From positions 1,120,001 to 1,184,000 of the forward strand of contig NZ_CP132542.1 of NCBI RefSeq assembly GCF_030845175.1: a stretch of DNA of 64,000 nt, given 5' to 3'. The notes under the pieces are model-generated. The model saw only the letters and a program-made list of their open reading frames with translations. It did no database searches and was not told the DNA's origin. How positions within the stretch are numbered: the first letter of the stretch is position 1; each line of letters starts with the position of its first letter. The translations under genes were made by a program, and so were the position numbers. Positions 1 through 64,000 of the stretch are shown here, one piece after another. Source of the DNA: Coralliovum pocilloporae (GTDB lineage: Bacteria > Pseudomonadota > Alphaproteobacteria > Rhizobiales > Cohaesibacteraceae).

Positions 1-458
1 GCATGCGGCGCCACCCCATTCTCGGGATCCGCAAGATGCACAGCGGTGTTGACTGGTCTGCTCCGCGCGGAACACCAATTCTGGCGGCAGGCAATGGTAC
101 GATCACCCATGCCGGCTGGAAACGCGGTTATGGCAAGTTCACCACCATCCAGCATGCCAACGGATATGAAACCGCCTACGCTCACCAGACGGCTTTCGCA
201 AAAGGGATCCGCCCCGGAACGCGCGTCCGGCAGGGTCAGGTTATTGGCTATGTGGGGTCAACCGGCCTCTCAACCGGACCTCATCTGCATTATGAAGTGC
301 GAGTCAATGGCCGACGGGTAAACCCGATGCGCATCCGGCTACCACGGGGTCGTGTACTCGACGGGACCATGCTGACGGATTTCGAGCAGCAGCAGAAAAG
401 CATTGATGAGCTGCTTTACGAGGATAGTTCCGGCAAACGAACACTGGCAGCGAACTGA
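1..458 (+). CDS. M23 family metallopeptidase (LytM domain), C-terminal part
   Basis: The frame is open through the left edge, so only the last ~151 residues are present and the true start is outside the window. The fragment is almost entirely a LytM/peptidase M23 domain. HSGVD supplies the first His and the Asp zinc ligands, and GPHLHYEVRVNG supplies the HxH motif. Family members are periplasmic endopeptidases, or inactive amidase activators, acting on peptidoglycan cross-bridges; this one keeps the zinc ligands and is probably catalytic. A short charged tail (about 35 residues) follows the domain. The gene faces clpB and is followed by a strong hairpin terminator. The missing N-terminus probably carries a signal or membrane anchor plus coiled coil, but that cannot be seen here. 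Confidence 0.9.
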   Translation, partial: MRRHPILGIRKMHSGVDWSAPRGTPILAAGNGTITHAGWKRGYGKFTTIQHANGYETAYAHQTAFAKGIRPGTRVRQGQVIGYVGSTGLSTGPHLHYEVRVNGRRVNPMRIRLPRGRVLDGTMLTDFEQQQKSIDELLYEDSSGKRTLAAN

Positions 459-466
459 AGAAACGC

Positions 467-498
467 AAACGGGGCATGGAAATCCATGCCCCGTTTTT
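467..498. terminator. Terminator between M23 peptidase and clpB
   Basis: A 13-bp perfect stem (AAACGGGGCATGG at 467-479, CCATGCCCCGTTT at 484-496) with a 4-nt loop runs into T residues on the + strand. A-rich sequence precedes it, so it can also stop transcripts of the opposing clpB gene. It lies 8 bases after the peptidase stop and about 20 bases from the clpB stop. Confidence 0.85.
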
Positions 499-516
499 GA
501 TTCACCATCATATGGG

Positions 517-3126
517 TCAGGCTGCGATCACATCACCCGCCTGCGTCTCAAAGAACAGGTGATCTCCCTTGGCTGTCACAATCAGAGACTGGCCATCTGA
601 AATATCACCAGACAACAGTTTTTCAGCCAACAGGTCCTGTACATAACGCTGGATAGCCCGTTTCAGCGGGCGCGCGCCGAAAGCCGGGTCATACCCCTTG
701 TCTGCCAGCCAGCTTGTGGCCGATCCGTCAAGCTCCAGTTCAATCTGCCTGTCTTTCAACAAAGCCTGCAGCCGCCTGATCTGGATTTCGACAATCCGCC
801 CCATCTGCTCTCGCTTGAGCTTGTGAAACAGCAGGGTCTCATCCACACGATTGAGAAATTCGGGGCGGAAATGCCCTTTCACCGCATCCATCACCGGCTC
901 GCGGACCGTATCCACGTCAGCACCATCGGCCAGAGACGTCATGAATTCGGCACCAATATTGGATGTCATGATCAGAAGCGTATTGCGGAAATCAACGGTC
1001 CGACCCTGACCGTCTGTCAGGCGTCCATCATCAAGAACCTGCAACAGTACATTGAACACATCAGAATGCGCTTTTTCGATCTCGTCAAACAGGACAACCT
1101 GATAGGGACGACGGCGCACAGCTTCCGTCAGCGCACCGCCTTCCTCATACCCCACATAGCCGGGAGGCGCACCAATCAGACGAGAGACAGAATGCTTCTC
1201 CATATATTCTGACATATCCAGCCGAACCATGGCCGTTTCATCATCAAACAGGAAATCCGCCAGAGCCTTGGTGAGCTCGGTTTTCCCAACGCCTGTCGGT
1301 CCAAGGAACATGAAAGACCCGATCGGCCTGTTTGGATCCTGCAGTCCGGCCCGGGATCGGCGCACGGCCTTAGACACAGCCTGGACAGCATCCGACTGAC
1401 CAACAACACGCCGGGAAAGGCCATCTTCCATGGACAGGAGCTTCTCACGCTCCCCGGACAGCATCTTGTCAACCGGCACACCGGTCCAGCGGGAAACGAT
1501 ATGCGCGATATGGTCCGGGTTGACGGTTTCATCCAGCATGGATCGACCGGTCTCTTCCCCGTCTTTTTCAGCGTCTGCCTCAGCCAGTTTCTGTTCGAGG
1601 TCAGGAACAATTCCGTAGGCAAGCTCACCGGCACGCGCCAGATCGCCCTGCCGCTGTGCCCGCTCCAACTCACTTCTGGCCTGATCCAATTGCTCTTTCA
1701 GATCCTGCGTATCTGAGAGTTTGGACTTTTCCGCCTGCCAGCGCTGAGCAATCGACTGGGACTGGTCTTCAAGATCAGCAAGCTCTTTCTCAAGGCGTTC
1801 GAGCCTGTCTTTCGATCCCTGATCAGTTTCAGCCTTCAGGGCTTCGCGCTCAATCTTCAACTGAATAATCCGGCGGTCCAGCTCATCAAGCTCCTCCGGC
1901 TTGGAATCGACCTGCATGCGCAGACGGGACGATGCCTCATCCACCAGATCGATCGCCTTGTCCGGCAGAAAACGGTCGGTAATATACCGATTGGACAAGG
2001 TTGCCGCTGCAACAAGGGCAGAATCAGCAATACGAACACCGTGATGCAGCTCGTATTTCTCTTTGATGCCACGAAGAATGGAGATCGTGTCCTCCACGTT
2101 GGGCTCACTGACAAAAACAGGCTGGAACCGCCGAGCAAGCGCTGCATCTTTCTCAACATGCTGGCGATACTCATCCAGCGTGGTCGCTCCAACACAATGG
2201 AGTTCACCACGAGCCAGGGCAGGTTTCAGCAGATTGGAAGCATCCATGGCCCCGTCTGCCTTCCCGGCTCCAACCAGTGTATGCATCTCATCAATAAACA
2301 GGATGATCGAACCATCCGCTGATTGAACTTCCGACAGAACAGCCTTCAGACGTTCCTCAAACTCTCCCCGATATTTCGCACCGGCAATCAGCGCGCCCAT
2401 ATCGAGAACCATCAGGGCTTTGTCGCGCAGTGATTCAGGGACGTCACCATTGAGGATCCGCAGGGCTAACCCTTCGGCAATTGCTGTCTTGCCAACCCCG
2501 GGCTCGCCAATCAGAACAGGATTGTTCTTTGTACGCCTGCTGAGCACTTGAATTGTTCTACGGATTTCCTCATCGCGACCAATAACCGGGTCCAGTTTGC
2601 CGTCGCGTGCATCCTGTGTCAGATCGCGCGCATATTTCTTCAGCGCATCATAGCCATTTTCGGCTGACGCCGTATCTGCAGTGCGGCCCTTGCGCAGTTC
2701 ATTGATCTGGCGGTTCAGCGCATCGGCTGTCACGCCGCCATGTTTAAGCGCCTTCCCGGCTTCTGTGCCTGTCTCAAGACATAAAGCCAGCAGAAGCCGC
2801 TCAACGGTCACAAAGGAATCGCCCGCCTTGGTCGCAATTGATTGCGCCTTCTCAAACACCCGGGCCAACGGTGCTGCAAGATAGATCTGACCATTACCGC
2901 CCTCCACCTTGGGCAGTTTTGACAGGGCCTGGTCATTGGCCTTGATAATATCCGCAACCCGACCGCCTGATGCGTCGATCAATCCGGCGCAAAGGCCTTC
3001 GGAATCATCCAGCAGAACCTTGAGCACATGCTCAGGCGTGAATTGCTGATGTCCCTGGGCAAGGGCACTATTCTGCGCAGACTGAATGAACCCGCGCGAA
3101 CGTTCAGTAAATTTTTCAAAAGACAT
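517..3126 (-). CDS. clpB: ClpB, ATP-dependent disaggregase
   Basis: Hexameric AAA+ chaperone that works with DnaK/DnaJ to extract polypeptides from cytoplasmic aggregates. The 869-residue protein has the full ClpB architecture: N-terminal Clp-N repeats (start [11 protein letters not shown]), first AAA+ module with Walker A GEPGVGKT, the long coiled-coil M domain that separates ClpB from ClpA/ClpC, a second AAA+ module with GPTGVGKT, and the C-terminal small domain. The ATG at 3126 is chosen over an upstream in-frame start because the family begins at MSFEKFT and an AGAGG ribosome-binding site sits just before it. The gene is monocistronic, facing the M23 peptidase. A possible heat-shock promoter is listed separately. 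Confidence 0.97.
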
Positions 3127-3229
3127 CTGGTTACCCTCTTTAGCCCGCTGACCTCGCCCATAATGGCACGCGATCAACGACTCGAACCAATTTCAAGCAC
3201 AGCTCCCAGACAGGCAAGCTGCATCATTA

Positions 3230-3258
3230 ATATAGGGCCGACCAACCGTCACAAAAAG
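3230..3258 (-). promoter_or_regulatory. Possible RpoH-type heat-shock promoter of clpB
   Basis: On the minus strand CCTATAT (3230-3236) lies 18 bases downstream of CTTT (3255-3258). This resembles the alphaproteobacterial heat-shock consensus CTTG-N17/18-CYTATNT, with one mismatch in the -35 half. It would place transcription start about 97 bases before the clpB ATG. The spacing and the clpB context are suggestive; the match is imperfect. Confidence 0.3.
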
Positions 3259-3293
3259 ATGCAGCCGCACAAAATCAGAAGGGGCCAGGCCAA

Positions 3294-3326
3294 ACAAAAA
3301 AGCCCGATCGCATGATCGGGCTTTCT
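3294..3326 (-). terminator. Terminator of the DUF4167 gene
   Basis: An 11-bp stem (AAAGCCCGATC / GATCGGGCTTT) with loop GCAT at 3310-3313, followed on the minus strand by a run of T residues. It starts about 27 bases after the DUF4167 stop codon. Confidence 0.85.
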
Positions 3327-3352
3327 CAAATCCGGATGAACCTTTCAGGGTT

Positions 3353-3976
3353 CTATTCTTCAGCAGGCGTCGCCTCAGCTTTCGGCGTACGCCGACGCGG
3401 CGCACGGCGCGGAGCCGGGGCAGCGCCCTCTTCATCACCTGCAGATGCTGTAACAGGCTTTCTCGGAGCACGAGGCTTGGAAACACGACGACGCGGTGCA
3501 GGCTTGTCTGCATCCCCATCGTCAGAAGCCTGCATCATCGACATGGCGGCCAGGCCATTTTCGCCTGCGTCTTCGCCCCTGTCTGCAGCGGGAGTATCAG
3601 AAGCAGCCTTCTCGCCATGTCCGGATCCGTTCACCTGCTCCGCAGCAACGCCGGTTTCCGCCAGAACTTCATCAGATCCCGGAACAGCAACATCGCGAGG
3701 CTGGCTCTGCTCAGCTTCGCGCGTCTGCTGAGCCTGTGACTGGGCAGCAGCGACAATACGAGAATAATGCTCAGCATGCTGAAGATAGTTTTCAGCGATT
3801 ACGCGATCACCGGCCGCCTGAGCATCCCGGGAAAGAGCAAGATACTTGTCAGCAATATGAAGTGCAGTTCCTCTGATTTTCACATCAGGGCCATTGCTCT
3901 CATATGTACGGCTTAGTGGATTCGGGCCCTTACGATTACGGCCACGCATTCTTTTGTTAGACTGTCCTTGCCTCAT
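3353..3976 (-). CDS. DUF4167 domain-containing protein
   Basis: Conserved alphaproteobacterial protein of unknown biochemical function. Residues ~1-75 form the DUF4167 domain: a basic start (MRQGQSNKRMRGRNRK), then a helical block that includes ENYLQHAEHYSRIV. The remaining ~130 residues are low complexity, with an acidic/Ala-rich middle and a basic Arg/Pro tail (RRRVSKPRAPRKP). Such a basic tail would fit RNA or nucleic-acid binding, but this is inference. The ATG at 3976 is preferred to the GTG one codon upstream because family members begin MR. It sits between prmC and clpB, its usual rhizobial position, and has its own terminator. Confidence 0.9.
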   Translation of the reverse strand: MRQGQSNKRMRGRNRKGPNPLSRTYESNGPDVKIRGTALHIADKYLALSRDAQAAGDRVIAENYLQHAEHYSRIVAAAQSQAQQTREAEQSQPRDVAVPGSDEVLAETGVAAEQVNGSGHGEKAASDTPAADRGEDAGENGLAAMSMMQASDDGDADKPAPRRRVSKPRAPRKPVTASAGDEEGAAPAPRRAPRRRTPKAEATPAEE

Positions 3977-4309
3977 CACGCCATTCTCTATTCAGCGTCT
4001 TGCCAGGTGATCCAGGATCACGGCAGGTGCTGTCGGCTACGTGTTACAGGGAGTTTACACTGAAGAGTGCTCGGCCTCACCCAATCCGTTTGCAATCGAA
4101 CCATGCAGAAGCACCAGCTCGAAAGCCATCCACGCCAATCATGACACAGAAACTAAATCAACGGGTCCCAGACCCATCTCCCGGTTGCCTTGAAGGAAAG
4201 CCCGATGCGACAAGCAATCAGTCAAGCGCCTTTCGGTGAACGGACCCTAGCTGTTTCATCAGGATTTTCCAAGCCTTTTTTATAAAACAATCGGGACAAA
4301 ACCGTCTTT
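3977..4309. other. 333-bp intergenic gap, prmC to DUF4167
   Basis: Both flanking genes run leftward, so this gap should hold the DUF4167 promoter and the prmC 3' end. I see no convincing ORF, no strong terminator after prmC and no clean sigma-70 match. A short T/A-rich run (about 4273-4315) follows the prmC stop. A small RNA cannot be excluded by eye. Confidence 0.5.
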
Positions 4310-5197
4310 TTATACCTCAAACCATATGACGCGATCCTGTTGCTCCAAATCACGCACCAGATGAGGTTCCCTACCGGAGGTTTCTCGCACAATTTCAGCC
4401 ACCGCCCTGCCCTGGTCGTATCCGATTTCGAAAAACCCGGCGCGCAATCCCGAAGGCTTGTTATGGGCAACCATCAGCATCATCGTTTCATAGGCAATCA
4501 GGCCTGACAGGCCACCATCAAGAGCTCGCATCGGATCATGACACCGGACCTCCTCAGACAGGGTTTTAATAACCGGGGTGGCGATATAGGGAGGATTCGA
4601 GACCAGCAGGTCACAGGCGCCAATCACGTCCAGATATGATCCACAGACTGGGAAAAAGCGTGCACCGACACCAAGATTTTCAGCATTGCTGCGCGCGACC
4701 CTTAACGCATCAAGACTGATATCAAGAGCGACACATGTTGCATTCGGAAGTTCATGCAGAAGGGCAATAGCGATACAACCGGTTCCGGTTCCGACATCCA
4801 CAAGGCGCAGAGCCTGGCTCCGCCCACCATTGTGATCAATCCAGTTCAGGACGGTTTCAACCAGAACCTCTGTATCCGGTCGCGGCTCAAGCGTCTCCGG
4901 CCCCAGCCTGAAGGAAAGACCCCAGAAGTCCCGGCGCCCCAGGATGCGGCCGACCGGCTCCTGCGCAACCCGGCGAACAAGCCACTCATTCAGTAGGGCG
5001 CATTCCTCACCGGACAGGGCAAGATGTCCGCTTGTAATCAGACCCGCACTCTCCGTCTGGAAGGCTGCAAGGCAGAGGTGGCGGGCATCCAGCGCTGGAT
5101 TGTCCAGCCCTGCGGCCCTGAGATGATCGCGAAACAGCCTGACAGCCTGCTCTCGCGTTACATCTGGTGTAAAGACCTCATTCGGAATGACCGTCAT
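4310..5197 (-). CDS. prmC: PrmC, release factor glutamine methyltransferase
   Basis: N5-glutamine SAM-dependent methyltransferase that modifies the Gln of the GGQ motif in peptide release factors. At 295 aa it has the N-terminal helical release-factor-binding domain, SAM motif [10 protein letters not shown] (~133-141) and the diagnostic NPPY tetrad at 201-204, which binds the glutamine side chain. Its ATG overlaps the prfA stop codon by four bases (ATGA at 5194-5197), so enzyme and substrate are translationally coupled. A GTG-free unambiguous ATG and the overlap fix the start. Confidence 0.96.
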
Positions 5198-6273
5198 GCA
5201 TCCTCATTGTTCTCGGACAGCAGCAACTGCGTCTGATGATCGAGAATGAGCGCATCTACGAATTCCTCAAGACCTTCACCTTCGAGAACCTTGTCGAGCT
5301 TGTAGAGGGTCAGGTTGATGCGATGGTCAGACACCCGGCCCTGGGGAAAGTTATAAGTCCGGATCCGTTCCGAACGATCTCCTGAACCCACCTGGTCACG
5401 ACGGTCTGCGGCGCGTTCTTCCTGCGCCCGGCGGCGCTCTTCATCAAACAGACGCGACCGAAGAACCTTCATCGCCTGAGCCCGGTTCTGATGCTGCGAT
5501 TTCTCTGCTGAAATCACAACAATCCCTGTCGGGATATGGGTAATCCGAACAGCGGAATCAGTCGTGTTCACATGCTGACCGCCAGCCCCGGAAGCCCGCA
5601 TCGTATCAATCCGGATATCCTGATCGAGAATCTCGATATCAATATCTTCCGCCTCCGGCAAAACCGCGACCGTTGCAGCAGATGTGTGAATGCGGCCACC
5701 GGATTCTGTTTCCGGCACCCGCTGCACACGATGCACTCCGGATTCAAATTTCAGCCGGGCAAAAACCCCGGCACCAGCAACAGAGGCGATAATCTCCTTG
5801 TAACCGCCCACATCACCCTCACTCACCGACATGACCTGGACACGCCAGCCGTGGAGTTCGGCATACCGCTGATACATGCGGAAGAGATCTCCGGCGAAAA
5901 GAGCCGCTTCGTCACCACCGGTACCAGCGCGGATTTCCAGAATGGCACTCTTCGTGTCAGCCGCGTCCTTGGGCAACAGCAGAACCTGCACCTCGCCCTC
6001 AAGCGCCTCAAGTCGCTCTTCAAGGTCCGGTTTTTCAAGTTCAGCCAGCTCCACCATCTCCGCATCACCGGATTGCAGCAGATCGTCAATGCCTTCCAGT
6101 TCCGTCCGGATGGACTTGAGTTCCAGAACCTTCTGCGCCACCGGCTCAAGATCCGCATATTCTCTCGAGAGCTTCACATAGACATCAGCCTCCGGCCCGG
6201 ATGCCATCTCGGACTGGATAGCCTCAAAACGGGCAAGCAGGCTGTCAAGTTTGGATTCGGAGAGCTGAACCAT
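5194..6273 (-). CDS. prfA: Peptide chain release factor 1
   Basis: Class I release factor reading UAA and UAG in the ribosomal A site. At 359 aa it is full length. The GGQ loop that triggers peptidyl-tRNA hydrolysis is at 231-233 ([14 protein letters not shown]). The tripeptide at the RF1 anticodon-like position is PET (187-189, in RVPETES), corresponding to the PxT of RF1 and not the SPF of RF2. The N-terminal coiled coil covers roughly residues 1-100. It lies about 50 bases downstream of ptsP and overlaps prmC, forming a ptsP-prfA-prmC transcription unit. Confidence 0.97.
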
Positions 6274-6324
6274 TCAGAATGTCCATTTCAAAAGCAGGAT
6301 AGAGACGACGAGATACGAGTCTGG

Positions 6325-8592
6325 CTAAATCGGAATACGATGAGCCTTTGCATAGGCTGCGAGCTCCGTCCGAACATCCGACAGATCATCGGAAACACCG
6401 ATAAGTGGAGAAATCGTCTTCTTCAGATCTTCCAGATCCACAGCGCGCACCATGGATTTGATAGGACCGATAGACGCTGGCGTCATCGACAGCTTGGTAT
6501 AGCCGATAGCCAGAAGCGCCAGCGCATCCAGAGGTCGCCCGGCAATCTCGCCACAGAGCGTAACCGGCACATTATACTCGTCCGCTTTCCTGGCAATCTG
6601 CCTCAACAGCCGCAGAAACGGAACACTCAGCGTATCATAACGATTGGCAACCCGCGTATTGCCCCGGTCAACGGCCATGAAGAACTGCATCAGATCATTC
6701 GACCCGATGGAGATGAAATCAACACGCTGCAGCAGCTCGTCAATCTGGAACACCAGAGACGGGACTTCCACCATGGCACCAAGCTTCAGGCTTTTCGGCA
6801 CAACATGACCAAATTTGGTGAGATGCCTGATCTCGGCTTCCACCAGCTCCCGGGCCTGGTCGAACTCTTCAACCTCGGTCAGCATCGGGAACATCAAACG
6901 CAGGTCCCGGCGCGCGGCAGCATGCAAAAGCGCCCGGACCTGGGTTCTGAGCAGGCTCGGACGATCAAGGCTGATCCGGATAGCCCGCCAGCCCATGGCC
7001 GGGTTTTCTTCAGGAGACGTTCTGAGGAAAGGCAGAACCTTGTCCCCTCCCACGTCAATGGACCGGAAGGTCACCGGACGCGACCCCGCCGCATCCAGAA
7101 CCTGAGCATAGAAATTTCTCTGTTCCGTCATCCGGGGAAAACGGGATGCCACCATGAACTGGAGTTCGGTCCGGAACAGACCGATACCAACCGCACCGGA
7201 CGCTTCAACATTGGGGAGATCGACCAGCAGACCCGCATTCATCAGGAGATCAACAATCGCTCCGTCAAGTGTCTGTGCGGGCTGGCTGATAAGCTGCTGA
7301 TATTCTTCCTGCCGCTTGGCACGGAACCGGACTTTCTCGGCATAGGCGGCTTCCACATCCGCAGCAGGGCGCAGATGCACGGTTCCTGCATCACCATCGA
7401 CGATGATCGCATCACCATCTTCAACCAGAGCCGTCGCATTCTCTGCCTGGCCGACCGTTGGAATGCCAAGGGACCGCGCGACAATAGCCACATGGCTGGT
7501 CGGCGCACCTTCCTCAAGGATGAGGCCACGCACGGAACCATGCTGATAATCAAGAAGCTCAGCCGCACCCATATTACGTGCAACGATCACCGCATCCCGA
7601 TGCATGTTACCAGCAGAATGCCCATGCGGACGGCCCACCAGCTCACGCAGGAGGCGGTTGGCAAGATCATCAAGATCATGAAGCCGCTCGCGAAGGTAGG
7701 GATCCATCGAACGCATCATGCGCGCGCGCGTATCATTCTGCACGCGTTCCACGGCCGCTTCCGCCGTCAGGCCTGCATCAAGCGCTTCCCTGATTCGCCG
7801 CACCCAGCCGCGGTCATGAGCAAACATCCGATAAGCTTCGAGAATGGCCCGGTGTTCCCCGGACCCGGCAATCTTGCTGTCATCCAGAAGGCGGTCCACA
7901 GACAGACGCAGATTATTGATCGCTTCATCAAGACGCGTGCGCTCATGCTCACTGTCTTCTGCAATAAGGTCGGTTACAACAACCCTCGGGTCGTGCAGAA
8001 CCACATGCCCCAACCCGATACCTTCCGCAAAAGATGCCCCCTCAAGGGCAACGGGCCGCAGCAGGTCAAGATCAACACCGGTCTTGCCTATCTCTTCAAG
8101 CTCGCCAGCAGCGATCATCTCGGCAAGGACCATGGCTGTGGTCTGAAGGGCTTCGACCTCTTCCTCGTTATAGGATCTCTGGGTCTTATTCTGGACAACC
8201 AGAACCCCAAGGGTCCGTCCTGCCCTGAGAATAGGCACCCCAAGGAAAGAGTGGAACTGATCCTCACCGGTCTCCGGCCGGTAGGCAAAGGCCGGGTGCG
8301 ACTGGGCTTCAGACAGGTTCAATGGATGCGCGTCAGCTGCAATCGTCCCGACCAGACCTTCACCGACGCACAGATTGGTCAGGTGAACAGCTTCGCGCTT
8401 CAGGCCTTCGGTCGCATAAAGTTCAAGCAGATTGTCGGAGCGCAGAACATAGATCGAGCAGACCTCGGTCACCATGTTGGATGCAATCAGCACAACAATC
8501 TTGTCGAGCCTGTCCTGCGGGCTGATCGGCTCAGCCATCACCTCCCGCAAACGGCGCAACAAAACGCGCGGTCCAATTAGACTTGCCCGCAT
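6325..8592 (-). CDS. ptsP: Nitrogen-PTS phosphoenolpyruvate phosphotransferase (EI-Ntr)
   Basis: First enzyme of the PTS-Ntr phosphorelay: it autophosphorylates from PEP and passes phosphate to NPr, linking carbon/nitrogen status to regulation. The 755-aa protein has an N-terminal GAF domain (~25-165, sensor), the PEP-utilizer N-terminal and mobile domains with the phospho-His motif GAPTSHVAIVARS (~360), and the C-terminal PEP-binding TIM barrel (TLCGEIAGRP). The ATG at 8592 is chosen because GGAGAAG sits at normal distance upstream and relatives start MR..GPRVLLRRLRE; an upstream TTG would place this site inside the gene. It follows lysC after 72 bases. Confidence 0.95.
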   Translation of the reverse strand: MRASLIGPRVLLRRLREVMAEPISPQDRLDKIVVLIASNMVTEVCSIYVLRSDNLLELYATEGLKREAVHLTNLCVGEGLVGTIAADAHPLNLSEAQSHPAFAYRPETGEDQFHSFLGVPILRAGRTLGVLVVQNKTQRSYNEEEVEALQTTAMVLAEMIAAGELEEIGKTGVDLDLLRPVALEGASFAEGIGLGHVVLHDPRVVVTDLIAEDSEHERTRLDEAINNLRLSVDRLLDDSKIAGSGEHRAILEAYRMFAHDRGWVRRIREALDAGLTAEAAVERVQNDTRARMMRSMDPYLRERLHDLDDLANRLLRELVGRPHGHSAGNMHRDAVIVARNMGAAELLDYQHGSVRGLILEEGAPTSHVAIVARSLGIPTVGQAENATALVEDGDAIIVDGDAGTVHLRPAADVEAAYAEKVRFRAKRQEEYQQLISQPAQTLDGAIVDLLMNAGLLVDLPNVEASGAVGIGLFRTELQFMVASRFPRMTEQRNFYAQVLDAAGSRPVTFRSIDVGGDKVLPFLRTSPEENPAMGWRAIRISLDRPSLLRTQVRALLHAAARRDLRLMFPMLTEVEEFDQARELVEAEIRHLTKFGHVVPKSLKLGAMVEVPSLVFQIDELLQRVDFISIGSNDLMQFFMAVDRGNTRVANRYDTLSVPFLRLLRQIARKADEYNVPVTLCGEIAGRPLDALALLAIGYTKLSMTPASIGPIKSMVRAVDLEDLKKTISPLIGVSDDLSDVRTELAAYAKAHRIPI

Positions 8593-8664
8593 CCAACACT
8601 TCTCCGTTGGCAACCACCATTCAAGCGGCTGCCAGGTTCAACGGCTTTGCCTGAGCAACCCCTG

Positions 8665-9921
8665 TCAGGCAGCCTGATCCAGACCGTAGATCGAATGCAG
8701 GGTCCGAACTGCAAGCTCAGTATAGGCTGAGTCGATCAATACGCTGATTTTGATTTCAGATGTGGTAATGGCCCGGATATTGATGCCCTTCTCAGCCAGC
8801 GCCTGGAAGCACTGGGAAGCAACACCCGCATGGCTGCGCATACCGATACCGATTACGGATACCTTCACCACATCGGTTGATCCCTGCAGAGCATCAAATT
8901 CGATTTCCGAACGTGAGCTCTCGATCACATCACGCGCGCGCTCATAGTCGCTCGTTGGCACGGTGAACGAAATATCGGCCTTCGATCCATCTTCCGAAAT
9001 ATTCTGGACGATCATGTCCACATTGATATTGGCATCGGACAAGGGCGCAAAAACGGCAGCGGCAATGCCCGGCTTGTCCGCGACATTGCGCAGCGACAGC
9101 TCAGCTTCGTCCTTGGAATAGGCGATGCCCGTTACAACCTGCTTTTCCACGATTTCATCCTCATCACAAATTAGAGTGCCCGGAGGGTTGCCATATTCAT
9201 CAAGCTGGCTGTCTTCGGGATCACTGAAGCTCGAGCGAACAAAGGTTCGCACATTATGGACCATGGCCAGTTCAACCGAGCGCACCTGCAGAACCTTGGC
9301 ACCAAGAGATGCCATTTCCAGCATTTCTTCAAAAGACACCCGGTCCAGCCTGCGCGCCATGGGAACGATGCGCGGGTCCGTGGTGTAGACGCCGTCCACA
9401 TCTGTATAGATATCACAACGGTCAGCATTGATGGCAGACGCAATGGCAACAGCACTGGTATCAGAACCGCCGCGGCCAAGCGTGGCTATTCTATTATCAG
9501 GGGCAACGCCCTGGAACCCGGCAATCACTGCGACCTGACCACCGCTGATCCGCTCAATCAGAAGAGAGCCATCAATATCAGCAATACGGGCCGCCCCATG
9601 GGCTTCATTGGTCTTGAGCGGAATCTGCCACCCCTGCCAGGACCGGGCATTAACACCCATGGACTGCAGAACAATGGCAAGAAGGCCTGACGTCACCTGC
9701 TCCCCGGAGGATACGACAGCATCATATTCCCGGGCATCATGCAGTGGAGATGCTTCCTTGCACCAGCCAACCAGTTCATTGGTCTTGCCTGCCATGGCTG
9801 AGACAACAACAGCCACCTCGTTGTCCAGATCCACCTCACGTTTGACATGACGGGCCACATTCCGAATTCGATCCAAGTCCGCAACGGAAGTTCCGCCGAA
9901 TTTCATGACCAAACGCGTCAT
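8665..9921 (-). CDS. lysC: Aspartate kinase
   Basis: Phosphorylates L-aspartate in the first step of the lysine, threonine, methionine and diaminopimelate pathways. The 418-aa protein starts with the KFGGTSV nucleotide-binding motif (residues 7-13), has the amino-acid kinase fold to ~residue 245 (LGRGGSDTSAVA in the middle) and two C-terminal ACT domains that give feedback inhibition, as in the ~410-aa monofunctional class. It is the first gene of the leftward lysC-ptsP-prfA-prmC group and is divergent from ubiG. Confidence 0.96.
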   Translation of the reverse strand: MTRLVMKFGGTSVADLDRIRNVARHVKREVDLDNEVAVVVSAMAGKTNELVGWCKEASPLHDAREYDAVVSSGEQVTSGLLAIVLQSMGVNARSWQGWQIPLKTNEAHGAARIADIDGSLLIERISGGQVAVIAGFQGVAPDNRIATLGRGGSDTSAVAIASAINADRCDIYTDVDGVYTTDPRIVPMARRLDRVSFEEMLEMASLGAKVLQVRSVELAMVHNVRTFVRSSFSDPEDSQLDEYGNPPGTLICDEDEIVEKQVVTGIAYSKDEAELSLRNVADKPGIAAAVFAPLSDANINVDMIVQNISEDGSKADISFTVPTSDYERARDVIESSRSEIEFDALQGSTDVVKVSVIGIGMRSHAGVASQCFQALAEKGINIRAITTSEIKISVLIDSAYTELAVRTLHSIYGLDQAA

Positions 9922-9999
9922 CAGCTAAGCACTCATATTCTGAAGAAATAGGGTTCCGGATTCTCAATGTCTCGTGCGCAGAGCACCAGACGCGGCGTA

Positions 10000-10028
10000 T
10001 TCATACAGCCCATGACCCAATGTCGCAA
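10000..10028 (-). promoter_or_regulatory. Possible sigma-70 promoter of lysC
   Basis: On the minus strand TTGCGA (10023-10028) and TATGAA (10000-10005) are separated by 17 bases, about 79 bases before the lysC start. The hexamers match the consensus moderately. It is the best candidate I see in the lysC-ubiG divergent region. Confidence 0.35.
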
Positions 10029-10144
10029 GTCAGTGTTTGATCCGTCTTTTGGCTTGACATTTAACCACTGACCGACGACCTCACTGATAAAGGCTCAATT
10101 GACGAGCAGACTTATGGTTTCCTGCAGGATTCGGAGATTACCAC

Positions 10145-10897
10145 ATGGCAGACGATCAGAACCCGCGCACCACGGTGGATGATGCCGAGGTAGAACGCTT
10201 TTCTGCAATGGCCGACCAGTGGTGGGATCCGACGGGAAAATTCCGTCCCCTGCACAAGTTCAACCCCGTTCGTCTTGGATATCTCAAGGAAACCGTCTGC
10301 CGGCATTTCAACCGTGACATCAACGACCCCGAGGCTTTCAAAGGTCTCAGACTGCTGGATATCGGCTGTGGAGGCGGTCTTCTCTCTGAACCCATGGCCC
10401 GGCTTGGTGCGAATGTGATTGGTGCAGATGCCTCAGAGACCAATATCCGCATCGCTCAACTCCACGCCGAGCGCAGTGAGCTGTCCATTGACTACAGAGC
10501 GACCACGGCAGAGGCTCTGGCTGATGCAGGCGAACAGTTCGACGTGGTTCTCAATATGGAAGTTGTCGAGCATGTGGCGGACGTCAAGCTGTTCATGACG
10601 GCAACAGCACGCATGGTCAAACCCGGCGGACTGATGTTTGTCGCGACCATCAACCGCACCTTGAAGGCCTATGCGCTGGCCATTGTGGGTGCGGAATACG
10701 TGCTGCAATGGCTGCCCAAAGGAACGCATCAGTACGAAAAGCTGGTCAAACCGTCAGAACTTGAAATCGCACTGGCGCCAACGGGCCTTGAAGTGATTGA
10801 TCAGACAGGCGTCAGTTTCAATCCACTCACCGATCAGTGGATCAGAACATCCGACATGAATGTGAATTACATGATTGTCACGCACCGGCCCGAGTAA
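10145..10897 (+). CDS. ubiG: UbiG, ubiquinone biosynthesis O-methyltransferase
   Basis: SAM-dependent enzyme carrying out both O-methylations in ubiquinone synthesis. The 250-aa protein has motif [13 protein letters not shown] (72-83), the acidic strand-2 end (GADASETNI) and the family motif [10 protein letters not shown]. Length and motifs fit UbiG/Coq3 well. It is divergent from lysC and convergent with the DUF1178 gene, with no obvious terminator between them. Confidence 0.95.
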
Positions 10898-10935
10898 CAA
10901 AGTCCGAGTAGCGCGGTCGGAATTGGCAGAACTGG

Positions 10936-11364
10936 TCAGTTTCTGTCTTCGGGAAGCTCCGGCAAGGGCATGAAATCGACACCTTCGTCGATCAGCTCTC
11001 TTGCTTCATCCGTTGTGGCCTCACCATAGATGCCGCGGTGCTCCACCTCTCCGTAGTGGATACGACGCGCTTCTTCTGCGAATTTGTCACCCACATAGTC
11101 AGCGCTCTCAGTCACTTTGTTGCGCAGCTCTTTCAGAGCCTCCACCATCTGCCGCTGTTGCTCTTCCTGCGCCACCATGGCGGTGACCGTCTTCTTGCGG
11201 CTGGTGGAAACAGCAGGGGCCATCAGGGTTTTTGTAACCGTACCGGACCCGCATGTGGGGCAGGACAGAACACCCAGGTCAGCCTGGCGCTCAAAGTCGT
11301 CAGCCGATCGGAACCAGCCCTCAAACTCATGCTTCATATCACATTGAAGACTGTATTTGATCAT
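10936..11364 (-). CDS. DUF1178 family protein
   Basis: Conserved small proteobacterial protein (142 aa) of unknown function. It begins MIKYSLQCDMKHEFEGWF, with a Cys in the first strand, and has a CPTCGSG zinc-ribbon-like knuckle (~35-41) followed by KTLMAPAVSTS; this resembles the FmdB-type zinc-ribbon fold. The rest is helical. It overlaps the upstream nitrilase-family gene by four bases (ATGA), so the two are co-translated. This pairing is common in alphaproteobacteria, but the shared role is unknown. Confidence 0.9.
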   Translation of the reverse strand: MIKYSLQCDMKHEFEGWFRSADDFERQADLGVLSCPTCGSGTVTKTLMAPAVSTSRKKTVTAMVAQEEQQRQMVEALKELRNKVTESADYVGDKFAEEARRIHYGEVEHRGIYGEATTDEARELIDEGVDFMPLPELPEDRN

Positions 11365-12218
11365 GATGCCGCCTCGGCATCGTCCGCAAGCCCGGCCATC
11401 TGGATAGAGAAATGCCGGTCATGAGAGAGAGCCGGTATCCGACTGCGGGCCTTTTCAGTCAACTGAGGATCAATCTCAGCCGTGATAAAACCAGGTCCAT
11501 CTTCCGCCTCGGCCAGGATTGCGCCCCATGGATCGATAATCATCGAATGTCCATAGGTCCGCCTTCCGTCATCATGCGCTCCGCTCTGCGCAGCAGAAAA
11601 GACAAAACACCCGGTTTCAATTGCCCTGGCCCGGAGCAGTACATGCCAGTGCGCCCGACCGGTCTGTTCAGTAAAAGCGGCTGGAATCGCGACGAAATCG
11701 GACCCTGCCTTTGCGTAAGTCCGGTAAAGATGGGGAAAGCGCACATCATAACAGATAGAGAACCCGAGCCGCCCCCAGGGCAGGTCGGCCAGAACCGCAT
11801 CCTGTCCGGCCTGATAGGACGCCGATTCCCGATAACTTTCTCCACCGGCCAGATCCACGTCAAACATATGCAGCTTGTCATAACTAGCCTGCAGACGGCC
11901 ATCTGTACCGAACAGATAAGCCCGGTTGGCAAGATGGCCATCATCAAGGCGCACAGCAACGGACCCCACATGGAGGGCAATCTTCAGATCCCGCGCCAGA
12001 CCGGAAAAAGTGGCAAGAACCTCGTGATCGGTTTCAGCGGTTACTTCATCTTGCATGGATGCACGATCAAGCTCCATGATCGTCGTCATTTCCGGCGTCA
12101 GCACATAATGAGCACCCTGCCCGGCCGCGGCTCTGACAAGAGCTTCAGCTTCCTTCAGATTATCGCTGACTTTCCGGCCTGAGCACATTTGCACACAGGC
12201 CGCTCGAAATGACGTCAT
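11361..12218 (-). CDS. Carbon-nitrogen hydrolase (nitrilase superfamily)
   Basis: Cytoplasmic C-N hydrolase of about 285 aa with the catalytic triad visible: Glu in TPEMTT, Lys in YDKLHMFDVD and Cys in SICYDVRFPHLYR. This motif set matches the Nit1/Nit2-like branch, whose members hydrolyse deaminated glutathione or omega-amides, so a metabolite-repair role is plausible but not shown. The ATG at 12218 is used because family members begin MTSF..A.VQM; an upstream TTG is less likely. Its stop codon overlaps the DUF1178 start. It is downstream of grxC in the same direction. Confidence 0.9.
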   Translation of the reverse strand: MTSFRAACVQMCSGRKVSDNLKEAEALVRAAAGQGAHYVLTPEMTTIMELDRASMQDEVTAETDHEVLATFSGLARDLKIALHVGSVAVRLDDGHLANRAYLFGTDGRLQASYDKLHMFDVDLAGGESYRESASYQAGQDAVLADLPWGRLGFSICYDVRFPHLYRTYAKAGSDFVAIPAAFTEQTGRAHWHVLLRARAIETGCFVFSAAQSGAHDDGRRTYGHSMIIDPWGAILAEAEDGPGFITAEIDPQLTEKARSRIPALSHDRHFSIQMAGLADDAEAAS

Positions 12219-12320
12219 GGGTATCCCGTTCTGAGGATCTGCATTCAACAATCACCGAACACAGAAACAAATCAATTTCATTCCTGCAGGTTGTTATCCG
12301 GTGATGAGTTTAGCCCGAGT

Positions 12321-12578
12321 TCAGGCCGCAAGCAATTTATCCAGCTTGCCGTCCCACTCAAGGTCAAACAACTCATCACAGCCACCAACGTGCTTGTCGC
12401 CGATAAAAATCTGCGGGAATGTTTTCTTGCCATTTGCCTTCTTGACCATTTCCGCCTTCAGAGCCGGAGAGTATGTGGCGTCGTGCTCCTTGTATTTGGC
12501 ACCCTTCTTTTCCAGAAGTTTCTTCGCACGAGAGCAATAGCCGCAAAACTGGCGGGTATAGATTGTTACTTGCGCCAT
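12321..12578 (-). CDS. grxC: Glutaredoxin 3
   Basis: 85-aa dithiol glutaredoxin that reduces protein disulfides and glutathione mixed disulfides. The CGYC active site is at residues 12-15, the cis-Pro is in TFPQIFIG and the glutathione-binding GGCDE motif follows. It lies between comF and the C-N hydrolase on the same strand; the gaps of about 80 and 100 bases leave co-transcription open. Confidence 0.95.
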   Translation of the reverse strand: MAQVTIYTRQFCGYCSRAKKLLEKKGAKYKEHDATYSPALKAEMVKKANGKKTFPQIFIGDKHVGGCDELFDLEWDGKLDKLLAA

Positions 12579-12656
12579 CTATGGTCTTCCTTTGTCTGTG
12601 TCAGAATAAACGGTCCAGAACGGGTTCCAGAACTCTGACAGAAAATATTTCCGGCC

Positions 12657-13424
12657 TTATATGGGAGATCCCCCCGGCGCTGCAACCCTTGCAAAGGTCA
12701 CAACATCGACAGAACGGCATCCTCCCCGCAGAAGCGCACGTGTACAGGCATCCACCGTCGCTCCGGTTGTCAGGACATCATCGACCAGCAGAACCGACTT
12801 GCCAAAGAAACTGGCACGACCGTTATCGGTCACACGAAAGGCACCCTGAACATTACGCTTGCGATCCCGGGCAACCAGTCCCACTTGCCGGATTGTCGGC
12901 TTGATTCGTTCAAAGCCGTCAAAATCCACAGCAATTCCCGAGAGGCACCCAAGAGTTCTGGCAAGCTCCGCAGACTGATTGTAACGTCGCTGCCAAAGGC
13001 GTCTTCTATGCAATGGCACAGGCACAATAAGATCCGCATGCGCCAGAAGGTCTCCAGCAGCACGCAGAAGCATAGGACCGAGAAAATGGCTCAGTTCCGG
13101 CTGGTCCAGATATTTGAAACGGTGAATGACACGCTGGACACGCTCATCATAAAGAACCGCAGCCCGCGCCCGGCCGAAGGGCGGCGGGTTAGCAATAGCC
13201 TCCGCAGACAGAGCACCAGAACCGATATCATAGGCAAAGGGTATTCCAAGGCGTTCGCAATAGGGCCGCTCAATCCAGTTCAACCGGGACCAGCACTGCA
13301 TGCAGAACCCGTCTCCGGATGCAACGAGTATACGGCAAGACGGACAGAATGACGGCAAAAGCCAGTTCAGCGCAGCTCGTCCAATCCCGGAAACAGTTGC
13401 TCGTTCAATCGGATTGCGCAACAT
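12657..13424 (-). CDS. comF: ComF family phosphoribosyltransferase-like protein
   Basis: 255-aa protein with the ComF layout: an N-terminal zinc-knuckle pair (CPSC and CMQC, ~27-45) and a C-terminal PRTase fold with the PRPP-binding loop VLLVDDVLTTGATV (~210). ComF proteins are needed for late steps of DNA uptake in transformable bacteria, but homologues are widespread in species not known to be competent, so the role here is uncertain. It is divergent from the methyltransferase gene with only 38 bases between the start codons. Confidence 0.9.
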   Translation of the reverse strand: MLRNPIERATVSGIGRAALNWLLPSFCPSCRILVASGDGFCMQCWSRLNWIERPYCERLGIPFAYDIGSGALSAEAIANPPPFGRARAAVLYDERVQRVIHRFKYLDQPELSHFLGPMLLRAAGDLLAHADLIVPVPLHRRRLWQRRYNQSAELARTLGCLSGIAVDFDGFERIKPTIRQVGLVARDRKRNVQGAFRVTDNGRASFFGKSVLLVDDVLTTGATVDACTRALLRGGCRSVDVVTFARVAAPGGSPI

Positions 13425-13462
13425 AGATCACTCGTACCGTTTTCATATGTTGATCTTGCACC

Positions 13463-14332
13463 ATGACAAGCAGACTCTTCAACCGACAGCAGCAATTTGC
13501 CATTCAGGCTCGCGCTCTGAGATATCATGGCAACAAGGCAACCTTTCTGTATGAAGCTGCTGTTGATGATATTCTCGACCGCCTCAGTGTCATCTCCCGT
13601 GACTTCGCGCAAACCGTGGCTCTGACAGACCCGACAGGCTATTTGTCAACCGGTCTCCGCGCGCTCCCGAACATTGGCCAGATCACAAGAACAGCATGGT
13701 CCCAGGATCAGGACCCGGACCTGGTCACAGATGAGGAAGTCCTGCCCTTTTCCCGGGAAACACTCAATCTGATTGTGAGCCCGATTGCACTGCAATGGGC
13801 CAATGACCTGCCGGGAATACTGATTCAGGCGAGGCGGGCACTGAAGCCAGACGGCCTGTTGATTGGTTCAATGCTGGGCGGCGAGACGCTTTACGAGCTG
13901 AGAGATGTGCTGACAACTGCAGAACTCGAGTTGAGAGATGGTGCAGCACTGCGCGTCATCCCGTCACTGGATATCCAGACAATGGGCGGTCTCCTGCAGC
14001 GGACCGGTTTCAGCCTTCCTGTCATTGATCAGGACGCAATCACAGTTCGCTACAGCACATTTATCGATCTGATTCGGGATATCCGAGCCATGGGCGGCAC
14101 ATCGGCTTTCGCTGACAAAAGAACCCCGGCCCTCAATCGATCAATCCTGCACCGGGCTGAAGCGCTCTATCAGGAAAAATATTCCGATTCCGACGGGCGT
14201 ATCCGCGCCACATTCCAGATCATCTCATTTTCCGGCTGGGCACCGCATGAGAGCCAACAGCGCCCTCTTGAACCAGGCGGCGCAAAGCAGCGTCTGGAAG
14301 ACGCTGTCCGAGCTTTTGACAAGGACAAATAG
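13463..14332 (+). CDS. NDUFAF5-like SAM-dependent methyltransferase family protein
   Basis: 289-aa class I methyltransferase-fold protein resembling the alphaproteobacterial relatives of mitochondrial NDUFAF5, a complex I assembly factor that hydroxylates an Arg of the NDUFS7 subunit. Support: N-terminal LFNRQQQ...RALRYH segment, LPFSRETLNLIVSPIALQWANDLPG in the motif II region (here split over residues ~95-115), the post-I block ARRALKPDGLLIGSMLGGETLYELR and the C-terminal IRDIRAMGGTSA segment. Motif I is odd: the region where a D-x-G-x-G is expected reads VALTDPTGYLSTGL. Whether SAM is still bound is open. Confidence 0.8.
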   Translation: MTSRLFNRQQQFAIQARALRYHGNKATFLYEAAVDDILDRLSVISRDFAQTVALTDPTGYLSTGLRALPNIGQITRTAWSQDQDPDLVTDEEVLPFSRETLNLIVSPIALQWANDLPGILIQARRALKPDGLLIGSMLGGETLYELRDVLTTAELELRDGAALRVIPSLDIQTMGGLLQRTGFSLPVIDQDAITVRYSTFIDLIRDIRAMGGTSAFADKRTPALNRSILHRAEALYQEKYSDSDGRIRATFQIISFSGWAPHESQQRPLEPGGAKQRLEDAVRAFDKDK

Positions 14333-14391
14333 ACCTTGCCTGGCAACCATAGGAAAGAATGGAAATGGGCAAAAAGATCAGAATCGCGAAA

Positions 14392-14420
14392 AAATAAGAG
14401 TCTTTGAAATAAGAGTCTTT
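14392..14420. repeat. 14-bp tandem direct repeat at the flp 3' end
   Basis: AAATAAGAGTCTTT occurs at 14392-14405 and again at 14407-14420, one base apart. The second copy overlaps the first two read bases of the flp stop triplet (tta at 14419-14421). No function is apparent. Confidence 0.8.
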
Positions 14421-14589
14421 ATTGACCCGACGCACCTGACGCAGAAATCAGATTACCCAGACGTCCGAAAATATCATCAATTGGCGTATCATCCAGCGCA
14501 GCAAGACCAAGAATCGAAATCATAGCCAGAATCAGGCCATATTCTACGGCCGTGGCTCCTCGATCATCTTTCAGGAATTTGCGCAACAT
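14419..14589 (-). CDS. Flp/Fap-type type IVb pilin
   Basis: 56-aa prepilin of the Flp family, structural subunit of Tad-type adhesion pili. It reads MLRKFLKDDRGATAVEYGLI at the N-terminus. The basic leader, Gly11 cleavage site and EYG with Glu at mature position 5 are the diagnostic prepilin-peptidase signature. The hydrophobic helix LILAMISILGLAAL follows. The C-terminus is short and polar. No tad secretion genes or prepilin peptidase lie in the window, so this copy is isolated here. Start ATG at 14589. Confidence 0.8.
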   Translation of the reverse strand: MLRKFLKDDRGATAVEYGLILAMISILGLAALDDTPIDDIFGRLGNLISASGASGQ

Positions 14590-14693
14590 TGATATCAGAT
14601 CCCCTGCAGTTGCCGCTATTATCTCCCCGATCCGTTGATGAAGAATGAAGAAGCAGCTCCACAGCTAAACTAATTTCTAAAGACCAGGCTCTG

Positions 14694-16469
14694 CTAAAGC
14701 GGCCAGAAAAAGAGAATGGACGGCACCGCGACGGCAATCACAATCAGCTCAAGCGGCAGGCCCATCCGCCAGTAATCGCCAAAAGCATATCCGCCGGGCC
14801 CCATGATCAGAGTATTGTTCTTGTGTCCGATCGGCGTCAGAAAAGCGCAGGATGCCGATATGGCAACTCCCATAAGAAAAGCGTCCGGATTAACCTGTAG
14901 CGTCTGGGCAATCTCGATAGCAATCGGGGCCGCAATCACGGTTGTCGCGGTATTGTTCAGAACATCCGACAGGGTCATGGTTACAACCATCAGGAGAGCC
15001 AGAACCACGGGCGCCGTATAACCATCTGTCAGCGTAATGATACCCGAAGCGATAAGCCCTGTCCCTCCGGCCTGTTCCAGAGCGGAACCAAGGGGAATCA
15101 TCGACCCCAGCAGAACCACGACTGGCCATTCAATCTGATCATAGACCTCACGGAGCGGCACGATATTCAAAAGAACATAGAGTACCGCCGCACAGGCCAG
15201 AGCCACAGGCAGATAAACCAGCCCGAAGCTGGCCAGAGCAATGGCTGCGGCAAAAATCAGGGCAGCGGGAAGCGCCTTGCTTCTTTGCGTGACACTCAGT
15301 CCGCGCTCAGCCAACGGCAGACATCCAAGCCATTGCGTTACATCAGACAACCGTTCTGATGGTCCAAGAAGCAGAAGGACATCGCCCGCCTCAATCGGAA
15401 GCTTTCTCACACGGTTCCGGAATTTCCTGCCCTGCCGAGAAACGCCCAGAAGCGTCACACCCTGCCTGTAGAGCAAGCCAAGGGACAGGGCGCTCCGTCC
15501 GTCAATCCGTGCATCCCGTGGCACCACAACCTCGATAAGAGACATGCCGCCAGCAGCGGCTTTCGCATGATATTCTTCGCCCGCATATTCCAGCGTGAGC
15601 AATCCGCGCAGGCGATCAATCGCATCAGGCCTTGCCTCAACAACCAGAATGTCACCCGCAGCAATCTCCTCAAGTCGCGCCCTTCCGGGCTTGCGCTTTC
15701 CATTCCTGACCAACCCGATCAGCGCAGCGTCAGCCTCTTCAGCGGTGTCATCAAGATCTGCTATACGCTGGCCAACCGCACCGGATCCTTCCGGCACCAG
15801 AAGTTCAGCGATATAATTTTCGATCTCGAAGCCCGCTTTTTCTCCGTCACCGCCATTGCCGGCGCGTGGAATCAGACGCCAGCCCACAAGCGCGATAAAG
15901 GCAATCCCAACCACCGCACAGATCAGGCCAACCGGTGCAAAGTCGAACATGGCGAACGGTTGCCCCAAAGCCTGTTCCCGGAATGCTGCAATGATGATAT
16001 TCGGCGGCGTGCCAATCAGCGTGAAAAGCCCGCCGAGAATAGTCGCAAATGCCAGCGGCATCAAAGTGAGGCCAACGGCCCTGCCAGCACGTTTGGACGC
16101 CTGTATCTCAACCGGCATCAGAAGCGCCAGAGCCGCCACATTGTTCATAAAGCCGGACAACAGACCGCCAAGACCACCAATCAGGCTTATATGACCAGGC
16201 AGACCACGAGCCGGGTCAATCAGATGGCGTGTCAGGACGTCGATGGCACCGGAATTAATCAACCCGCGGGACACAATCAGCACTAGGGCAACAATGACCG
16301 TTGCCGGATGGCCAAAGCCGCTAAAGGCGTCTTCCTTCGGAACGAGCCCAAGCAGAAGCGCTATCAGCAGCGCGCAGAATGCCACCAGATCGTACCGGAA
16401 GCGCCCCCATAAAAGGAAAACAAAAACCAGCCCGAACAGGGAAAAAAGCGCAATCTGATCAAATGACAT
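14694..16469 (-). CDS. SLC13-type permease with two RCK_C (TrkA-C) domains
   Basis: Inner-membrane transporter of about 591 aa. Two hydrophobic halves (~1-200 and ~385-590) carry SLC13/DASS-like sequence: GGLLSGFMNNVAALALLMP and LIGTPPNIIIAA in the first half, SDVLNNTATTVIAAPIA and LTPIGHKNNTLIMGPGG in the second. They flank two soluble TrkA-C domains (~210-370), which bind small ligands. Members transport dicarboxylates, sulfate or other anions; the substrate cannot be read from sequence. The start could be the ATG at 16469 or an ATG nine codons upstream. It lies between flp and a tiny membrane gene, all on the minus strand. Confidence 0.85.
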   Translation of the reverse strand: MSFDQIALFSLFGLVFVFLLWGRFRYDLVAFCALLIALLLGLVPKEDAFSGFGHPATVIVALVLIVSRGLINSGAIDVLTRHLIDPARGLPGHISLIGGLGGLLSGFMNNVAALALLMPVEIQASKRAGRAVGLTLMPLAFATILGGLFTLIGTPPNIIIAAFREQALGQPFAMFDFAPVGLICAVVGIAFIALVGWRLIPRAGNGGDGEKAGFEIENYIAELLVPEGSGAVGQRIADLDDTAEEADAALIGLVRNGKRKPGRARLEEIAAGDILVVEARPDAIDRLRGLLTLEYAGEEYHAKAAAGGMSLIEVVVPRDARIDGRSALSLGLLYRQGVTLLGVSRQGRKFRNRVRKLPIEAGDVLLLLGPSERLSDVTQWLGCLPLAERGLSVTQRSKALPAALIFAAAIALASFGLVYLPVALACAAVLYVLLNIVPLREVYDQIEWPVVVLLGSMIPLGSALEQAGGTGLIASGIITLTDGYTAPVVLALLMVVTMTLSDVLNNTATTVIAAPIAIEIAQTLQVNPDAFLMGVAISASCAFLTPIGHKNNTLIMGPGGYAFGDYWRMGLPLELIVIAVAVPSILFFWPL

Positions 16470-16577
16470 GAAAAACCCGATCTCAAGCCCCATCAAAGAG
16501 ACCCATTATCGGGCTGTCACAATCGGATAGCAATGGAGATTGGGGGTATGGTCCCGGTCAGCAGAAAATTGCCAGCC

Positions 16578-16703
16578 TTACTGAGCAACAATCGCTGTCT
16601 GAGATGCCGTCTCGGTATTGGCTGCGTTAGCCAGAACAAGGCCAGCTGCGCCATAAAGAGCGATACCAAATACAAACGCAATAATCTTTACTGAAAGACT
16701 CAT
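16578..16703 (-). CDS. Possible 41-aa small membrane or exported peptide
   Basis: A short ORF starts MSLSVKIIAFVFGIALYGAA and ends in a polar tail (NTETASQTAIVAQ). It has one basic residue before a single hydrophobic helix and an AANA|N-type small-residue stretch that could be a signal-peptidase site. A purine-rich GGGAC lies before the ATG. I do not recognise the family. It precedes the SLC13 gene by about 110 bases on the same strand. The helix-then-polar layout makes it more than random, but comparative evidence is missing. Confidence 0.45.
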   Translation of the reverse strand: MSLSVKIIAFVFGIALYGAAGLVLANAANTETASQTAIVAQ

Positions 16704-16936
16704 CTGTCCCACGTCCCCTAGAAACTCAATTTTGCCATATTGATCATATGGTCTTGGTGTCGTTCACATGCCCTTCAGAATCTGGTGAGTCTGAAGTTGG
16801 GCATTCTTTCGCACGTGCATGTTGAAAACGGAACCCCTTCCCAGCGATTTCATCACAGAAATCCCCACAACCATGCCCGGCCAAGGTTAATGTTTTATGT
16901 CTGTTGCGATGCAGCAACAGTATTTTTGTACCAAAA

Positions 16937-16968
16937 AGTCAAAAAGCCCAGCCTGAGCTGGGCTTCAA
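16937..16968 (-). terminator. Terminator of secA
   Basis: A 9-bp stem (AAGCCCAGC at 16944-16952, GCTGGGCTT at 16957-16965) with loop CTGA, followed on the minus strand by TTTTT. It begins about 17 bases after the secA stop codon. Confidence 0.88.
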
Positions 16969-16981
16969 GAGATCATAGCGA

Positions 16982-19660
<2,679 letters not shown>

Positions 19661-19729
19661 CAAGAAGTCCTTTCTGAGCCAGCAGCAGCCGATTGGCGCG
19701 CGGCATTCTGATCGTCAAAATAAGTCGCA

Positions 19730-19866
19730 CGGATCAATATGATCCGCGGGCCCCGTTTTCGCGGTTTCTGCATCCTATTTCAACAAAAAACCGTGACACG
19801 ATGGACGGAAGGCCGAACGAGAGATAAGAGTGGTCCGGAGTGTTGTCAACTGACCGGATCGATCCG
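19730..19866. promoter_or_regulatory. Two GATCC-centred palindromes between secA and the parvulin gene
   Basis: CGGATCA-ATA-TGATCCG occupies 19730-19746 and CGGATCGATCCG occupies 19855-19866 in the 265-bp divergent region. Both share the GGATC/GATCC core and could be binding sites for one regulator. I cannot assign a protein to them, and no clean promoter hexamers stand out. Confidence 0.3.
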
Positions 19867-19925
19867 CAATCAGGGCCCGTTTCCCGTGGTTTTGAACTTT
19901 CGGTCCTGAACAAGGAAGCCGTCTT

Positions 19926-20759
19926 ATGATCTCTTCTCTTCGCCCGGTGGCTTTTGCAGCCGCGACTCTTCTGACTTCAACCCTTGCCATCGGCTCAATG
20001 ACCGGGCTCGCATCGGCAGAAGACAGCAAGATTGTCGCCAAGGTAAACGGGCAGGTGATCACCGAGTCTGATATCGAATTCGCATCCATCGATTTCCAGG
20101 AGCAACTGGCCCGTGTCCCGGAAGCCAACCGGAGACAGACCATTATTGACCTCCTCGTTGACACATTTGTGTTTGCGGAAGCTGCAGAAGGCCAGAATCT
20201 CGACAAGAACGAGACATTCGAAAAACGGATGGCCTTTCTCCGTCGCCGTGCCCTGCGCAATGCCTATTTCTCCGAAGTGGTCGAAAAAGCTGTAACGGAC
20301 GCGGATATCAAGGCCCGCTATGATCAGGAAATCGGTCAGATCACACCAGAGCAGGAAACCCGCGCCCGGCATATTCTGGTCAAGACGGAAGACGAAGCCA
20401 AAGCCATCATCAAGGAACTTGATGGCGGCGCTGATTTCGCAGAACTCGCAAAGACCAAATCAACCGGCCCCAGCGGCCCGGGTGGTGGTGATCTCGGCTA
20501 TTTTGCCCATGGCCGCATGGTGAAACCCTTTGCCGACGCCGCATTCTCCATGGACATCGGCAGCCACAGCAAAGAACCGGTTCAGACACAGTTCGGCTGG
20601 CACGTCATCAAGGTGGAAGATCGTCGTTCCCAGGAACTGCCGAGCTTTGAGGCCGTCAAGGATCAGGTGCGCGATATCGTGATTGCCGACAAGCTTCAGT
20701 CTGTCCTGAAAGACCTGAAGGACAAGGCGAAGATCGAAATCATCAAGCCTGCTGAGTAA
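19926..20759 (+). CDS. Parvulin-type peptidylprolyl isomerase (periplasmic)
   Basis: 277-aa exported PPIase/chaperone in the PrsA/SurA broad family. It has a signal peptide (hydrophobic ~8-28, cleavage near ASA-ED), an N-terminal SurA-like chaperone part with VAKVNGQVITESDIE, a parvulin domain (~142-235; TRARHILVKTEDEA, GGGDLGYFAHGRMVKPF, TQFGWHVIKVEDR), and a helical tail. It probably helps fold secreted proteins that leave through SecYEG, which fits its position divergent from secA. First gene of a likely parvulin-argJ-GNAT-mutT unit. Confidence 0.93.
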   Translation: MISSLRPVAFAAATLLTSTLAIGSMTGLASAEDSKIVAKVNGQVITESDIEFASIDFQEQLARVPEANRRQTIIDLLVDTFVFAEAAEGQNLDKNETFEKRMAFLRRRALRNAYFSEVVEKAVTDADIKARYDQEIGQITPEQETRARHILVKTEDEAKAIIKELDGGADFAELAKTKSTGPSGPGGGDLGYFAHGRMVKPFADAAFSMDIGSHSKEPVQTQFGWHVIKVEDRRSQELPSFEAVKDQVRDIVIADKLQSVLKDLKDKAKIEIIKPAE

Positions 20760-20780
20760 GATAAGTTTTTGGGGGTTATC

Positions 20781-22019
20781 ATGGACGCAGTTTCACCATT
20801 TGCGCCCGCAGACTATCCGGATTTTCCGAGTGTTGAGGGCGTCCGCTTTGCAACTGAGGCTGCCGGAATCAAATATCAGGGCCGGACGGATGTCCTGCTC
20901 ACCCTGTTTGATCCGGGTACGGAGGTGGCCGGCGTTTTCACAACATCCCGCTGCCCGTCAGCACCGGTTGAATGGTGCCGGGCGCATCTCGCTGGTGGCA
21001 AGGCCCGTGCTCTGGTGGTCAATTCCGGCAATGCCAATGCCTTTACCGGCATGAAAGGCCGAAACACCGTCAAGGCCACAGCCGATTTTGCGGCAGAAGC
21101 CGTCGGATGCGCGCCTGAAGAGGTTTTCCTGGCTTCAACCGGCGTCATCGGCGAGCCCATGGATCCCGCACCCTTTGGGCAGGTTCTCAAAGGCATGACC
21201 CAAGCTGCTTCAGATAATCGGCTGCTGGACGCGGCACGGGCCATCATGACCACGGACACGTTTCCGAAAGCCGCCAGTCGCACCGTCGGGATAGGCGGCG
21301 TGCCGGTGACCATCACCGGCATTGCCAAAGGTGCCGGGATGATCGCACCGGATATGGCGACCATGCTGTCCTTCATCTTCACCGATGCACCTGTTTCGGC
21401 AAAAGCCCTCCAGGCCATGCTGTCGAAAGGAGTCAAGGACACCTTCAACGCCATCACCGTCGACAGCGACACCTCCACCAGCGACACGGTCATGCTGTTC
21501 GCCACCGGCAAAGCAGCCGACAGGGGTGCACCACGCATTGAGGAAGCCGGAGATCGCAAGCTCTCCGGTTTCAAGAAAGCCCTGAATGATCTTCTCCGGG
21601 AGCTGTCCCATTCTGTGGTCAAGGACGGCGAAGGCCTGCGGAAATTCGTCGAGGTCCAGGTCACAGGCGCAACATCCAAAGCGTCAGCCCGCAAGATCGG
21701 CAAGTCAATTGCTGATTCGCCTCTGGTCAAAACCGCTGTTGCAGGAGAAGACGCCAACTGGGGTCGGGTGGTGATGGCCGTCGGCAAGGCCGGGGAATCT
21801 GCGGACCGGGACAAGTTGGCCATCTGGTTTGGCGATATCCGGGTAGCCGTTGGTGGGGAACGGGATCCGGATTATTCCGAGGATGCCGCCTCGGCCTATA
21901 TGCAGAACGCGGAAATCGTCATCCGGGTTGACCTGGGACTGGGACGCGGCAGGGATACGGTCTGGACCTGTGATCTGACCAAGGAATATGTGGCCATCAA
22001 CGGAGATTATCGGAGCTGA
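20781..22019 (+). CDS. argJ: ArgJ, glutamate N-acetyltransferase / amino-acid acetyltransferase
   Basis: Transfers acetyl between N-acetylornithine and glutamate in the cyclic arginine pathway; many also use acetyl-CoA. The 412-aa precursor self-cleaves at the Ala-Thr bond in [14 protein letters not shown], making Thr194 the N-terminal nucleophile of the beta chain; this motif is intact. The ATG at 20781 follows GGGGG at good spacing, and an in-frame TTG four codons upstream is unlikely. The stop overlaps the following GNAT start by one base (TGATG). Confidence 0.96.
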
Positions 22020-22801
22020 TGACCCATGATCTGGCATTGGTCAGGAGATTGGAAGACGCCAATCTCTCGGCCTGGCCATCAGAAACCGTACTCAAGGACG
22101 GGGATTGGGTCATCCGCCTGACCCCCGGCCATCCATCACGCCGCATCAACTCCTTCTACGCGCTCAATCCCGAAGATGATGCGAATATCGAAGACCGATT
22201 CGCCAATGCGCGCGCTATTTTCCAGCGGAAGACCATTCCGGCTTTCTATCGGTCGACCCCGCTGACATCACCTGAAATCATCTCATTCCTGAACCGGACG
22301 GGATGGCGATGCCTTGATGTGACCCATGTGCTCACAACGACCCTCGAGCAGCCTGTTCATCCAGAGAGGAACACGTGTGAGTTTGAGGTCAGCTCTCATC
22401 TGACAGACCCTTGGCTGTCCAGCTATGTGAATTGTTCCGGCCTCACCGAAAGTGCACGGCCTGCTCTCGAACGCATTCTTCAACGTGTGCACCATCCGGT
22501 TCGGTTTATCCGGATTCTGGAAGACGGGTCCTGCATTGGGACAGCCGCCATAATCCTTGATAATGAATGGGCCGGACTGTTCGAGATTGCGGTCCATCCA
22601 TCAGCGAGAGGCAAAGGGGTCGGCAAGCAGATCATTGCCGCCTCCCTGGTGGAAGCCAAAGCCGCCGGGAGCAGTAAGGCGTGGCTCCAGGTCGTTGAAG
22701 ACAATCATCCGGCCTATGCCATCTACAAGGCGTTTGGCTTTCGCTATCAATATGATTATGCCTATTGGCAACCGGCGGATTCCGTCAAAGACGAAGCGTA
22801 G
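22019..22801 (+). CDS. GNAT family N-acetyltransferase
   Basis: 260-aa protein with a GNAT domain in the C-terminal half: acetyl-CoA-binding motif A reads VHPSARGKGVGKQI (~195), preceded by GLFEIA and followed by VVEDNHPAYAIYKAFGFRYQY, the typical last strand/helix. The N-terminal half (INSFYALNPEDD..., FYRSTPLTSPE) looks like a divergent second GNAT unit. The substrate is unknown. It is translationally coupled to argJ and lies eight bases before mutT, a neighbourhood I associate with rhizobia. Confidence 0.88.
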   Translation: MTHDLALVRRLEDANLSAWPSETVLKDGDWVIRLTPGHPSRRINSFYALNPEDDANIEDRFANARAIFQRKTIPAFYRSTPLTSPEIISFLNRTGWRCLDVTHVLTTTLEQPVHPERNTCEFEVSSHLTDPWLSSYVNCSGLTESARPALERILQRVHHPVRFIRILEDGSCIGTAAIILDNEWAGLFEIAVHPSARGKGVGKQIIAASLVEAKAAGSSKAWLQVVEDNHPAYAIYKAFGFRYQYDYAYWQPADSVKDEA

Positions 22802-22808
22802 AAATCAC

Positions 22809-23216
22809 ATGAAGAAAATGGTTCTGGTATCAGCCTGCGCGCTGATCGATACAGATGGACGGATCCTGATCGCTCAGCGTCCGGAAGGTAAATCTCTGGC
22901 CGGACTATGGGAATTTCCAGGCGGTAAAGTTGAAGCCGGAGAAACACCGGAAGAGACACTGATTCGCGAGCTGGAAGAGGAATTGGGGGTCAGCACCCAT
23001 GAATCATGTCTGGCGCCGCTCAGCTTTGCCAGCCATACCTATGACGACTTTCATCTGCTGATGCCACTCTATGTCTGCCGGAAATGGAACGGTGTTCCAC
23101 AGCCTCTAGAAGGGCAGGCCATCAAATGGGTTCGCCCGGGTGTCCTGCGTGACTACCCTATGCCGCCAGCGGACGACCCGCTCATCGCACCACTGATAGA
23201 CCTGCTCGGACCCTAA
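22809..23216 (+). CDS. mutT: MutT-type 8-oxo-dGTP diphosphatase (Nudix)
   Basis: 135-aa Nudix hydrolase that cleans oxidised 8-oxo-dGTP from the nucleotide pool. The start MKKMVLVSACALIDTDGR, the MutT-style LAQRPEGK-like segment (IAQRPEGKSLAGLWEFPGG) and the complete Nudix box (GG-x5-E-x7-REL-x-EELG, ~38-59) are present. Its TAA (23214-23216) overlaps the TAG of the opposing L,D-transpeptidase gene by three bases. Last gene of the argJ group. Confidence 0.93.
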   Translation: MKKMVLVSACALIDTDGRILIAQRPEGKSLAGLWEFPGGKVEAGETPEETLIRELEEELGVSTHESCLAPLSFASHTYDDFHLLMPLYVCRKWNGVPQPLEGQAIKWVRPGVLRDYPMPPADDPLIAPLIDLLGP

Positions 23217-24286
23217 TCCGTAAACCAGGAGAAGCTGGGCAACAGGCCGCCTGCCTCACCATCCGCTTTGCGCTTTGGATTGGGCGCAGGCTTGGGCGGT
23301 TCAGATGACTTGACGGCCGTACTGGTGTCAGCGTCTGCCGACCCGGGCACATCAACGGCATCAGGTCCTTTGGCACCCAGCAGCGCCGCCAGTTTCTTTT
23401 CCCGCTCTTTCCAGCGCTTGTCACGCTCTGCCGCGTCAGCGATGGACTGAACCGCCAGTTCAAACGCGCGATCATCCGCAGCGGTTTTCTGCTCCACGGC
23501 AAAAGCCAGCCGTTCCGGCACAGAATAGGCCGGGCATTTGCCGCTGGCCGAGAAATTATTGCCGCCGTCAGCTTCCGCATTGAAGATATAACGGCGATCG
23601 CAGACATCCACTTTCGGAACCTGCTTCGTCAGCTCGAAATGATCATGCCCGCGCTTAAGCATCCGCCAGAAATCAAGATGCTCATTATCCGCGTAGCGCG
23701 CCAGGTTTTCCGGAGTCATGCGGAACGGATAGGCCTGGATCTGAAAGCCTTTTTGCCCGCCCTTGAAAGCTTCACGCGCCAGCGCATAGATCTCACCTAT
23801 CTGCTCATCCGTCATGGCATAGCACCCACGCGATGAACAGGCACCATGAACCATCAGATGACTTCCTGTCCGCCCGTGTGACCGGTCAAACTTGTTGGGG
23901 AAGCCCATATTGAAGGACAGGTAATAGCTTGAGTTGGGATTCATCTGGGCCGGGGTGACGGTGTAAAACCCTTCCGGAGCCTGACGATCACCTTCCTTGA
24001 ATTTCGGCCCGACCTTGCCGGACCATTTGCAGATGTCATAGGTCTTCATCAGACCATATGTGCCGTCATCCTTTTCTTTCCAGACCTCAAGCTGGCTTTC
24101 TTCCTTGAAAATGCGCAGCAGAATAGGATCTTCCGGGGCCATGCCTCGGGATTTCATGTCGGCAAGGGTTGCATAGGGAATAGGCTCAAGATGCTTGGCA
24201 TCAAGCAACTCGTCCGTGTTACAGGCCGCAAGAGCGGAAAGCCCAACCACTACGAAGCCGGTCTTCAGAATCTGTCGAAGGCGCAT
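23213..24286 (-). CDS. L,D-transpeptidase family (YkuD/YafK-type) lipoprotein
   Basis: 357-aa predicted lipoprotein: basic start, hydrophobic segment and lipobox LAAC with the lipidated Cys at 22. The YkuD domain (~55-215) has HLMVHGACSSRGCYAMTD, giving His147 and catalytic Cys155; this form matches the YafK/DpaA-like murein-modifying branch. Members cross-link peptidoglycan, attach lipoproteins to it or cleave that bond, so the exact reaction is open. The C-terminal ~100 residues are charged (KRWKEREKKLAALL) and then Pro/Ser-rich. Convergent with mutT, with overlapping stops. Confidence 0.88.
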   Translation of the reverse strand: MRLRQILKTGFVVVGLSALAACNTDELLDAKHLEPIPYATLADMKSRGMAPEDPILLRIFKEESQLEVWKEKDDGTYGLMKTYDICKWSGKVGPKFKEGDRQAPEGFYTVTPAQMNPNSSYYLSFNMGFPNKFDRSHGRTGSHLMVHGACSSRGCYAMTDEQIGEIYALAREAFKGGQKGFQIQAYPFRMTPENLARYADNEHLDFWRMLKRGHDHFELTKQVPKVDVCDRRYIFNAEADGGNNFSASGKCPAYSVPERLAFAVEQKTAADDRAFELAVQSIADAAERDKRWKEREKKLAALLGAKGPDAVDVPGSADADTSTAVKSSEPPKPAPNPKRKADGEAGGLLPSFSWFTD

Positions 24287-24455
24287 CCGTTACCCCATAC
24301 TCGTGCAACCACGGCCAAAACACACCGTAATTGTTGAGACTACATGGTACCTGTTGACATCTCGTTACGGCAAGGAAAACCCTGCCGATAACACATTTGT
24401 CAATCAGCTGCCGCGCACCTTATGAACGGATTGGTACGAAAAGAAGGCCAGTCGT

Positions 24456-25412
24456 TTATCCGAGCGAGCGCCCGATTTCGAGGAACTTCCGACGACGGTG
24501 AGCCCGGATCTCGTCACCAGAGAGGCCCTCAAAGCGCTGGAACCCATCGGCAATCGCATCGCCTGCGCTCTGCAGTACAGCGCCCGCGTCACGATGCGCA
24601 CCACCCATCGGTTCAGGAACGATACCGTCAATGACACCAAGCTGCTGAAGATCCTGCGCCGTGATCTTCATATTGGTCGCCGCGTCCTGTGCCCGGGTTG
24701 AATCCCGCCACAGGATTGAAGCTGCACCTTCCGGTGAGATCACGCTGTAGATGGAATGCTCCAGCATCAGCACATGGTTGGCTGTAGCGATCGCAATCGC
24801 ACCACCGGATCCGCCTTCACCAATCACCAGGGTGACATTGGGCACTTTGAGAGACAGACAGGCATCCGTTGAACGGGCAATGGCTTCAGCCTGACCGCGC
24901 TCCTCAGCACCAATCCCCGGATAGGCTCCGGCCGTATCAACCAGCGACAACACAGGAACACCGAACCTGTTGGCCAGCTCCATGATACGGACAGCCTTGC
25001 GGTAGCCTTCAGGGCGGGCCATGCCGAAATTGTGCCGCAGCCGGGCTTCTGTATCAGAACCCTTTTCCTGACCAAGGATGGCCACGGACTGTCCGCGGAA
25101 CCGCCCGAACCCGGCAACAACAGCCTCATCATCGGAAAACTTCCGGTCACCGGCCAGCGGCGTGAAATCCGTAATCAGCGATTTGACATAGTCCATGCAG
25201 TGCGGGCGCGCCGGATGACGGGCAACCTGCGTCTTCTGCCATGGTGTCAGCTTGGAATAGATATCCTGCAGCGCCTGCTCAGCCTTGGCTTCCAGTCGCT
25301 GAATATCTTCTTCAATCTTGACCGAGTCACCCTCGGTCGCCAGCGCCCTCAGCTCCTGTACCTTGCCTTCAAGATCAGCAACCGGTTTTTCAAACTCAAG
25401 AAATGTCCGCAT
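24456..25412 (-). CDS. accA: Acetyl-CoA carboxylase carboxyltransferase subunit alpha
   Basis: Alpha subunit of the carboxyltransferase that makes malonyl-CoA, the first committed step of fatty-acid synthesis; it works with AccD, whose gene is not in this window. The 318-aa protein has the N-terminal helical segment (MRTFLEFEKPVADLEGKVQE), the crotonase-like core with GRPHCMDYV-like PARPHCMDY, VDTAGAYPGIGAEERGQ and EGGSGGAIAIA oxyanion-loop motifs, and EGAASILWRD. Full length for the family. Downstream of xerD on the same strand after 190 bases, which hold an operator-like palindrome. Confidence 0.97.
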   Translation of the reverse strand: MRTFLEFEKPVADLEGKVQELRALATEGDSVKIEEDIQRLEAKAEQALQDIYSKLTPWQKTQVARHPARPHCMDYVKSLITDFTPLAGDRKFSDDEAVVAGFGRFRGQSVAILGQEKGSDTEARLRHNFGMARPEGYRKAVRIMELANRFGVPVLSLVDTAGAYPGIGAEERGQAEAIARSTDACLSLKVPNVTLVIGEGGSGGAIAIATANHVLMLEHSIYSVISPEGAASILWRDSTRAQDAATNMKITAQDLQQLGVIDGIVPEPMGGAHRDAGAVLQSAGDAIADGFQRFEGLSGDEIRAHRRRKFLEIGRSLG

Positions 25413-25515
25413 GAAAGTATCGCGCCCGACGTGTCACACTGGGAGGAATTTGCGCCTGTCTGGCAAGCGAGTATGGCCCAAACAAGGCAAACTCACTGAC
25501 CGCAGCCCCCCGCTT

Positions 25516-25555
25516 CATTGCGGCGCACACTGGCCGCAATGACCGCCTATGTCAA
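25516..25555 (-). promoter_or_regulatory. Possible accA promoter with overlapping palindrome
   Basis: A perfect -35 box TTGACA reads on the minus strand at 25550-25555. A 9-bp perfect inverted repeat (CATTGCGGC at 25516-25524, GCCGCAATG at 25533-25541, 8-bp centre) begins nine bases downstream and would cover the -10 and start region. The -10 hexamer at 17-bp spacing (CAGTGT) is poor, so the promoter is tentative; the inverted repeat itself is certain. No T-run follows it, so it is not a terminator of xerD. Confidence 0.35.
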
Positions 25556-25603
25556 GACAAGCTTACAGGCATCGTAAATTTCCGGAAGGCCAGACAGGAC
25601 CTC

Positions 25604-26530
25604 TTATGCCAGCGGGTGATGATCTTCAACCAGCCGCCGCAGACGCTCTTCAAGAATATGCGTATAAATCTGCGTGGTTGAAATGTCCGCATGACCCAGC
25701 ATCTGCTGAACAGATCTCAGATCCGCACCATTTTCGAGCAAATGACTGGCAAAAGCATGCCGCAGCACATGCGGAGAGACCTTGTCCCGCGCCAGACCAA
25801 TCTGGACTGCAAGAGTTTTCAGGTCTCGGGCAAAGGCCTGTCGCGTGAAATGGCCACTTTCTCCAAAGCTTGGAAACAGCCACGGGCTGTCCGTGTAGGA
25901 TTCATTGGCTTCTCTCAGGCTGACATAGTCTGACATGGCATCCTTGGCGCGGCTGTTGAGCGGGACCAGCCGTTCACGCCCGCCTTTGCCGCGCACCATC
26001 AGGAATCTGTCCTTCTGACGGGTCGCTGCAACCGGCAGACTGACCAGTTCGGAAACACGCAAGCCCGTCGCATAGAGAACTTCAAGCAATGTATAAAGGC
26101 GCATGGCCCGCAAACGCCTGACGGGTGCCGGATCATCGGTCAGTGCTGCAAACCGGGCTGCTTCAAGCAACCGGTCCACTTCTGCATGGCTGAGGGTCTT
26201 GGGCAGGGAACGCCCCTGTTTCGGACCAGACGCATTCACTGTGGGATCATCCAGCCTGAGCCCTTCCGCGTAGAGAAATTTGTGGAACTGGCGCACAGAC
26301 GACAGCTTCCTTGCTGTTGAGCTCGCAGCATAACCCCGACTGTCCAGATCCCCCAGATAGGCGCTGACATCAGCCTTGTCGCACCGAAGAACGGAGGAGC
26401 GGCGCCCGGCCAGAAAGCCGTAATAATCTTCGAGGTCACGGCTATAGGACTGCAGCGTGTTGTCCGCCGCACCACGCTCCGCGCTCAAAAATTCCAGGAA
26501 GGATTCCAGATGATGATCCGAACCAGCCAC
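25604..26530 (-). CDS. xerD: XerD-type tyrosine recombinase
   Basis: Site-specific recombinase that, with XerC, resolves chromosome dimers at dif. The 308-aa protein has the SAM-like N-terminal core-binding domain (~1-95) and the catalytic domain with the full set: Arg in [12 protein letters not shown], Lys in [23 protein letters not shown] (His-x-x-Arg), His in [15 protein letters not shown] and its Tyr nucleophile. No mobile-element context; it is in its rhizobial housekeeping position beside accA and aroK. Ten bases after the small membrane gene upstream. Confidence 0.94.
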
Positions 26531-26540
26531 AAAAGCCCCC

Positions 26541-26684
26541 CTACTTCGGAAGCTTCTTTGCCGGAATGCGGATGGTCATCTCCCGCGGATTTGGCTCGAC
26601 AAAGTTCGCAAGCCAGAACATAGCCCCATAACCAAGACCACCCAGAACGCCGCAAATGACAAGAAATCTAATCAGGGAAGGCAT
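26541..26684 (-). CDS. Conserved small membrane protein upstream of xerD
   Basis: A 47-aa ORF starting [20 protein letters not shown]: one membrane helix (~5-27) followed by a short, conserved-looking tail [21 protein letters not shown] recall a very similar short protein with an EPxPREMTxxxP tail in the same place in rhizobial genomes, which supports a real gene, but its function is unknown. It is on the xerD strand, ten bases upstream of xerD, so probably co-transcribed, and divergent from aroK. Confidence 0.75.
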
Positions 26685-26826
26685 TGTTTTCCGATTTCTA
26701 TTGGTTTCGCCTCTGCCGCTTAGTCAATCAGTTGCGGCTGCCTCTTGCAAGTCTCTCCTTGACAGTTCATAGCTCTATCGGCTCAAAGCCTGTATATGTC
26801 TCTTTTCCGACCCGCCGGAGCCGCTG

Positions 26827-27435
26827 GTGACCGAGTTTGAATCTTTGAAATCCATCCCTGTTCCTGATGATCTTCTGGATCTGCTGGGCCATCGCCCTAT
26901 CGTTCTGATCGGTATGATGGGTGCGGGCAAAACCACCATCGGACGACGATTGGCCGCTCTCCTGGACATTCCGTTCGTTGATGCAGATGCCGAAATCGAA
27001 AAGGCCGCCAACCAGACAATTCCAGAGATCTTCGAACAGTATGGCGAAGATCACTTCCGGGACGGAGAGAAACGGGTCATTGCCCGCCTGCTTGAAGGTG
27101 GGCAGCAGGTATTGGCGACCGGCGGTGGCGCTTTCATGAATGATGAGACCCGCGCAGCTATTCAGGCCGGTTCTCTCTCCGTCTGGCTCCGCGCCGATTT
27201 CGACATCCTGATGGAACGGGTCAGACGGCGGTCCAACAGACCACTGCTGCAGACAGCCGATCCTGAAGGCACATTGCGCGCGCTCATTGACGCACGATAT
27301 CCGACATATTCGGAAGCGCATCTGACTGTTGAATCCAGGAACGCCCCGCATGAAGCCATCGTTGCTGATCTGGTCAAGGCACTGGCCGACCATCTCGGGT
27401 CGCAAAACGTCGCTGACAGGCACTCCGAACAATAA
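26827..27435 (+). CDS. aroK: Shikimate kinase
   Basis: Phosphorylates shikimate at the 3-hydroxyl in the pathway to chorismate. The 202-aa protein has Walker A GMMGAGKTT (29-37), the shikimate-binding Asp in FVDADAEIE, FRDGEKRVI, the GGGAF motif (ATGGGAF) and RPLL in the lid region. Translation starts at GTG (26827), preceded by GGAG at six bases. First gene of aroK-aroB-corC; 18 bases separate it from aroB. The extra N-terminal ~20 residues are usual in rhizobial AroK. Confidence 0.95.
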   Translation: MTEFESLKSIPVPDDLLDLLGHRPIVLIGMMGAGKTTIGRRLAALLDIPFVDADAEIEKAANQTIPEIFEQYGEDHFRDGEKRVIARLLEGGQQVLATGGGAFMNDETRAAIQAGSLSVWLRADFDILMERVRRRSNRPLLQTADPEGTLRALIDARYPTYSEAHLTVESRNAPHEAIVADLVKALADHLGSQNVADRHSEQ

Positions 27436-27453
27436 CCAATCTGGACCCAAAGA

Positions 27454-28584
27454 ATGACCGAAGAAACCGGGATGCACCTTGAAACCGTTCGAGTGGAACT
27501 CGGAGACCGTTCCTATGACATCATTGTCGGCCCGACCAGCCTCAAGAGCATTGGTACCCGCATCCGGGATCTGTTTGGCGATGTACGGACGGCCATTATC
27601 ACAGACAGGAATGTTGCAGACCTGCATCTCGGAACTGTGGAGCAGGCCCTAACTGACGCTGGCATCGGTCACACAGCAATCATCATGGAGCCGGGGGAGC
27701 CGACAAAACGCTATGACGGGATGATGGCTGCCTGTGATGCCATTCTCGATTCAAAGCTTGAGCGCGGTGATCTGATCATTGCTCTTGGTGGCGGCGTCAT
27801 TGGTGACCTGGCCGGATTTGCAGCCGGTATCGTCCGGCGCGGCATGCGGTTTATCCAGGTTCCCACAAGCCTGCTGGCTCAGGTCGATTCATCCGTTGGC
27901 GGCAAGACCGGTATCAACACACGGCATGGCAAGAATCTCATCGGGCTGTTTCATCAGCCAGGCCTTGTCATTGCGGATACGGCAATCCTCGATACCCTGT
28001 CCGAACGGGAATTCCGTGCCGGATATGCGGAAGTGGCCAAATACGGCCTGATCAATGACGAGGCTTTCTTCAGCTGGCTTGAAAACAACTGGCAGGCTGT
28101 CTTCAAGGGCGGCCAGGAACGGGTTCATGCAGTGGCGACATCCTGTCGGGCCAAGGCAGCTGTGGTTGCCGCTGATGAACGGGAATCCGGTCAACGTGCC
28201 CTGCTTAATCTGGGCCATACATTCGGCCACGCACTTGAAGGCATGGCAGCCTATGACCCGGTCAGGCTGGTCCATGGTGAAGGCGTTGCCATCGGCATGG
28301 TTCTCGCCCATGAATTTTCGGCCCGGCAAGGTCTCTGCTCACCAGAGGATGCAGCGCGCGCCCGCCATCACCTTGATGCGGTCGGCCTTCCGACTACTCT
28401 GCAACAGATCCCGGGACAATTGCCTCCCGCTGAGACCCTGATGAACTTTATCGCCCAGGACAAGAAGGTCTCACGTGGCTCCCTCACCTTCATCCTGACC
28501 CGTGGCATTGGGCAGTCCTTTGTGGAGAAAGATGTGGCGCCTGATCTTGTAAAAGACTTTCTCGAAGATAAATTGAGTGCATGA
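27454..28584 (+). CDS. aroB: 3-Dehydroquinate synthase
   Basis: Converts DAHP to 3-dehydroquinate, the second shikimate-pathway step, using NAD+ and a divalent metal. The 376-aa protein shows the NAD-binding LGGGVIGDLAGFAAG, the substrate/metal region QVPTSLLAQVDSSVGGKTGIN and the metal ligands in the GYAEVAKYG Glu and LNLGHTFGHALE His. The stop overlaps the following corC start by four bases (ATGA at 28581-28584). Confidence 0.97.
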   Translation: MTEETGMHLETVRVELGDRSYDIIVGPTSLKSIGTRIRDLFGDVRTAIITDRNVADLHLGTVEQALTDAGIGHTAIIMEPGEPTKRYDGMMAACDAILDSKLERGDLIIALGGGVIGDLAGFAAGIVRRGMRFIQVPTSLLAQVDSSVGGKTGINTRHGKNLIGLFHQPGLVIADTAILDTLSEREFRAGYAEVAKYGLINDEAFFSWLENNWQAVFKGGQERVHAVATSCRAKAAVVAADERESGQRALLNLGHTFGHALEGMAAYDPVRLVHGEGVAIGMVLAHEFSARQGLCSPEDAARARHHLDAVGLPTTLQQIPGQLPPAETLMNFIAQDKKVSRGSLTFILTRGIGQSFVEKDVAPDLVKDFLEDKLSA

Positions 28585-29846
28585 CCACGATGCTCTGGCT
28601 GACCATTCTCGCAATTCTGGTGCTTTTGGCCCTGTCCGGCTTCTTTTCCGGATCTGAGACAGCGCTGACCGCCGCGTCCCGCGCCCGGATGCATCAGCTT
28701 GAAAAAAGTGGTGATCAGAAAGCCTCTATCGTCTCCCGGCTGATTCAGGTGCGGGAACGCCTGATTGGCGCGCTGCTTCTCGGCAATAATCTGGTCAACA
28801 TTCTGGCCTCGGCCCTGGCCACAAGCCTGTTTATCCAGCTCTTTGGTGAAGCGGGTGTGGTTTATGCCACTCTGGTCATGACCGCACTGGTTCTGATTTT
28901 TGCGGAAGTTCTGCCCAAGACCTGGGCCATTAGTGCACCGGATGAGTTTGCCCGCGCTGTAGCCCCCTTTGTCCGCGTCGTCGTTGCCGTGTTTGCACCG
29001 ATTACGGCAGGCGTCACCCTGCTTGTGAACCTGCTGCTGAAACTGTTCGGCATTGATACCAGTCGGTCCGGCCTGACCCCGCATGAAGAGCTGCGCGGTG
29101 CTGTTGATCTTCACCACAAGGAAGGCAGCCTGGTCAAAGCTGACAGGGATCGTCTCGGCGGTCTGCTGGACCTGCACGAACTGGAAGTATCCGACGTGAT
29201 GGTCCATCGCACCAAGATGATGGCACTCAATCTTGATGACGGGAATGAGGAACTGGTTCGCGAGGTTATCGCCAGCCCCTTTACCCGCCTGCCACTCTGG
29301 CAGGACAATCAGGACAATATTGTCGGCATCCTGCATGCAAAAGATCTTCTTCGGGCTCTGGACGCCCATGAAGGAGATGCTGACAGCCTCGATCTGAAGA
29401 CAATCACAACAGAGCCGTGGTTTGTGCCGGACACAACGCCCCTGCAAAGCCAGCTCAATGCCTTTCTGAAGCGGAAGTCACATTTCGCGCTGGTCGTTGA
29501 TGAATATGGCGAGGTGCAGGGTCTCGTCACGCTCGAGGATATTCTGGAAGAGATTGTCGGCGAGATCGCAGACGAGCACGACGTCGATGTGAAGGGTGTC
29601 CAGATCCTCACCGATGGTTCGATCAATGTGGATGGTTCGGTTCCGATTCGCGATCTCAACCGCGCCATGGACTGGGACCTGCCGGATGAGGAAGCCACCA
29701 CCATTGCCGGACTGGTTATCCACGATGCCCGCATGATCCCGGATGAAGGCCAGGCCTTCAACTTTCACGGTTTCCGTTTTCTCGTGGTCCGGAAGGATCG
29801 CAACCGAATCATTCAGCTGCGCATCCTGCCGCTTGTTCAGGCCTGA
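28581..29846 (+). CDS. CNNM/CorC family membrane protein (DUF21-CBS-CorC)
   Basis: 421-aa inner-membrane protein: DUF21/CNNM transmembrane domain (~1-180, with SGFFSGSETALTAAS and LIGALLLGNNLVNI), a tandem CBS pair (~200-335; VSDVMVHRTKM, HFALVVDEYGEVQGLVTLEDILEEIVGEI) and a C-terminal CorC_HlyC domain (~345-420). Relatives are Mg2+/Co2+ transporters or efflux-associated proteins. The old hemolysin label is not informative. Translationally coupled to aroB, as in other rhizobia. Confidence 0.92.
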   Translation: MTTMLWLTILAILVLLALSGFFSGSETALTAASRARMHQLEKSGDQKASIVSRLIQVRERLIGALLLGNNLVNILASALATSLFIQLFGEAGVVYATLVMTALVLIFAEVLPKTWAISAPDEFARAVAPFVRVVVAVFAPITAGVTLLVNLLLKLFGIDTSRSGLTPHEELRGAVDLHHKEGSLVKADRDRLGGLLDLHELEVSDVMVHRTKMMALNLDDGNEELVREVIASPFTRLPLWQDNQDNIVGILHAKDLLRALDAHEGDADSLDLKTITTEPWFVPDTTPLQSQLNAFLKRKSHFALVVDEYGEVQGLVTLEDILEEIVGEIADEHDVDVKGVQILTDGSINVDGSVPIRDLNRAMDWDLPDEEATTIAGLVIHDARMIPDEGQAFNFHGFRFLVVRKDRNRIIQLRILPLVQA

Positions 29847-29865
29847 ACCGAAAACAGGAGCACCA

Positions 29866-30126
29866 TCAGGGCGCTGATGTCTGAATGGCCAGGGCATGAA
29901 CCCTGTCATTGAGTTCCGCCTCAAGAACCGCATTAACCTGACGATGACAGGCAATACGTGTCTCGCCGCGGAATTTTTCCGATACGATTCTCACACGAAA
30001 ATGAGTCTCACCACCTTCACGCCATCCGCCATGTCCTTTATGACGGTCAGATTCGTCGATCACGTCCAGTTCGACCGGCGCAAAAGCGTCTGTCAGTTTT
30101 TTGATAATGCTGTCCTTGACGCTCAT
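29866..30126 (-). CDS. bolA: BolA family protein
   Basis: 86-aa BolA-fold protein; relatives pair with monothiol glutaredoxins to bind or deliver [2Fe-2S] clusters, and some affect cell morphology. The sequence has the family block ESDRHKGHGGWREGGETHFRVRIVS... (shown here in parts: SDRHKGHGG and ETHFRVRIVS) and the signature ACHRQVNAVLEAEL. Candidate cluster-ligand His residues are in HKGHGG and the conserved ACHR. Convergent with corC and divergent from the DnaJ-like gene. Confidence 0.93.
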   Translation of the reverse strand: MSVKDSIIKKLTDAFAPVELDVIDESDRHKGHGGWREGGETHFRVRIVSEKFRGETRIACHRQVNAVLEAELNDRVHALAIQTSAP

Positions 30127-30216
30127 CGGCTTCGATGGTCCTCTATTTGTTTGTTTGCAGATGGATGTATCATTGACTTGGGTTATGGACCAAATCCAGC
30201 ACGTTGTTGAGAGGCA

Positions 30217-30834
30217 ATGAAACTGAATTCACGATATTTCGACAGCATTCGGGTCAAGCCGAAGGCCGAGGAAAAGAAGGAGCCGGAGGGCCAGCCCTGC
30301 GAATGGGAAGGGTGTACCCGGACCGGATCTCATCGCGCGCCCAAAGGACGTGACAAGGAAGGTGAATTCTTCCATTTCTGCATTGATCATGTGCGGGAAT
30401 ACAACAAATCTTATAATTATTTCAATGGCCTGTCGGATGATGACATCCACAGCTACCAGAAGAACAACGCGACCGGACAACGCCCTACCTGGTCCATGTC
30501 AGCCAATTCATCTGCCCAGCGCACAAGCGCCCATCACCGCTTTAGGCAGGCTGGCTGGCAGGGTAAGGTCAATGATCCGTTCAACCTGTTTCGCGAGAGC
30601 CACAAGGAAACCAAGCCTGAACCCCGTCAGCGCAAGCTGAAGCGTATGGAAGAGAAGGCTTTCACCACCCTTGATATCCCCCATTCAGCCGGGGAAAAGG
30701 AGATCAAGGCGAAGTACAAATTACTGGTCAAGCAGCACCATCCGGATGCCAATGGCGGCGACCGGAGTTCAGAAGATCGATTGAGAGAAATTATCCAGGC
30801 ATATAACTATTTAAAAAAAGCCGGTTTCTGCTAA
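30217..30834 (+). CDS. DnaJ-domain protein with N-terminal Cys/His region
   Basis: 205-aa protein whose last ~60 residues form a J domain with HPD at 175-177 (KQHHPDANGGD), the DnaK-stimulating motif. The N-terminal ~80 residues hold CEWEGC, SHRAPKGRD and FHFCIDHVREYNKSYNYF, a conserved Cys/His arrangement that might bind zinc. Inverse order (J domain at the C-terminus) is typical of this rhizobial cobS-adjacent family. Its client is unknown. It lies 62 bases before cobS. Confidence 0.87.
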   Translation: MKLNSRYFDSIRVKPKAEEKKEPEGQPCEWEGCTRTGSHRAPKGRDKEGEFFHFCIDHVREYNKSYNYFNGLSDDDIHSYQKNNATGQRPTWSMSANSSAQRTSAHHRFRQAGWQGKVNDPFNLFRESHKETKPEPRQRKLKRMEEKAFTTLDIPHSAGEKEIKAKYKLLVKQHHPDANGGDRSSEDRLREIIQAYNYLKKAGFC

Positions 30835-30858
30835 ACCATCGTATAACAGGTTCGATTT

Positions 30859-30880
30859 CCAGCCTATCATAACAGGCTGG
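30859..30880 (+). other. Stem-loop in the DnaJ-cobS gap
   Basis: CCAGCCT (30859-30865) pairs with AGGCTGG (30874-30880) across an 8-nt loop, ending 16 bases before the cobS ATG. It lacks a following T-run, so it is probably a leader hairpin and not a terminator. No cobalamin-riboswitch features are visible in the 62-bp gap. Confidence 0.4.
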
Positions 30881-30896
30881 CCCCAATGGAGGTTTC

Positions 30897-31883
30897 ATGA
30901 GCGATGCAATTGAGCAGGCAACCGGCCTGCCTGATACAACGGTGTCTGTCCGGGACATATTCGGCATCGACAGCGATCTGGTCGTTCCCGCCTATTCGGA
31001 AGCATCCGAGCACGTGCCGGATCTGGACCCGGATTATCTGTTTGACCGCCAGACAACCCTGGCCATTCTGGCTGGTTTCGCCCGTAATCGCCGTGTGATG
31101 GTGACCGGCTATCACGGGACCGGGAAATCCACCCATATCGAGCAGGTTGCGGCACGGCTGAACTGGCCCTGTGTCCGGATCAATCTCGACAGCCATATCA
31201 GCCGTATCGATCTCATCGGCAAGGATGCGATCGTCCTGAGAGATGGTGCCCAGATCACCGAGTTCCGGGATGGCATTCTGCCCTGGGCCCTGCAGAACAA
31301 CGTCGCCTTGGTGTTCGACGAATATGATGCTGGCCGTCCGGATGTGATGTTCGTCATTCAGCGTGTTCTGGAAGTTTCCGGCAAACTGACACTGCTCGAT
31401 CAGAACAGGGTTATCCGGCCTCATCCGGCCTTCCGCCTGTTCGCGACAACCAACACCATTGGCCTTGGCGATACATCCGGCCTCTATCATGGCACTCAGC
31501 AGATCAACCAGGGCCAGATGGACCGCTGGTCAATTGTCACCACCCTGAACTATCTGCCCCATGACAATGAGGTCGATATCGTTCTGTCAAAGATCAAGTC
31601 TTTCCAGAACGACAATGGCAAGGATACGGTTTCCAAGATGGTTCGCGTCGCCGACATGACCCGCAGCGCGTTCATGAATGGCGATCTGTCTACCGTGATG
31701 AGCCCGAGAACTGTGCTCACATGGGCAGAGAATGCAGAAATCTTCGGCGATATAGGTTTTGCCTTCCGGGTCACCTTCCTCAACAAGTGTGATGAGCTGG
31801 AGCGCGCGCTCGTGGCTGAATTCTATCAGCGCTGCTTCGGGCAGGAGCTGCCTGAATCATCTGCCAATATCGCGATGAGCTGA
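30897..31883 (+). CDS. cobS: Aerobic cobaltochelatase subunit CobS
   Basis: AAA+ ATPase subunit of the CobNST complex, which inserts cobalt into hydrogenobyrinic acid a,c-diamide in aerobic B12 synthesis. The 328-aa protein has the N-terminal [14 protein letters not shown] segment, Walker [10 protein letters not shown], Walker [11 protein letters not shown] and sensor/arginine-finger stretches ([13 protein letters not shown]). Some rhizobia use CobST-like proteins only here, with cobN elsewhere. Two bases separate it from cobT, so the two are co-transcribed. Confidence 0.96.
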
Positions 31884-31885
31884 TC

Positions 31886-33775
31886 ATGTCGGCGGGCGAC
31901 AAGGACACACGGAACCGCGCACCGGATACTGATCCGTTCAAGCGCGCGGTTGCCAACACGCTGCGGACGATTGCCGGGGACCCGACAATCGAGGTGGCCT
32001 ATGGCACCGACAGGCCGATCGTGTCCGGCAATCGCATTCGCCTACCGGAACCACCCCGGACACCAGAGGGACAGGATATCGCGGCCACCCGTGGTTATGG
32101 CGATGCTGTTGCCCTGAAACTCGCATGCCACGACCAGGCCATTCACAAACGGTATCTGCCTGAAGGCAGAAACGCGCAGGCGCTGTTCAATGCAGTGGAA
32201 CAGGCCCGCGTCGAGGCGATTGGCTGCGAAGCCATGCAGGGCATCGCGGGCAATATCTCGGCGATGCTGGACCACAAATATTCAAAGCCGCAATATCAGG
32301 AAGTGCGGGACAAGTCGGATGCTCCGATGGCCGATGCCGTCGCCCTGATGGTCCGTGAGCATATTGCAGGCATTGCGCCACCCCCTGGAGCCAAGAAGAT
32401 CCTCGACATCTGGGGTCAGTGGATCAGTGAACGCGCCGGCGACAATTTCGCCTCCCTTAAAGACGCACTGGATGATCAGGGCGAGTTTGCCCATGCGATC
32501 CGCGATCTCATAACAGCGCTCGAGATGGGGGATGAACTCGGGGACGAACCGGAAGAAGACGAAGAGTCCGAAGAGGACAGCGACGAGAATACCGGCGACG
32601 ACAACCAGACCCAGGACGAGCAGCAGCAGGATGATGGTGACGGGCAGAGCGACCCGGAAACCAGCGAACAGAGTGACGAATCCCAGTCCGGCGATGGCGA
32701 AGCCGAGGAAACCCAGACTGATGTTGTCATGGATGATGACAACGACCAGCAGGCACAGGAACCGGGTGAAACCTGGCTTCCGAATTTCCCCGACAGCAAC
32801 GAGCCTCCGGTGGATTACCGGATCTTCACGTCCCGCTTTGATGAGATGATCAAGGCCGAAGAGTTGTGCGATCCGGCAGAGCTTGAACGCCTCAGAAATT
32901 ATCTCGACAAGCAACTGCAGAGCCTGCAGGGCGTTGTCTCCCGCCTGGCTAATCGCCTGCAGCGGCGCCTGATGGCCCAGCAGAACCGTTCATGGCAGTT
33001 TGATCTGGATGAAGGCCTGCTGGACACCGCCCGCCTCACCCGCGTGGTCACCGATCCAATGCAGCCTCTGTCTTTCAAGCTTGAGAATGACATCGAGTTC
33101 AAGGATACGGTCGTCACGCTTCTCTTGGACAATTCAGGCTCCATGCGCGGTCGCCCGATCACCGTTGCGGCCACCTGTGCGGATATTCTGGGCCGGACGC
33201 TCGAACGCTGTGGCGTCAAGGTGGAGATTCTCGGCTTCACTACACGCGCCTGGAAAGGCGGCCAGTCTCGTGAAGCCTGGCTGCAGGCCAACAAACCGGC
33301 TAATGCCGGGCGTCTGAATGACCTCAGACACATCATCTACAAGTCAGCTGACGCACCGTGGCGACGGTCCCGCCGCAATCTCGGCCTGATGATGCGGGAA
33401 GGCCTTCTGAAAGAGAATATCGACGGTGAAGCTCTGGATTGGGCTCATAAGCGACTTCTGGGGCGTCCGGAACAACGCAAGATCCTGATGATGATTTCCG
33501 ACGGGGCTCCGGTGGATGACTCAACCCTATCGGTGAACCCGGGTTCCTATCTGGAAAAGCACCTCCGTTACGTGATCGAGGAGATCGAAACCCGGTCTCC
33601 GGTCGAGCTTCTCGCCATCGGCATCGGTCATGATGTGACCCGATACTACCGTCGCGCGGTCACCATCGTCGACGCAGAAGAACTGGCAGGCGCCATGACT
33701 GAACAGCTCGCCTCCCTGTTCGATGAGGAAGGCGCGCGCGGCAAACGCAAACGTGCGGTTCGGCGGGCGGGGTAG
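31886..33775 (+). CDS. cobT: Aerobic cobaltochelatase subunit CobT
   Basis: 629-aa partner of CobS in the cobalt chelatase. N-terminal domain to ~210, then a strongly acidic linker (~215-300; runs such as [19 protein letters not shown]), then a VWA domain (~405-625) with MIDAS motif [11 protein letters not shown], which binds the metal ion and links the ATPase to the CobN catalytic subunit. The acidic stretch is usual for CobT and not an assembly artefact. The next gene starts four bases after the stop. Confidence 0.96.
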
Positions 33776-33779
33776 CCGG

Positions 33780-34853
33780 ATGCCGGGGCCACATCTCAGT
33801 CAATGGGTAACGGTCCTAAAACAGGCGGCTTTTGGCCTGACAGCAATGCTCGCAGCCTCAGTCAGTGTACCGTCTGCCCATGCGGATGGCGCTTTCCCCA
33901 TCAAAACCTCGACCATTGACCGATTCAGAATTGGGCGAAGCCAGTCTGTATTCGGTCCACTAACCTTTCTGGGTGGTCTGGAGCTGTCGTCCCGGACAAA
34001 ATCCTTTGGCGGTCTATCAGGCATCCGAACCCTGGACAATGGCACGACTTTCCTGACAGTGAGCGATACCGGTCGCTGGTTCGAAATGGAACTGAGCCAT
34101 CAGGATTTCAAACCGGTCAGCGCAACACTCAAGCGGTCTGGTGTACTGCTCGATCGCTCAGGACGCCCACCACGCAGAAAATGGCAATCCGATGCAGAAG
34201 CCCTGGAGGTGATCGGAAAGGACCGGGCCCTGGTGAGTTATGAGGGCCGCAGCCGGATATGGTCATATAGCCTCAAGGGTGGAGCAATCGAAGGCCGTCC
34301 GACGCAGATAGCTTTGCCGAAAGCCATATCCTCAGTCCGTGGCAATAAGGGACTTGAAGCACTTGCAGTTTTTGAAGGTCGCCAGGAGAAGGTTGTGGCC
34401 CTGTTCGAGCGGCAGCTTGACCAGGCCGGTCACCATACGGGCTGGCTCCGCGACAATGGCAGGTGGCACAGGATCTCCATTCCGCGGAAGGTTGCCTTTG
34501 ACATCACCGATGCGGCATTCCTCGACACTGGCGGACTGTTGATTCTGGAGCGGTCATTTTCCTACAGCGATGGCGTTCGCATGCATATACGGCACTTTCC
34601 GCCGCACAGAATAAAGCCCGGCTTCTTCGGGTCCGGGCAGTCCCTAATCGAAGCGGATCTTTCCGACCAGATCGATAATATGGAAGGCTTGTCAGTTCAT
34701 ACAGGACGAGACGGGCAAATCGTCCTGACGCTGATTTCAGACGATAATTTCAACCTGCTCCAGCGCACTATCCTGCTTCAGTTCGCACTGGATACAGCCC
34801 AGCTTCACAGCGGCATCCCTACCCCTGAAAAACGCCCGGCAACTGATCCGTAA
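33780..34853 (+). CDS. Exported esterase-like activity of phytase family protein
   Basis: 357-aa predicted periplasmic or secreted protein. Signal peptide at the N-terminus (hydrophobic ~13-28, cleavage near SAHA-DG). The remaining sequence resembles the esterase-like activity of phytase family, a beta-propeller: GGLELSSRTKSFGGLSGI, TFLTVSDTGRWFEMEL, SDAEALEVI, NKGLEALAVF and DNMEGLSVH. Catalytic function is unproven in this family. The ATG at 33780, four bases after cobT, is preferred over an in-frame start inside cobT because it gives a normal signal peptide and follows a G-rich ribosome-binding site. Confidence 0.85.
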   Translation: MPGPHLSQWVTVLKQAAFGLTAMLAASVSVPSAHADGAFPIKTSTIDRFRIGRSQSVFGPLTFLGGLELSSRTKSFGGLSGIRTLDNGTTFLTVSDTGRWFEMELSHQDFKPVSATLKRSGVLLDRSGRPPRRKWQSDAEALEVIGKDRALVSYEGRSRIWSYSLKGGAIEGRPTQIALPKAISSVRGNKGLEALAVFEGRQEKVVALFERQLDQAGHHTGWLRDNGRWHRISIPRKVAFDITDAAFLDTGGLLILERSFSYSDGVRMHIRHFPPHRIKPGFFGSGQSLIEADLSDQIDNMEGLSVHTGRDGQIVLTLISDDNFNLLQRTILLQFALDTAQLHSGIPTPEKRPATDP

Positions 34854-34876
34854 ATTATCCGGGAATGAAACAGGCA

Positions 34877-34907
34877 CAAAAAAAATCGGCGGGAAAACCC
34901 GCCGATC
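34877..34907 (-). terminator. Terminator of rpmB
   Basis: A 9-bp GC-rich stem (ATCGGCGGG / CCCGCCGAT, loop AAAA at 34894-34897), followed on the minus strand by eight T residues. It lies about 28 bases after the rpmB stop. On the + strand no T-run follows, so it is directional. Confidence 0.9.
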
Positions 34908-34935
34908 CAAACTGTGCTTTCGATATGTCGAAAAC

Positions 34936-35229
34936 TTAAGCCTGAGCTTCTGTAAGCTTCTTCTTGACCTGACGCTTGACCGTCAGGGCACGGGAAGAGA
35001 GCTCACCGTCTCTTGCTTTCATCAGGAACTTGTCCAAACCACCGCGATGTTCAACGCTACGAAGAGCGTGAGCACTGACGCGCAGCTTGATGCTTGATCC
35101 CAGCGCATCGCTCAGAAGCGTAACATTGCAGAGATTCGGCAAAAACCGCCGACGCGTCTTGTTGTTCGCGTGGCTGACATTATTACCGGACTGGACGGCC
35201 TTGCCCGTCAGTTCACAGCGTCTAGCCAT
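34936..35229 (-). CDS. rpmB: 50S ribosomal protein L28
   Basis: 97-aa large-subunit protein. It begins [20 protein letters not shown] and carries the L28 blocks [11 protein letters not shown] and [20 protein letters not shown]. Monocistronic, with its own promoter and terminator both visible. The extended C-terminus ([13 protein letters not shown]) is normal for alphaproteobacteria. Confidence 0.97.
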
Positions 35230-35303
35230 AGCAAAATCCTCTCTAGCTGCCGAAACCCATGTTTCGACCTTGTCCTACACCAATAAAGGCGGAAAGTCGC
35301 TTT

Positions 35304-35332
35304 CCTATAGAGAGTGCAAACCAAGACGTCAA
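35304..35332 (-). promoter_or_regulatory. Sigma-70 promoter of rpmB
   Basis: On the minus strand TTGACG (35327-35332) and TATAGG (35304-35309) are separated by exactly 17 bases, the best sigma-70 match in the window. Transcription should start near 35297, giving a leader of about 68 nt before the rpmB ATG. Confidence 0.7.
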
Positions 35333-35521
35333 GCGCAGAAACGGCCCGCAAGCCAAACTATCTGTGCCTTCTCCCCTCCATAGCATTTTTTTACCCATAT
35401 CGGCGAATAATGTTACCCGCCATTAACCGGATTTTATGGTTAACGATGTTTTTCTGTCTGAGTTTTCATCAATTGACCGAATTGCCTTTTGAATAAGAAA
35501 AGCACTGTGGGAGTTGCGTCT

Positions 35522-36376
35522 ATGAGTTCGCAGTCAGTCGTAAAGCCTGTTTCATGGCTACTGGTGTCAACTGGCCTGTTGCTTGCCGGAATTGGCTCTG
35601 CCTCCGCGGAAAGCGAGAAGAAAAACGTCCTCTCGGCCAAGTTCCAGATCACAATTGCCGGTTTCCAGATCGGTAAGGCGCAGATGACTGCAGACTATAG
35701 TGACACGACCTATCGCATCGACGCGCAGGGCAAAACCACAGGCCTGTCCCGGATTGTTTCAAAGGGTCGCGCCCGCATTATTTCAAATGGCCTTTTTGAT
35801 CGGGATCTGCCTGTCCCGGCCGCCTATGCGCTCAACAGCAAAGATTCAAAGCAGAATATTGTCCAGATGGCTCTGACCAAGGGCAATGTTGCAAAACTTG
35901 CTGTCCAGCCGCCACTCAAGAAGATGAAGGACCGTGTTCCGGTCAAACCGGCTCACCGACACAATGTCGTGGATCCGCTGAGCGCGCTGCTGTTTCCGGC
36001 AAAGACTGCAAGCCGCCTGGAACCCCGGGAATGCGAACGCCTGCTCCCCATTTTCGATGGGCGCTTGCGGTACAACATCCGCCTTTCCTATAAGCGCAGC
36101 GCTGAAGTGGATACCGGGGATGACAGCTCATACAAGGGCAAGGCTCTGGTCTGTCAGGTCCGCTTCGAGCCGATCGCAGGACATCGATCAAACAAGCAGC
36201 ATGTGGAACGGCTGAAGGCGAATACAGGTATAGAAGTCTGGCTCGCACCACTGGGTGATACCGCAATGCTCGGCGGCTATAAGGTGGTTATCGCCACCAA
36301 ATATGGCGAACTGGCGGTTTCCCCGACAAGCTATCGCGTCGGGGCTGACACGTTGCAGACCGCCTTAAATGACTAG
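35522..36376 (+). CDS. DUF3108 domain-containing exported protein
   Basis: 284-aa predicted periplasmic protein with a signal peptide (hydrophobic ~12-28, ASA-ES cleavage). The DUF3108 fold is indicated by FQITIAGFQIGKAQMTADYS, the Arg-x-x-x-x-x-GLSRIVSKG stretch, DPLSALLFP and IEVWLAPLG..MLGGYKVVIATKYGEL near the end. Function is unknown; relatives sit beside rpmB in rhizobia. The ATG at 35522 follows GGGAG; an upstream TTG would spoil the signal peptide. Its TAG stop straddles the left end of the IS element, but the reading frame is not shortened (see findings). Confidence 0.87.
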   Translation: MSSQSVVKPVSWLLVSTGLLLAGIGSASAESEKKNVLSAKFQITIAGFQIGKAQMTADYSDTTYRIDAQGKTTGLSRIVSKGRARIISNGLFDRDLPVPAAYALNSKDSKQNIVQMALTKGNVAKLAVQPPLKKMKDRVPVKPAHRHNVVDPLSALLFPAKTASRLEPRECERLLPIFDGRLRYNIRLSYKRSAEVDTGDDSSYKGKALVCQVRFEPIAGHRSNKQHVERLKANTGIEVWLAPLGDTAMLGGYKVVIATKYGELAVSPTSYRVGADTLQTALND

Positions 36377-36458
36377 GTTCAATCGACATTCAGTCTTCCC
36401 AAGTTGGGTACAGATGTGATTCATAGGTTTCCAGATTCGATGAACTGGAGATGCTTTG

Positions 36459-36833
36459 ATGCCCAAGCGCTATGAATTGACGGTTTCGCAATGGCGTAAG
36501 ATTGAAGGGGTTTTGCCGGGCAAGCCTGGAGATCCAGGACGTAGCGGCAGAGATAACCAGCTGTTCGTAAACGGTGTTTTGTGGGTTCTACGATCCGGGG
36601 CGCACTGGCATGATCTTCCTGAACGCTACGGCAAATGGAAGACAGTGCATAAACGCTTCACTCGCTGGGCCGAGGCGGGCGTGTGGGAACGGGTGTTCGA
36701 GCATCTGATCAAGGACCCTGATAACAGCTACGTCTCGCTCGACAGCAGCCTTGTGCGCGCGCATCAACAGGCGGCGACAGGCAAGGGCTCAAAAGGGGGG
36801 ACCAGGCTTTGGGGCATTCCCGAGGTGGTCTGA
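36459..36833 (+). CDS. IS5/IS427 transposase, first frame (orfA)
   Basis: 124-aa N-terminal part of the DDE transposase: the DUF4096-type domain (YELTVSQWRKIEGVLPG, GRSGRDNQLFVNGVLWVLRSG, WHDLPERYGKWKTVHKRF) and the first catalytic Asp in VSLDSSLVRAHQ. It ends in the -1 overlap with orfB. AAAAGGGGGG at 36791-36800 is a good slippery site for -1 frameshifting that would join both frames into a protein of about 252 aa. Confidence 0.85.
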   Translation: MPKRYELTVSQWRKIEGVLPGKPGDPGRSGRDNQLFVNGVLWVLRSGAHWHDLPERYGKWKTVHKRFTRWAEAGVWERVFEHLIKDPDNSYVSLDSSLVRAHQQAATGKGSKGGTRLWGIPEVV

Positions 36834-37216
36834 CGACAAAGATCCACCTCGCGACGGATGCTCTTGGCCGTCCTCTGCGTATCATCCTGACGCCAGGCCA
36901 GCGTGGAGATGCACCGATTGCACCTGATCTTCTGGACGGCCTGACACCGAAGCGTGTGCTGGCGGACAAAGCCTATGATTCCAATGCGATCCGTGCTTTG
37001 ATCCGCGCAATGCGGGCTGAGCCGGTGATCCCGTCTAACCCGACACGAAAACATCGCATCCCCTACGACTTCGAAGCTTATAAAGTCCGTAATACGGTGG
37101 AGCGATGCTTCAACAAGCTCAAGCACTTCCGACGTATCGCAACACGCTTCGACCGAAGGGCCATATACTTCCTCAGTTTCGTCCAAATCGCAGCTGCAAT
37201 ACTATGGATGAGATGA
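36809..37216 (+). CDS. IS5/IS427 transposase, second frame (orfB)
   Basis: C-terminal part of the transposase, probably made only as a frameshift fusion with orfA; its own TTG start is nominal and the frame is open from about 36791. SRGGLTTKIHLATDALG is the family signature. The second Asp is in VLADKAYDSN and the Glu in RNTVERCFNKLKHFRRIATR, completing the DDE triad. The stop lies 14 bases inside the right inverted repeat end. Confidence 0.85.
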   Translation: MGHSRGGLTTKIHLATDALGRPLRIILTPGQRGDAPIAPDLLDGLTPKRVLADKAYDSNAIRALIRAMRAEPVIPSNPTRKHRIPYDFEAYKVRNTVERCFNKLKHFRRIATRFDRRAIYFLSFVQIAAAILWMR

Positions 37217-37232
37217 ATGTCGATTCAGCCTA

Positions 37233-37254
37233 GGGGCGGCCCAAGGCCGCCTTT
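37233..37254 (+). terminator. Terminator-like hairpin displaced from DUF3108 by the IS
   Basis: GGCGGCC (37235-37241) pairs with GGCCGCC (37245-37251) across a 3-nt loop, followed by TTTA. Without the IS it would lie directly after the DUF3108 stop codon, so it was probably that gene's terminator. The T-run is short. Confidence 0.5.
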
Positions 37255-38086
37255 ACAGGTCTGAGCACTTGAACATCCGATCTTCATCCCGTTGATTGAC
37301 GGAGATGTCCCAGCTCACCGCATAAGATCGAAGAGTACGCCGCCGCAATCTGGCTGGTCAAACCAACTCCTTGATCGTGACAGTAGGTCACAATACACCG
37401 TCTGGGGTTGAATACCTTCCTGAAATTGGCAGAAAGACACTTTCTGCCAATCCCATATCGCGTGAAAGCATCTGATCCACTCCGTCAGTCATTTTTGCGG
37501 CTGAGCTCGATTAATCTTGCCTATATTCTCGAAAGCACAGGATATCGAAGGCAGTTCTCTTCCAGAAAGTGTCCCGGAATAGAACACCTTCGTTACTCAG
37601 TTGAAAACCCCCATACTCATAGAGCCTGGCTAACTACTAGCGCCTCTCAATATGTTGATTATTTTTCTCCAGAGACACCAGATGCAGAGAGAACAAAAAA
37701 AGAACGAGGCAATGTCAGTGATTCGGACATGCTCTGTTCCTGCTCTGAACGCTTGGTAAACTCCTAGATTGCTGATTTAATTATATTATTAGCACTTATT
37801 TTACATTTTATACGCGGGAAGGCGCAACGCACGCGAAGAGTGTCTATAAAAGAAAAATCAACCGGAAAACAACATATCGTCGCAACAGGCTCCGACACAT
37901 CCAGATATAGCCGTGAACAAAACTCGAAACTTCAAAAGTTATCGATTCGGACTAGATTCGTTCTTTTTTTGTACCAAATACTCAAAAAAGAGCACCAAAA
38001 CACGGCCAGAAGAGGCAGAAAGCAAAGGACAAACGCGCCTGATCCGTGCTAGGAGCACGTGGTCAAATTCGTCAAGATATCCAGCA
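37255..38086. other. AT-rich 0.8-kb stretch with no recognised gene
   Basis: Between the IS and the helicase gene I see no ORF with a recognisable domain. A 119-codon + frame (37408-37767) is open but has no convincing start or ribosome-binding site, and is followed by a very AT-rich segment (about 37768-37815). The stretch contains a 12-bp perfect inverted repeat (37425-37451) and a T-rich/A-rich hairpin (about 37962-37992). Composition differs from the neighbouring genes, consistent with acquired or decayed DNA. The helicase promoter must lie near its right end. Confidence 0.6.
37425..37451. repeat. 12-bp perfect inverted repeat
   Basis: ATTGGCAGAAAG (37425-37436) and CTTTCTGCCAAT (37440-37451) with a 3-base centre. 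It is not followed by a T-run on either strand, so it looks more like an operator or recombination/hairpin site than a terminator. Confidence 0.8.
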
Positions 38087-40933
38087 ATGACTTCTCCCCC
38101 TCACATCACCATTAATCAAACAGCACCCGTCAAGGCTGTTCTGGGACCGACCAATACGGGAAAAACCCATTTTGCCATTGAACGCATGCTGGCTAACCGG
38201 ACCGGGATGATCGGCTTGCCACTGCGCCTTCTGGCACGGGAAGTATACGCGCGGGTCACAGACAGGGTCGGGCTTGCCGCTGTCGCTCTGATAACGGGTG
38301 AGGAACGGATTATCCCGAAGTCTCCCCGCTACTGGATCTCCACCGTGGAGGCCATGCCCAAGGATATCATCACAGATTTTGTTGCCATTGATGAAATTCA
38401 GCTGGCCGGTGATTTCGAACGTGGACACATCTTCACCGATCGCATGCTGACGGTGAGAGGGCAGTACGAAACCCTCCTGCTCGGCTCAGACACTATGCGG
38501 CCGCTGATCCAACATCTGCTTCCTAATGCGGAAATCATCACCCGTCCCCGCATGTCTGTCCTCTCCTATGCAGCCTCAAAGAAGATCAGCCGCCTGCCGC
38601 GACGGTCTGCTATCGTCGCCTTCTCTGCCAATGATGTTTATGCCATTGCAGAACTCGTCAGACGTCAGAGAGGCGGTGCAGCGGTTGTGATGGGCTCTCT
38701 CAGCCCCCGCACCCGCAACGCCCAGGTGGAGCTGTTCCAGTCCGGCGATGTTGATTTCCTTGTTGCGACCGATGCCATCGGCATGGGCCTTAATCTAGAT
38801 GTCCATCACGTCGCTTTTGCCTCTGATTACAAGTTTGACGGATTTCAGTACCGGCCGCTTTCGGCAGCGGAACTTGGACAGATAGCAGGGCGCGCCGGAC
38901 GCCATACACGCGACGGCTCCTTTGGCGTCACCGGCAGAACGGCTCCGTTTGACGACGGCCTGGTTGAGCGGCTCGAAACACACGAATTCGAGCCGTTGAA
39001 GGTGCTGCAATGGAGAAACAACCGGCTCGATTTCAGCTCAATTGATGCTCTCAGACTGAGCCTTGAGACACCACCCGACAGAACCGGACTGACCAAGGCG
39101 CCACCTGCTGACGACATCAGAGCCCTCGAATATGCCCTTCGGTTACCGGAAATTGCTGAAAAAGCGACGGAAAGGGACCGGATTTCACTTCTCTGGGACT
39201 TGTGTCAGATCCCCGATTATCGGAAGATCGCGCCAGCCAGCCACGCAGAGCTGCTTGCGACCCTGTTCGAGTTTCTCGAAAATGGTCGTCGCATTCCATC
39301 TGGATGGTTTGCCAGCCAGACAGCCTATGCGGACCGGCTGGATGGTGATATCGACACCCTCGCGAACAGGATCGCCCACATAAGAACTTGGACATTTGTC
39401 TCGAATCGAAAAGATTGGCTTGACGATCCGGCCTATTGGCGAGAAGAAACACGGGCAATTGAAGACAGATTATCAGACGCGCTGCATGAAAAGCTGACAC
39501 AGCGCTTTGTTGATCGACGAACCAGCGTATTGATGAAACGCCTGAGAGAGAATGTAATGCTTGAAGCCGAGATCACGGCCGGTGGTGAAATTGTTGTGGA
39601 AGGCCAGCACGTCGGACACATTACCGGATTCCGGTTCACCCCTGACGCAACAGCCGATGGCCCTGAAGCCAAGGCACTCCGCGCAGCCGCCAACAAGGTG
39701 TTGTCCGCTGAAGTCGAGAGACGTGCCGTGCGTCTGGCCGATGCAGCAAATCAGTCTTTCATTCTGTCCAGCGACGGATCCCTCCGCTGGCAGGGCGAAG
39801 TTATTGCCAAACTGTCCTCAGGTGATGATGCTCTGAGCCCGCGCTTTGTACTGCTGGCGGATGAGCATTTGTCCGGGCCATCTCAGGAAAAGGTCCAGCA
39901 GCGCATTGATCTCTGGCTCGCCAATCATGTGGAAACTCTGCTGAAGCCCCTTATCGACCTGAAGAATGCGGAAGGTCTTGAAGGCATTGCCCGGGGCATT
40001 GCATTCCAGCTGGTCGAAGGCCTTGGCATTCTTGAACGCTCAAAAGTGGCTGAGGAAATCCGTCAGCTTGATCAGGATGCCCGTGGATCCCTGCGCAAGT
40101 ATGGCGTCCGCTTTGGTGCCTATCACATCTACATCCCGGCATTGCTGAAGCCGGCACCGGCAAATCTCCTGACCATTTTCTGGGCTCTCAGCCAGGACTG
40201 CCTGGATGCCAAGGGCGTGGTTGAAGTGCCGCAACTGTCCATCGCCGGACGAACCTCTGTTGAAGCAGACCCGGAGATCTCACAGCAGATTTATCTGACA
40301 TCCGGCTTCAAGGTTTATGGCCAGCGGGCTGTGCGCATCGATATTCTGGAACGGCTGGCCGATCTCATCCGCCCGATCCTTGCATGGCGGCCGGGAACAG
40401 ACAGCGAAATGCCGGAAGGTGCCCTTGAGACCGGTCGCGGCTTTACAGTCACTGTAGCGATGACCTCCCTTCTCGGCTGCGCCGGAGAAGACTTCTCATC
40501 CATTCTCAAGTCTCTCGGCTACCGGGTGGAGCGCCGTCTGATTGAACCATCAGAAGAAGCCGCCGAGACCTCAGCTGAGACGATCTCAGATACAGCTGCC
40601 GCCGAAGAGGCCCCTAAGCAGGAAGATAGCGCTCAGGCCGCAACTCATGAAGATGCGCCTGCCGCAGAAGCTGTCGAGGACGAGCCGAAATATCTCGAAA
40701 TCTGGCGCCCTCAGCGTCAGGACCGGCAGCCACGCCACAGCAACAAGCAGCGGGCGGACAACAACCGGAATCGCAAAGGTGCTGCCAAACAGGGCAAGCC
40801 ATCCCAGCAGTCTTCAAACAAGAAGCAGGGTGGATCCCGTTCGGATAAAGGCCGCGCCGACAAGCCGCTGGATCCGAATTCTCCATTTGCGGCATTGGCG
40901 GCTCTCAAGGATACAATGTCCAAGCACGGCTAA
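38087..40933 (+). CDS. SUV3-like ATP-dependent RNA helicase
   Basis: 948-aa superfamily 2 helicase related to mitochondrial SUV3, the RNA-degradosome helicase. Motif I is GPTNTGKTH (~20-28), motif II DEIQ, then TDAIGMGLNL and GQIAGRAGRH for motifs V and VI. The middle is a long helicase-accessory region typical of alphaproteobacterial members. The last ~140 residues are acidic, then rich in Arg/Lys/Gln/Asn, and probably bind RNA. The ATG at 38087 is chosen because homology begins soon after; the frame is open for 58 more codons upstream without recognisable sequence. Four bases before the S4 gene. Confidence 0.87.
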   Translation: MTSPPHITINQTAPVKAVLGPTNTGKTHFAIERMLANRTGMIGLPLRLLAREVYARVTDRVGLAAVALITGEERIIPKSPRYWISTVEAMPKDIITDFVAIDEIQLAGDFERGHIFTDRMLTVRGQYETLLLGSDTMRPLIQHLLPNAEIITRPRMSVLSYAASKKISRLPRRSAIVAFSANDVYAIAELVRRQRGGAAVVMGSLSPRTRNAQVELFQSGDVDFLVATDAIGMGLNLDVHHVAFASDYKFDGFQYRPLSAAELGQIAGRAGRHTRDGSFGVTGRTAPFDDGLVERLETHEFEPLKVLQWRNNRLDFSSIDALRLSLETPPDRTGLTKAPPADDIRALEYALRLPEIAEKATERDRISLLWDLCQIPDYRKIAPASHAELLATLFEFLENGRRIPSGWFASQTAYADRLDGDIDTLANRIAHIRTWTFVSNRKDWLDDPAYWREETRAIEDRLSDALHEKLTQRFVDRRTSVLMKRLRENVMLEAEITAGGEIVVEGQHVGHITGFRFTPDATADGPEAKALRAAANKVLSAEVERRAVRLADAANQSFILSSDGSLRWQGEVIAKLSSGDDALSPRFVLLADEHLSGPSQEKVQQRIDLWLANHVETLLKPLIDLKNAEGLEGIARGIAFQLVEGLGILERSKVAEEIRQLDQDARGSLRKYGVRFGAYHIYIPALLKPAPANLLTIFWALSQDCLDAKGVVEVPQLSIAGRTSVEADPEISQQIYLTSGFKVYGQRAVRIDILERLADLIRPILAWRPGTDSEMPEGALETGRGFTVTVAMTSLLGCAGEDFSSILKSLGYRVERRLIEPSEEAAETSAETISDTAAAEEAPKQEDSAQAATHEDAPAAEAVEDEPKYLEIWRPQRQDRQPRHSNKQRADNNRNRKGAAKQGKPSQQSSNKKQGGSRSDKGRADKPLDPNSPFAALAALKDTMSKHG

Positions 40934-40937
40934 CCGG

Positions 40938-41315
40938 ATGACATCAGACCGGCAGCGTATCGATAAATGGCTCTGGTACGCCAGGGTGGTGAAAAGCCGC
41001 ACCCTGGCACAAAAGCTGGCCGCTGCCGGTCATGTCCGGATCAACAAGGAGAAAACCTCCGCCCCAAGCCAGGCTGTGAAGCCTGGTGATGTGCTGACGA
41101 TTACACTGCCGCGACGTATTCTGATCTACCGTATCCTCGACCTTGGAACACGGCGCGGACCGGCAGTGGAAGCCCAGACGCTCTATGAGGATCTGTCACC
41201 TCCCCCGGAGCCGAAGAGCGAACCGAAGCCAGAGAGCGGCCCGCGACGGGAGCCCGGCTCAGGCCGACCGACAAAACGTGAGCGACGCAAACTGGATCAG
41301 CTTAAGGGCGGTTGA
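40938..41315 (+). CDS. S4-domain RNA-binding protein (Hsp15/HslR-like)
   Basis: 125-aa protein. An S4 domain at the N-terminus (QRIDKWLWYARVVKSRTLAQ, AAGHVRINKEK, VKPGDVLTI) matches the HslR/Hsp15 family, which in E. coli rescues stalled 50S subunits carrying nascent chains. The tail is Pro/Glu-rich then Arg/Lys-rich (TKRERRKLDQLKGG). The ATG is four bases after the helicase stop, so both RNA-acting proteins are likely made together. Confidence 0.9.
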   Translation: MTSDRQRIDKWLWYARVVKSRTLAQKLAAAGHVRINKEKTSAPSQAVKPGDVLTITLPRRILIYRILDLGTRRGPAVEAQTLYEDLSPPPEPKSEPKPESGPRREPGSGRPTKRERRKLDQLKGG

Positions 41316-41493
41316 AAATCGCACAGGCGCTTTCACAAGTCCGGGAACACGTGATCAACGCTTGCATCGACTTTGTAAAACCGCTAGAGCCTTTCCGGGT
41401 TTATCAGAATGCCGGTCGACCAGCTCACTCGCATGGCCCGTGCATTGTATACGGAATGATTGAAACGGGCTCCCCGTTCAACAGGAGGCATGG

Positions 41494-41832
41494 ATGACAT
41501 ACGTCGTCATCGATAATTGCATTCGTTGCAAATATACAGACTGCGTGGATGTTTGCCCTGTAGACTGCTTCTACGAAGGTGAAAACATGCTCGTCATCCA
41601 TCCGGACGAGTGCATTGACTGCGGCGTGTGCGAGCCGGAATGCCCGGCGGAAGCCATCAAACCGGATACCGAACCGGACCTGGACAAATGGCTGACCATC
41701 AACGCGGAATATGCGGAGAAGTGGCCAAACCTGACGGCCCGTCGCGACCCGATGCCTGAAGCCGAGAAACATGACGGCGAGGCAGGCAAGCTGGAGAAAT
41801 ACTTCTCCGAGAAGCCTGGTGAAGGCGACTGA
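41494..41832 (+). CDS. fdxA: Ferredoxin FdxA (7Fe, [3Fe-4S][4Fe-4S])
   Basis: 112-aa seven-iron ferredoxin. The first cluster region [18 protein letters not shown] lacks one of the four Cys of a plain [4Fe-4S] pattern, as expected for the [3Fe-4S] site, and [12 protein letters not shown] is the second. The C-terminal ~50 residues are helical and acidic, as in the rhizobial/mitochondrial-type long form. AGGAGG precedes the ATG at 41494. Followed by its own terminator; separate from carD. Confidence 0.95.
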
Positions 41833-42210
41833 TTTCGCATATCGGCACCTTGGTACCGTCATTAACGAAAATGTAAGATTTTTCGGAATCCTGATGTTAT
41901 TGCATAGCAGCAATGCGTCGTTGGGGTTCCGAAAAGTGTTATTTTATGATAGGATACGTGTTCAGTCGGCAATATCTGTCAATGTCGAACTCCCTCCGGG
42001 AGTTTTTTTATGTCCGCCAGCCTGAGTACAGAGACTGTATTACACGGGCGTGACATTCGACGCAAAATCCTGACATCGGCTGAAAGACACGACGGGAATA
42101 CGGCAGGAAGTCCCTTATTTCTGCTGAGCGTTTATCTCGTCCAACAAAAGGGACGCGGGCGGTGACATCAACCTGACTGTCCGTCCAGATGCGCGGGAGT
42201 TATAAAGCGT
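41833..42210. other. 378-bp gap between fdxA and carD
   Basis: Holds the fdxA terminator and, by position, the carD promoter. No ORF or recognisable RNA is seen. TTAACG-AAAAT-GTAA near 41861 partly resembles a CtrA site but falls short of the consensus. The stretch after the terminator (42010-42210) has no clear promoter hexamers. Confidence 0.5.
41986..42009 (+). terminator. Terminator of fdxA
   Basis: AACTCCC (41988-41994) and GGGAGTT (41998-42004) form a 7-bp stem with a 3-nt loop followed by seven T residues. It lies about 155 bases after the fdxA stop, so the transcript has a long 3' tail. Confidence 0.85.
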
Positions 42211-42780
42211 ATGGCAATTACGAAGAAATCATCTCAGCGGCAGGGATTCAAAACGGGCGAGTACATTGTGTACCCCGCGCATGGCGTGGGTCAGATTACG
42301 GAAATAGAAGAGCAGGAAATCGCTGGAATGGCGCTTGAGCTGTTCGTCATCTATTTCGACAAGGACAAGATGACACTGCGGGTTCCGACAGCGAAAATTG
42401 AGTCCGTCGGAATGCGGAAGCTGTCAGACGCAGCTGTTGTCAAGAAAGCACTGGAAACGGTTCGTGGGCGCGCGCGTGTCAAGCGCACCATGTGGAGCCG
42501 CCGTGCTCAGGAATATGAAGCCAAGATCAATTCCGGTGATCTGATTTCTATTTCTGAAGTGGTTCGCGACCTGTACCGTTCCGACAGCCAGCCGGAGCAG
42601 TCCTACAGCGAACGCCAGCTCTATGAAGCAGCGATTGATCGCATGGCACGCGAACTGGCAGCCGTGAACAAGGTTTCCGAAACTGAAGCCATTCAGCTTG
42701 TGGAGAAAAACCTTCAGTCCAACGCCAGCCGCAGACCTAAGGCCAGCGACGAGAATCAGGAAGAGGAAGCAGCTGCTTAG
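42211..42780 (+). CDS. carD: CarD family transcriptional regulator
   Basis: 189-aa CarD/CdnL-type protein that binds the RNA polymerase beta subunit and stabilises open promoter complexes. The N-terminal RID domain (FKTGEYIVYPAHGVGQITEIEEQEI, about 13-65) is followed by a helical DNA-binding domain (SRRAQEYEAKI, LYEAAIDRMARELA). In alphaproteobacteria it influences stress and rRNA transcription. The acidic tail (NQEEEAAA) ends at a TAG supplied by a palindromic repeat. Confidence 0.94.
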   Translation: MAITKKSSQRQGFKTGEYIVYPAHGVGQITEIEEQEIAGMALELFVIYFDKDKMTLRVPTAKIESVGMRKLSDAAVVKKALETVRGRARVKRTMWSRRAQEYEAKINSGDLISISEVVRDLYRSDSQPEQSYSERQLYEAAIDRMARELAAVNKVSETEAIQLVEKNLQSNASRRPKASDENQEEEAAA

Positions 42781-42954
42781 AGCGCGCTTCTGAAAAGTTG
42801 ACAGACTTTTCAGATAAGAGCTTGCGGATAGTTACTGCTTCGCTTTCACTTAGAGCGTGTTGCGCCAAAGTGGGAACCGGTTTGGCGACAAACAACTCAC
42901 GTCATCAAAAACATAGAGCATGCGCATGAATCTCGTTCATCGCAAAATGCTCTA
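42778..42954. repeat. Cluster of TAGAGC palindromic repeats after carD
   Basis: Three units begin TAGAGC, at 42778, 42851 and 42914, and the last closes with GCTCTA at 42949-42954. The first contains the 9-bp stem CTGAAAAGT/ACTTTTCAG (42790-42813), the second CGCCAAA/TTTGGCG (42863-42887) with the core AAAGTGGGAACCGGTTT, and the third an imperfect long hairpin (42914-42954). The core resembles interspersed palindromes common in rhizobial genomes. The carD stop TAG is the first three bases of the cluster. Confidence 0.7.
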
Positions 42955-42958
42955 AGAC

Positions 42959-42986
42959 AAAGCCCGGCTTTCTGCCGGGCTTTTTC
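42959..42986. terminator. Bidirectional terminator between carD and the M48 gene
   Basis: AAAGCCCGGC / GCCGGGCTTT (42959-42968 and 42974-42983) forms a 10-bp stem with a 5-nt loop, followed by T residues on the + strand. A weaker TTTGTC follows it on the minus strand. It serves the convergent carD and M48 transcripts. Confidence 0.85.
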
Positions 42987-43010
42987 ATATCCGGACGGCA
43001 AACCAGTTCC

Positions 43011-44477
43011 TTATTCGGAGACAATCTTGACCAGTTGACCGGGCTTAACCGGGTTACTGGCGCTGATGCCGTTCAGAATACGGAAGAGACGCGCGGGCTG
43101 AGCAACACCACGCATGCGACGGACAAGCGGTCGCACATTCCCGTTCCGCGGAACCTCAACCACCCGGATACGCAGAGGCTTCAGCGAGGCGGCCTCTTCC
43201 AGCGACAGGCGTCTGAAGCTCTGAACAACACTGTCCGCCGCGTTGAAAAAGCCTGCATCCGGTGTCTTGGTCGCAAAGAGGAACCGGTATGTGGCAGTCC
43301 CGATACGGATCAGAGCGATCCGGAATGCCCACTTGCCACGACGCGCATCTGCAGTAGCAACAGGCAGGCCCTCGACCTTCCGGGTTCTGATACTGGAGCG
43401 GTCCAGACCCTTGATCCAGCCTGACTGGATATAATCAGCCAATGTCTGCCTGATCGGCACATCCACACCGTCAAACCGGATGGCAGTGCCCTGCTCTGTG
43501 GTCGCAAAAACCGCACGCGGCGTGTTCTCAATCCGGCTGCCTGCGGGCAGGTCAAAACGGATCCTCAGATCCGCATGAAAGAATGTGCTGCCGCGCACAT
43601 AGCCTTCCTCGGAATCATCCCCGAACAGAACGCCATCGAGAGACTTCAGGAACCGGTCATCATCACTACGGCGGGCTGCTTCAGGTCCGGAAAATGAGCG
43701 GGCGAAATTGATGGTCTCCCGAATCCGGTTTGGTGTCGACGGATGGGTCATCAGAAAGTCATCGCCATCATCCGAACGAACAGACCCTGCCCGAAAGGAC
43801 GAATACCGATCCAGCGACATCAGGAAACGCGAGGCTCCGTACGGGTCAAGCCCGGCACGCGCAAGGGTTCTGATTCCGGCCTTGTCGGCTGCCAGTTCCT
43901 GTGCCTGGCTGAACCGGGCAATCTCGTTTTTGCTATTCTTGAGAATGCGCTCGCGGGTCTTGCTGTCAATCGAGACTGTTGAGAGAATTTTACTGGCCAG
44001 AAGCGTGTTTCGAACCTTGTCTTCCCGCGCGATACCATGTCGCTCTGTCACATGTGCCATTTCATGCGCGATAACGGCTCCGATCTCGGAGAGGTCATTG
44101 GAAAGAGCAAGCAGGCCACGCGTCACATAGACATAACCACCCGGCAGGGCAAAGGCATTGACGACCGGTGAATTCAGCAGGGTGATCTGATAATTCTGGG
44201 CCGGATTATCAGAGGCAGCAACCAGACGGCCTATCAGGGCCCCAAGGCTGCGCTCTACCTGGGCATTCTCATAAATTCCGCCATAGGCCGCAACAATCTT
44301 GGGGTGTTCCTGTCGCCCGATCCGGGCATCACGGCTCTGCGTCCTGTCACCCAGCGTAACCGGTCCAAAGCCACCGCTAAGCGTCTGGCATCCAGACAGA
44401 AGCGCAACAGCCAGCAGGGACAGCATGAGGCCACGCCAAAGCCGCGCAGATACGAATGCGAACTGTACAAGGCTCAT
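43011..44477 (-). CDS. M48 family metalloprotease lipoprotein (BepA-like)
   Basis: 488-aa outer-membrane or periplasmic protease. Lipobox LSGC (Cys30), zinc motif HEMAH at 138-142 and the third ligand Glu194 (QAQELAADKAG). Relatives such as BepA/LoiP control LPS transport and outer-membrane protein quality. The C-terminus (~440-488; PARLFRILNGI..., KPGQLVKIVSE) looks LysM-like, which would bind peptidoglycan, an addition to the protease core. The central part is unassigned. It lies three bases downstream of the SNase-like gene and is probably co-transcribed. Confidence 0.9.
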   Translation of the reverse strand: MSLVQFAFVSARLWRGLMLSLLAVALLSGCQTLSGGFGPVTLGDRTQSRDARIGRQEHPKIVAAYGGIYENAQVERSLGALIGRLVAASDNPAQNYQITLLNSPVVNAFALPGGYVYVTRGLLALSNDLSEIGAVIAHEMAHVTERHGIAREDKVRNTLLASKILSTVSIDSKTRERILKNSKNEIARFSQAQELAADKAGIRTLARAGLDPYGASRFLMSLDRYSSFRAGSVRSDDGDDFLMTHPSTPNRIRETINFARSFSGPEAARRSDDDRFLKSLDGVLFGDDSEEGYVRGSTFFHADLRIRFDLPAGSRIENTPRAVFATTEQGTAIRFDGVDVPIRQTLADYIQSGWIKGLDRSSIRTRKVEGLPVATADARRGKWAFRIALIRIGTATYRFLFATKTPDAGFFNAADSVVQSFRRLSLEEAASLKPLRIRVVEVPRNGNVRPLVRRMRGVAQPARLFRILNGISASNPVKPGQLVKIVSE

Positions 44478-44480
44478 TCG

Positions 44481-45275
44481 TCAGCGATCCTCACCCAGAA
44501 ACCGAAGTTGTGCCGGGTGGGTAACATGAATAACCGTACCGTTCCAGCGACGAACCCATCCCGTAACCTTAATATAGTCACCTTCTCCGAGAAGCGAAAT
44601 CTCAGCCCGTTTCAAAAATTCGGCATAGGCTCCCGGTTCAACCGTCACCGAGAAATCACGCGACCAGTCCCGGCTCGAGTTGATATATACCCTGTTGCTG
44701 CGGATGTGGGCCGAATTCACTTTCACGATAAAACTGTCAAAACGCTCGGTTTTAAGGACCTTGCGCGCATTTCGCGTGGTAATCACCATAAGCCCTGTCC
44801 GGTTATTATCTGACAAACGCGCCAGAACCTCAGCACAGGCCGAACCGGAATCAGGCATGACAAGATACGCTCCCATACGCACCAGAAGAGCCTGTAACCA
44901 GTCAGAAGAGTCCGGCAAGAATATGTCCTGTTCCTGGCGACCCGTCAGGGCAATATGGGCAATCAGGCGGCCATATCGATCCTTACCAAAGGTACGAAAG
45001 CGGATAGCTTGCCCAGGTTTCAGCAGCCCCTCAAGGCGCATATCCGCATTAACGCCCGGGCGCGGCACAACATCAGCCAGGCTCAGCACACGCCCGTCAG
45101 ACAGGGTCAGCAGCCCGGCACCATCAACCGATTCCACAATCCCGTCCCCAAACGGTTCCAACCATGGCCCGCAGCGCTCAGAAGCATTGACCGAGCCTGC
45201 CGTCAAAAGTCCTATAACCAGGACAAAGCAACAACGACAAAACACAGCAGACACACACACCACCCCGACTGACAA
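44481..45275 (-). CDS. Thermonuclease-like (SNase fold) exported protein
   Basis: About 264 aa with an N-terminal hydrophobic export segment. A single SNase-like domain is suggested by DGRVLSLADVVPRP, RFRTFGKDRYGRLIAHIAL and LLVRMGAYLVMPDSG, but the catalytic Asp/Glu/Arg set of staphylococcal nuclease is not clearly intact. The C-terminal ~100 residues (IVKVNSAHIRSNRVYINSS, WSRDFSVTVE) form a second, unassigned domain. The start is uncertain: the frame begins at TTG (45275) with several GTG codons after it. Immediately upstream of the M48 gene. Confidence 0.75.
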   Translation of the reverse strand: MSVGVVCVSAVFCRCCFVLVIGLLTAGSVNASERCGPWLEPFGDGIVESVDGAGLLTLSDGRVLSLADVVPRPGVNADMRLEGLLKPGQAIRFRTFGKDRYGRLIAHIALTGRQEQDIFLPDSSDWLQALLVRMGAYLVMPDSGSACAEVLARLSDNNRTGLMVITTRNARKVLKTERFDSFIVKVNSAHIRSNRVYINSSRDWSRDFSVTVEPGAYAEFLKRAEISLLGEGDYIKVTGWVRRWNGTVIHVTHPAQLRFLGEDR

Positions 45276-45391
45276 TCAATCCGAATTGCATTGAAGTAGC
45301 AGAAGAGGTGTTAACACAACTGACAATGACAAAAAAATCTGAACGCTTCCTGCTGCATCAGCTGATATTCTATGCTATGCGACGCACAGTC

Positions 45392-45468
45392 GGCCCCGTA
45401 GCTCAGCAGGATAGAGCAACTGCCTCCTAAGCAGTAGGTCACACGTTCGAATCGTGTCGGGGTCGCCA
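45392..45468 (+). tRNA. tRNA-Arg (anticodon CCU)
   Basis: 77-nt cloverleaf with CCA encoded. Acceptor stem GGCCCCG/CGGGGTC, D arm GCTC...GAGC, anticodon arm ACTGC-CTCCTAA-GCAGT with CCT reading AGG, T arm ACACG-TTCGAAT-CGTGT. Its 3' end is one base from the stop codon of the opposing TauE gene, and no terminator hairpin follows. Confidence 0.95.
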
Positions 45469-45469
45469 C

Positions 45470-46246
45470 TCAGCCCACAACATTCCACAGTGTCGTCCCC
45501 AGCAGATTCAGAGCCAGTATGGTCAGGAGAGCCTTGAAAACTCTTTGGAAAAGCTCCGGGCTCAGGCCTTTCAGAATATGCGTACCCAGACGCGTGCCGA
45601 GATAACCGGAACCGATCATCAGAACAATCAGACCCAGCCAGTCGGCGAAGGCAAAGCCAAGAAAACCGAAGACCAGAATCTTGATCAGGTGCTGGATGCT
45701 CATGCAGGCAGCATGGTTGGCGACAATTTCAAAGCGTTCTGAGAACCGTGACGACAGGCTGGCCGCAACAAAGGGCCCCGTCACTCCTACAAACATGGTG
45801 AGGATGGTCGACAGAGCCGCCATCATGGAGACAGACAGGGTCGAATCCGCATCCATCCGAAGTTTTGGCCCCCAGGTCACTAAAAGGATGAATATCCCGA
45901 CGAGTCCCTTCAGGAGAGTTGCTGGCAGCTCCACTGCAATCTGCCCCCCGATGAGGCCACCCACAACACTTCCAACAAGAAACCAGACAATGGTGGCCCG
46001 GTGAAGAAAGGCCCGCTGGATGATCATCCGGGACAGATTGGACCCAAGCTGGACAACACCATGCACCGGTATCAGGGCCGGACCAGGCATAGTGCTGGCC
46101 ATCACGGCCAGAAGCACCATCCCGCCACCGATGCCAAGAGCCGCCGTCAATGCTGAGGTCATAAAGCTGACACCGATCAGCAGCAGGCTGAGCCAGAGGC
46201 CAAGATCATCAGGCAGAACAGTGAACAGAAATGCTGCCGGTTCCAT
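45470..46246 (-). CDS. TauE/SafE family permease
   Basis: 258-aa integral membrane protein with about eight helices in two half-repeats (LTAALGIGGGMVLLAVM in the first, LTMFVGVTGPFVAASLSS in the second), the TauE/SafE/DUF81 pattern. Named for sulfite export in taurine metabolism, but most members have no known substrate. Its ATG overlaps the M20 hydrolase stop by one base, so the two are coupled. The soe operon 16 kb away makes a sulfite link tempting but unproven. Confidence 0.9.
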   Translation of the reverse strand: MEPAAFLFTVLPDDLGLWLSLLLIGVSFMTSALTAALGIGGGMVLLAVMASTMPGPALIPVHGVVQLGSNLSRMIIQRAFLHRATIVWFLVGSVVGGLIGGQIAVELPATLLKGLVGIFILLVTWGPKLRMDADSTLSVSMMAALSTILTMFVGVTGPFVAASLSSRFSERFEIVANHAACMSIQHLIKILVFGFLGFAFADWLGLIVLMIGSGYLGTRLGTHILKGLSPELFQRVFKALLTILALNLLGTTLWNVVG

Positions 46247-47418
46247 CAGGATGATACAGGCATCGCAGTCTCAGCCAGGCGCGCCCAATAGGAAGAGCCA
46301 AACGGGATCGCTTCATCATTGAAATCATATTCCGGATGGTGAAGCCCTTCACTGTCGCCATTGCCCACAAAGATGAACGCTCCCGGGCGCGCTTCCAGCA
46401 TATAGGAGAAATCCTCCGCTCCCATCACCGGATCAATGTCAGTGGAGACATTCGGCACACCTGCAACAGAACGGGCAACAGAGGCTGCAAAATCAGTCTG
46501 TTTGTCATGGTTGCGGGTCACTGGATAACCCTTCTCGTAGATCAGTTTCGGCTTTGCTCCATGCGCTGCACAGATACCATCGATCACAGTCCTGATCCGT
46601 TGTTCGAGGTCAATGCGGACCTCAGGTGTCAGGGACCGAACAGACCCCACCAGCTCAACCGTATGAGGGATAACATTGTCTGCATCCCCACCATGGAACT
46701 GGGTAATGGAGATAACGGCTGAATCGAGCGGGTCAGTTGTCCGGCTGACAATGGTTTGCAGGGCTGTTACGACCTGACTGCCAACCACAATCGGGTCAAG
46801 ACAATCCTGCGGTCGTGCCGCATGACCACCCACACCTTCAATCGTGAGGTAGAATGTATCGACCGCCGCCATAATCGGCCCCGGCCGCAGAACAAACTCC
46901 CCAACCGGAAGGCCGGGCATATTGTGCATGCCATAGACTTCCTGAATACCGAAGCGGTCCATCATGCCATCATCCACCATGGCCTTGCCGCCAGCACCAC
47001 CCTCTTCCGCCGGCTGGAAAATCACCACGGCGGTTCCGTCAAAATTGCGCGTCTCAGCCAGATAACGCGCCGCACCAAGCAGCATGGCCGTATGCCCGTC
47101 ATGGCCACAGGCATGCATCTTGCCCGGGACTGTTGACTTGTAGGGATGGTCAATAACCTCTTCTATCGGCAGGGCATCCATATCCGCCCGCATGCCAACA
47201 ACACGGCCTGATTCCGAAGAGCGCCCGCGGATCACACCGACAACACCCGTTCGGCCAACCCCGGTCACCACCTCATCAACACCGAATGACTGGAGCAGGC
47301 TCGCCACTTTCCCGGCTGTCCGATGCACATCGAACTGCAATTCCGGATTGGCATGAATATCATGGCGCCAGGCTTTGATATCGGCATGAAAATCGGCAAG
47401 GCGGTTGATAACAGGCAT
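46246..47418 (-). CDS. M20 family amidohydrolase (hippurate-hydrolase-like)
   Basis: 390-aa metal-dependent aminoacylase/carboxypeptidase of the M20D group: WRHDIHANPELQF at the N-terminus, metal ligands in HACGHDGHTAM, PAEEGGAGG, MHNMPGLPVG and GAEDFSYM, and a dimerisation lid (~185-295). Substrates of relatives are N-acyl amino acids such as hippurate. The stop overlaps the TauE permease gene, suggesting hydrolysis coupled to transport. No signal peptide, so cytoplasmic. Confidence 0.93.
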   Translation of the reverse strand: MPVINRLADFHADIKAWRHDIHANPELQFDVHRTAGKVASLLQSFGVDEVVTGVGRTGVVGVIRGRSSESGRVVGMRADMDALPIEEVIDHPYKSTVPGKMHACGHDGHTAMLLGAARYLAETRNFDGTAVVIFQPAEEGGAGGKAMVDDGMMDRFGIQEVYGMHNMPGLPVGEFVLRPGPIMAAVDTFYLTIEGVGGHAARPQDCLDPIVVGSQVVTALQTIVSRTTDPLDSAVISITQFHGGDADNVIPHTVELVGSVRSLTPEVRIDLEQRIRTVIDGICAAHGAKPKLIYEKGYPVTRNHDKQTDFAASVARSVAGVPNVSTDIDPVMGAEDFSYMLEARPGAFIFVGNGDSEGLHHPEYDFNDEAIPFGSSYWARLAETAMPVSS

Positions 47419-47578
47419 AGCTGAACTCCAACGGTGCCTCCGCCCTATGGACGAGGCTATTGCAATCTATGCGCACAAGCTAGGGTCAGACAGTCCGCTT
47501 CTCAAGACAAATCTCACAATATCCAGTCACCGGTCACCAGGCACTCGTTACCATTTCAACAACGTGATGCCATTCCCT

Positions 47579-47607
47579 TTGCGTTCACCCGCCGACTTCT
47601 CTAATAC
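47579..47607 (+). promoter_or_regulatory. Possible promoter of the D,D-carboxypeptidase gene
   Basis: TTGCGT (47579-47584) and TAATAC (47602-47607) are separated by 17 bases and lie about 60 bases before the ATG at 47668. Both hexamers match four of six consensus positions or better. Confidence 0.45.
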
Positions 47608-47667
47608 TGCAGAAGATCTTTGGTTAAGAGGGCGTCTGCCGTCCAAAAGGCATGTGAGGCAACAGAA

Positions 47668-48903
47668 ATGACAGGTCGGTCTGTGCGGTCCATCTGGCTT
47701 GGCGCAACTCTGGCGCTTGCAGCACTGGTTACCCAGTCCGTTTCGGCTCTGGCTGGCCCCTATGTTGTGGTGAACACCAGAACCGGCGCGGTGATTGATT
47801 CATCTGACGCGAACAAGCCCTGGTTTCCCGCCTCTCTGACCAAGCTGATGACCGCTTACGTCACATTTGAGGCGATCAAGTCAGGCAAGCTGACCCTCAA
47901 TTCCCCGGTCCGCGTCTCAAAACGCGCGCTGGCAGAACCTCCCAGCAAGATGGGCTTCAAGGTCGGCACCGTGATGACGGTCGACAATGCACTGAAAATG
48001 GTCATCGTCAAATCTGCCAATGACATTGCGGTGGCTCTCGGAGAAACCGTCTCAGGCAGCCATGACGCCTTTGTCCGGGACATGAACCGCGCCGCAAAGG
48101 CTCTGGGGATGACCCGCACCCGGTTTGCCAACCCGAACGGCCTGCCGGACCAGCGCATGCGCACAACCGCCCGGGACATGGCGCTTCTGGGTGTTGCTAT
48201 CCGTCGCAACTACCCGAACCACGCACATTACTTTCGCATTCCAGCCATCCGGGCCGGAAAGCGCGTTCTCAGGTCACACAACAAGCTTCTTGAGCATTTC
48301 CGCGGCACCAATGGCATGAAGACCGGCTTCATTTGCGCATCAGGTTTTAACATTGTTGCAAGCGCAAGACGCGGCAACACGGAACTGATGGCCGTAGTGC
48401 TCGGCTCTCTTACGGCAAAAGACCGGGCCGAGATGACAGCCAACCTGCTCTATCATGGATTCAAGGGGCGCGGTCTCGATAACAAGCGAACAGCAACCTC
48501 GTCGCTGGCGCGTCTCAGCCCGGGTTTTAGTGCAGGCCCGGCACCTGTGAACATGCGGCAGGAAGTCTGCAACAGAAAACGCAAACCCAAGCCGAGCGCA
48601 AAGAAACAGGGTAATGGGGATTCTGTCGCCGGAACCACTCTGGTTGCCACCCAGGTCAGCTATCTGGGCCCAAGGGTCCGCATCATGAAGCCGGTAAGGG
48701 TTCGTACCGGCCTGCCCGCCGGACAGACAACAACCCGCAAGGCACCACGCCGCGTGCCTGTGCCACTGCCAAGACCTCATGGTGCAATCCCGGCCGCGGC
48801 CAAATCACCGGCACCCCAGGCGAGCAGTCAGACAAGCAGTCAGGCAAGCGGACAGGTCACGCCGCGCGTCCCTCTTCCCAAACGACGCCCGGCTGCAGGA
48901 TAA
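47668..48903 (+). CDS. D-alanyl-D-alanine carboxypeptidase (DacA/DacF-type, S11)
   Basis: 411-aa penicillin-binding protein that trims the terminal D-Ala from peptidoglycan stem peptides. Signal peptide (~8-29), then the serine peptidase motifs SLTK (56-59), SAN (116-118) and KTG (218-220). After ~residue 265 the tail is not the usual PBP5 C-terminal domain but is Lys/Arg/Pro-rich with a Gln/Ser low-complexity run (PQASSQTSSQASGQ), which occurs in rhizobial members. The ATG at 47668 follows GAGG; an upstream in-frame start gives a worse signal peptide. CobW follows after 49 bases. Confidence 0.92.
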   Translation: MTGRSVRSIWLGATLALAALVTQSVSALAGPYVVVNTRTGAVIDSSDANKPWFPASLTKLMTAYVTFEAIKSGKLTLNSPVRVSKRALAEPPSKMGFKVGTVMTVDNALKMVIVKSANDIAVALGETVSGSHDAFVRDMNRAAKALGMTRTRFANPNGLPDQRMRTTARDMALLGVAIRRNYPNHAHYFRIPAIRAGKRVLRSHNKLLEHFRGTNGMKTGFICASGFNIVASARRGNTELMAVVLGSLTAKDRAEMTANLLYHGFKGRGLDNKRTATSSLARLSPGFSAGPAPVNMRQEVCNRKRKPKPSAKKQGNGDSVAGTTLVATQVSYLGPRVRIMKPVRVRTGLPAGQTTTRKAPRRVPVPLPRPHGAIPAAAKSPAPQASSQTSSQASGQVTPRVPLPKRRPAAG

Positions 48904-48952
48904 TCAGCGACCAAATCAGCGCTTGTACAGCCTCAATGGATGACACAGGACC

Positions 48953-50089
48953 ATGACGCGTATCGTTCCAATCAGTATTCTGACCGGTTTTCTCGGCGCG
49001 GGAAAAACCAGCCTGCTGAACCGCCTTCTGGCTGACCCGGCCCTGTCTGACGCCGCCGTCATCATCAATGAGTTTGGCGATGTGGGTCTGGACCACCTGC
49101 TTGTGGAAGCAACAACAGACGGCATCATTGAACTGTCGTCAGGCTGCCTGTGCTGTACCGTGCGCGGCGATTTGATTGACACGCTTGAGAATTTTCTCGA
49201 CAGGCTGTCCACAGGCCAGCTCAAGAGCCTGAGCCGGATTGTCATTGAGACAACAGGTCTGGCAGATCCCGTACCTGTCCTGCAGGCGGTTCTGGCCCAT
49301 CCCCTGTTTCAGGGACGTTACCGCGTCGATCAGGTCATCACACTTGTGGATGCCATTAACGGCGAACAGACCCTGGCCCAGCACGAGGAAGCCAGGAGGC
49401 AGGCTTCCGTTGCCGATACACTTGTTCTGACAAAGACTGACCTGCCGGATGCTATTGAAAAAGTGGGAAAACTGTTCTCGAACCTGAAAGCACTCAACCC
49501 GTCAGCCCGCATTCTGGACAATCAGAAAGACCAGCCGGATGCATCCGTTCTGTTTTCGGGCGATCCGTTTGACCCAGACACCAAGGCACCGAATGTCAGG
49601 CAATGGCTCAACACTGACGGCTTCCATGAGCACGATCACAGCCATCATGATCATGGTCATGATCATGATCATGGGCACTCTCACCACCACCATCATCACG
49701 ACACCAATCGACACGGGGACAGCATTCGCTCTTTCGCAATTGAGAAAGATGTCACAATGTCCGGCGCAGCCCTGGAGATGGCTGTTAATCTGCTGGCCTC
49801 GGCCCATGGCCCCAAACTGCTGCGGATGAAGGGCATCGTGCCTGTTTCAGACCATCCGGATAAGCCTGTCGTCCTGCATGGGGTCCAGAACGTCTTCCAC
49901 CCGCCGCGCATTCTGGATAAATGGCCCGACGATGACCGGCGGCTAAAGCTTGTCTTCATTGTTGACGGGCTTGACGAGGCTTTTGTCCGGGAATTGTTTG
50001 ACGCGTTCAGCGATACTGTTCAGATAGACAGACCAGATGCCCAGGCTCTGACAGACAACCCTCTTGCGGTGCCCGGGAAGACCTTCTGA
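48953..50089 (+). CDS. CobW/COG0523 family metal-binding GTPase
   Basis: 378-aa G3E-family P-loop GTPase: Walker A GFLGAGKT (12-19), the metal-binding CLCC motif (65-68, in SSGCLCCTVRGD), TKTD (160-163), and CobW C-terminal domain (~255-370). A histidine-rich loop spans 225-254 with 17 His, suggesting zinc, nickel or cobalt storage or delivery. Relatives include ZigA/YeiR-type Zn chaperones and CobW itself; without cobN adjacent, and 15 kb from cobST, a zinc role is as likely as cobalt. Probably transcribed with the carboxypeptidase gene. Confidence 0.92.
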   Translation: MTRIVPISILTGFLGAGKTSLLNRLLADPALSDAAVIINEFGDVGLDHLLVEATTDGIIELSSGCLCCTVRGDLIDTLENFLDRLSTGQLKSLSRIVIETTGLADPVPVLQAVLAHPLFQGRYRVDQVITLVDAINGEQTLAQHEEARRQASVADTLVLTKTDLPDAIEKVGKLFSNLKALNPSARILDNQKDQPDASVLFSGDPFDPDTKAPNVRQWLNTDGFHEHDHSHHDHGHDHDHGHSHHHHHHDTNRHGDSIRSFAIEKDVTMSGAALEMAVNLLASAHGPKLLRMKGIVPVSDHPDKPVVLHGVQNVFHPPRILDKWPDDDRRLKLVFIVDGLDEAFVRELFDAFSDTVQIDRPDAQALTDNPLAVPGKTF

Positions 50090-50103
50090 ACCGGGCCGCA
50101 GGT

Positions 50104-50364
50104 TCAGCCTTTGGCCAGGCGATAGTCTGTTACCGTGTCATCCACACAAATCTGACCCAGAAAATCATGCCCGGCTTCATTACAGAAATGCGGGATGTCG
50201 ATGGCCGCCATCGGGTCTGTTGCGAGCACTGACAGCACCTGGCCGGCCTCAATTTCTTTCAAGGCTTTCCGTGCTTTAAGCACAGGCAGGGGACACTGGA
50301 CACCACGCGTATCCAGGACCCTGGCAACTGGTCTTTCCGCAAAGTCATCTGTCTCTTTGCTCAT
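50104..50364 (-). CDS. tusA: TusA-like sulfur carrier protein
   Basis: 86-aa SirA/TusA fold protein. Motif VQCPLPVLKARKAL places the persulfide-carrying Cys at 24 in the CPxP signature. TusA passes sulfur for tRNA 2-thiolation and influences molybdenum cofactor and Fe-S supply; the short N-terminal extension (MSKETDDFAERPVAR) is variable in the family. Convergent with cobW, with 14 bases between the two stops, and divergent from the acyl-CoA synthetase gene. Confidence 0.92.
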   Translation of the reverse strand: MSKETDDFAERPVARVLDTRGVQCPLPVLKARKALKEIEAGQVLSVLATDPMAAIDIPHFCNEAGHDFLGQICVDDTVTDYRLAKG

Positions 50365-50491
50365 AAGGCTCTTACTTTCGGTAAACTCACTGCTCTGTTG
50401 GCGCTGACTTGCCTAAGTGCTACTCTTTCACCAAGTAACAAAGGTCAGGCCCTTGAACAAGGTCGACCAGAAGATGGATCGGGGAGGATCT

Positions 50492-52291
50492 ATGGGTTTG
50501 CTTGCACGATTGAAGAGCGAATATGCTTATCTCAGTGGCGCTATTCGGACACTCCGGCGGGTTACACCGATAGCGAAGGCAAGAAACCGGACACTTCCTG
50601 ATGTGATGGATGAACTGGCGGAACGGTTTGGAGATCGCACGGCCCTTATCTCCGATCTGGAGACGTTCAGCTTCAAAGACTACAATGGCCGCGCCAACCA
50701 ATATGCCAGATGGGCCCGCATCAACGGTATCGAGAAAGGCGATGTTGTCGCCCTGATGATGCCAAACAGGCCGGAATATCTGGCCTGCTGGCTCGGTATT
50801 GCCCGGGTTGGCGGCGTCATTGCGCTGTTGAACACCAATCTGACAGACCGGTCTCTTGCCCACTGCATCAATGTGGTGAGCCCGAAGCATGTGATTGTTG
50901 ATGACCGCCTGGGAGATCAGTTCCTGACATCGGAAGACTATCTGAATGCCGGGCCCACAATCTGGTTCCATGGCGCGGATCGCCCGCACCGCATGCGGAT
51001 CGACAAGGATCTTGATCTGCTGCCAACAGATAATATTCCGCGCAACGAACGACCGCAGCTCACCATCAATGACAAGTGCCTCTATATCTATACAAGTGGC
51101 ACGACCGGCCTGCCCAAAGCCGCCAACATCAATCATTACCGGGTTCAGTCGATCATGGCGGGCTTCTCGGCAGCAACCGCCGCGTCCGAGACAGATCGGA
51201 TTTATGTCTGTCTGCCCCTTTATCATTCTGCAGGCGGCGTGCTTGCGGTGGGAACCGCACTGACTGTCGGTGGCTCGGTGGTGATCGCGGAGAAATTCTC
51301 CGCCAGCACATTCTGGGATGATGTGGTCGATAACCAGTGCACCATGTTCCAGTATATTGGCGAGCTGTGTCGTTATCTGCTCAACAGCCCACCGCATCCG
51401 AAGGAAACCGCACACAATCTCAGGATCATCAGCGGCAACGGATTACGGCCTGACATCTGGGACAGCTTCCTCACCCGTTTCAAAATCCCCAAACTGCTTG
51501 AATGGTATGCGGCAACGGAAGGCAACGCAGTTCTGTTCAACTTCGATGGCAAACCCGGAGCGATTGGCCGGGTACCAAAATGGATGGAACGCCGCTTTGT
51601 CATCAAACCCGTCCGATTTGACTATGACGAACAACAGCCTATGCGCGGCGCAGACGGCTATTGCATTGAGGTGGATCCGAACGAACCCGGAGAATTGATC
51701 GCCCAGATCCTGAATGATCCGTCCAAGCCAAGCCAGCGTTTTGAGGGTTATTCCAATCAGGAAGAAAGCGAACGCAAAGTTCTCACCGATGTGTTTGAAA
51801 AAGGTGACCGCTGGTTCAGAACAGGCGACCTCGTCAGACGCGACGCACTTGGCTATTACTATTTTGTCGACCGGATCGGCGATACGTTCCGCTGGAAGGG
51901 CGAAAACGTCGCCACCTCGGAAGTCAGTGAGGTCATGGCAATCGTACCCGGTGTTCAGGAAGCCAACATCTATGGTGTTGCCGTTCCGGGCCATGACGGC
52001 AAGGCAGGCATGGCCGCGCTCGTGGCAGATGATGACCTGTCTCTGGCTGATTTGAAAATCGCGGTAGACGCAGCACTCCCCGCCTATGCACGGCCACTCT
52101 TCCTCAGGTTCCTGGAGCAGATGGATATGACCGGCACATTCAAGGTGCGAAAGGTCGACCTCGCCAAGGATGGCTTTGATCCGTCCACAGTTTCAGATCG
52201 CATGTTCGTAGCCCATCCGGAGACAGGGCAGTATGAGCCTCTGGACAGCGAAACCTATCAGGCGATCCTGTCAGGGCAAATCCGCGTCTGA
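50492..52291 (+). CDS. Long-chain acyl-CoA synthetase, FATP/VLACS type
   Basis: 599-aa AMP-forming ligase. The adenylation signature YTSGTTGLPKAA, the family motif YAATEGNAVLFN and EKGDRWFRTGDLVRR/GYYYFVDRIGDTFRWKGENVAT place it in the fatty-acid transport protein/very-long-chain branch (PRK08279-like), not FadD. It activates fatty acids for degradation or lipid synthesis. A strong GGGGAGG precedes the ATG at 50492; the frame is open further upstream without conservation. DUF924 follows after 25 bases. Confidence 0.9.
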   Translation: MGLLARLKSEYAYLSGAIRTLRRVTPIAKARNRTLPDVMDELAERFGDRTALISDLETFSFKDYNGRANQYARWARINGIEKGDVVALMMPNRPEYLACWLGIARVGGVIALLNTNLTDRSLAHCINVVSPKHVIVDDRLGDQFLTSEDYLNAGPTIWFHGADRPHRMRIDKDLDLLPTDNIPRNERPQLTINDKCLYIYTSGTTGLPKAANINHYRVQSIMAGFSAATAASETDRIYVCLPLYHSAGGVLAVGTALTVGGSVVIAEKFSASTFWDDVVDNQCTMFQYIGELCRYLLNSPPHPKETAHNLRIISGNGLRPDIWDSFLTRFKIPKLLEWYAATEGNAVLFNFDGKPGAIGRVPKWMERRFVIKPVRFDYDEQQPMRGADGYCIEVDPNEPGELIAQILNDPSKPSQRFEGYSNQEESERKVLTDVFEKGDRWFRTGDLVRRDALGYYYFVDRIGDTFRWKGENVATSEVSEVMAIVPGVQEANIYGVAVPGHDGKAGMAALVADDDLSLADLKIAVDAALPAYARPLFLRFLEQMDMTGTFKVRKVDLAKDGFDPSTVSDRMFVAHPETGQYEPLDSETYQAILSGQIRV

Positions 52292-52316
52292 ACCGGGAAC
52301 AGAATGAGGACAGGAC

Positions 52317-52853
52317 ATGTCTCCTTTTGATGTGATCGAGTTCTGGTGGGGTCTGGGAGAAGATGGCTGGTTCCGCAAGGATGAGCAACTCGATCAGGAG
52401 ATGCGGGACCGTTTCTCCGACCTGCACCATCAGGCATTAAACGGGTCATACAGAGAGTGGGAGAGCGGGTTCGCCGGTCGGCTGGCCCTGGTCCTGCTTC
52501 TCGACCAGTTTTCCCGAAACATGTTCAGAGGCACTTCCGATGCCTATTCAGGCGACCAGGATGCGCTCCGCATTGCGAGGCTGGCTCTGGAAGCAGAGGA
52601 CGACCGCGCACTTCCCATGCCCCATCGGCGATCCTACTATATGCCGTTCATGCATTCCGAAGATCTGGAAGATCACACCGTCTGTATTGACTGCCATGAA
52701 CGCCTGGGTGATGCCAATGGCCTGAAATGGGCCAAACACCATGCGGATATTGTGCGCACATTTGGCCGGTTCCCGCATCGCAATGCCATACTGGGACGCA
52801 CATCAAGTCCAGACGAGGAAGCTTTCATCAAAAAAGGCGGCTTTGCCGGATAG
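52317..52853 (+). CDS. DUF924 family protein
   Basis: 178-aa helical (TPR-like) protein with the DUF924 signatures VIEFWWGLGEDGWF, LALVLLLDQFSRNMFRGTSDAY, MPFMHSEDLEDH and FGRFPHRNAILGR. Function is unknown. It may be co-transcribed with the acyl-CoA synthetase. Its stop codon is inside a terminator hairpin shared with the chemoreceptor gene opposite. Confidence 0.92.
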   Translation: MSPFDVIEFWWGLGEDGWFRKDEQLDQEMRDRFSDLHHQALNGSYREWESGFAGRLALVLLLDQFSRNMFRGTSDAYSGDQDALRIARLALEAEDDRALPMPHRRSYYMPFMHSEDLEDHTVCIDCHERLGDANGLKWAKHHADIVRTFGRFPHRNAILGRTSSPDEEAFIKKGGFAG

Positions 52854-52869
52854 CAGAGCCGCCTCTTTT
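52830..52869. terminator. Bidirectional terminator, DUF924 and chemoreceptor
   Basis: AGGCGGCT (52835-52842) and AGCCGCCT (52857-52864) form an 8-bp stem with a 14-nt loop. A T-rich run follows on both strands (CTTTT on +, TTTTTTG on minus). The DUF924 stop codon (52851-52853) lies in the loop. Confidence 0.8.
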
Positions 52870-52886
52870 ACAATCTTGAAATGCCC

Positions 52887-55034
52887 TTACGCGGCTTTCA
52901 CCCCTTCAAGGAAGCGTGCAACAGTCTGCCTGAGGCTGGTGGCCTGCCCTGCAACCGCCTGGGAAGCACTCAGAACCTGCCCCGCAGACTGACTGGTCTC
53001 CGCAACAGACGTGGTCACACCCGCCATGTTCTGCGCAACATCCTGCGTGCCCGCTGCGGCCTGCTGAACGTTCTGGCTGATCTCTGCCGTCGCAGCACCC
53101 TGCTGCTCAACAGCAACCGCAATCGAGTTGGTGTACTCGTTCACATCCGTCATTGTCTTGGCAATCGCTTCAATCGCCTCAACCGCTTCCTTGGTGGAGC
53201 CCTGGATGCCGGAAATCTGCGAAGAAATCTCTTCTGTCGCCTTGGAGGTCTGGTTCGCCAGTTCCTTTACCTCGGAGGCAACCACCGCAAAGCCCTTGCC
53301 CATTTCACCGGCGCGGGCCGCCTCAATGGTGGCGTTCAGCGCCAGTAGGTTGGTCTGTTCGGCAATGTCCTGAATAAGGTTGACCACTTCACCGATTTTC
53401 TGGGCGGCCGTATCAAGGCTGGCCACTTTCTGGTTGGTCGCGCCTGCAGCTTCAGCTGCCTCACCGACAATCCGCTTGGTCTGGCCGACCTGACGGCCAA
53501 TCTCTTCGATGGACGCTGCCAGTTCTTCCGCAGCCGATGCTACAGTCTGCACATTGGTTGAGGCTTCTTCAGAAGCAGCCGCTGCCGATGTGGCCTGACC
53601 GGACGTGTCATCTGCAATACTGGTGAGGGTCTGGGCGGTCTCTTCCATAGAACGGGAATGATCATCCACCTCACCCAGCATGGTCCCGACCTCACTGTCG
53701 AACGTCTGCACCAGCTCATAAATCATCGACTGACGCTTATCGCGGGCCACATGACTCAACCGCCGCTCTTCGGCCAGCTTCTCATTTTCGAGCGCATTGT
53801 CCCGGAAGACAGCAACGGCCTTGGTCATATCACCGATCTCGTCCCCTCGCTTCATACCAACAAGGGCAACATCCGTCTTACCATCTGCCAACGAGGCCAT
53901 GTCGGAGACAAGCGCACTGATCGGACCAGTGATCGAGCGGGACACAGCCAGACCGATCAAACCGACAACAATCAGCAACACGCCACCGGCAATCAGCATG
54001 CCGTTACGGATGGAGTTGATCGACTGGTCGAGCTCTGCTGTTTCCTGAGCAGCGGCAATAATCCATGTCTGCCCCTGATAGGCCAGAGGAATTGCGAAAG
54101 TCATCAAGGCTGCATTCCGGTAGGACGTGATCTCAGTCGGAGCCCATTCCCCTTTGAGGGCTGCAGTGATAGCCGGGCTGTCAATGCGGGTTACCAGCAT
54201 ATCAGGACCATCAGTCTTATCCGTCTCGTTCAGCATGAGACCATCCTGGCGGAGAATAAAATACTCACCGGTTTCGCCAACACCAGCACGGTTCTGCAGA
54301 ACCTTGTCGGCAATATTGGGCAGCTGATAGGACAGAACCCCGATCGTTTTACCTGAATTGTCAACAATGGGGGTCGACAGGAAACTCGCAGGCGCATCAC
54401 CGCTCGGGCCGTAGGGCCGGAAGTCAAAGAAGGAGATCTCCCCGGCACCGGTCTTCAGTGCAGCCCGAAAGGCATTACCAAGATCAGTGTCTTTCCAGCG
54501 ACCCGTCTGCAGATTGGTTGCGTAGTCACTTTCCTTGAACACGGAATAGATGAGGTTGCCTTCCGTATCGAACAGGAAAACATCATAATATCCCCGCTCC
54601 TGCAGCAGACTGCGGAACCAGGGGTGATATTTCTTGTGCACACCATCATAGAACTGGCCCGTATTGGCGCTGTCGAGTTTTTCTTTCTCGCCAACACCAT
54701 ATTTGCTGTTCTTGATATACGCGTCCGTCAGGAAGGTTGTCGGGTCTCCCGGCAAGGCTTTCCAGGAAGACGTAAACGCTCCAACCGCGGTTTTTACCAT
54801 GGGGTTGGCAGCCACAAGCTTCAGGTCGGTCTCGATATTGGTGAGGGAATTCACAATCTCGGCCCGCCGCGATTCAAGCAGGGCCTTGACCGAATCAGCC
54901 TCAATTTTATGGACATTCTGTCGCGCGGTCATGTAACTTGCAACACCAACGGCAAGAACACAGAGCAGCGCGCTTCCAACGACAAGCAGCGGCAGCTTTC
55001 TGGAAAGCCGGAAAGAATGAAGTCCGATGGACAT
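52887..55034 (-). CDS. Methyl-accepting chemotaxis protein
   Basis: 715-aa transmembrane chemoreceptor. TM1 ~15-36, a large periplasmic Cache-type sensor (~40-340; [52 protein letters not shown]), TM2 ~345-366, HAMP (~367-420), and the coiled-coil signalling domain with the CheA/CheW tip [31 protein letters not shown]. The ligand is unknown. There is no C-terminal CheR-tethering pentapeptide. Single gene with its own terminator; no other che genes are in the window. Confidence 0.95.
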
Positions 55035-55303
55035 GTTACAAGGCCCCTTCTTGTATCATTTGTGTATTACATACATAGATACCGACAAAGGGCAGACTAA
55101 ATAGTTAACTGGTTAAGCAATACGATCTACTAATGCTTTAGAGAAAAAATAATAGTAAAAAATACCTATAAGCAGATTTCACCCAAAAATGGAGCGATAA
55201 AATACAACGCAATCAATGACAGGAAATAGAGAAATGCCGTAGAAATTTAAATCTCAAAATGGATTACACCACAGATAAAGTACTGGAGCTGCAGGCATAA
55301 ATA
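55035..55303. other. AT-rich divergent region, chemoreceptor and acyltransferase
   Basis: 269 bp of AT-rich sequence between divergent genes. A run of TTAA-type half sites at 8-bp spacing (CTAAATAGTTAACTGGTTAAG, read in parts at 55097-55117) might bind a regulator such as CtrA, whose consensus is TTAA-N7-TTAA; the spacing differs. No ORF was found. The start codon 55304 lacks a strong ribosome-binding site. Confidence 0.35.
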
Positions 55304-56380
55304 ATGAATTTTAAAAAGCAAGAAAACCAGCAATCATCAACCATGATCTTGCATCGGAAGAATGCTTTTTCCTCGCCAGAATTTTTAGCCGCCTTACTTT
55401 ATGGTGCACCATCGCTCACTATTGGCCTCAGAGAGATTTTCGAACAAAATCCTGACGGGCAGGCCATGCTGCGTGCCCATATAAGGGCGATACTCCCTGC
55501 ACCTCTTCGAATCCATAGCCTTTTGTTCCATCCTTTTCTGCCATATACCAACCCCGTTTCGAACCACGACAGCGAGATAGACACCTGGTTTTCGCTTATT
55601 GATCTGGCCTCGGATACAGGCAGCCTGCTTCTTCCATCCATATCCATCACGCACAGTCTTGTTCCGCGCCTGCGAGAGAGTCTACGCAAGGATGGTGGGG
55701 CACTGGAGACAATCCGCCTCTGGGAACGGGCGGCTCTTGATGCAACCGGAGATCCGGATACGTATCTGCAGCAGTCACTGGGGAAAAAAAAGCTGAAGGA
55801 GCTGCGCCGCCAGCGCCGTCGGCTGGAGGATGAAGCGCCGGTACAGTTCATTCGACACAGGGACCCCAAGGATGTGCCAGAGGCCGTTGAGCGTTTCCTG
55901 ACGCTCGAAGCGGACGGCTGGAAAGGAAAAGCCAGAAGTGCCCTTCTGTCCAATCCCGGATCCACGGCAATGGCACGATCTCTGGCAACAGAATTGCCCA
56001 AACGACAGGCTGTTCTGGTGGATGAACTTGTCTGGGGTGAGCGCACCATAGCCAGCATGATCAGCCTGAAGAAGAGCTCATCTGTCTGGACCTGGAAAAT
56101 CGCCTATGACGAGGAGCTGTCACGGTCGTCCCCGGGGGTTCTGTTGATGATAGAAGCCACACGGGCCTTTATGAATGATCCCGATATCACTTATGTGGAT
56201 TCCTGCGCGGTGCCGGATCATCCGATGATCAATCATATCTGGCAGGAACGACAACCGATGGCCGACCTGCTGGTTGCGACCAGACCATCAGCCCGTCTCA
56301 AGACCAGGGCAATTGCGTTTGCTCTCCGGACGGCTCATCGGCTGAAAGCACGAATCAATCGCGTAAAAGACGGCGGATGA
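55304..56380 (+). CDS. GNAT family acyltransferase, CelD/BioF2-like (Acetyltransf_6)
   Basis: 358-aa protein with a double-GNAT layout resembling CelD/BcsL or BioF2-like acyltransferases: LPSISITHSLVPRLRES, the LGKKKLKELRRQRRRLE basic helix, EAVERFLTLEADGWKGK, VDELVWGERTIASMISL, WTWKIAYDEELSRSSPGVLLMIEA and TYVDSCAVPDHPMINHIW. Many members act in exopolysaccharide or acyl-chain transfer, but the substrate is unknown. Ends in the last 26 bases of the opposing acyl-CoA ligase gene; the overlap is real coding on both strands. Confidence 0.82.
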   Translation: MNFKKQENQQSSTMILHRKNAFSSPEFLAALLYGAPSLTIGLREIFEQNPDGQAMLRAHIRAILPAPLRIHSLLFHPFLPYTNPVSNHDSEIDTWFSLIDLASDTGSLLLPSISITHSLVPRLRESLRKDGGALETIRLWERAALDATGDPDTYLQQSLGKKKLKELRRQRRRLEDEAPVQFIRHRDPKDVPEAVERFLTLEADGWKGKARSALLSNPGSTAMARSLATELPKRQAVLVDELVWGERTIASMISLKKSSSVWTWKIAYDEELSRSSPGVLLMIEATRAFMNDPDITYVDSCAVPDHPMINHIWQERQPMADLLVATRPSARLKTRAIAFALRTAHRLKARINRVKDGG

Positions 56381-57965
56381 TCTTTCCTGTCGTTGTCATT
56401 GGCAGGTTTTGCAGAAAAACAATCTCTCTCGGATATTCATAGGCTGCCAGGCGTCGTTTGACGTGCTCCTGTATATCCTCAACAAGCGCCGTGCTTTCTT
56501 CAACGCCAGGCTTCAGAACGATGCAGGCCTTGACGATTTCCGTTCGCACAGGGTCCGGTTTGCCAACGACCGCCGCAAGTGCCACTGCCGGATGCGCAAT
56601 CAGGCAATCCTCGACTTCACCCGGGCCGATTCTATATCCGGCAGAGGTGATGACATCATCATCACGGCCGACGAAGTGGATATAGCCATCCTCATCCTCA
56701 AAACCCTGATCACCTGTCTGCATCCAGTCATCAACGAACTTGTCTTCTGTCGCATCAGGCCTGTTCCAGTATTCAAGGAACATCACAGGATCAGGACGGG
56801 CAACGGCGATCTGCCCCACCTCACCAGGCGAGCATCGCTGACCATCATCATCGATAATCGCCACCTGATGACCCGGGACAGCCTTGCCAATCGCCCCTGA
56901 CCGGCTGATCCCAAGCCCTGCCATTGACCCCAGAACAAGGTTGCACTCCGTCTGCCCATAAGCCTCATTAATCCGCAATCCGAGACCATTTTCAGACCAG
57001 TCATAGGTTTCCCGCCCGAGAGACTCCCCCGCTGACATCACACTGCGCAGACGAAGATCAAAATCGGCCCGCGGGTCAGGTATTGTCTTCAGGAGCTTCA
57101 GAGCGGTTGGCGGGATAAAGGCATTGCGCACGTTCTGTCTGGCCATCAGATCAAGAGCCGCCTCAGGGTCGAACTTCTCAAACTTGCGAGCCAGGACCGG
57201 CACACCAAAATAAAGCGACGGCAGAAGGGCATTCAGCAATCCCCCGGCCCAGGCCCAGTCAGCCGGTGTCCAGAACAAATCACCGTCATGGGGGAAGAAT
57301 TCATGCGCCATCTGAACACCGGGAAGATGGCCCCACAAAACACGGTGACCATGCAAAGCCCCTTTGGCAAGGCCAGTGGTACCGGACGTGTAGATCATCA
57401 GCGCCGGGCTGTCCGGCCCTGTGGCAACAGCTGTGAAATCATCCCGAGCCCTGGCACAGGCATCCTCGAAGGACACCGCTTCATCGTCCTGATCTCCCGT
57501 GAGCAGAACACAATCCAGATCAGGCAGCTCTGACCGGATCTCAGACAGTTTCTCAAGCCCTTCCCGATTGGTAATTACAAAGCGGGTACCAGAGTTCTGC
57601 AAGCGGTATGACAGAGCGTCCGGCCCAAACAGCAGCGCCAGGGGTACGGCCACACCGCCAGCCTTGTAGATGGCAATATGAGATGTGATGGTCTCAACAC
57701 TCTGGGGCAGGATAATCGCAGCCCGGTCTCCCGGCCGAAGGCCCAAACCTGTCAGCACATTGGCCAATCGGTTGGAGAGCCTCTTCAAGGTACCAAAAGA
57801 TGTGGTCGATGTGACGTTCGCATCATCACAGGAGATAATTGCCGGTCGATCCGGCTCTACATTCGCCCAGATATCGCAGACGGCCACCCCCATATTGCAA
57901 CGCTCAGGGATCAACCATGAGAACCCTGACACCAGAGAGTCATACGAAGACGCGCGGTCAAGCAT
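56355..57965 (-). CDS. Acyl-CoA synthetase (AMP-forming), AMP-binding family
   Basis: 536-aa ligase: ATP/AMP signature IYTSGTTGLAKGA (~195), NEAYGQTECNLVL, SYGQTE-type motif, DWMQTGDQGFEDEDGYIHFVGRDDDVITSAGYRIGPGEVE and the catalytic C-terminal Lys in MTTTGKIIRR. The sequence fits the medium-chain/acetyl-CoA synthetase-like branch (WTPADWAWAGGL). Exact substrate unknown. It begins three bases after the stop of the upstream mscS gene, so it is probably co-transcribed with it. Confidence 0.9.
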   Translation of the reverse strand: MLDRASSYDSLVSGFSWLIPERCNMGVAVCDIWANVEPDRPAIISCDDANVTSTTSFGTLKRLSNRLANVLTGLGLRPGDRAAIILPQSVETITSHIAIYKAGGVAVPLALLFGPDALSYRLQNSGTRFVITNREGLEKLSEIRSELPDLDCVLLTGDQDDEAVSFEDACARARDDFTAVATGPDSPALMIYTSGTTGLAKGALHGHRVLWGHLPGVQMAHEFFPHDGDLFWTPADWAWAGGLLNALLPSLYFGVPVLARKFEKFDPEAALDLMARQNVRNAFIPPTALKLLKTIPDPRADFDLRLRSVMSAGESLGRETYDWSENGLGLRINEAYGQTECNLVLGSMAGLGISRSGAIGKAVPGHQVAIIDDDGQRCSPGEVGQIAVARPDPVMFLEYWNRPDATEDKFVDDWMQTGDQGFEDEDGYIHFVGRDDDVITSAGYRIGPGEVEDCLIAHPAVALAAVVGKPDPVRTEIVKACIVLKPGVEESTALVEDIQEHVKRRLAAYEYPREIVFLQNLPMTTTGKIIRRLLRD

Positions 57966-57968
57966 TGG

Positions 57969-60497
57969 TCACCGCCCATCAGCATCCGGGCCTGTGGCGT
58001 CAGGCATATCACGCTGAGCTCTTTGCGGGCGCTTCGCGATTGAGGCTGCAGACTTGTCCGACTTTTTCCCGTCCGCAGGGTCAGCCTCTCCCTTGATCAG
58101 GGCTGCCAGCCGATCCACATCACGCAAGTGAATGTCACGCTGCGGGAATGGCATTTCGATGCCCTCTTCCCGGAACCGGTGCATGATATCAAAGCGCAGA
58201 TCACTGCTCACCACCATCACATAGCCGATATCTTCCAGGAAACACCGCAATTCGAAATCGAGAGAACTGACTCCGAACCCGATGAAATAGACCTGCGGCT
58301 CGGGGTAAGACAGGACCATGTCATGGGCTCTGGCACACTCAAACAGAATCTCGCGAACCTGATCCGGATCCGAGTCATAACTGACACCAACAGGCACGGT
58401 AATCCGGCCCATCGTATTGCCATGAACATAATTGGTAACCGTGCCTGAAATCAGATCAGAATTCGGCACAATCATCGACGCGCGGTCAAAGGTCTCAATC
58501 TCGGTTGCCCGAACGTTGATCCGCTTCACCGTCCCATGGGTGCCACCGACAACGATCCAGTCGCCCACCTTGATCGGACGCTCGGCCAGCAGAATAAGCC
58601 CGGACACGAAATTGTTGACGATACTCTGCAGACCGAAACCGATACCAACGGACAGGGCACCGGCAACAAGCGCGATATTGGAAAGATCAAGCCCCGCATG
58701 GGAAAAACCCACCATGACCGCGACAATGACACCGATATAGCCAAGCCCGGTCGTAATGGAATGCTGCAGTCCCACATCCATACGCGTTTTCGGCAGGAAC
58801 CGGTTCTGTAGCCAGCGCTGAATGCTCTTGGTTGCTACGAGAACAACAAGGAACAAGGCCACCGCTGTTGCAATAAGAGCAGGAGACAGGCGGATATTGC
58901 CGACCTCAAAGCCGCTGAGAACAGAGGTGAGAGACGCAAAGATCTCGTCTGATTCAAACCCCCAGGGAGCCGCCACCAGCATAAAGGCCAGCAACAGCAG
59001 AAGAAGCTTTGTAAAGCCACTCAGAACAACGGCGAGAAGCGCGGCGCGACTTTCCGACAGTCCTATGGTCCGGGTCAGAATCCGCCCGACCGGGGCATCA
59101 GACTGGAAACCGGTGCTGAACAGCTCTTCAGCCGCGCTGAGAAGCAGAACCAGAATGGACAGAATGATGCCGATACCAAAGATCTGTGTTGCAATGAACG
59201 AACCAAGCGGCACGTAACCGATAATCGTTGCTGCAATTGCGATAACAGACGCCATCCAGCCCAGCGGCAGCATCCAGCGCCACAAGACCGGCCCTCTGGT
59301 TTCACCGCCTGCATCCTTACCCTGAACCGCATCCTGCCTGCGCAGGTTGGCGATCATGGTCCGCGCCAGAAGGAAGGCAAGCGTAGGCATCAGAACCCCG
59401 TGCAGGGCAGACAGGGCGATCGTGAAGCGGAGCGGCAGGATCAGAACATCCCGCACTTCGGAAAGAACGATGAAAACACCCTGAACAATTGCCATCGAGA
59501 CGATGAGCCAGAACGCCTTGTGCGCATTCAGGCTGTCAATATCGACCAGCCGCCAGGCTGGCCGCAATGGAGCCAGAAAGGCACGCGCCAGTCCTTGGGT
59601 CATCGTAATCAGGACAATGGCCCCGGTCAGTGACTTCATCAGCCGTTCGATATGCCGTGGCATCAACTCCATGGAATTGAGTGTGAAAATGATCAGCCCG
59701 AGGCCAATCACAGGCACAATGGTGTTGATGAAGACTGTTCCGGCAGCTGCCATCCGCTTCTCGAACAGACTCCCGGGTTCCGCCCGGCTGCTTCTGCTGG
59801 CAAGCCGTACCAGAAAACGTCTGCCGAATGACGCGATAAGCAGTCCGGCAACAAGCACCAGGCCAATCAGCTGCGGCGCTGATTTCTGGGCATTCTCGAT
59901 CAGCGTGACCAGCCAGCCGGCCAGTGTATTGAACAGGCTGCCGATGGCATCCGGTGTCCGTTCAAGAACAAACCACCAAAGCTCGGGGTTGAGAGCACTT
60001 GTCTCACGGGTAAACAGGGCACGGGTGAACAGGTCCGTCCGCTTCTCGCTGACAATTGCCAGAAGCTGCTCGGTCCGCACTTCAATCACACTGGCCTGCT
60101 TACTGACCCCGTCAAAAACAGCCAGCTGTTCCTGCAGATCCTTGCGCTGGGCAATCACCGCATCCGATTCAGCCTGTTCCACGCCTTCATTATCAGATGG
60201 CTTCTCAGGTTCCAGCTCGGCAATTCGCGCGCGCAATTGCTCCTGCTGCGGAATCTGGGCTTCGCGAAGCGCCTTGGCATCAGAAGCAATCTTGAGAATC
60301 TGCTTCCGGGCAAGCTCAAGACCCGTGTCCCCAAGGTCCTCTGATGTGAGAGACATCTCGAACCGATCAAGCCGCCCCTGCCAGGCTTCCAGCGAAGAGA
60401 GATGCTCATCCGAGAACCCCGACAGACTGGTCAGAACCATACTTGCAAGGCCAATCAGAAGAGCCAGCAAACCGGCACGGTAGGAACGAACTGTCAT
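57969..60497 (-). CDS. MscS family mechanosensitive channel with DUF3772 domain
   Basis: 842-aa membrane protein. Signal/TM at the N-terminus (~8-27), a periplasmic DUF3772 helical domain (~30-190), then several helices and the MscS pore and beta domain (~600-790): ALSVGIGFGLQSIVNNFVSG, LLAERPIKVGDWIVVGGTHG, RATEIETFDRASMIVPNSDL. A cytoplasmic Arg/Lys-rich tail ends the protein. It opens under membrane tension. The ATG at 60497 is used because the signal segment follows it directly. About 174 bases separate it from the soeC-like gene. Confidence 0.9.
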   Translation of the reverse strand: MTVRSYRAGLLALLIGLASMVLTSLSGFSDEHLSSLEAWQGRLDRFEMSLTSEDLGDTGLELARKQILKIASDAKALREAQIPQQEQLRARIAELEPEKPSDNEGVEQAESDAVIAQRKDLQEQLAVFDGVSKQASVIEVRTEQLLAIVSEKRTDLFTRALFTRETSALNPELWWFVLERTPDAIGSLFNTLAGWLVTLIENAQKSAPQLIGLVLVAGLLIASFGRRFLVRLASRSSRAEPGSLFEKRMAAAGTVFINTIVPVIGLGLIIFTLNSMELMPRHIERLMKSLTGAIVLITMTQGLARAFLAPLRPAWRLVDIDSLNAHKAFWLIVSMAIVQGVFIVLSEVRDVLILPLRFTIALSALHGVLMPTLAFLLARTMIANLRRQDAVQGKDAGGETRGPVLWRWMLPLGWMASVIAIAATIIGYVPLGSFIATQIFGIGIILSILVLLLSAAEELFSTGFQSDAPVGRILTRTIGLSESRAALLAVVLSGFTKLLLLLLAFMLVAAPWGFESDEIFASLTSVLSGFEVGNIRLSPALIATAVALFLVVLVATKSIQRWLQNRFLPKTRMDVGLQHSITTGLGYIGVIVAVMVGFSHAGLDLSNIALVAGALSVGIGFGLQSIVNNFVSGLILLAERPIKVGDWIVVGGTHGTVKRINVRATEIETFDRASMIVPNSDLISGTVTNYVHGNTMGRITVPVGVSYDSDPDQVREILFECARAHDMVLSYPEPQVYFIGFGVSSLDFELRCFLEDIGYVMVVSSDLRFDIMHRFREEGIEMPFPQRDIHLRDVDRLAALIKGEADPADGKKSDKSAASIAKRPQRAQRDMPDATGPDADGR

Positions 60498-60671
60498 GGT
60501 CAAAAGCGATCCCCAGACCTGGCGGGCACAAACATGGAAACCCCGATGCAAAACACCGCCCGGCACAATATTGAACTATCCTGTTTCATACAGAAAAGGC
60601 AGCGTGTTGAACACCCTGCCCTATGTTTGCTGTATGGAAAACCCGTCAAGAGGCCAAGCCGGGATCGAAAC

Positions 60672-61613
60672 TCATTGTTCAAGTCCGTTTTCAAGCGACT
60701 GGCCGTAATAAAGACTGACCGTGTGCCTGGCTTCCGCAAAGAACAACCAGCGCTCCACGAATGTGCCTGCAAGATAGCTGAGAACCGCAAGTGTCAGGAT
60801 CAAGGCAGCCGCAATCCCGCTCACTGCATAACTTGCCACCAGAAGAACCGCAGGCGCACCAAGACCGAGGATCCAGGTAATCCGCCGCAGGGCAAGCGCA
60901 TGCTTTCTGGCAACAACATAACCCATTTCCCGATTGAGGTAGTTGTCCGTCATATGCGGTTTGTCGAGAAGACGGACAGGGCCGAAGCGGCCAAGCCCCG
61001 TTGCCGTTTCAATACTGGCCGGAGCCCGGTCCGTATCTGCCCGGCGCCACCAGAACCCTTTGATCACCCAGGTGAAAACGAGGATTGCCAGTGCAAGCCC
61101 GGCATCTCCCTTAACGGAATGCCCGGAAAAGGACCCTATCGCCACAGCACCCAGATACCCGCCCGTTAAGGAAAACAGCGCATAGGTTACACAGGTCAGA
61201 GGCGTTGCCCAGTGATGGACCGTCTTCAGCTGGGCATAGATCATCGACGTGCAATAGACAGTCGTAATAGACAGGAGCGACGCCACAACAGCGAGAATAT
61301 GCCAGTTCTCTCCGAGAATAATCGCACCAAATGCCGCAAGCCCCATTGGAATGAAGCCGATAACGGCGGCAACACCTTCACGCGATAGCCAGCTTGACCG
61401 CCATTGCGAAAAGGCCAGAACAGCACGCTCCGGATGTCCCAGATGCAGGGTGGACGACAGAAGCCCGCCACCGATTGTCGCAAGAGCAATCACATAGCCG
61501 ATTTTCCCGGCAAGAGTTGTCGGATCAATGAGGGCAAAGCCATACATGACAATCAGGCCGTAGCCGAACCCGGTCAGTGTGGTGAAGAAAATGACGGAAT
61601 AAGCGGGATGCAT
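60672..61613 (-). CDS. soeC: SoeC-like membrane anchor (DmsC/NrfD family)
   Basis: 313-aa integral membrane subunit with about eight helices, matching the DmsC family: MHPAYSVIFFTTLTGFGYGL, LLSSTLHLGHPERAVLAFSQWRSSWLSREG and GALGWHW-like LAVVASLLSITTVYCTSMIYAQLKTVHHW. It anchors the molybdoenzyme and connects it to quinone. The conserved His/Glu in HLGHPE and SREG may contact quinone. It begins four bases after the soeB-like stop. Confidence 0.85.
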   Translation of the reverse strand: MHPAYSVIFFTTLTGFGYGLIVMYGFALIDPTTLAGKIGYVIALATIGGGLLSSTLHLGHPERAVLAFSQWRSSWLSREGVAAVIGFIPMGLAAFGAIILGENWHILAVVASLLSITTVYCTSMIYAQLKTVHHWATPLTCVTYALFSLTGGYLGAVAIGSFSGHSVKGDAGLALAILVFTWVIKGFWWRRADTDRAPASIETATGLGRFGPVRLLDKPHMTDNYLNREMGYVVARKHALALRRITWILGLGAPAVLLVASYAVSGIAAALILTLAVLSYLAGTFVERWLFFAEARHTVSLYYGQSLENGLEQ

Positions 61614-61617
61614 GGTC

Positions 61618-62367
61618 TTACTTCATCGCCTCCAGCGCCTTGTCGATCCATTTCAGGAAACCGCCCAGCTGGGCATCCGGTTCCGCCTCATTGCCTTTAG
61701 AGGTTTCGCCCTCTCCACAGCCCGCATTGCGGACCCGAGGTGGCAGATATTTGTTGACCGGACGGGTGCCCATTTCAGGCATCAGGTCCATTCCACCACG
61801 TTCCTGGACCATGCGGCTCACATCAGACGTCGGGTCCCCCAGATCACCAAAGTGACGGGCATTCGCCGGGCAGGTCCGGACACAGGCTGGAGTCCGGTCT
61901 TCCTCCGGCAGATTTTCGTTATAAATCCGGTCAACACACAGCGTGCATTTCTTCATGACATTTTCTGCCGGATCCATCTCGCGTGCGCCATAAGGACAAC
62001 TCCAGGCGCAGAGACCGCAGCCAATGCAACGGTCTTCATTGACCAGAACAATTCCATCTTCCGCTCGCTTGTAGGACGCCCCGGTCGGGCAAACCGGTAC
62101 ACAGGGCGCATCCTCACAATGCAGACAGGATTTTGGAAAATGGACAACCCGAGCATTCTGACCGGTCCCCGCCTCATAGGTATGAACCCGGTTCAAGAAT
62201 GAGCCTGAGACATCCTTGCCATAGGCATTCTCATCAGCAAGCGAGGAGCCATAGCCACCTGTATTCCACTCCTTGCAGTTGATCACACAGGCGTGGCAGC
62301 CGACACAGACGTCCAGGTCAATCACGAGGCCCAGTTTTTTATCGGTTCTGTCTGGAAGCGATGTCAT
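61618..62367 (-). CDS. soeB: SoeB-like iron-sulfur subunit (four [4Fe-4S])
   Basis: 249-aa ferredoxin-type electron-transfer subunit. Cys motifs are CVGCHACVINCK, CLHCEDAPCVPVCP, CIGCGLCAWSCP and CTLC...CVRTCP, for four [4Fe-4S] clusters. The start MTSLPDRTDKKLGLVIDLD and DLGDPTSDVSR strongly recall SoeB of sulfite-oxidising roseobacters. The ATG at 62367 overlaps the soeA stop by four bases (ATGA), confirming the start; an upstream in-frame start would run deeper into soeA. No Tat signal, so it is cytoplasmic. Confidence 0.85.
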   Translation of the reverse strand: MTSLPDRTDKKLGLVIDLDVCVGCHACVINCKEWNTGGYGSSLADENAYGKDVSGSFLNRVHTYEAGTGQNARVVHFPKSCLHCEDAPCVPVCPTGASYKRAEDGIVLVNEDRCIGCGLCAWSCPYGAREMDPAENVMKKCTLCVDRIYNENLPEEDRTPACVRTCPANARHFGDLGDPTSDVSRMVQERGGMDLMPEMGTRPVNKYLPPRVRNAGCGEGETSKGNEAEPDAQLGGFLKWIDKALEAMK

Positions 62368-64000
62368 GACGCCCCCCCGCTTTTGCCATTCGACCATTGC
62401 TGTCCATATCGGACAGTTTCCGGCGCTGCAGGAATACCCGCCGGTGTCTGCTGCCCGCCAGCATGAGGCTGGCTCAGCTCATCCGGCGGCGGATCTGTTT
62501 TCTCAATCCGGACACGCAGGTCAAACCAGGCAGCCTGCCCCGTTATCGGATCTGAATTCGACCAGCGCAGACCGTCACCACGGGGCGGCAAAAGCTCATG
62601 GATCAGATGATTCAGTAGAAATCCGCGTGTGGCCTCAGGTGCATCCGGCGAGAGCGCCCAGGCACCGGAGCGCTTGCCAATGGCATTCCAGGTCCAGATT
62701 GTGGAACTGTTCAGCGCCTCCATACGGGCAATGGGAACCGTGATCTCACCGTGATGGGATGTCACCTTGGCCCAGTCGCCTGTCTCAAGCCCGTGCTCAT
62801 CACATAAGGCTGCCGGCACATAAAGCGGGTTTGATGTGTGGATCTGCCTGAGCCAGGCATTCTGCGATCCCCAGGAATGATACATGGCCATGGGCCGCTG
62901 GGTAAGCGCATGGATGGGGAATGCGTCCTCATCAACCAGCGCTTCCTCAAATGGCTGATACCAGCATGGCAGCGGATTAAACGCCTGGTGAACCCTGTCT
63001 TTCAGATAATCCGGCGGCACCCGGTCGCCGTGCCCTTCGGCAGCCAGTCTGAATTTCTGCGCCACCTCCAGATAGAGATTGAACTGGTATGGCATGGGGT
63101 CATCATAGAAGCCCATCTCAACCGCCCAGTTCTGATACTCCATATTGAACGGCTTGAAATACTGCGCGTCTTCAGGAATGTGGTTGATCCAGAACCCGCC
63201 ATTCTCGATATAGGCCTTGAGCTGGTCAGGATTGACAGCGCCACGCCCGGCCTTGTCGCCATCCTTGCCTCTGAAACCTGCGAGAGGTCCGACACCCGGC
63301 TTTCGCTCGTGATTGACCATGTAGTCAGCATAATCCTGATATTTCGCTGACCCATCCTCATGAACAAAGCCCGGAAGGCCGAGGCGATTGGCAAGCTGAA
63401 CCAGAACAGTCTGGAAACCGCGCACATCACGATCCGGCTCAACAACCGGCCAGCGGATGGAGTCAGCTGCAGCATCCGGTTCGCAGATTGGCCGGTCCAG
63501 CAGCGAAATACAGTCATGACGCTCCAGATAGGTGGTGTCCGGAAGGACAAGATCCGCATAAGCCACCATCTCGGATGAATAAGCGTCCGAATAGATCAGC
63601 TTGGGGATCACATAGTCACCCGTCTCCGGGTCCTTGGCCTCCAGCATCTCCATCACACCACGGGAGTTCATCGACGAGTTCCACGACATGTTGGCCATGT
63701 ACATGAACAGGACATCAATGCCATAGGGCTCACGCGCATAGGCGTTGGAAATCACCATATGCATCAGCCCGTGAACGGAAAGCGGGTTTTCCCAGCTGAA
63801 CGCCTTGTCAATCCGTTGTGGTGAGCCATCCTCATTGACCGCCAGGTCTTCCGGGCCACGCGGGTACCCCAGATGTGGCCCAGCCAGCGGAGAACTGCAG
63901 TGGAATTCCGCATGCGGCCTGGGATGTGCTTCCCAGGGCTTGGGATAAGGCGGTTTAAAGCGGAATCCGCCCGGGCATTCCACAGATCCGAGAATGATCT
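62364..64000 (-). CDS. soeA: SoeA-like molybdopterin catalytic subunit, C-terminal part
   Basis: The frame continues through the right edge, so only about 545 C-terminal residues are seen; the iron-sulfur-binding N-terminus and first Mo-bis-MGD domains are missing. The fragment shows the DMSO-reductase-type fold: MYMANMSWNSSMNSRGVMEML, VAYADLVLPDTTYLERHDCISL and NLYLEVAQKFRLAAEG, and a C-terminal dinucleotide-binding barrel (RPMAMYHSWGSQNAWLRQI, LCDEHGLETGDWAKV). With SoeB/C-like partners, membrane-bound cytoplasmic sulfite dehydrogenase (quinone) is the best call. Polysulfide/thiosulfate or DMSO reductases cannot be fully excluded. Confidence 0.78.
   Translation of the reverse strand, partial: IILGSVECPGGFRFKPPYPKPWEAHPRPHAEFHCSSPLAGPHLGYPRGPEDLAVNEDGSPQRIDKAFSWENPLSVHGLMHMVISNAYAREPYGIDVLFMYMANMSWNSSMNSRGVMEMLEAKDPETGDYVIPKLIYSDAYSSEMVAYADLVLPDTTYLERHDCISLLDRPICEPDAAADSIRWPVVEPDRDVRGFQTVLVQLANRLGLPGFVHEDGSAKYQDYADYMVNHERKPGVGPLAGFRGKDGDKAGRGAVNPDQLKAYIENGGFWINHIPEDAQYFKPFNMEYQNWAVEMGFYDDPMPYQFNLYLEVAQKFRLAAEGHGDRVPPDYLKDRVHQAFNPLPCWYQPFEEALVDEDAFPIHALTQRPMAMYHSWGSQNAWLRQIHTSNPLYVPAALCDEHGLETGDWAKVTSHHGEITVPIARMEALNSSTIWTWNAIGKRSGAWALSPDAPEATRGFLLNHLIHELLPPRGDGLRWSNSDPITGQAAWFDLRVRIEKTDPPPDELSQPHAGGQQTPAGIPAAPETVRYGQQWSNGKSGGAS

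Follow-up and report, generated by a model that had tools for sequence, protein, structure and literature searches.

The end of the window (the 64,000-nucleotide stretch of the Coralliovum pocilloporae genome analysed here) carries three ORFs on the minus strand, corresponding to the genes that the original prediction had presented as a SoeABC-type operon: soeC (60672-61613, 313 aa), encoding a DmsC-type membrane anchor expected to be the quinone-reducing subunit, soeB (61618-62397, 259 aa), encoding a four-cluster ferredoxin subunit, and the 3' part of soeA (62364-64000), encoding the molybdopterin catalytic subunit. As anticipated, soeA is cut by the window and open at its 5' end; read from the organism's own genome, a single contig of 3.9 Mb, the whole gene (L002:4365-7241, minus strand, in the coordinates of the extended locus L002) encodes 958 aa without an internal stop. 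Past the window edge, the gene order is pta-soeA-soeB-soeC, with pta (L002:7238-8269, minus strand) upstream of soeA, a gene for a tauR-like MocR regulator (L002:8421-9890, minus strand) upstream of pta, and tauABC-like genes (L002:10135-13387, plus strand) divergent from the regulator. The expected overlap between soeA and soeB is also present: it spans 34 bases if soeB begins at its first ATG, and 4 bases (ATGA) if it begins at an internal ATG, codon 11, which is the likelier start. The genes pta and soeA overlap by 4 bases, and a gap of 4 bases separates soeB from soeC.

A TauE/SafE-family permease, taken beforehand as consistent with the use of sulfite, was found in the window as well (45470-46246, minus strand; PF01925, 63.4 bits, cut-off 32.6), but 14 kb away and outside the operon; it is possibly a sulfite-related exporter, with a putative link to the operon.

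Subunit features and placement of SoeA

Profile searches detected the domains Molybdop_Fe4S4 (PF04879) and Molybdopterin (PF00384) in SoeA, where the cysteines of the FS0 cluster are C25, C28, C32, and C60, and Fer4_11 with related 4Fe-4S domains in SoeB, in which 16 of the 17 cysteines form four groups of four, corresponding to four 4Fe-4S clusters. SoeC matched the DmsC family (PF04976, 61.1 bits, cut-off 22.3), in agreement with the DmsC-like anchor predicted, and a simple hydropathy scan revealed six clear hydrophobic segments, versus the eight reported for NrfD-like subunits. The joint encoding of the three subunits, the four clusters of SoeB, and the FS0 cluster plus molybdopterin domain of SoeA are the features of a member of the SoeABC family. 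Likened by description, the subunit plan and cluster content are those given for the Allochromatium vinosum and Aquifex aeolicus complexes, with one Mo-bisPGD and one 4Fe-4S cluster in SoeA, four 4Fe-4S clusters in SoeB, a quinone-reducing SoeC, and catalytic subunits proposed to lie on the cytoplasmic side (PMC8076601, PMC4213376).

In a phylogenetic tree, all 35 SoeA rows, chosen from 145 SoeA sequences (144 loci, with at least two genes represented twice among them, plus the SoeA of the window), grouped in one clade with support of 100/99, apart from DmsA, PhsA, TtrA, NapA, and formate dehydrogenases. The phylogeny proposed as a check thus places the full SoeA among other SoeA sequences rather than with DmsA, PhsA, or TtrA, in a tree that contains neither PsrA nor any biochemically proven SoeA (Allochromatium, Aquifex); the comparison with named systems covered Ruegeria-type relatives with a similar gene order. 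The PhsA and TtrA outgroup sequences were taken from plasmid records, and since several outgroups had long branches, only the SoeA clade was used from the tree. The score against the curated DmsA/YnfE model was 116.7 bits, with a cut-off of 777.7. Among 150 genomes of the phylum, a search for the PhsA family found no match at E 1e-100, and since the controls were silent too, this search is uninformative on absence.

The Tat signal, named beforehand as evidence that would speak against SoeA, is absent: the first 60 residues of the window's SoeA lack a twin-arginine (RR) motif, and its N-terminus has no hydrophobic stretch. Among 143 SoeA-like ORFs (the 144 minus one without the Fe-S motif), the 45 residues before this motif contained an RR match in three cases and a hydrophobic stretch in none. 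The RR motif was found in eight of the nine outgroup proteins checked, and TtrA has an RR that was missed by the pattern. Of 190 genomes searched in the class, 49, our own included, gave a match at E 1e-60; two of these contain fragments, and otherwise the matches cover nearly the whole length with at least 58% identity. The operon is therefore far beyond a chance arrangement.

Taurine genes and candidate TauR boxes

The genome encodes Xsc (944.4 bits, cut-off 676.4) at 0.43 Mb from the operon and two Tpa-like proteins (72 and 69%) elsewhere, also unlinked to it. The scores of TauA, TauB, and TauC are below the cut-offs of the taurine models, the tauR-like regulator passes only the general PdxR cut-off, and the pta of the operon is of the phosphate-butyryltransferase-like type. 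A taurine or sulfonate source of sulfite is better backed than by the distant permease, because pta lies in the operon, the tauR-like gene and tauABC adjoin it, xsc is present in the genome, and TauR-like boxes are found. These genes and boxes support the proposal that the organism takes electrons from sulfite, for example from taurine, whereas sulfite oxidation itself is suggested by homology. A search of the genome for Mo-co_dimer gave no match.

The published consensus of TauR sites is CTGGACYTAA (PMC5320631), and boxes resembling it were found before pta (CTGGTCCTAC), between tauR and tauA (CTGGCCCTAC), and, two of them, before xsc. The spacing is 21 and 22 bases at xsc and 23 at tauA; one of the 109 sites had been dropped before spacings were counted. 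At pta, one box fits; the second, at a distance of 23 bases, is an imperfect copy (GTGGCCCAAT) and begins with GTGG, a word that occurs five times in the list for that stretch. Genome-wide, the 13-letter operator pattern shows no excess (8 matches versus 6 for the reversed control); four of the eight lie before tauA/tauR, pta, and xsc (two at xsc), and the other four inside open frames. Both tpa candidates lack the motif upstream.

The looser form CTGGNYYTAN was chosen in view of the four own sites and of a half-site known as background, and was tested afterwards on 80 related loci; there it was found near 34 of 40 xsc starts versus 14 of 506 controls. Elsewhere, it preceded PtaW-type pta in 3/9 cases, other pta in 0/24, ackA in 1/18, soeA in 8/80, and soeC in 0/74. 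In the loci counted, soeA is mostly not the first gene. A stricter form derived from our own sites, CTGGYYCTAY, was found at xsc in 8/40, tauR in 2/40, tpa in 11/18, and tauA in 5/12, versus 1/506 controls. These counts, which omit genes with an upstream piece of 200 bases or less, are not independent, because the loci are related and the stretches examined for adjacent genes may coincide in part.

With at least 585 relatives to draw on, the 80 named loci were those with the highest scores, which biases the set towards close relatives. In the 70 of them with at least 4 kb upstream, xsc was found within 9 kb upstream of soeA in 40 and at least one of tauR, xsc, tauA, and tpa in 47, as called by BLAST thresholds of our own choice and with counts that miss genes overlapping an over-long soeA start, such as the pta of locus L098. 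All four genes were absent upstream in the remaining 23, as well as in eight of eight more distant loci of the phylum, so the link of soeABC to taurine is not universal.

Proposed function and alternative readings

Gene order and overlaps, family membership, the missing Tat signal, and the presence of boxes are read directly from the DNA. We consider, with a probability of about 0.88, that the operon specifies a membrane-anchored sulfite:quinone oxidoreductase (SoeABC) that faces the cytoplasm and serves taurine breakdown; its substrate, direction, and quinone acceptor, as well as the binding of TauR, we infer from sequence. Taurine would be imported by TauABC and converted to sulfoacetaldehyde by a Tpa-type aminotransferase, from which Xsc, encoded elsewhere, would produce sulfite and acetyl phosphate. 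Pta, the first gene product of the operon, would turn the latter into acetyl-CoA, whereas sulfite would be oxidised to sulfate at the molybdenum centre of SoeA, its electrons being relayed by FS0 and the four clusters of SoeB to SoeC, where quinone would be reduced. Activation of tauABC, pta-soeABC, and the unlinked xsc is predicted to come from the TauR-like MocR regulator, acting at the repeated CTGG boxes.

An alternative function would be that of a sulfur-compound reductase of the PsrABC, PhsABC, or DmsABC kind, active on the outer side of the membrane. These complexes and TtrABC, generally described as reductive, have the three-subunit plan and the complex iron-sulfur molybdoenzyme architecture in common with SoeABC, and both the best NCBIfam match of SoeA (PhsA, 202.7 bits) and its best solved-structure match (2vpw, named thiosulfate reductase by its depositors) point that way. 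The PhsA match is, however, far below the cut-off of 694 bits, with a best stretch covering only residues 19-261, and the reductases checked have Tat-type starts and fall outside the SoeA clade (PsrA not being in the tree), whereas SoeA forms a separate clade without a Tat signal, in an operon with pta and next to taurine-type genes; this function is thus very improbable.

Equally remote appears a role as electron acceptor of the taurine dehydrogenase TauXY, as proposed for the 'bisC, hybA, dmsC' genes in the TauR regulons of some Rhodobacterales (PMC5320631), even though genes of these names belong to such regulons and TauR-like boxes precede the operon here. TauXY is described as coupled to cytochrome c (PMC5320631) and by inference needs no cytoplasmic molybdoenzyme, the complex is also found without upstream taurine genes, and the Tpa-like aminotransferases of the genome could bypass TauXY. 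It is less improbable, but still unlikely, that the complex is SoeABC with a main sulfite source other than taurine, that is, other sulfonates entering at sulfoacetaldehyde, or cysteine breakdown. The location of xsc and the tpa candidates outside the operon would fit this, as would the many relatives without taurine genes near soeA and an Azospirillum plasmid on which soeABC and xsc are accompanied by a tripartite tricarboxylate transporter in place of tauABC, but here soeABC adjoins tauABC-like, tauR-like, and pta genes, and similar boxes lie upstream of xsc, tauA/tauR, and pta.

Read as a SoeABC serving taurine breakdown, the operon is an unremarkable addition to an enzyme family already described, whose known picture it leaves unchanged. 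The cluster is already known from Ruegeria pomeroyi DSS-3, where SPO3557-3560 and SPO3562 are described as soeCBA, pta, and tauR, with a cytosolic annotation for SoeA and SoeB (PMC4334477); as here, soeABC, pta, and tauR lie in one cluster, whereas here tauABC is divergent from the regulator. Two further Ruegeria loci (L103 and L141) carry tauR-xsc-pta-soeABC, in contrast to the distant xsc found here, and the Pta of L103 is of another type. The Allochromatium complex is described as serving inorganic sulfur oxidation, whereas searches of the present genome for SoxB and DsrA gave no match, with no control genome above the cut-off for either.

The displaced xsc under like operators is the sole feature that stands out, and a mildly notable one. 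The taurine pathway has probably been split here, with xsc having left the tauR-xsc-pta-soeABC block but kept repeated TauR-type boxes, so that one regulator would still tie the step that produces sulfite to the complex that oxidises it, 0.43 Mb away; more broadly, and with the same fair likelihood, SoeABC would be what published TauR regulons list as the 'BisC/HybA/DmsC electron acceptor of TauXY', and would give taurine-derived sulfite an outlet into respiration. The SoeABC family removes the toxic sulfite left from taurine use, and the neighbours and likely control sites suggest that the operon is run jointly with the other steps of the taurine pathway. The operon gives a well-supported reason why this alphaproteobacterium could gain electrons from sulfite while using taurine; the likely operators make the link between sulfite production and oxidation open to test. 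Plasmid records label such genes as 'molybdopterin oxidoreductase family protein' with a 'DmsC/YnfH family' anchor, and the SoeABC reading aids the annotation of genes labelled in this way.

Organization of the operon and its neighbours

The last 3.3 kb of the window carry, on the minus strand, the ORFs of soeC (60672–61613), soeB (61618–62397), and the 3' part of soeA (62364–64000), the three genes of the original prediction, with soeA cut by the window edge. The genome is a single contig of 3,918,007 bases in which the window occupies positions 1120001–1184000, and the sequence past its edge (locus L002) gives a whole SoeA of 958 amino acids (4365–7241, minus strand) with no internal stops. 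Upstream of soeA and on the same strand lie pta (7238–8269) and a gene for a MocR-type regulator (8421–9890), the latter divergent from tauABC-like genes (10135–13387, plus strand). The end of pta overlaps the start of soeA by 4 bases, soeA and soeB also overlap, and soeB and soeC are separated by 4 bases; the likelier start of pta is codon 15, preceded by a GGAGG-type ribosome site. About 0.1 kb downstream of soeC, a large MscS-family mechanosensitive channel with DUF3772 (865 aa, 57969–60566) is encoded on the same strand, and a TauE/SafE-family permease (45470–46246, minus strand) shows no linkage to the soe operon.

Pfam analysis assigned Molybdop_Fe4S4 and Molybdopterin domains to SoeA, several 4Fe-4S domains to SoeB, and a DmsC domain to SoeC. 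SoeA matched 25 NCBIfam families, none of them over the cut-off, the top one being PhsA (202.7 bits against 694), and its top match among solved structures was 2vpw, along residues 13–260. For Pta, the nearest family was PRK08190 (279.2 bits against 282). The regulator passed the general PdxR cut-off (342.1 bits against 320), the sole one passed among the families shown, and is called TauR-like because of its gene position and the boxes described below. TauA (154.9 bits against 304.25 for the taurine-binding model), TauB (287.7 against 357), and TauC (235.5 against 342) scored under their cut-offs, so taurine is suggested at the family level. The TauC-like permease (L002, 12122–13387, plus strand, outside the window) has 421 aa, with around 150 extra N-terminal residues relative to the TauC model and a weak Big_9/tandem-95 match; the TauC proteins of two relatives (L098 and L162) are of similar length.

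SoeA among molybdoenzymes

At E 1e-60, 49 of 190 genomes of the class had a SoeA-type match; in the phylum, 37 of 299 genomes had one with at least 50% identity, the own genome being counted in both. Eight further genomes of the phylum scan presented only partial matches of 30–36% identity, and nothing appeared between these two groups at E 1e-30. The 48-row tree included 13 outgroups: DmsA, NapA, and FdnG from E. coli, plasmid PhsA and TtrA, three distant matches, one of which exceeded the PhsA cut-off, and five enzymes from the own genome, one of which exceeded the NapA and another the formate dehydrogenase cut-off. A single branch separated all 35 SoeA proteins from these outgroups (support 100/99, 200/200 bootstrap trees), DmsA, PhsA, TtrA, and NapA included; only this clade is read from the tree, as many outgroups are long-branched and the tool warned of possible false joins. 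The window SoeA was placed in a starred set of 14 rows with Ruegeria, Sulfitobacter, Yoonia, Roseibium, Hoeflea, and Ahrensia, with an identity of at most 72% within the tree and of 66–72% to 80 named loci, which were the best-scoring of at least 585.

The motifs CYMCACRCG and GGFCSVNM were each kept in 143 of 144 SoeA-like loci, the cysteine of the latter being presumably the Mo ligand. A search for a twin-arginine motif in the window SoeA found none. In the 45-residue segment ahead of the Fe-S motif, an RR match was present in three of the 143 checkable SoeA-like ORFs and a hydrophobic stretch in none, and eight of the nine outgroup proteins checked had an RR motif at the start. Judged from sequence, the original prediction is right as to the genes, and the sulfite dehydrogenase function that it proposed is most likely right too. 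SoeABC is described as a sulfite:quinone oxidoreductase in Allochromatium and Aquifex (PMC8076601, PMC4213376), and PMC6397845 counts it as a conserved component of those sulfur oxidation pathways that lack SoxCD.

Sulfite source and putative TauR boxes

The own genome encodes one Xsc over the cut-off (944.4 bits against 676.4, positions 755520–757250), beside which no sulfonate genes were noticed. Two aminotransferases of this genome (458 and 461 aa) are Tpa-like, with 72% and 69% identity to a Yoonia protein placed between tauA and tauR-xsc. At E 0.001, neither SoxB nor DsrA was matched in this genome; no control genome exceeded the cut-off for either, which limits the weight of these two negatives. 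The Mo-co_dimer domain, which SorA and SoxC should contain, was unmatched too. PF00174 had three matches, in frames of 322, 210, and 214 aa, the first of which looks like MsrP by eye. This combination of genes present and unmatched points to taurine or a similar sulfonate as the likely source of sulfite.

The sequence CTGGYYCTAY was found in the tauR-tauA gap, ahead of pta, and twice ahead of the distant xsc, and resembles the direct repeats CTGGACYTAA bound by TauR of Rhodobacter capsulatus (PMC5320631). In the named loci of relatives, which had no part in spotting the motif, CTGGNYYTAN was present near the start of xsc (34/40), tauR-like (28/40), tpa (16/18), and tauA (6/12), against 14/506 for other genes; the Fisher P values (1e-36 to 1e-6) are overstated, because the loci are related and the regions can overlap. 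A second CTGG lay 20–24 bases off in 74 of 108 sites (peaks at 22 and 23) and at 33–37 bases in four. The boxes of the own genome are similarly spaced: 23 for tauA, 21 and 22 for xsc, and 23 for pta, the second box of pta being imperfect. The motif was not found upstream of the two own tpa candidates. Genome-wide, a 13-letter form had eight matches, not above expectation (reversed control, six), four of them being the tauA/tauR, pta, and xsc sites and the other four lying inside open frames.

Gene neighbourhoods in relatives

Of the 80 named loci, 70 extended 4 kb or more upstream of soeA. Forty of these had xsc within the 9 kb examined and 39 had a tauR-like gene; 47 had one or more of tauR, xsc, tauA, and tpa, all four missing from the other 23. 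In eight loci from more distant members of the phylum, of which two belong to one genome, none of these genes lay upstream. A tauR-like gene and pta or ackA precede soeABC without xsc nearby in L094, L120, and L164, and L098 has tauR, tauABC, and pta without xsc, so the arrangement at the window is not unique. The order in Ahrensia (L162) is tauR-tauABC-soeABC.

According to PMC4334477, soeC, soeB, soeA, pta, and tauR of Ruegeria pomeroyi correspond to SPO3557–3560 and SPO3562, with soeABC credited to a dissertation. In the TauR regulon study (PMC5320631), bisC, dmsC, and hybA may encode the acceptor for TauXY; from their names, these are probably SoeA, SoeC, and SoeB. The operon is of a known kind, found in one more genome. 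A limited literature search, weak evidence of absence, gave no account of the split-xsc arrangement.

BLAST detected Pta and AckA homologues together between xsc and soeA in L097, L139, and L149, whereas PMC5320631 states that the two never share a TauR regulon. In a Roseovarius MAG (L107), this interval contains a protein that by eye resembles a citrate synthase (3427–4572, plus strand) together with a Pta-like gene in the opposite orientation (2533–3408, minus strand); other roseobacters showed similar opposite-strand Pta matches. Finally, on plasmid p4 of Azospirillum brasilense (L179), the cluster that contains soeABC and xsc also encodes a tripartite tricarboxylate transporter and an aldehyde dehydrogenase, as well as ATP-grasp and CoA-binding proteins, and is perhaps devoted to another sulfonate, e.g., sulfoacetate.
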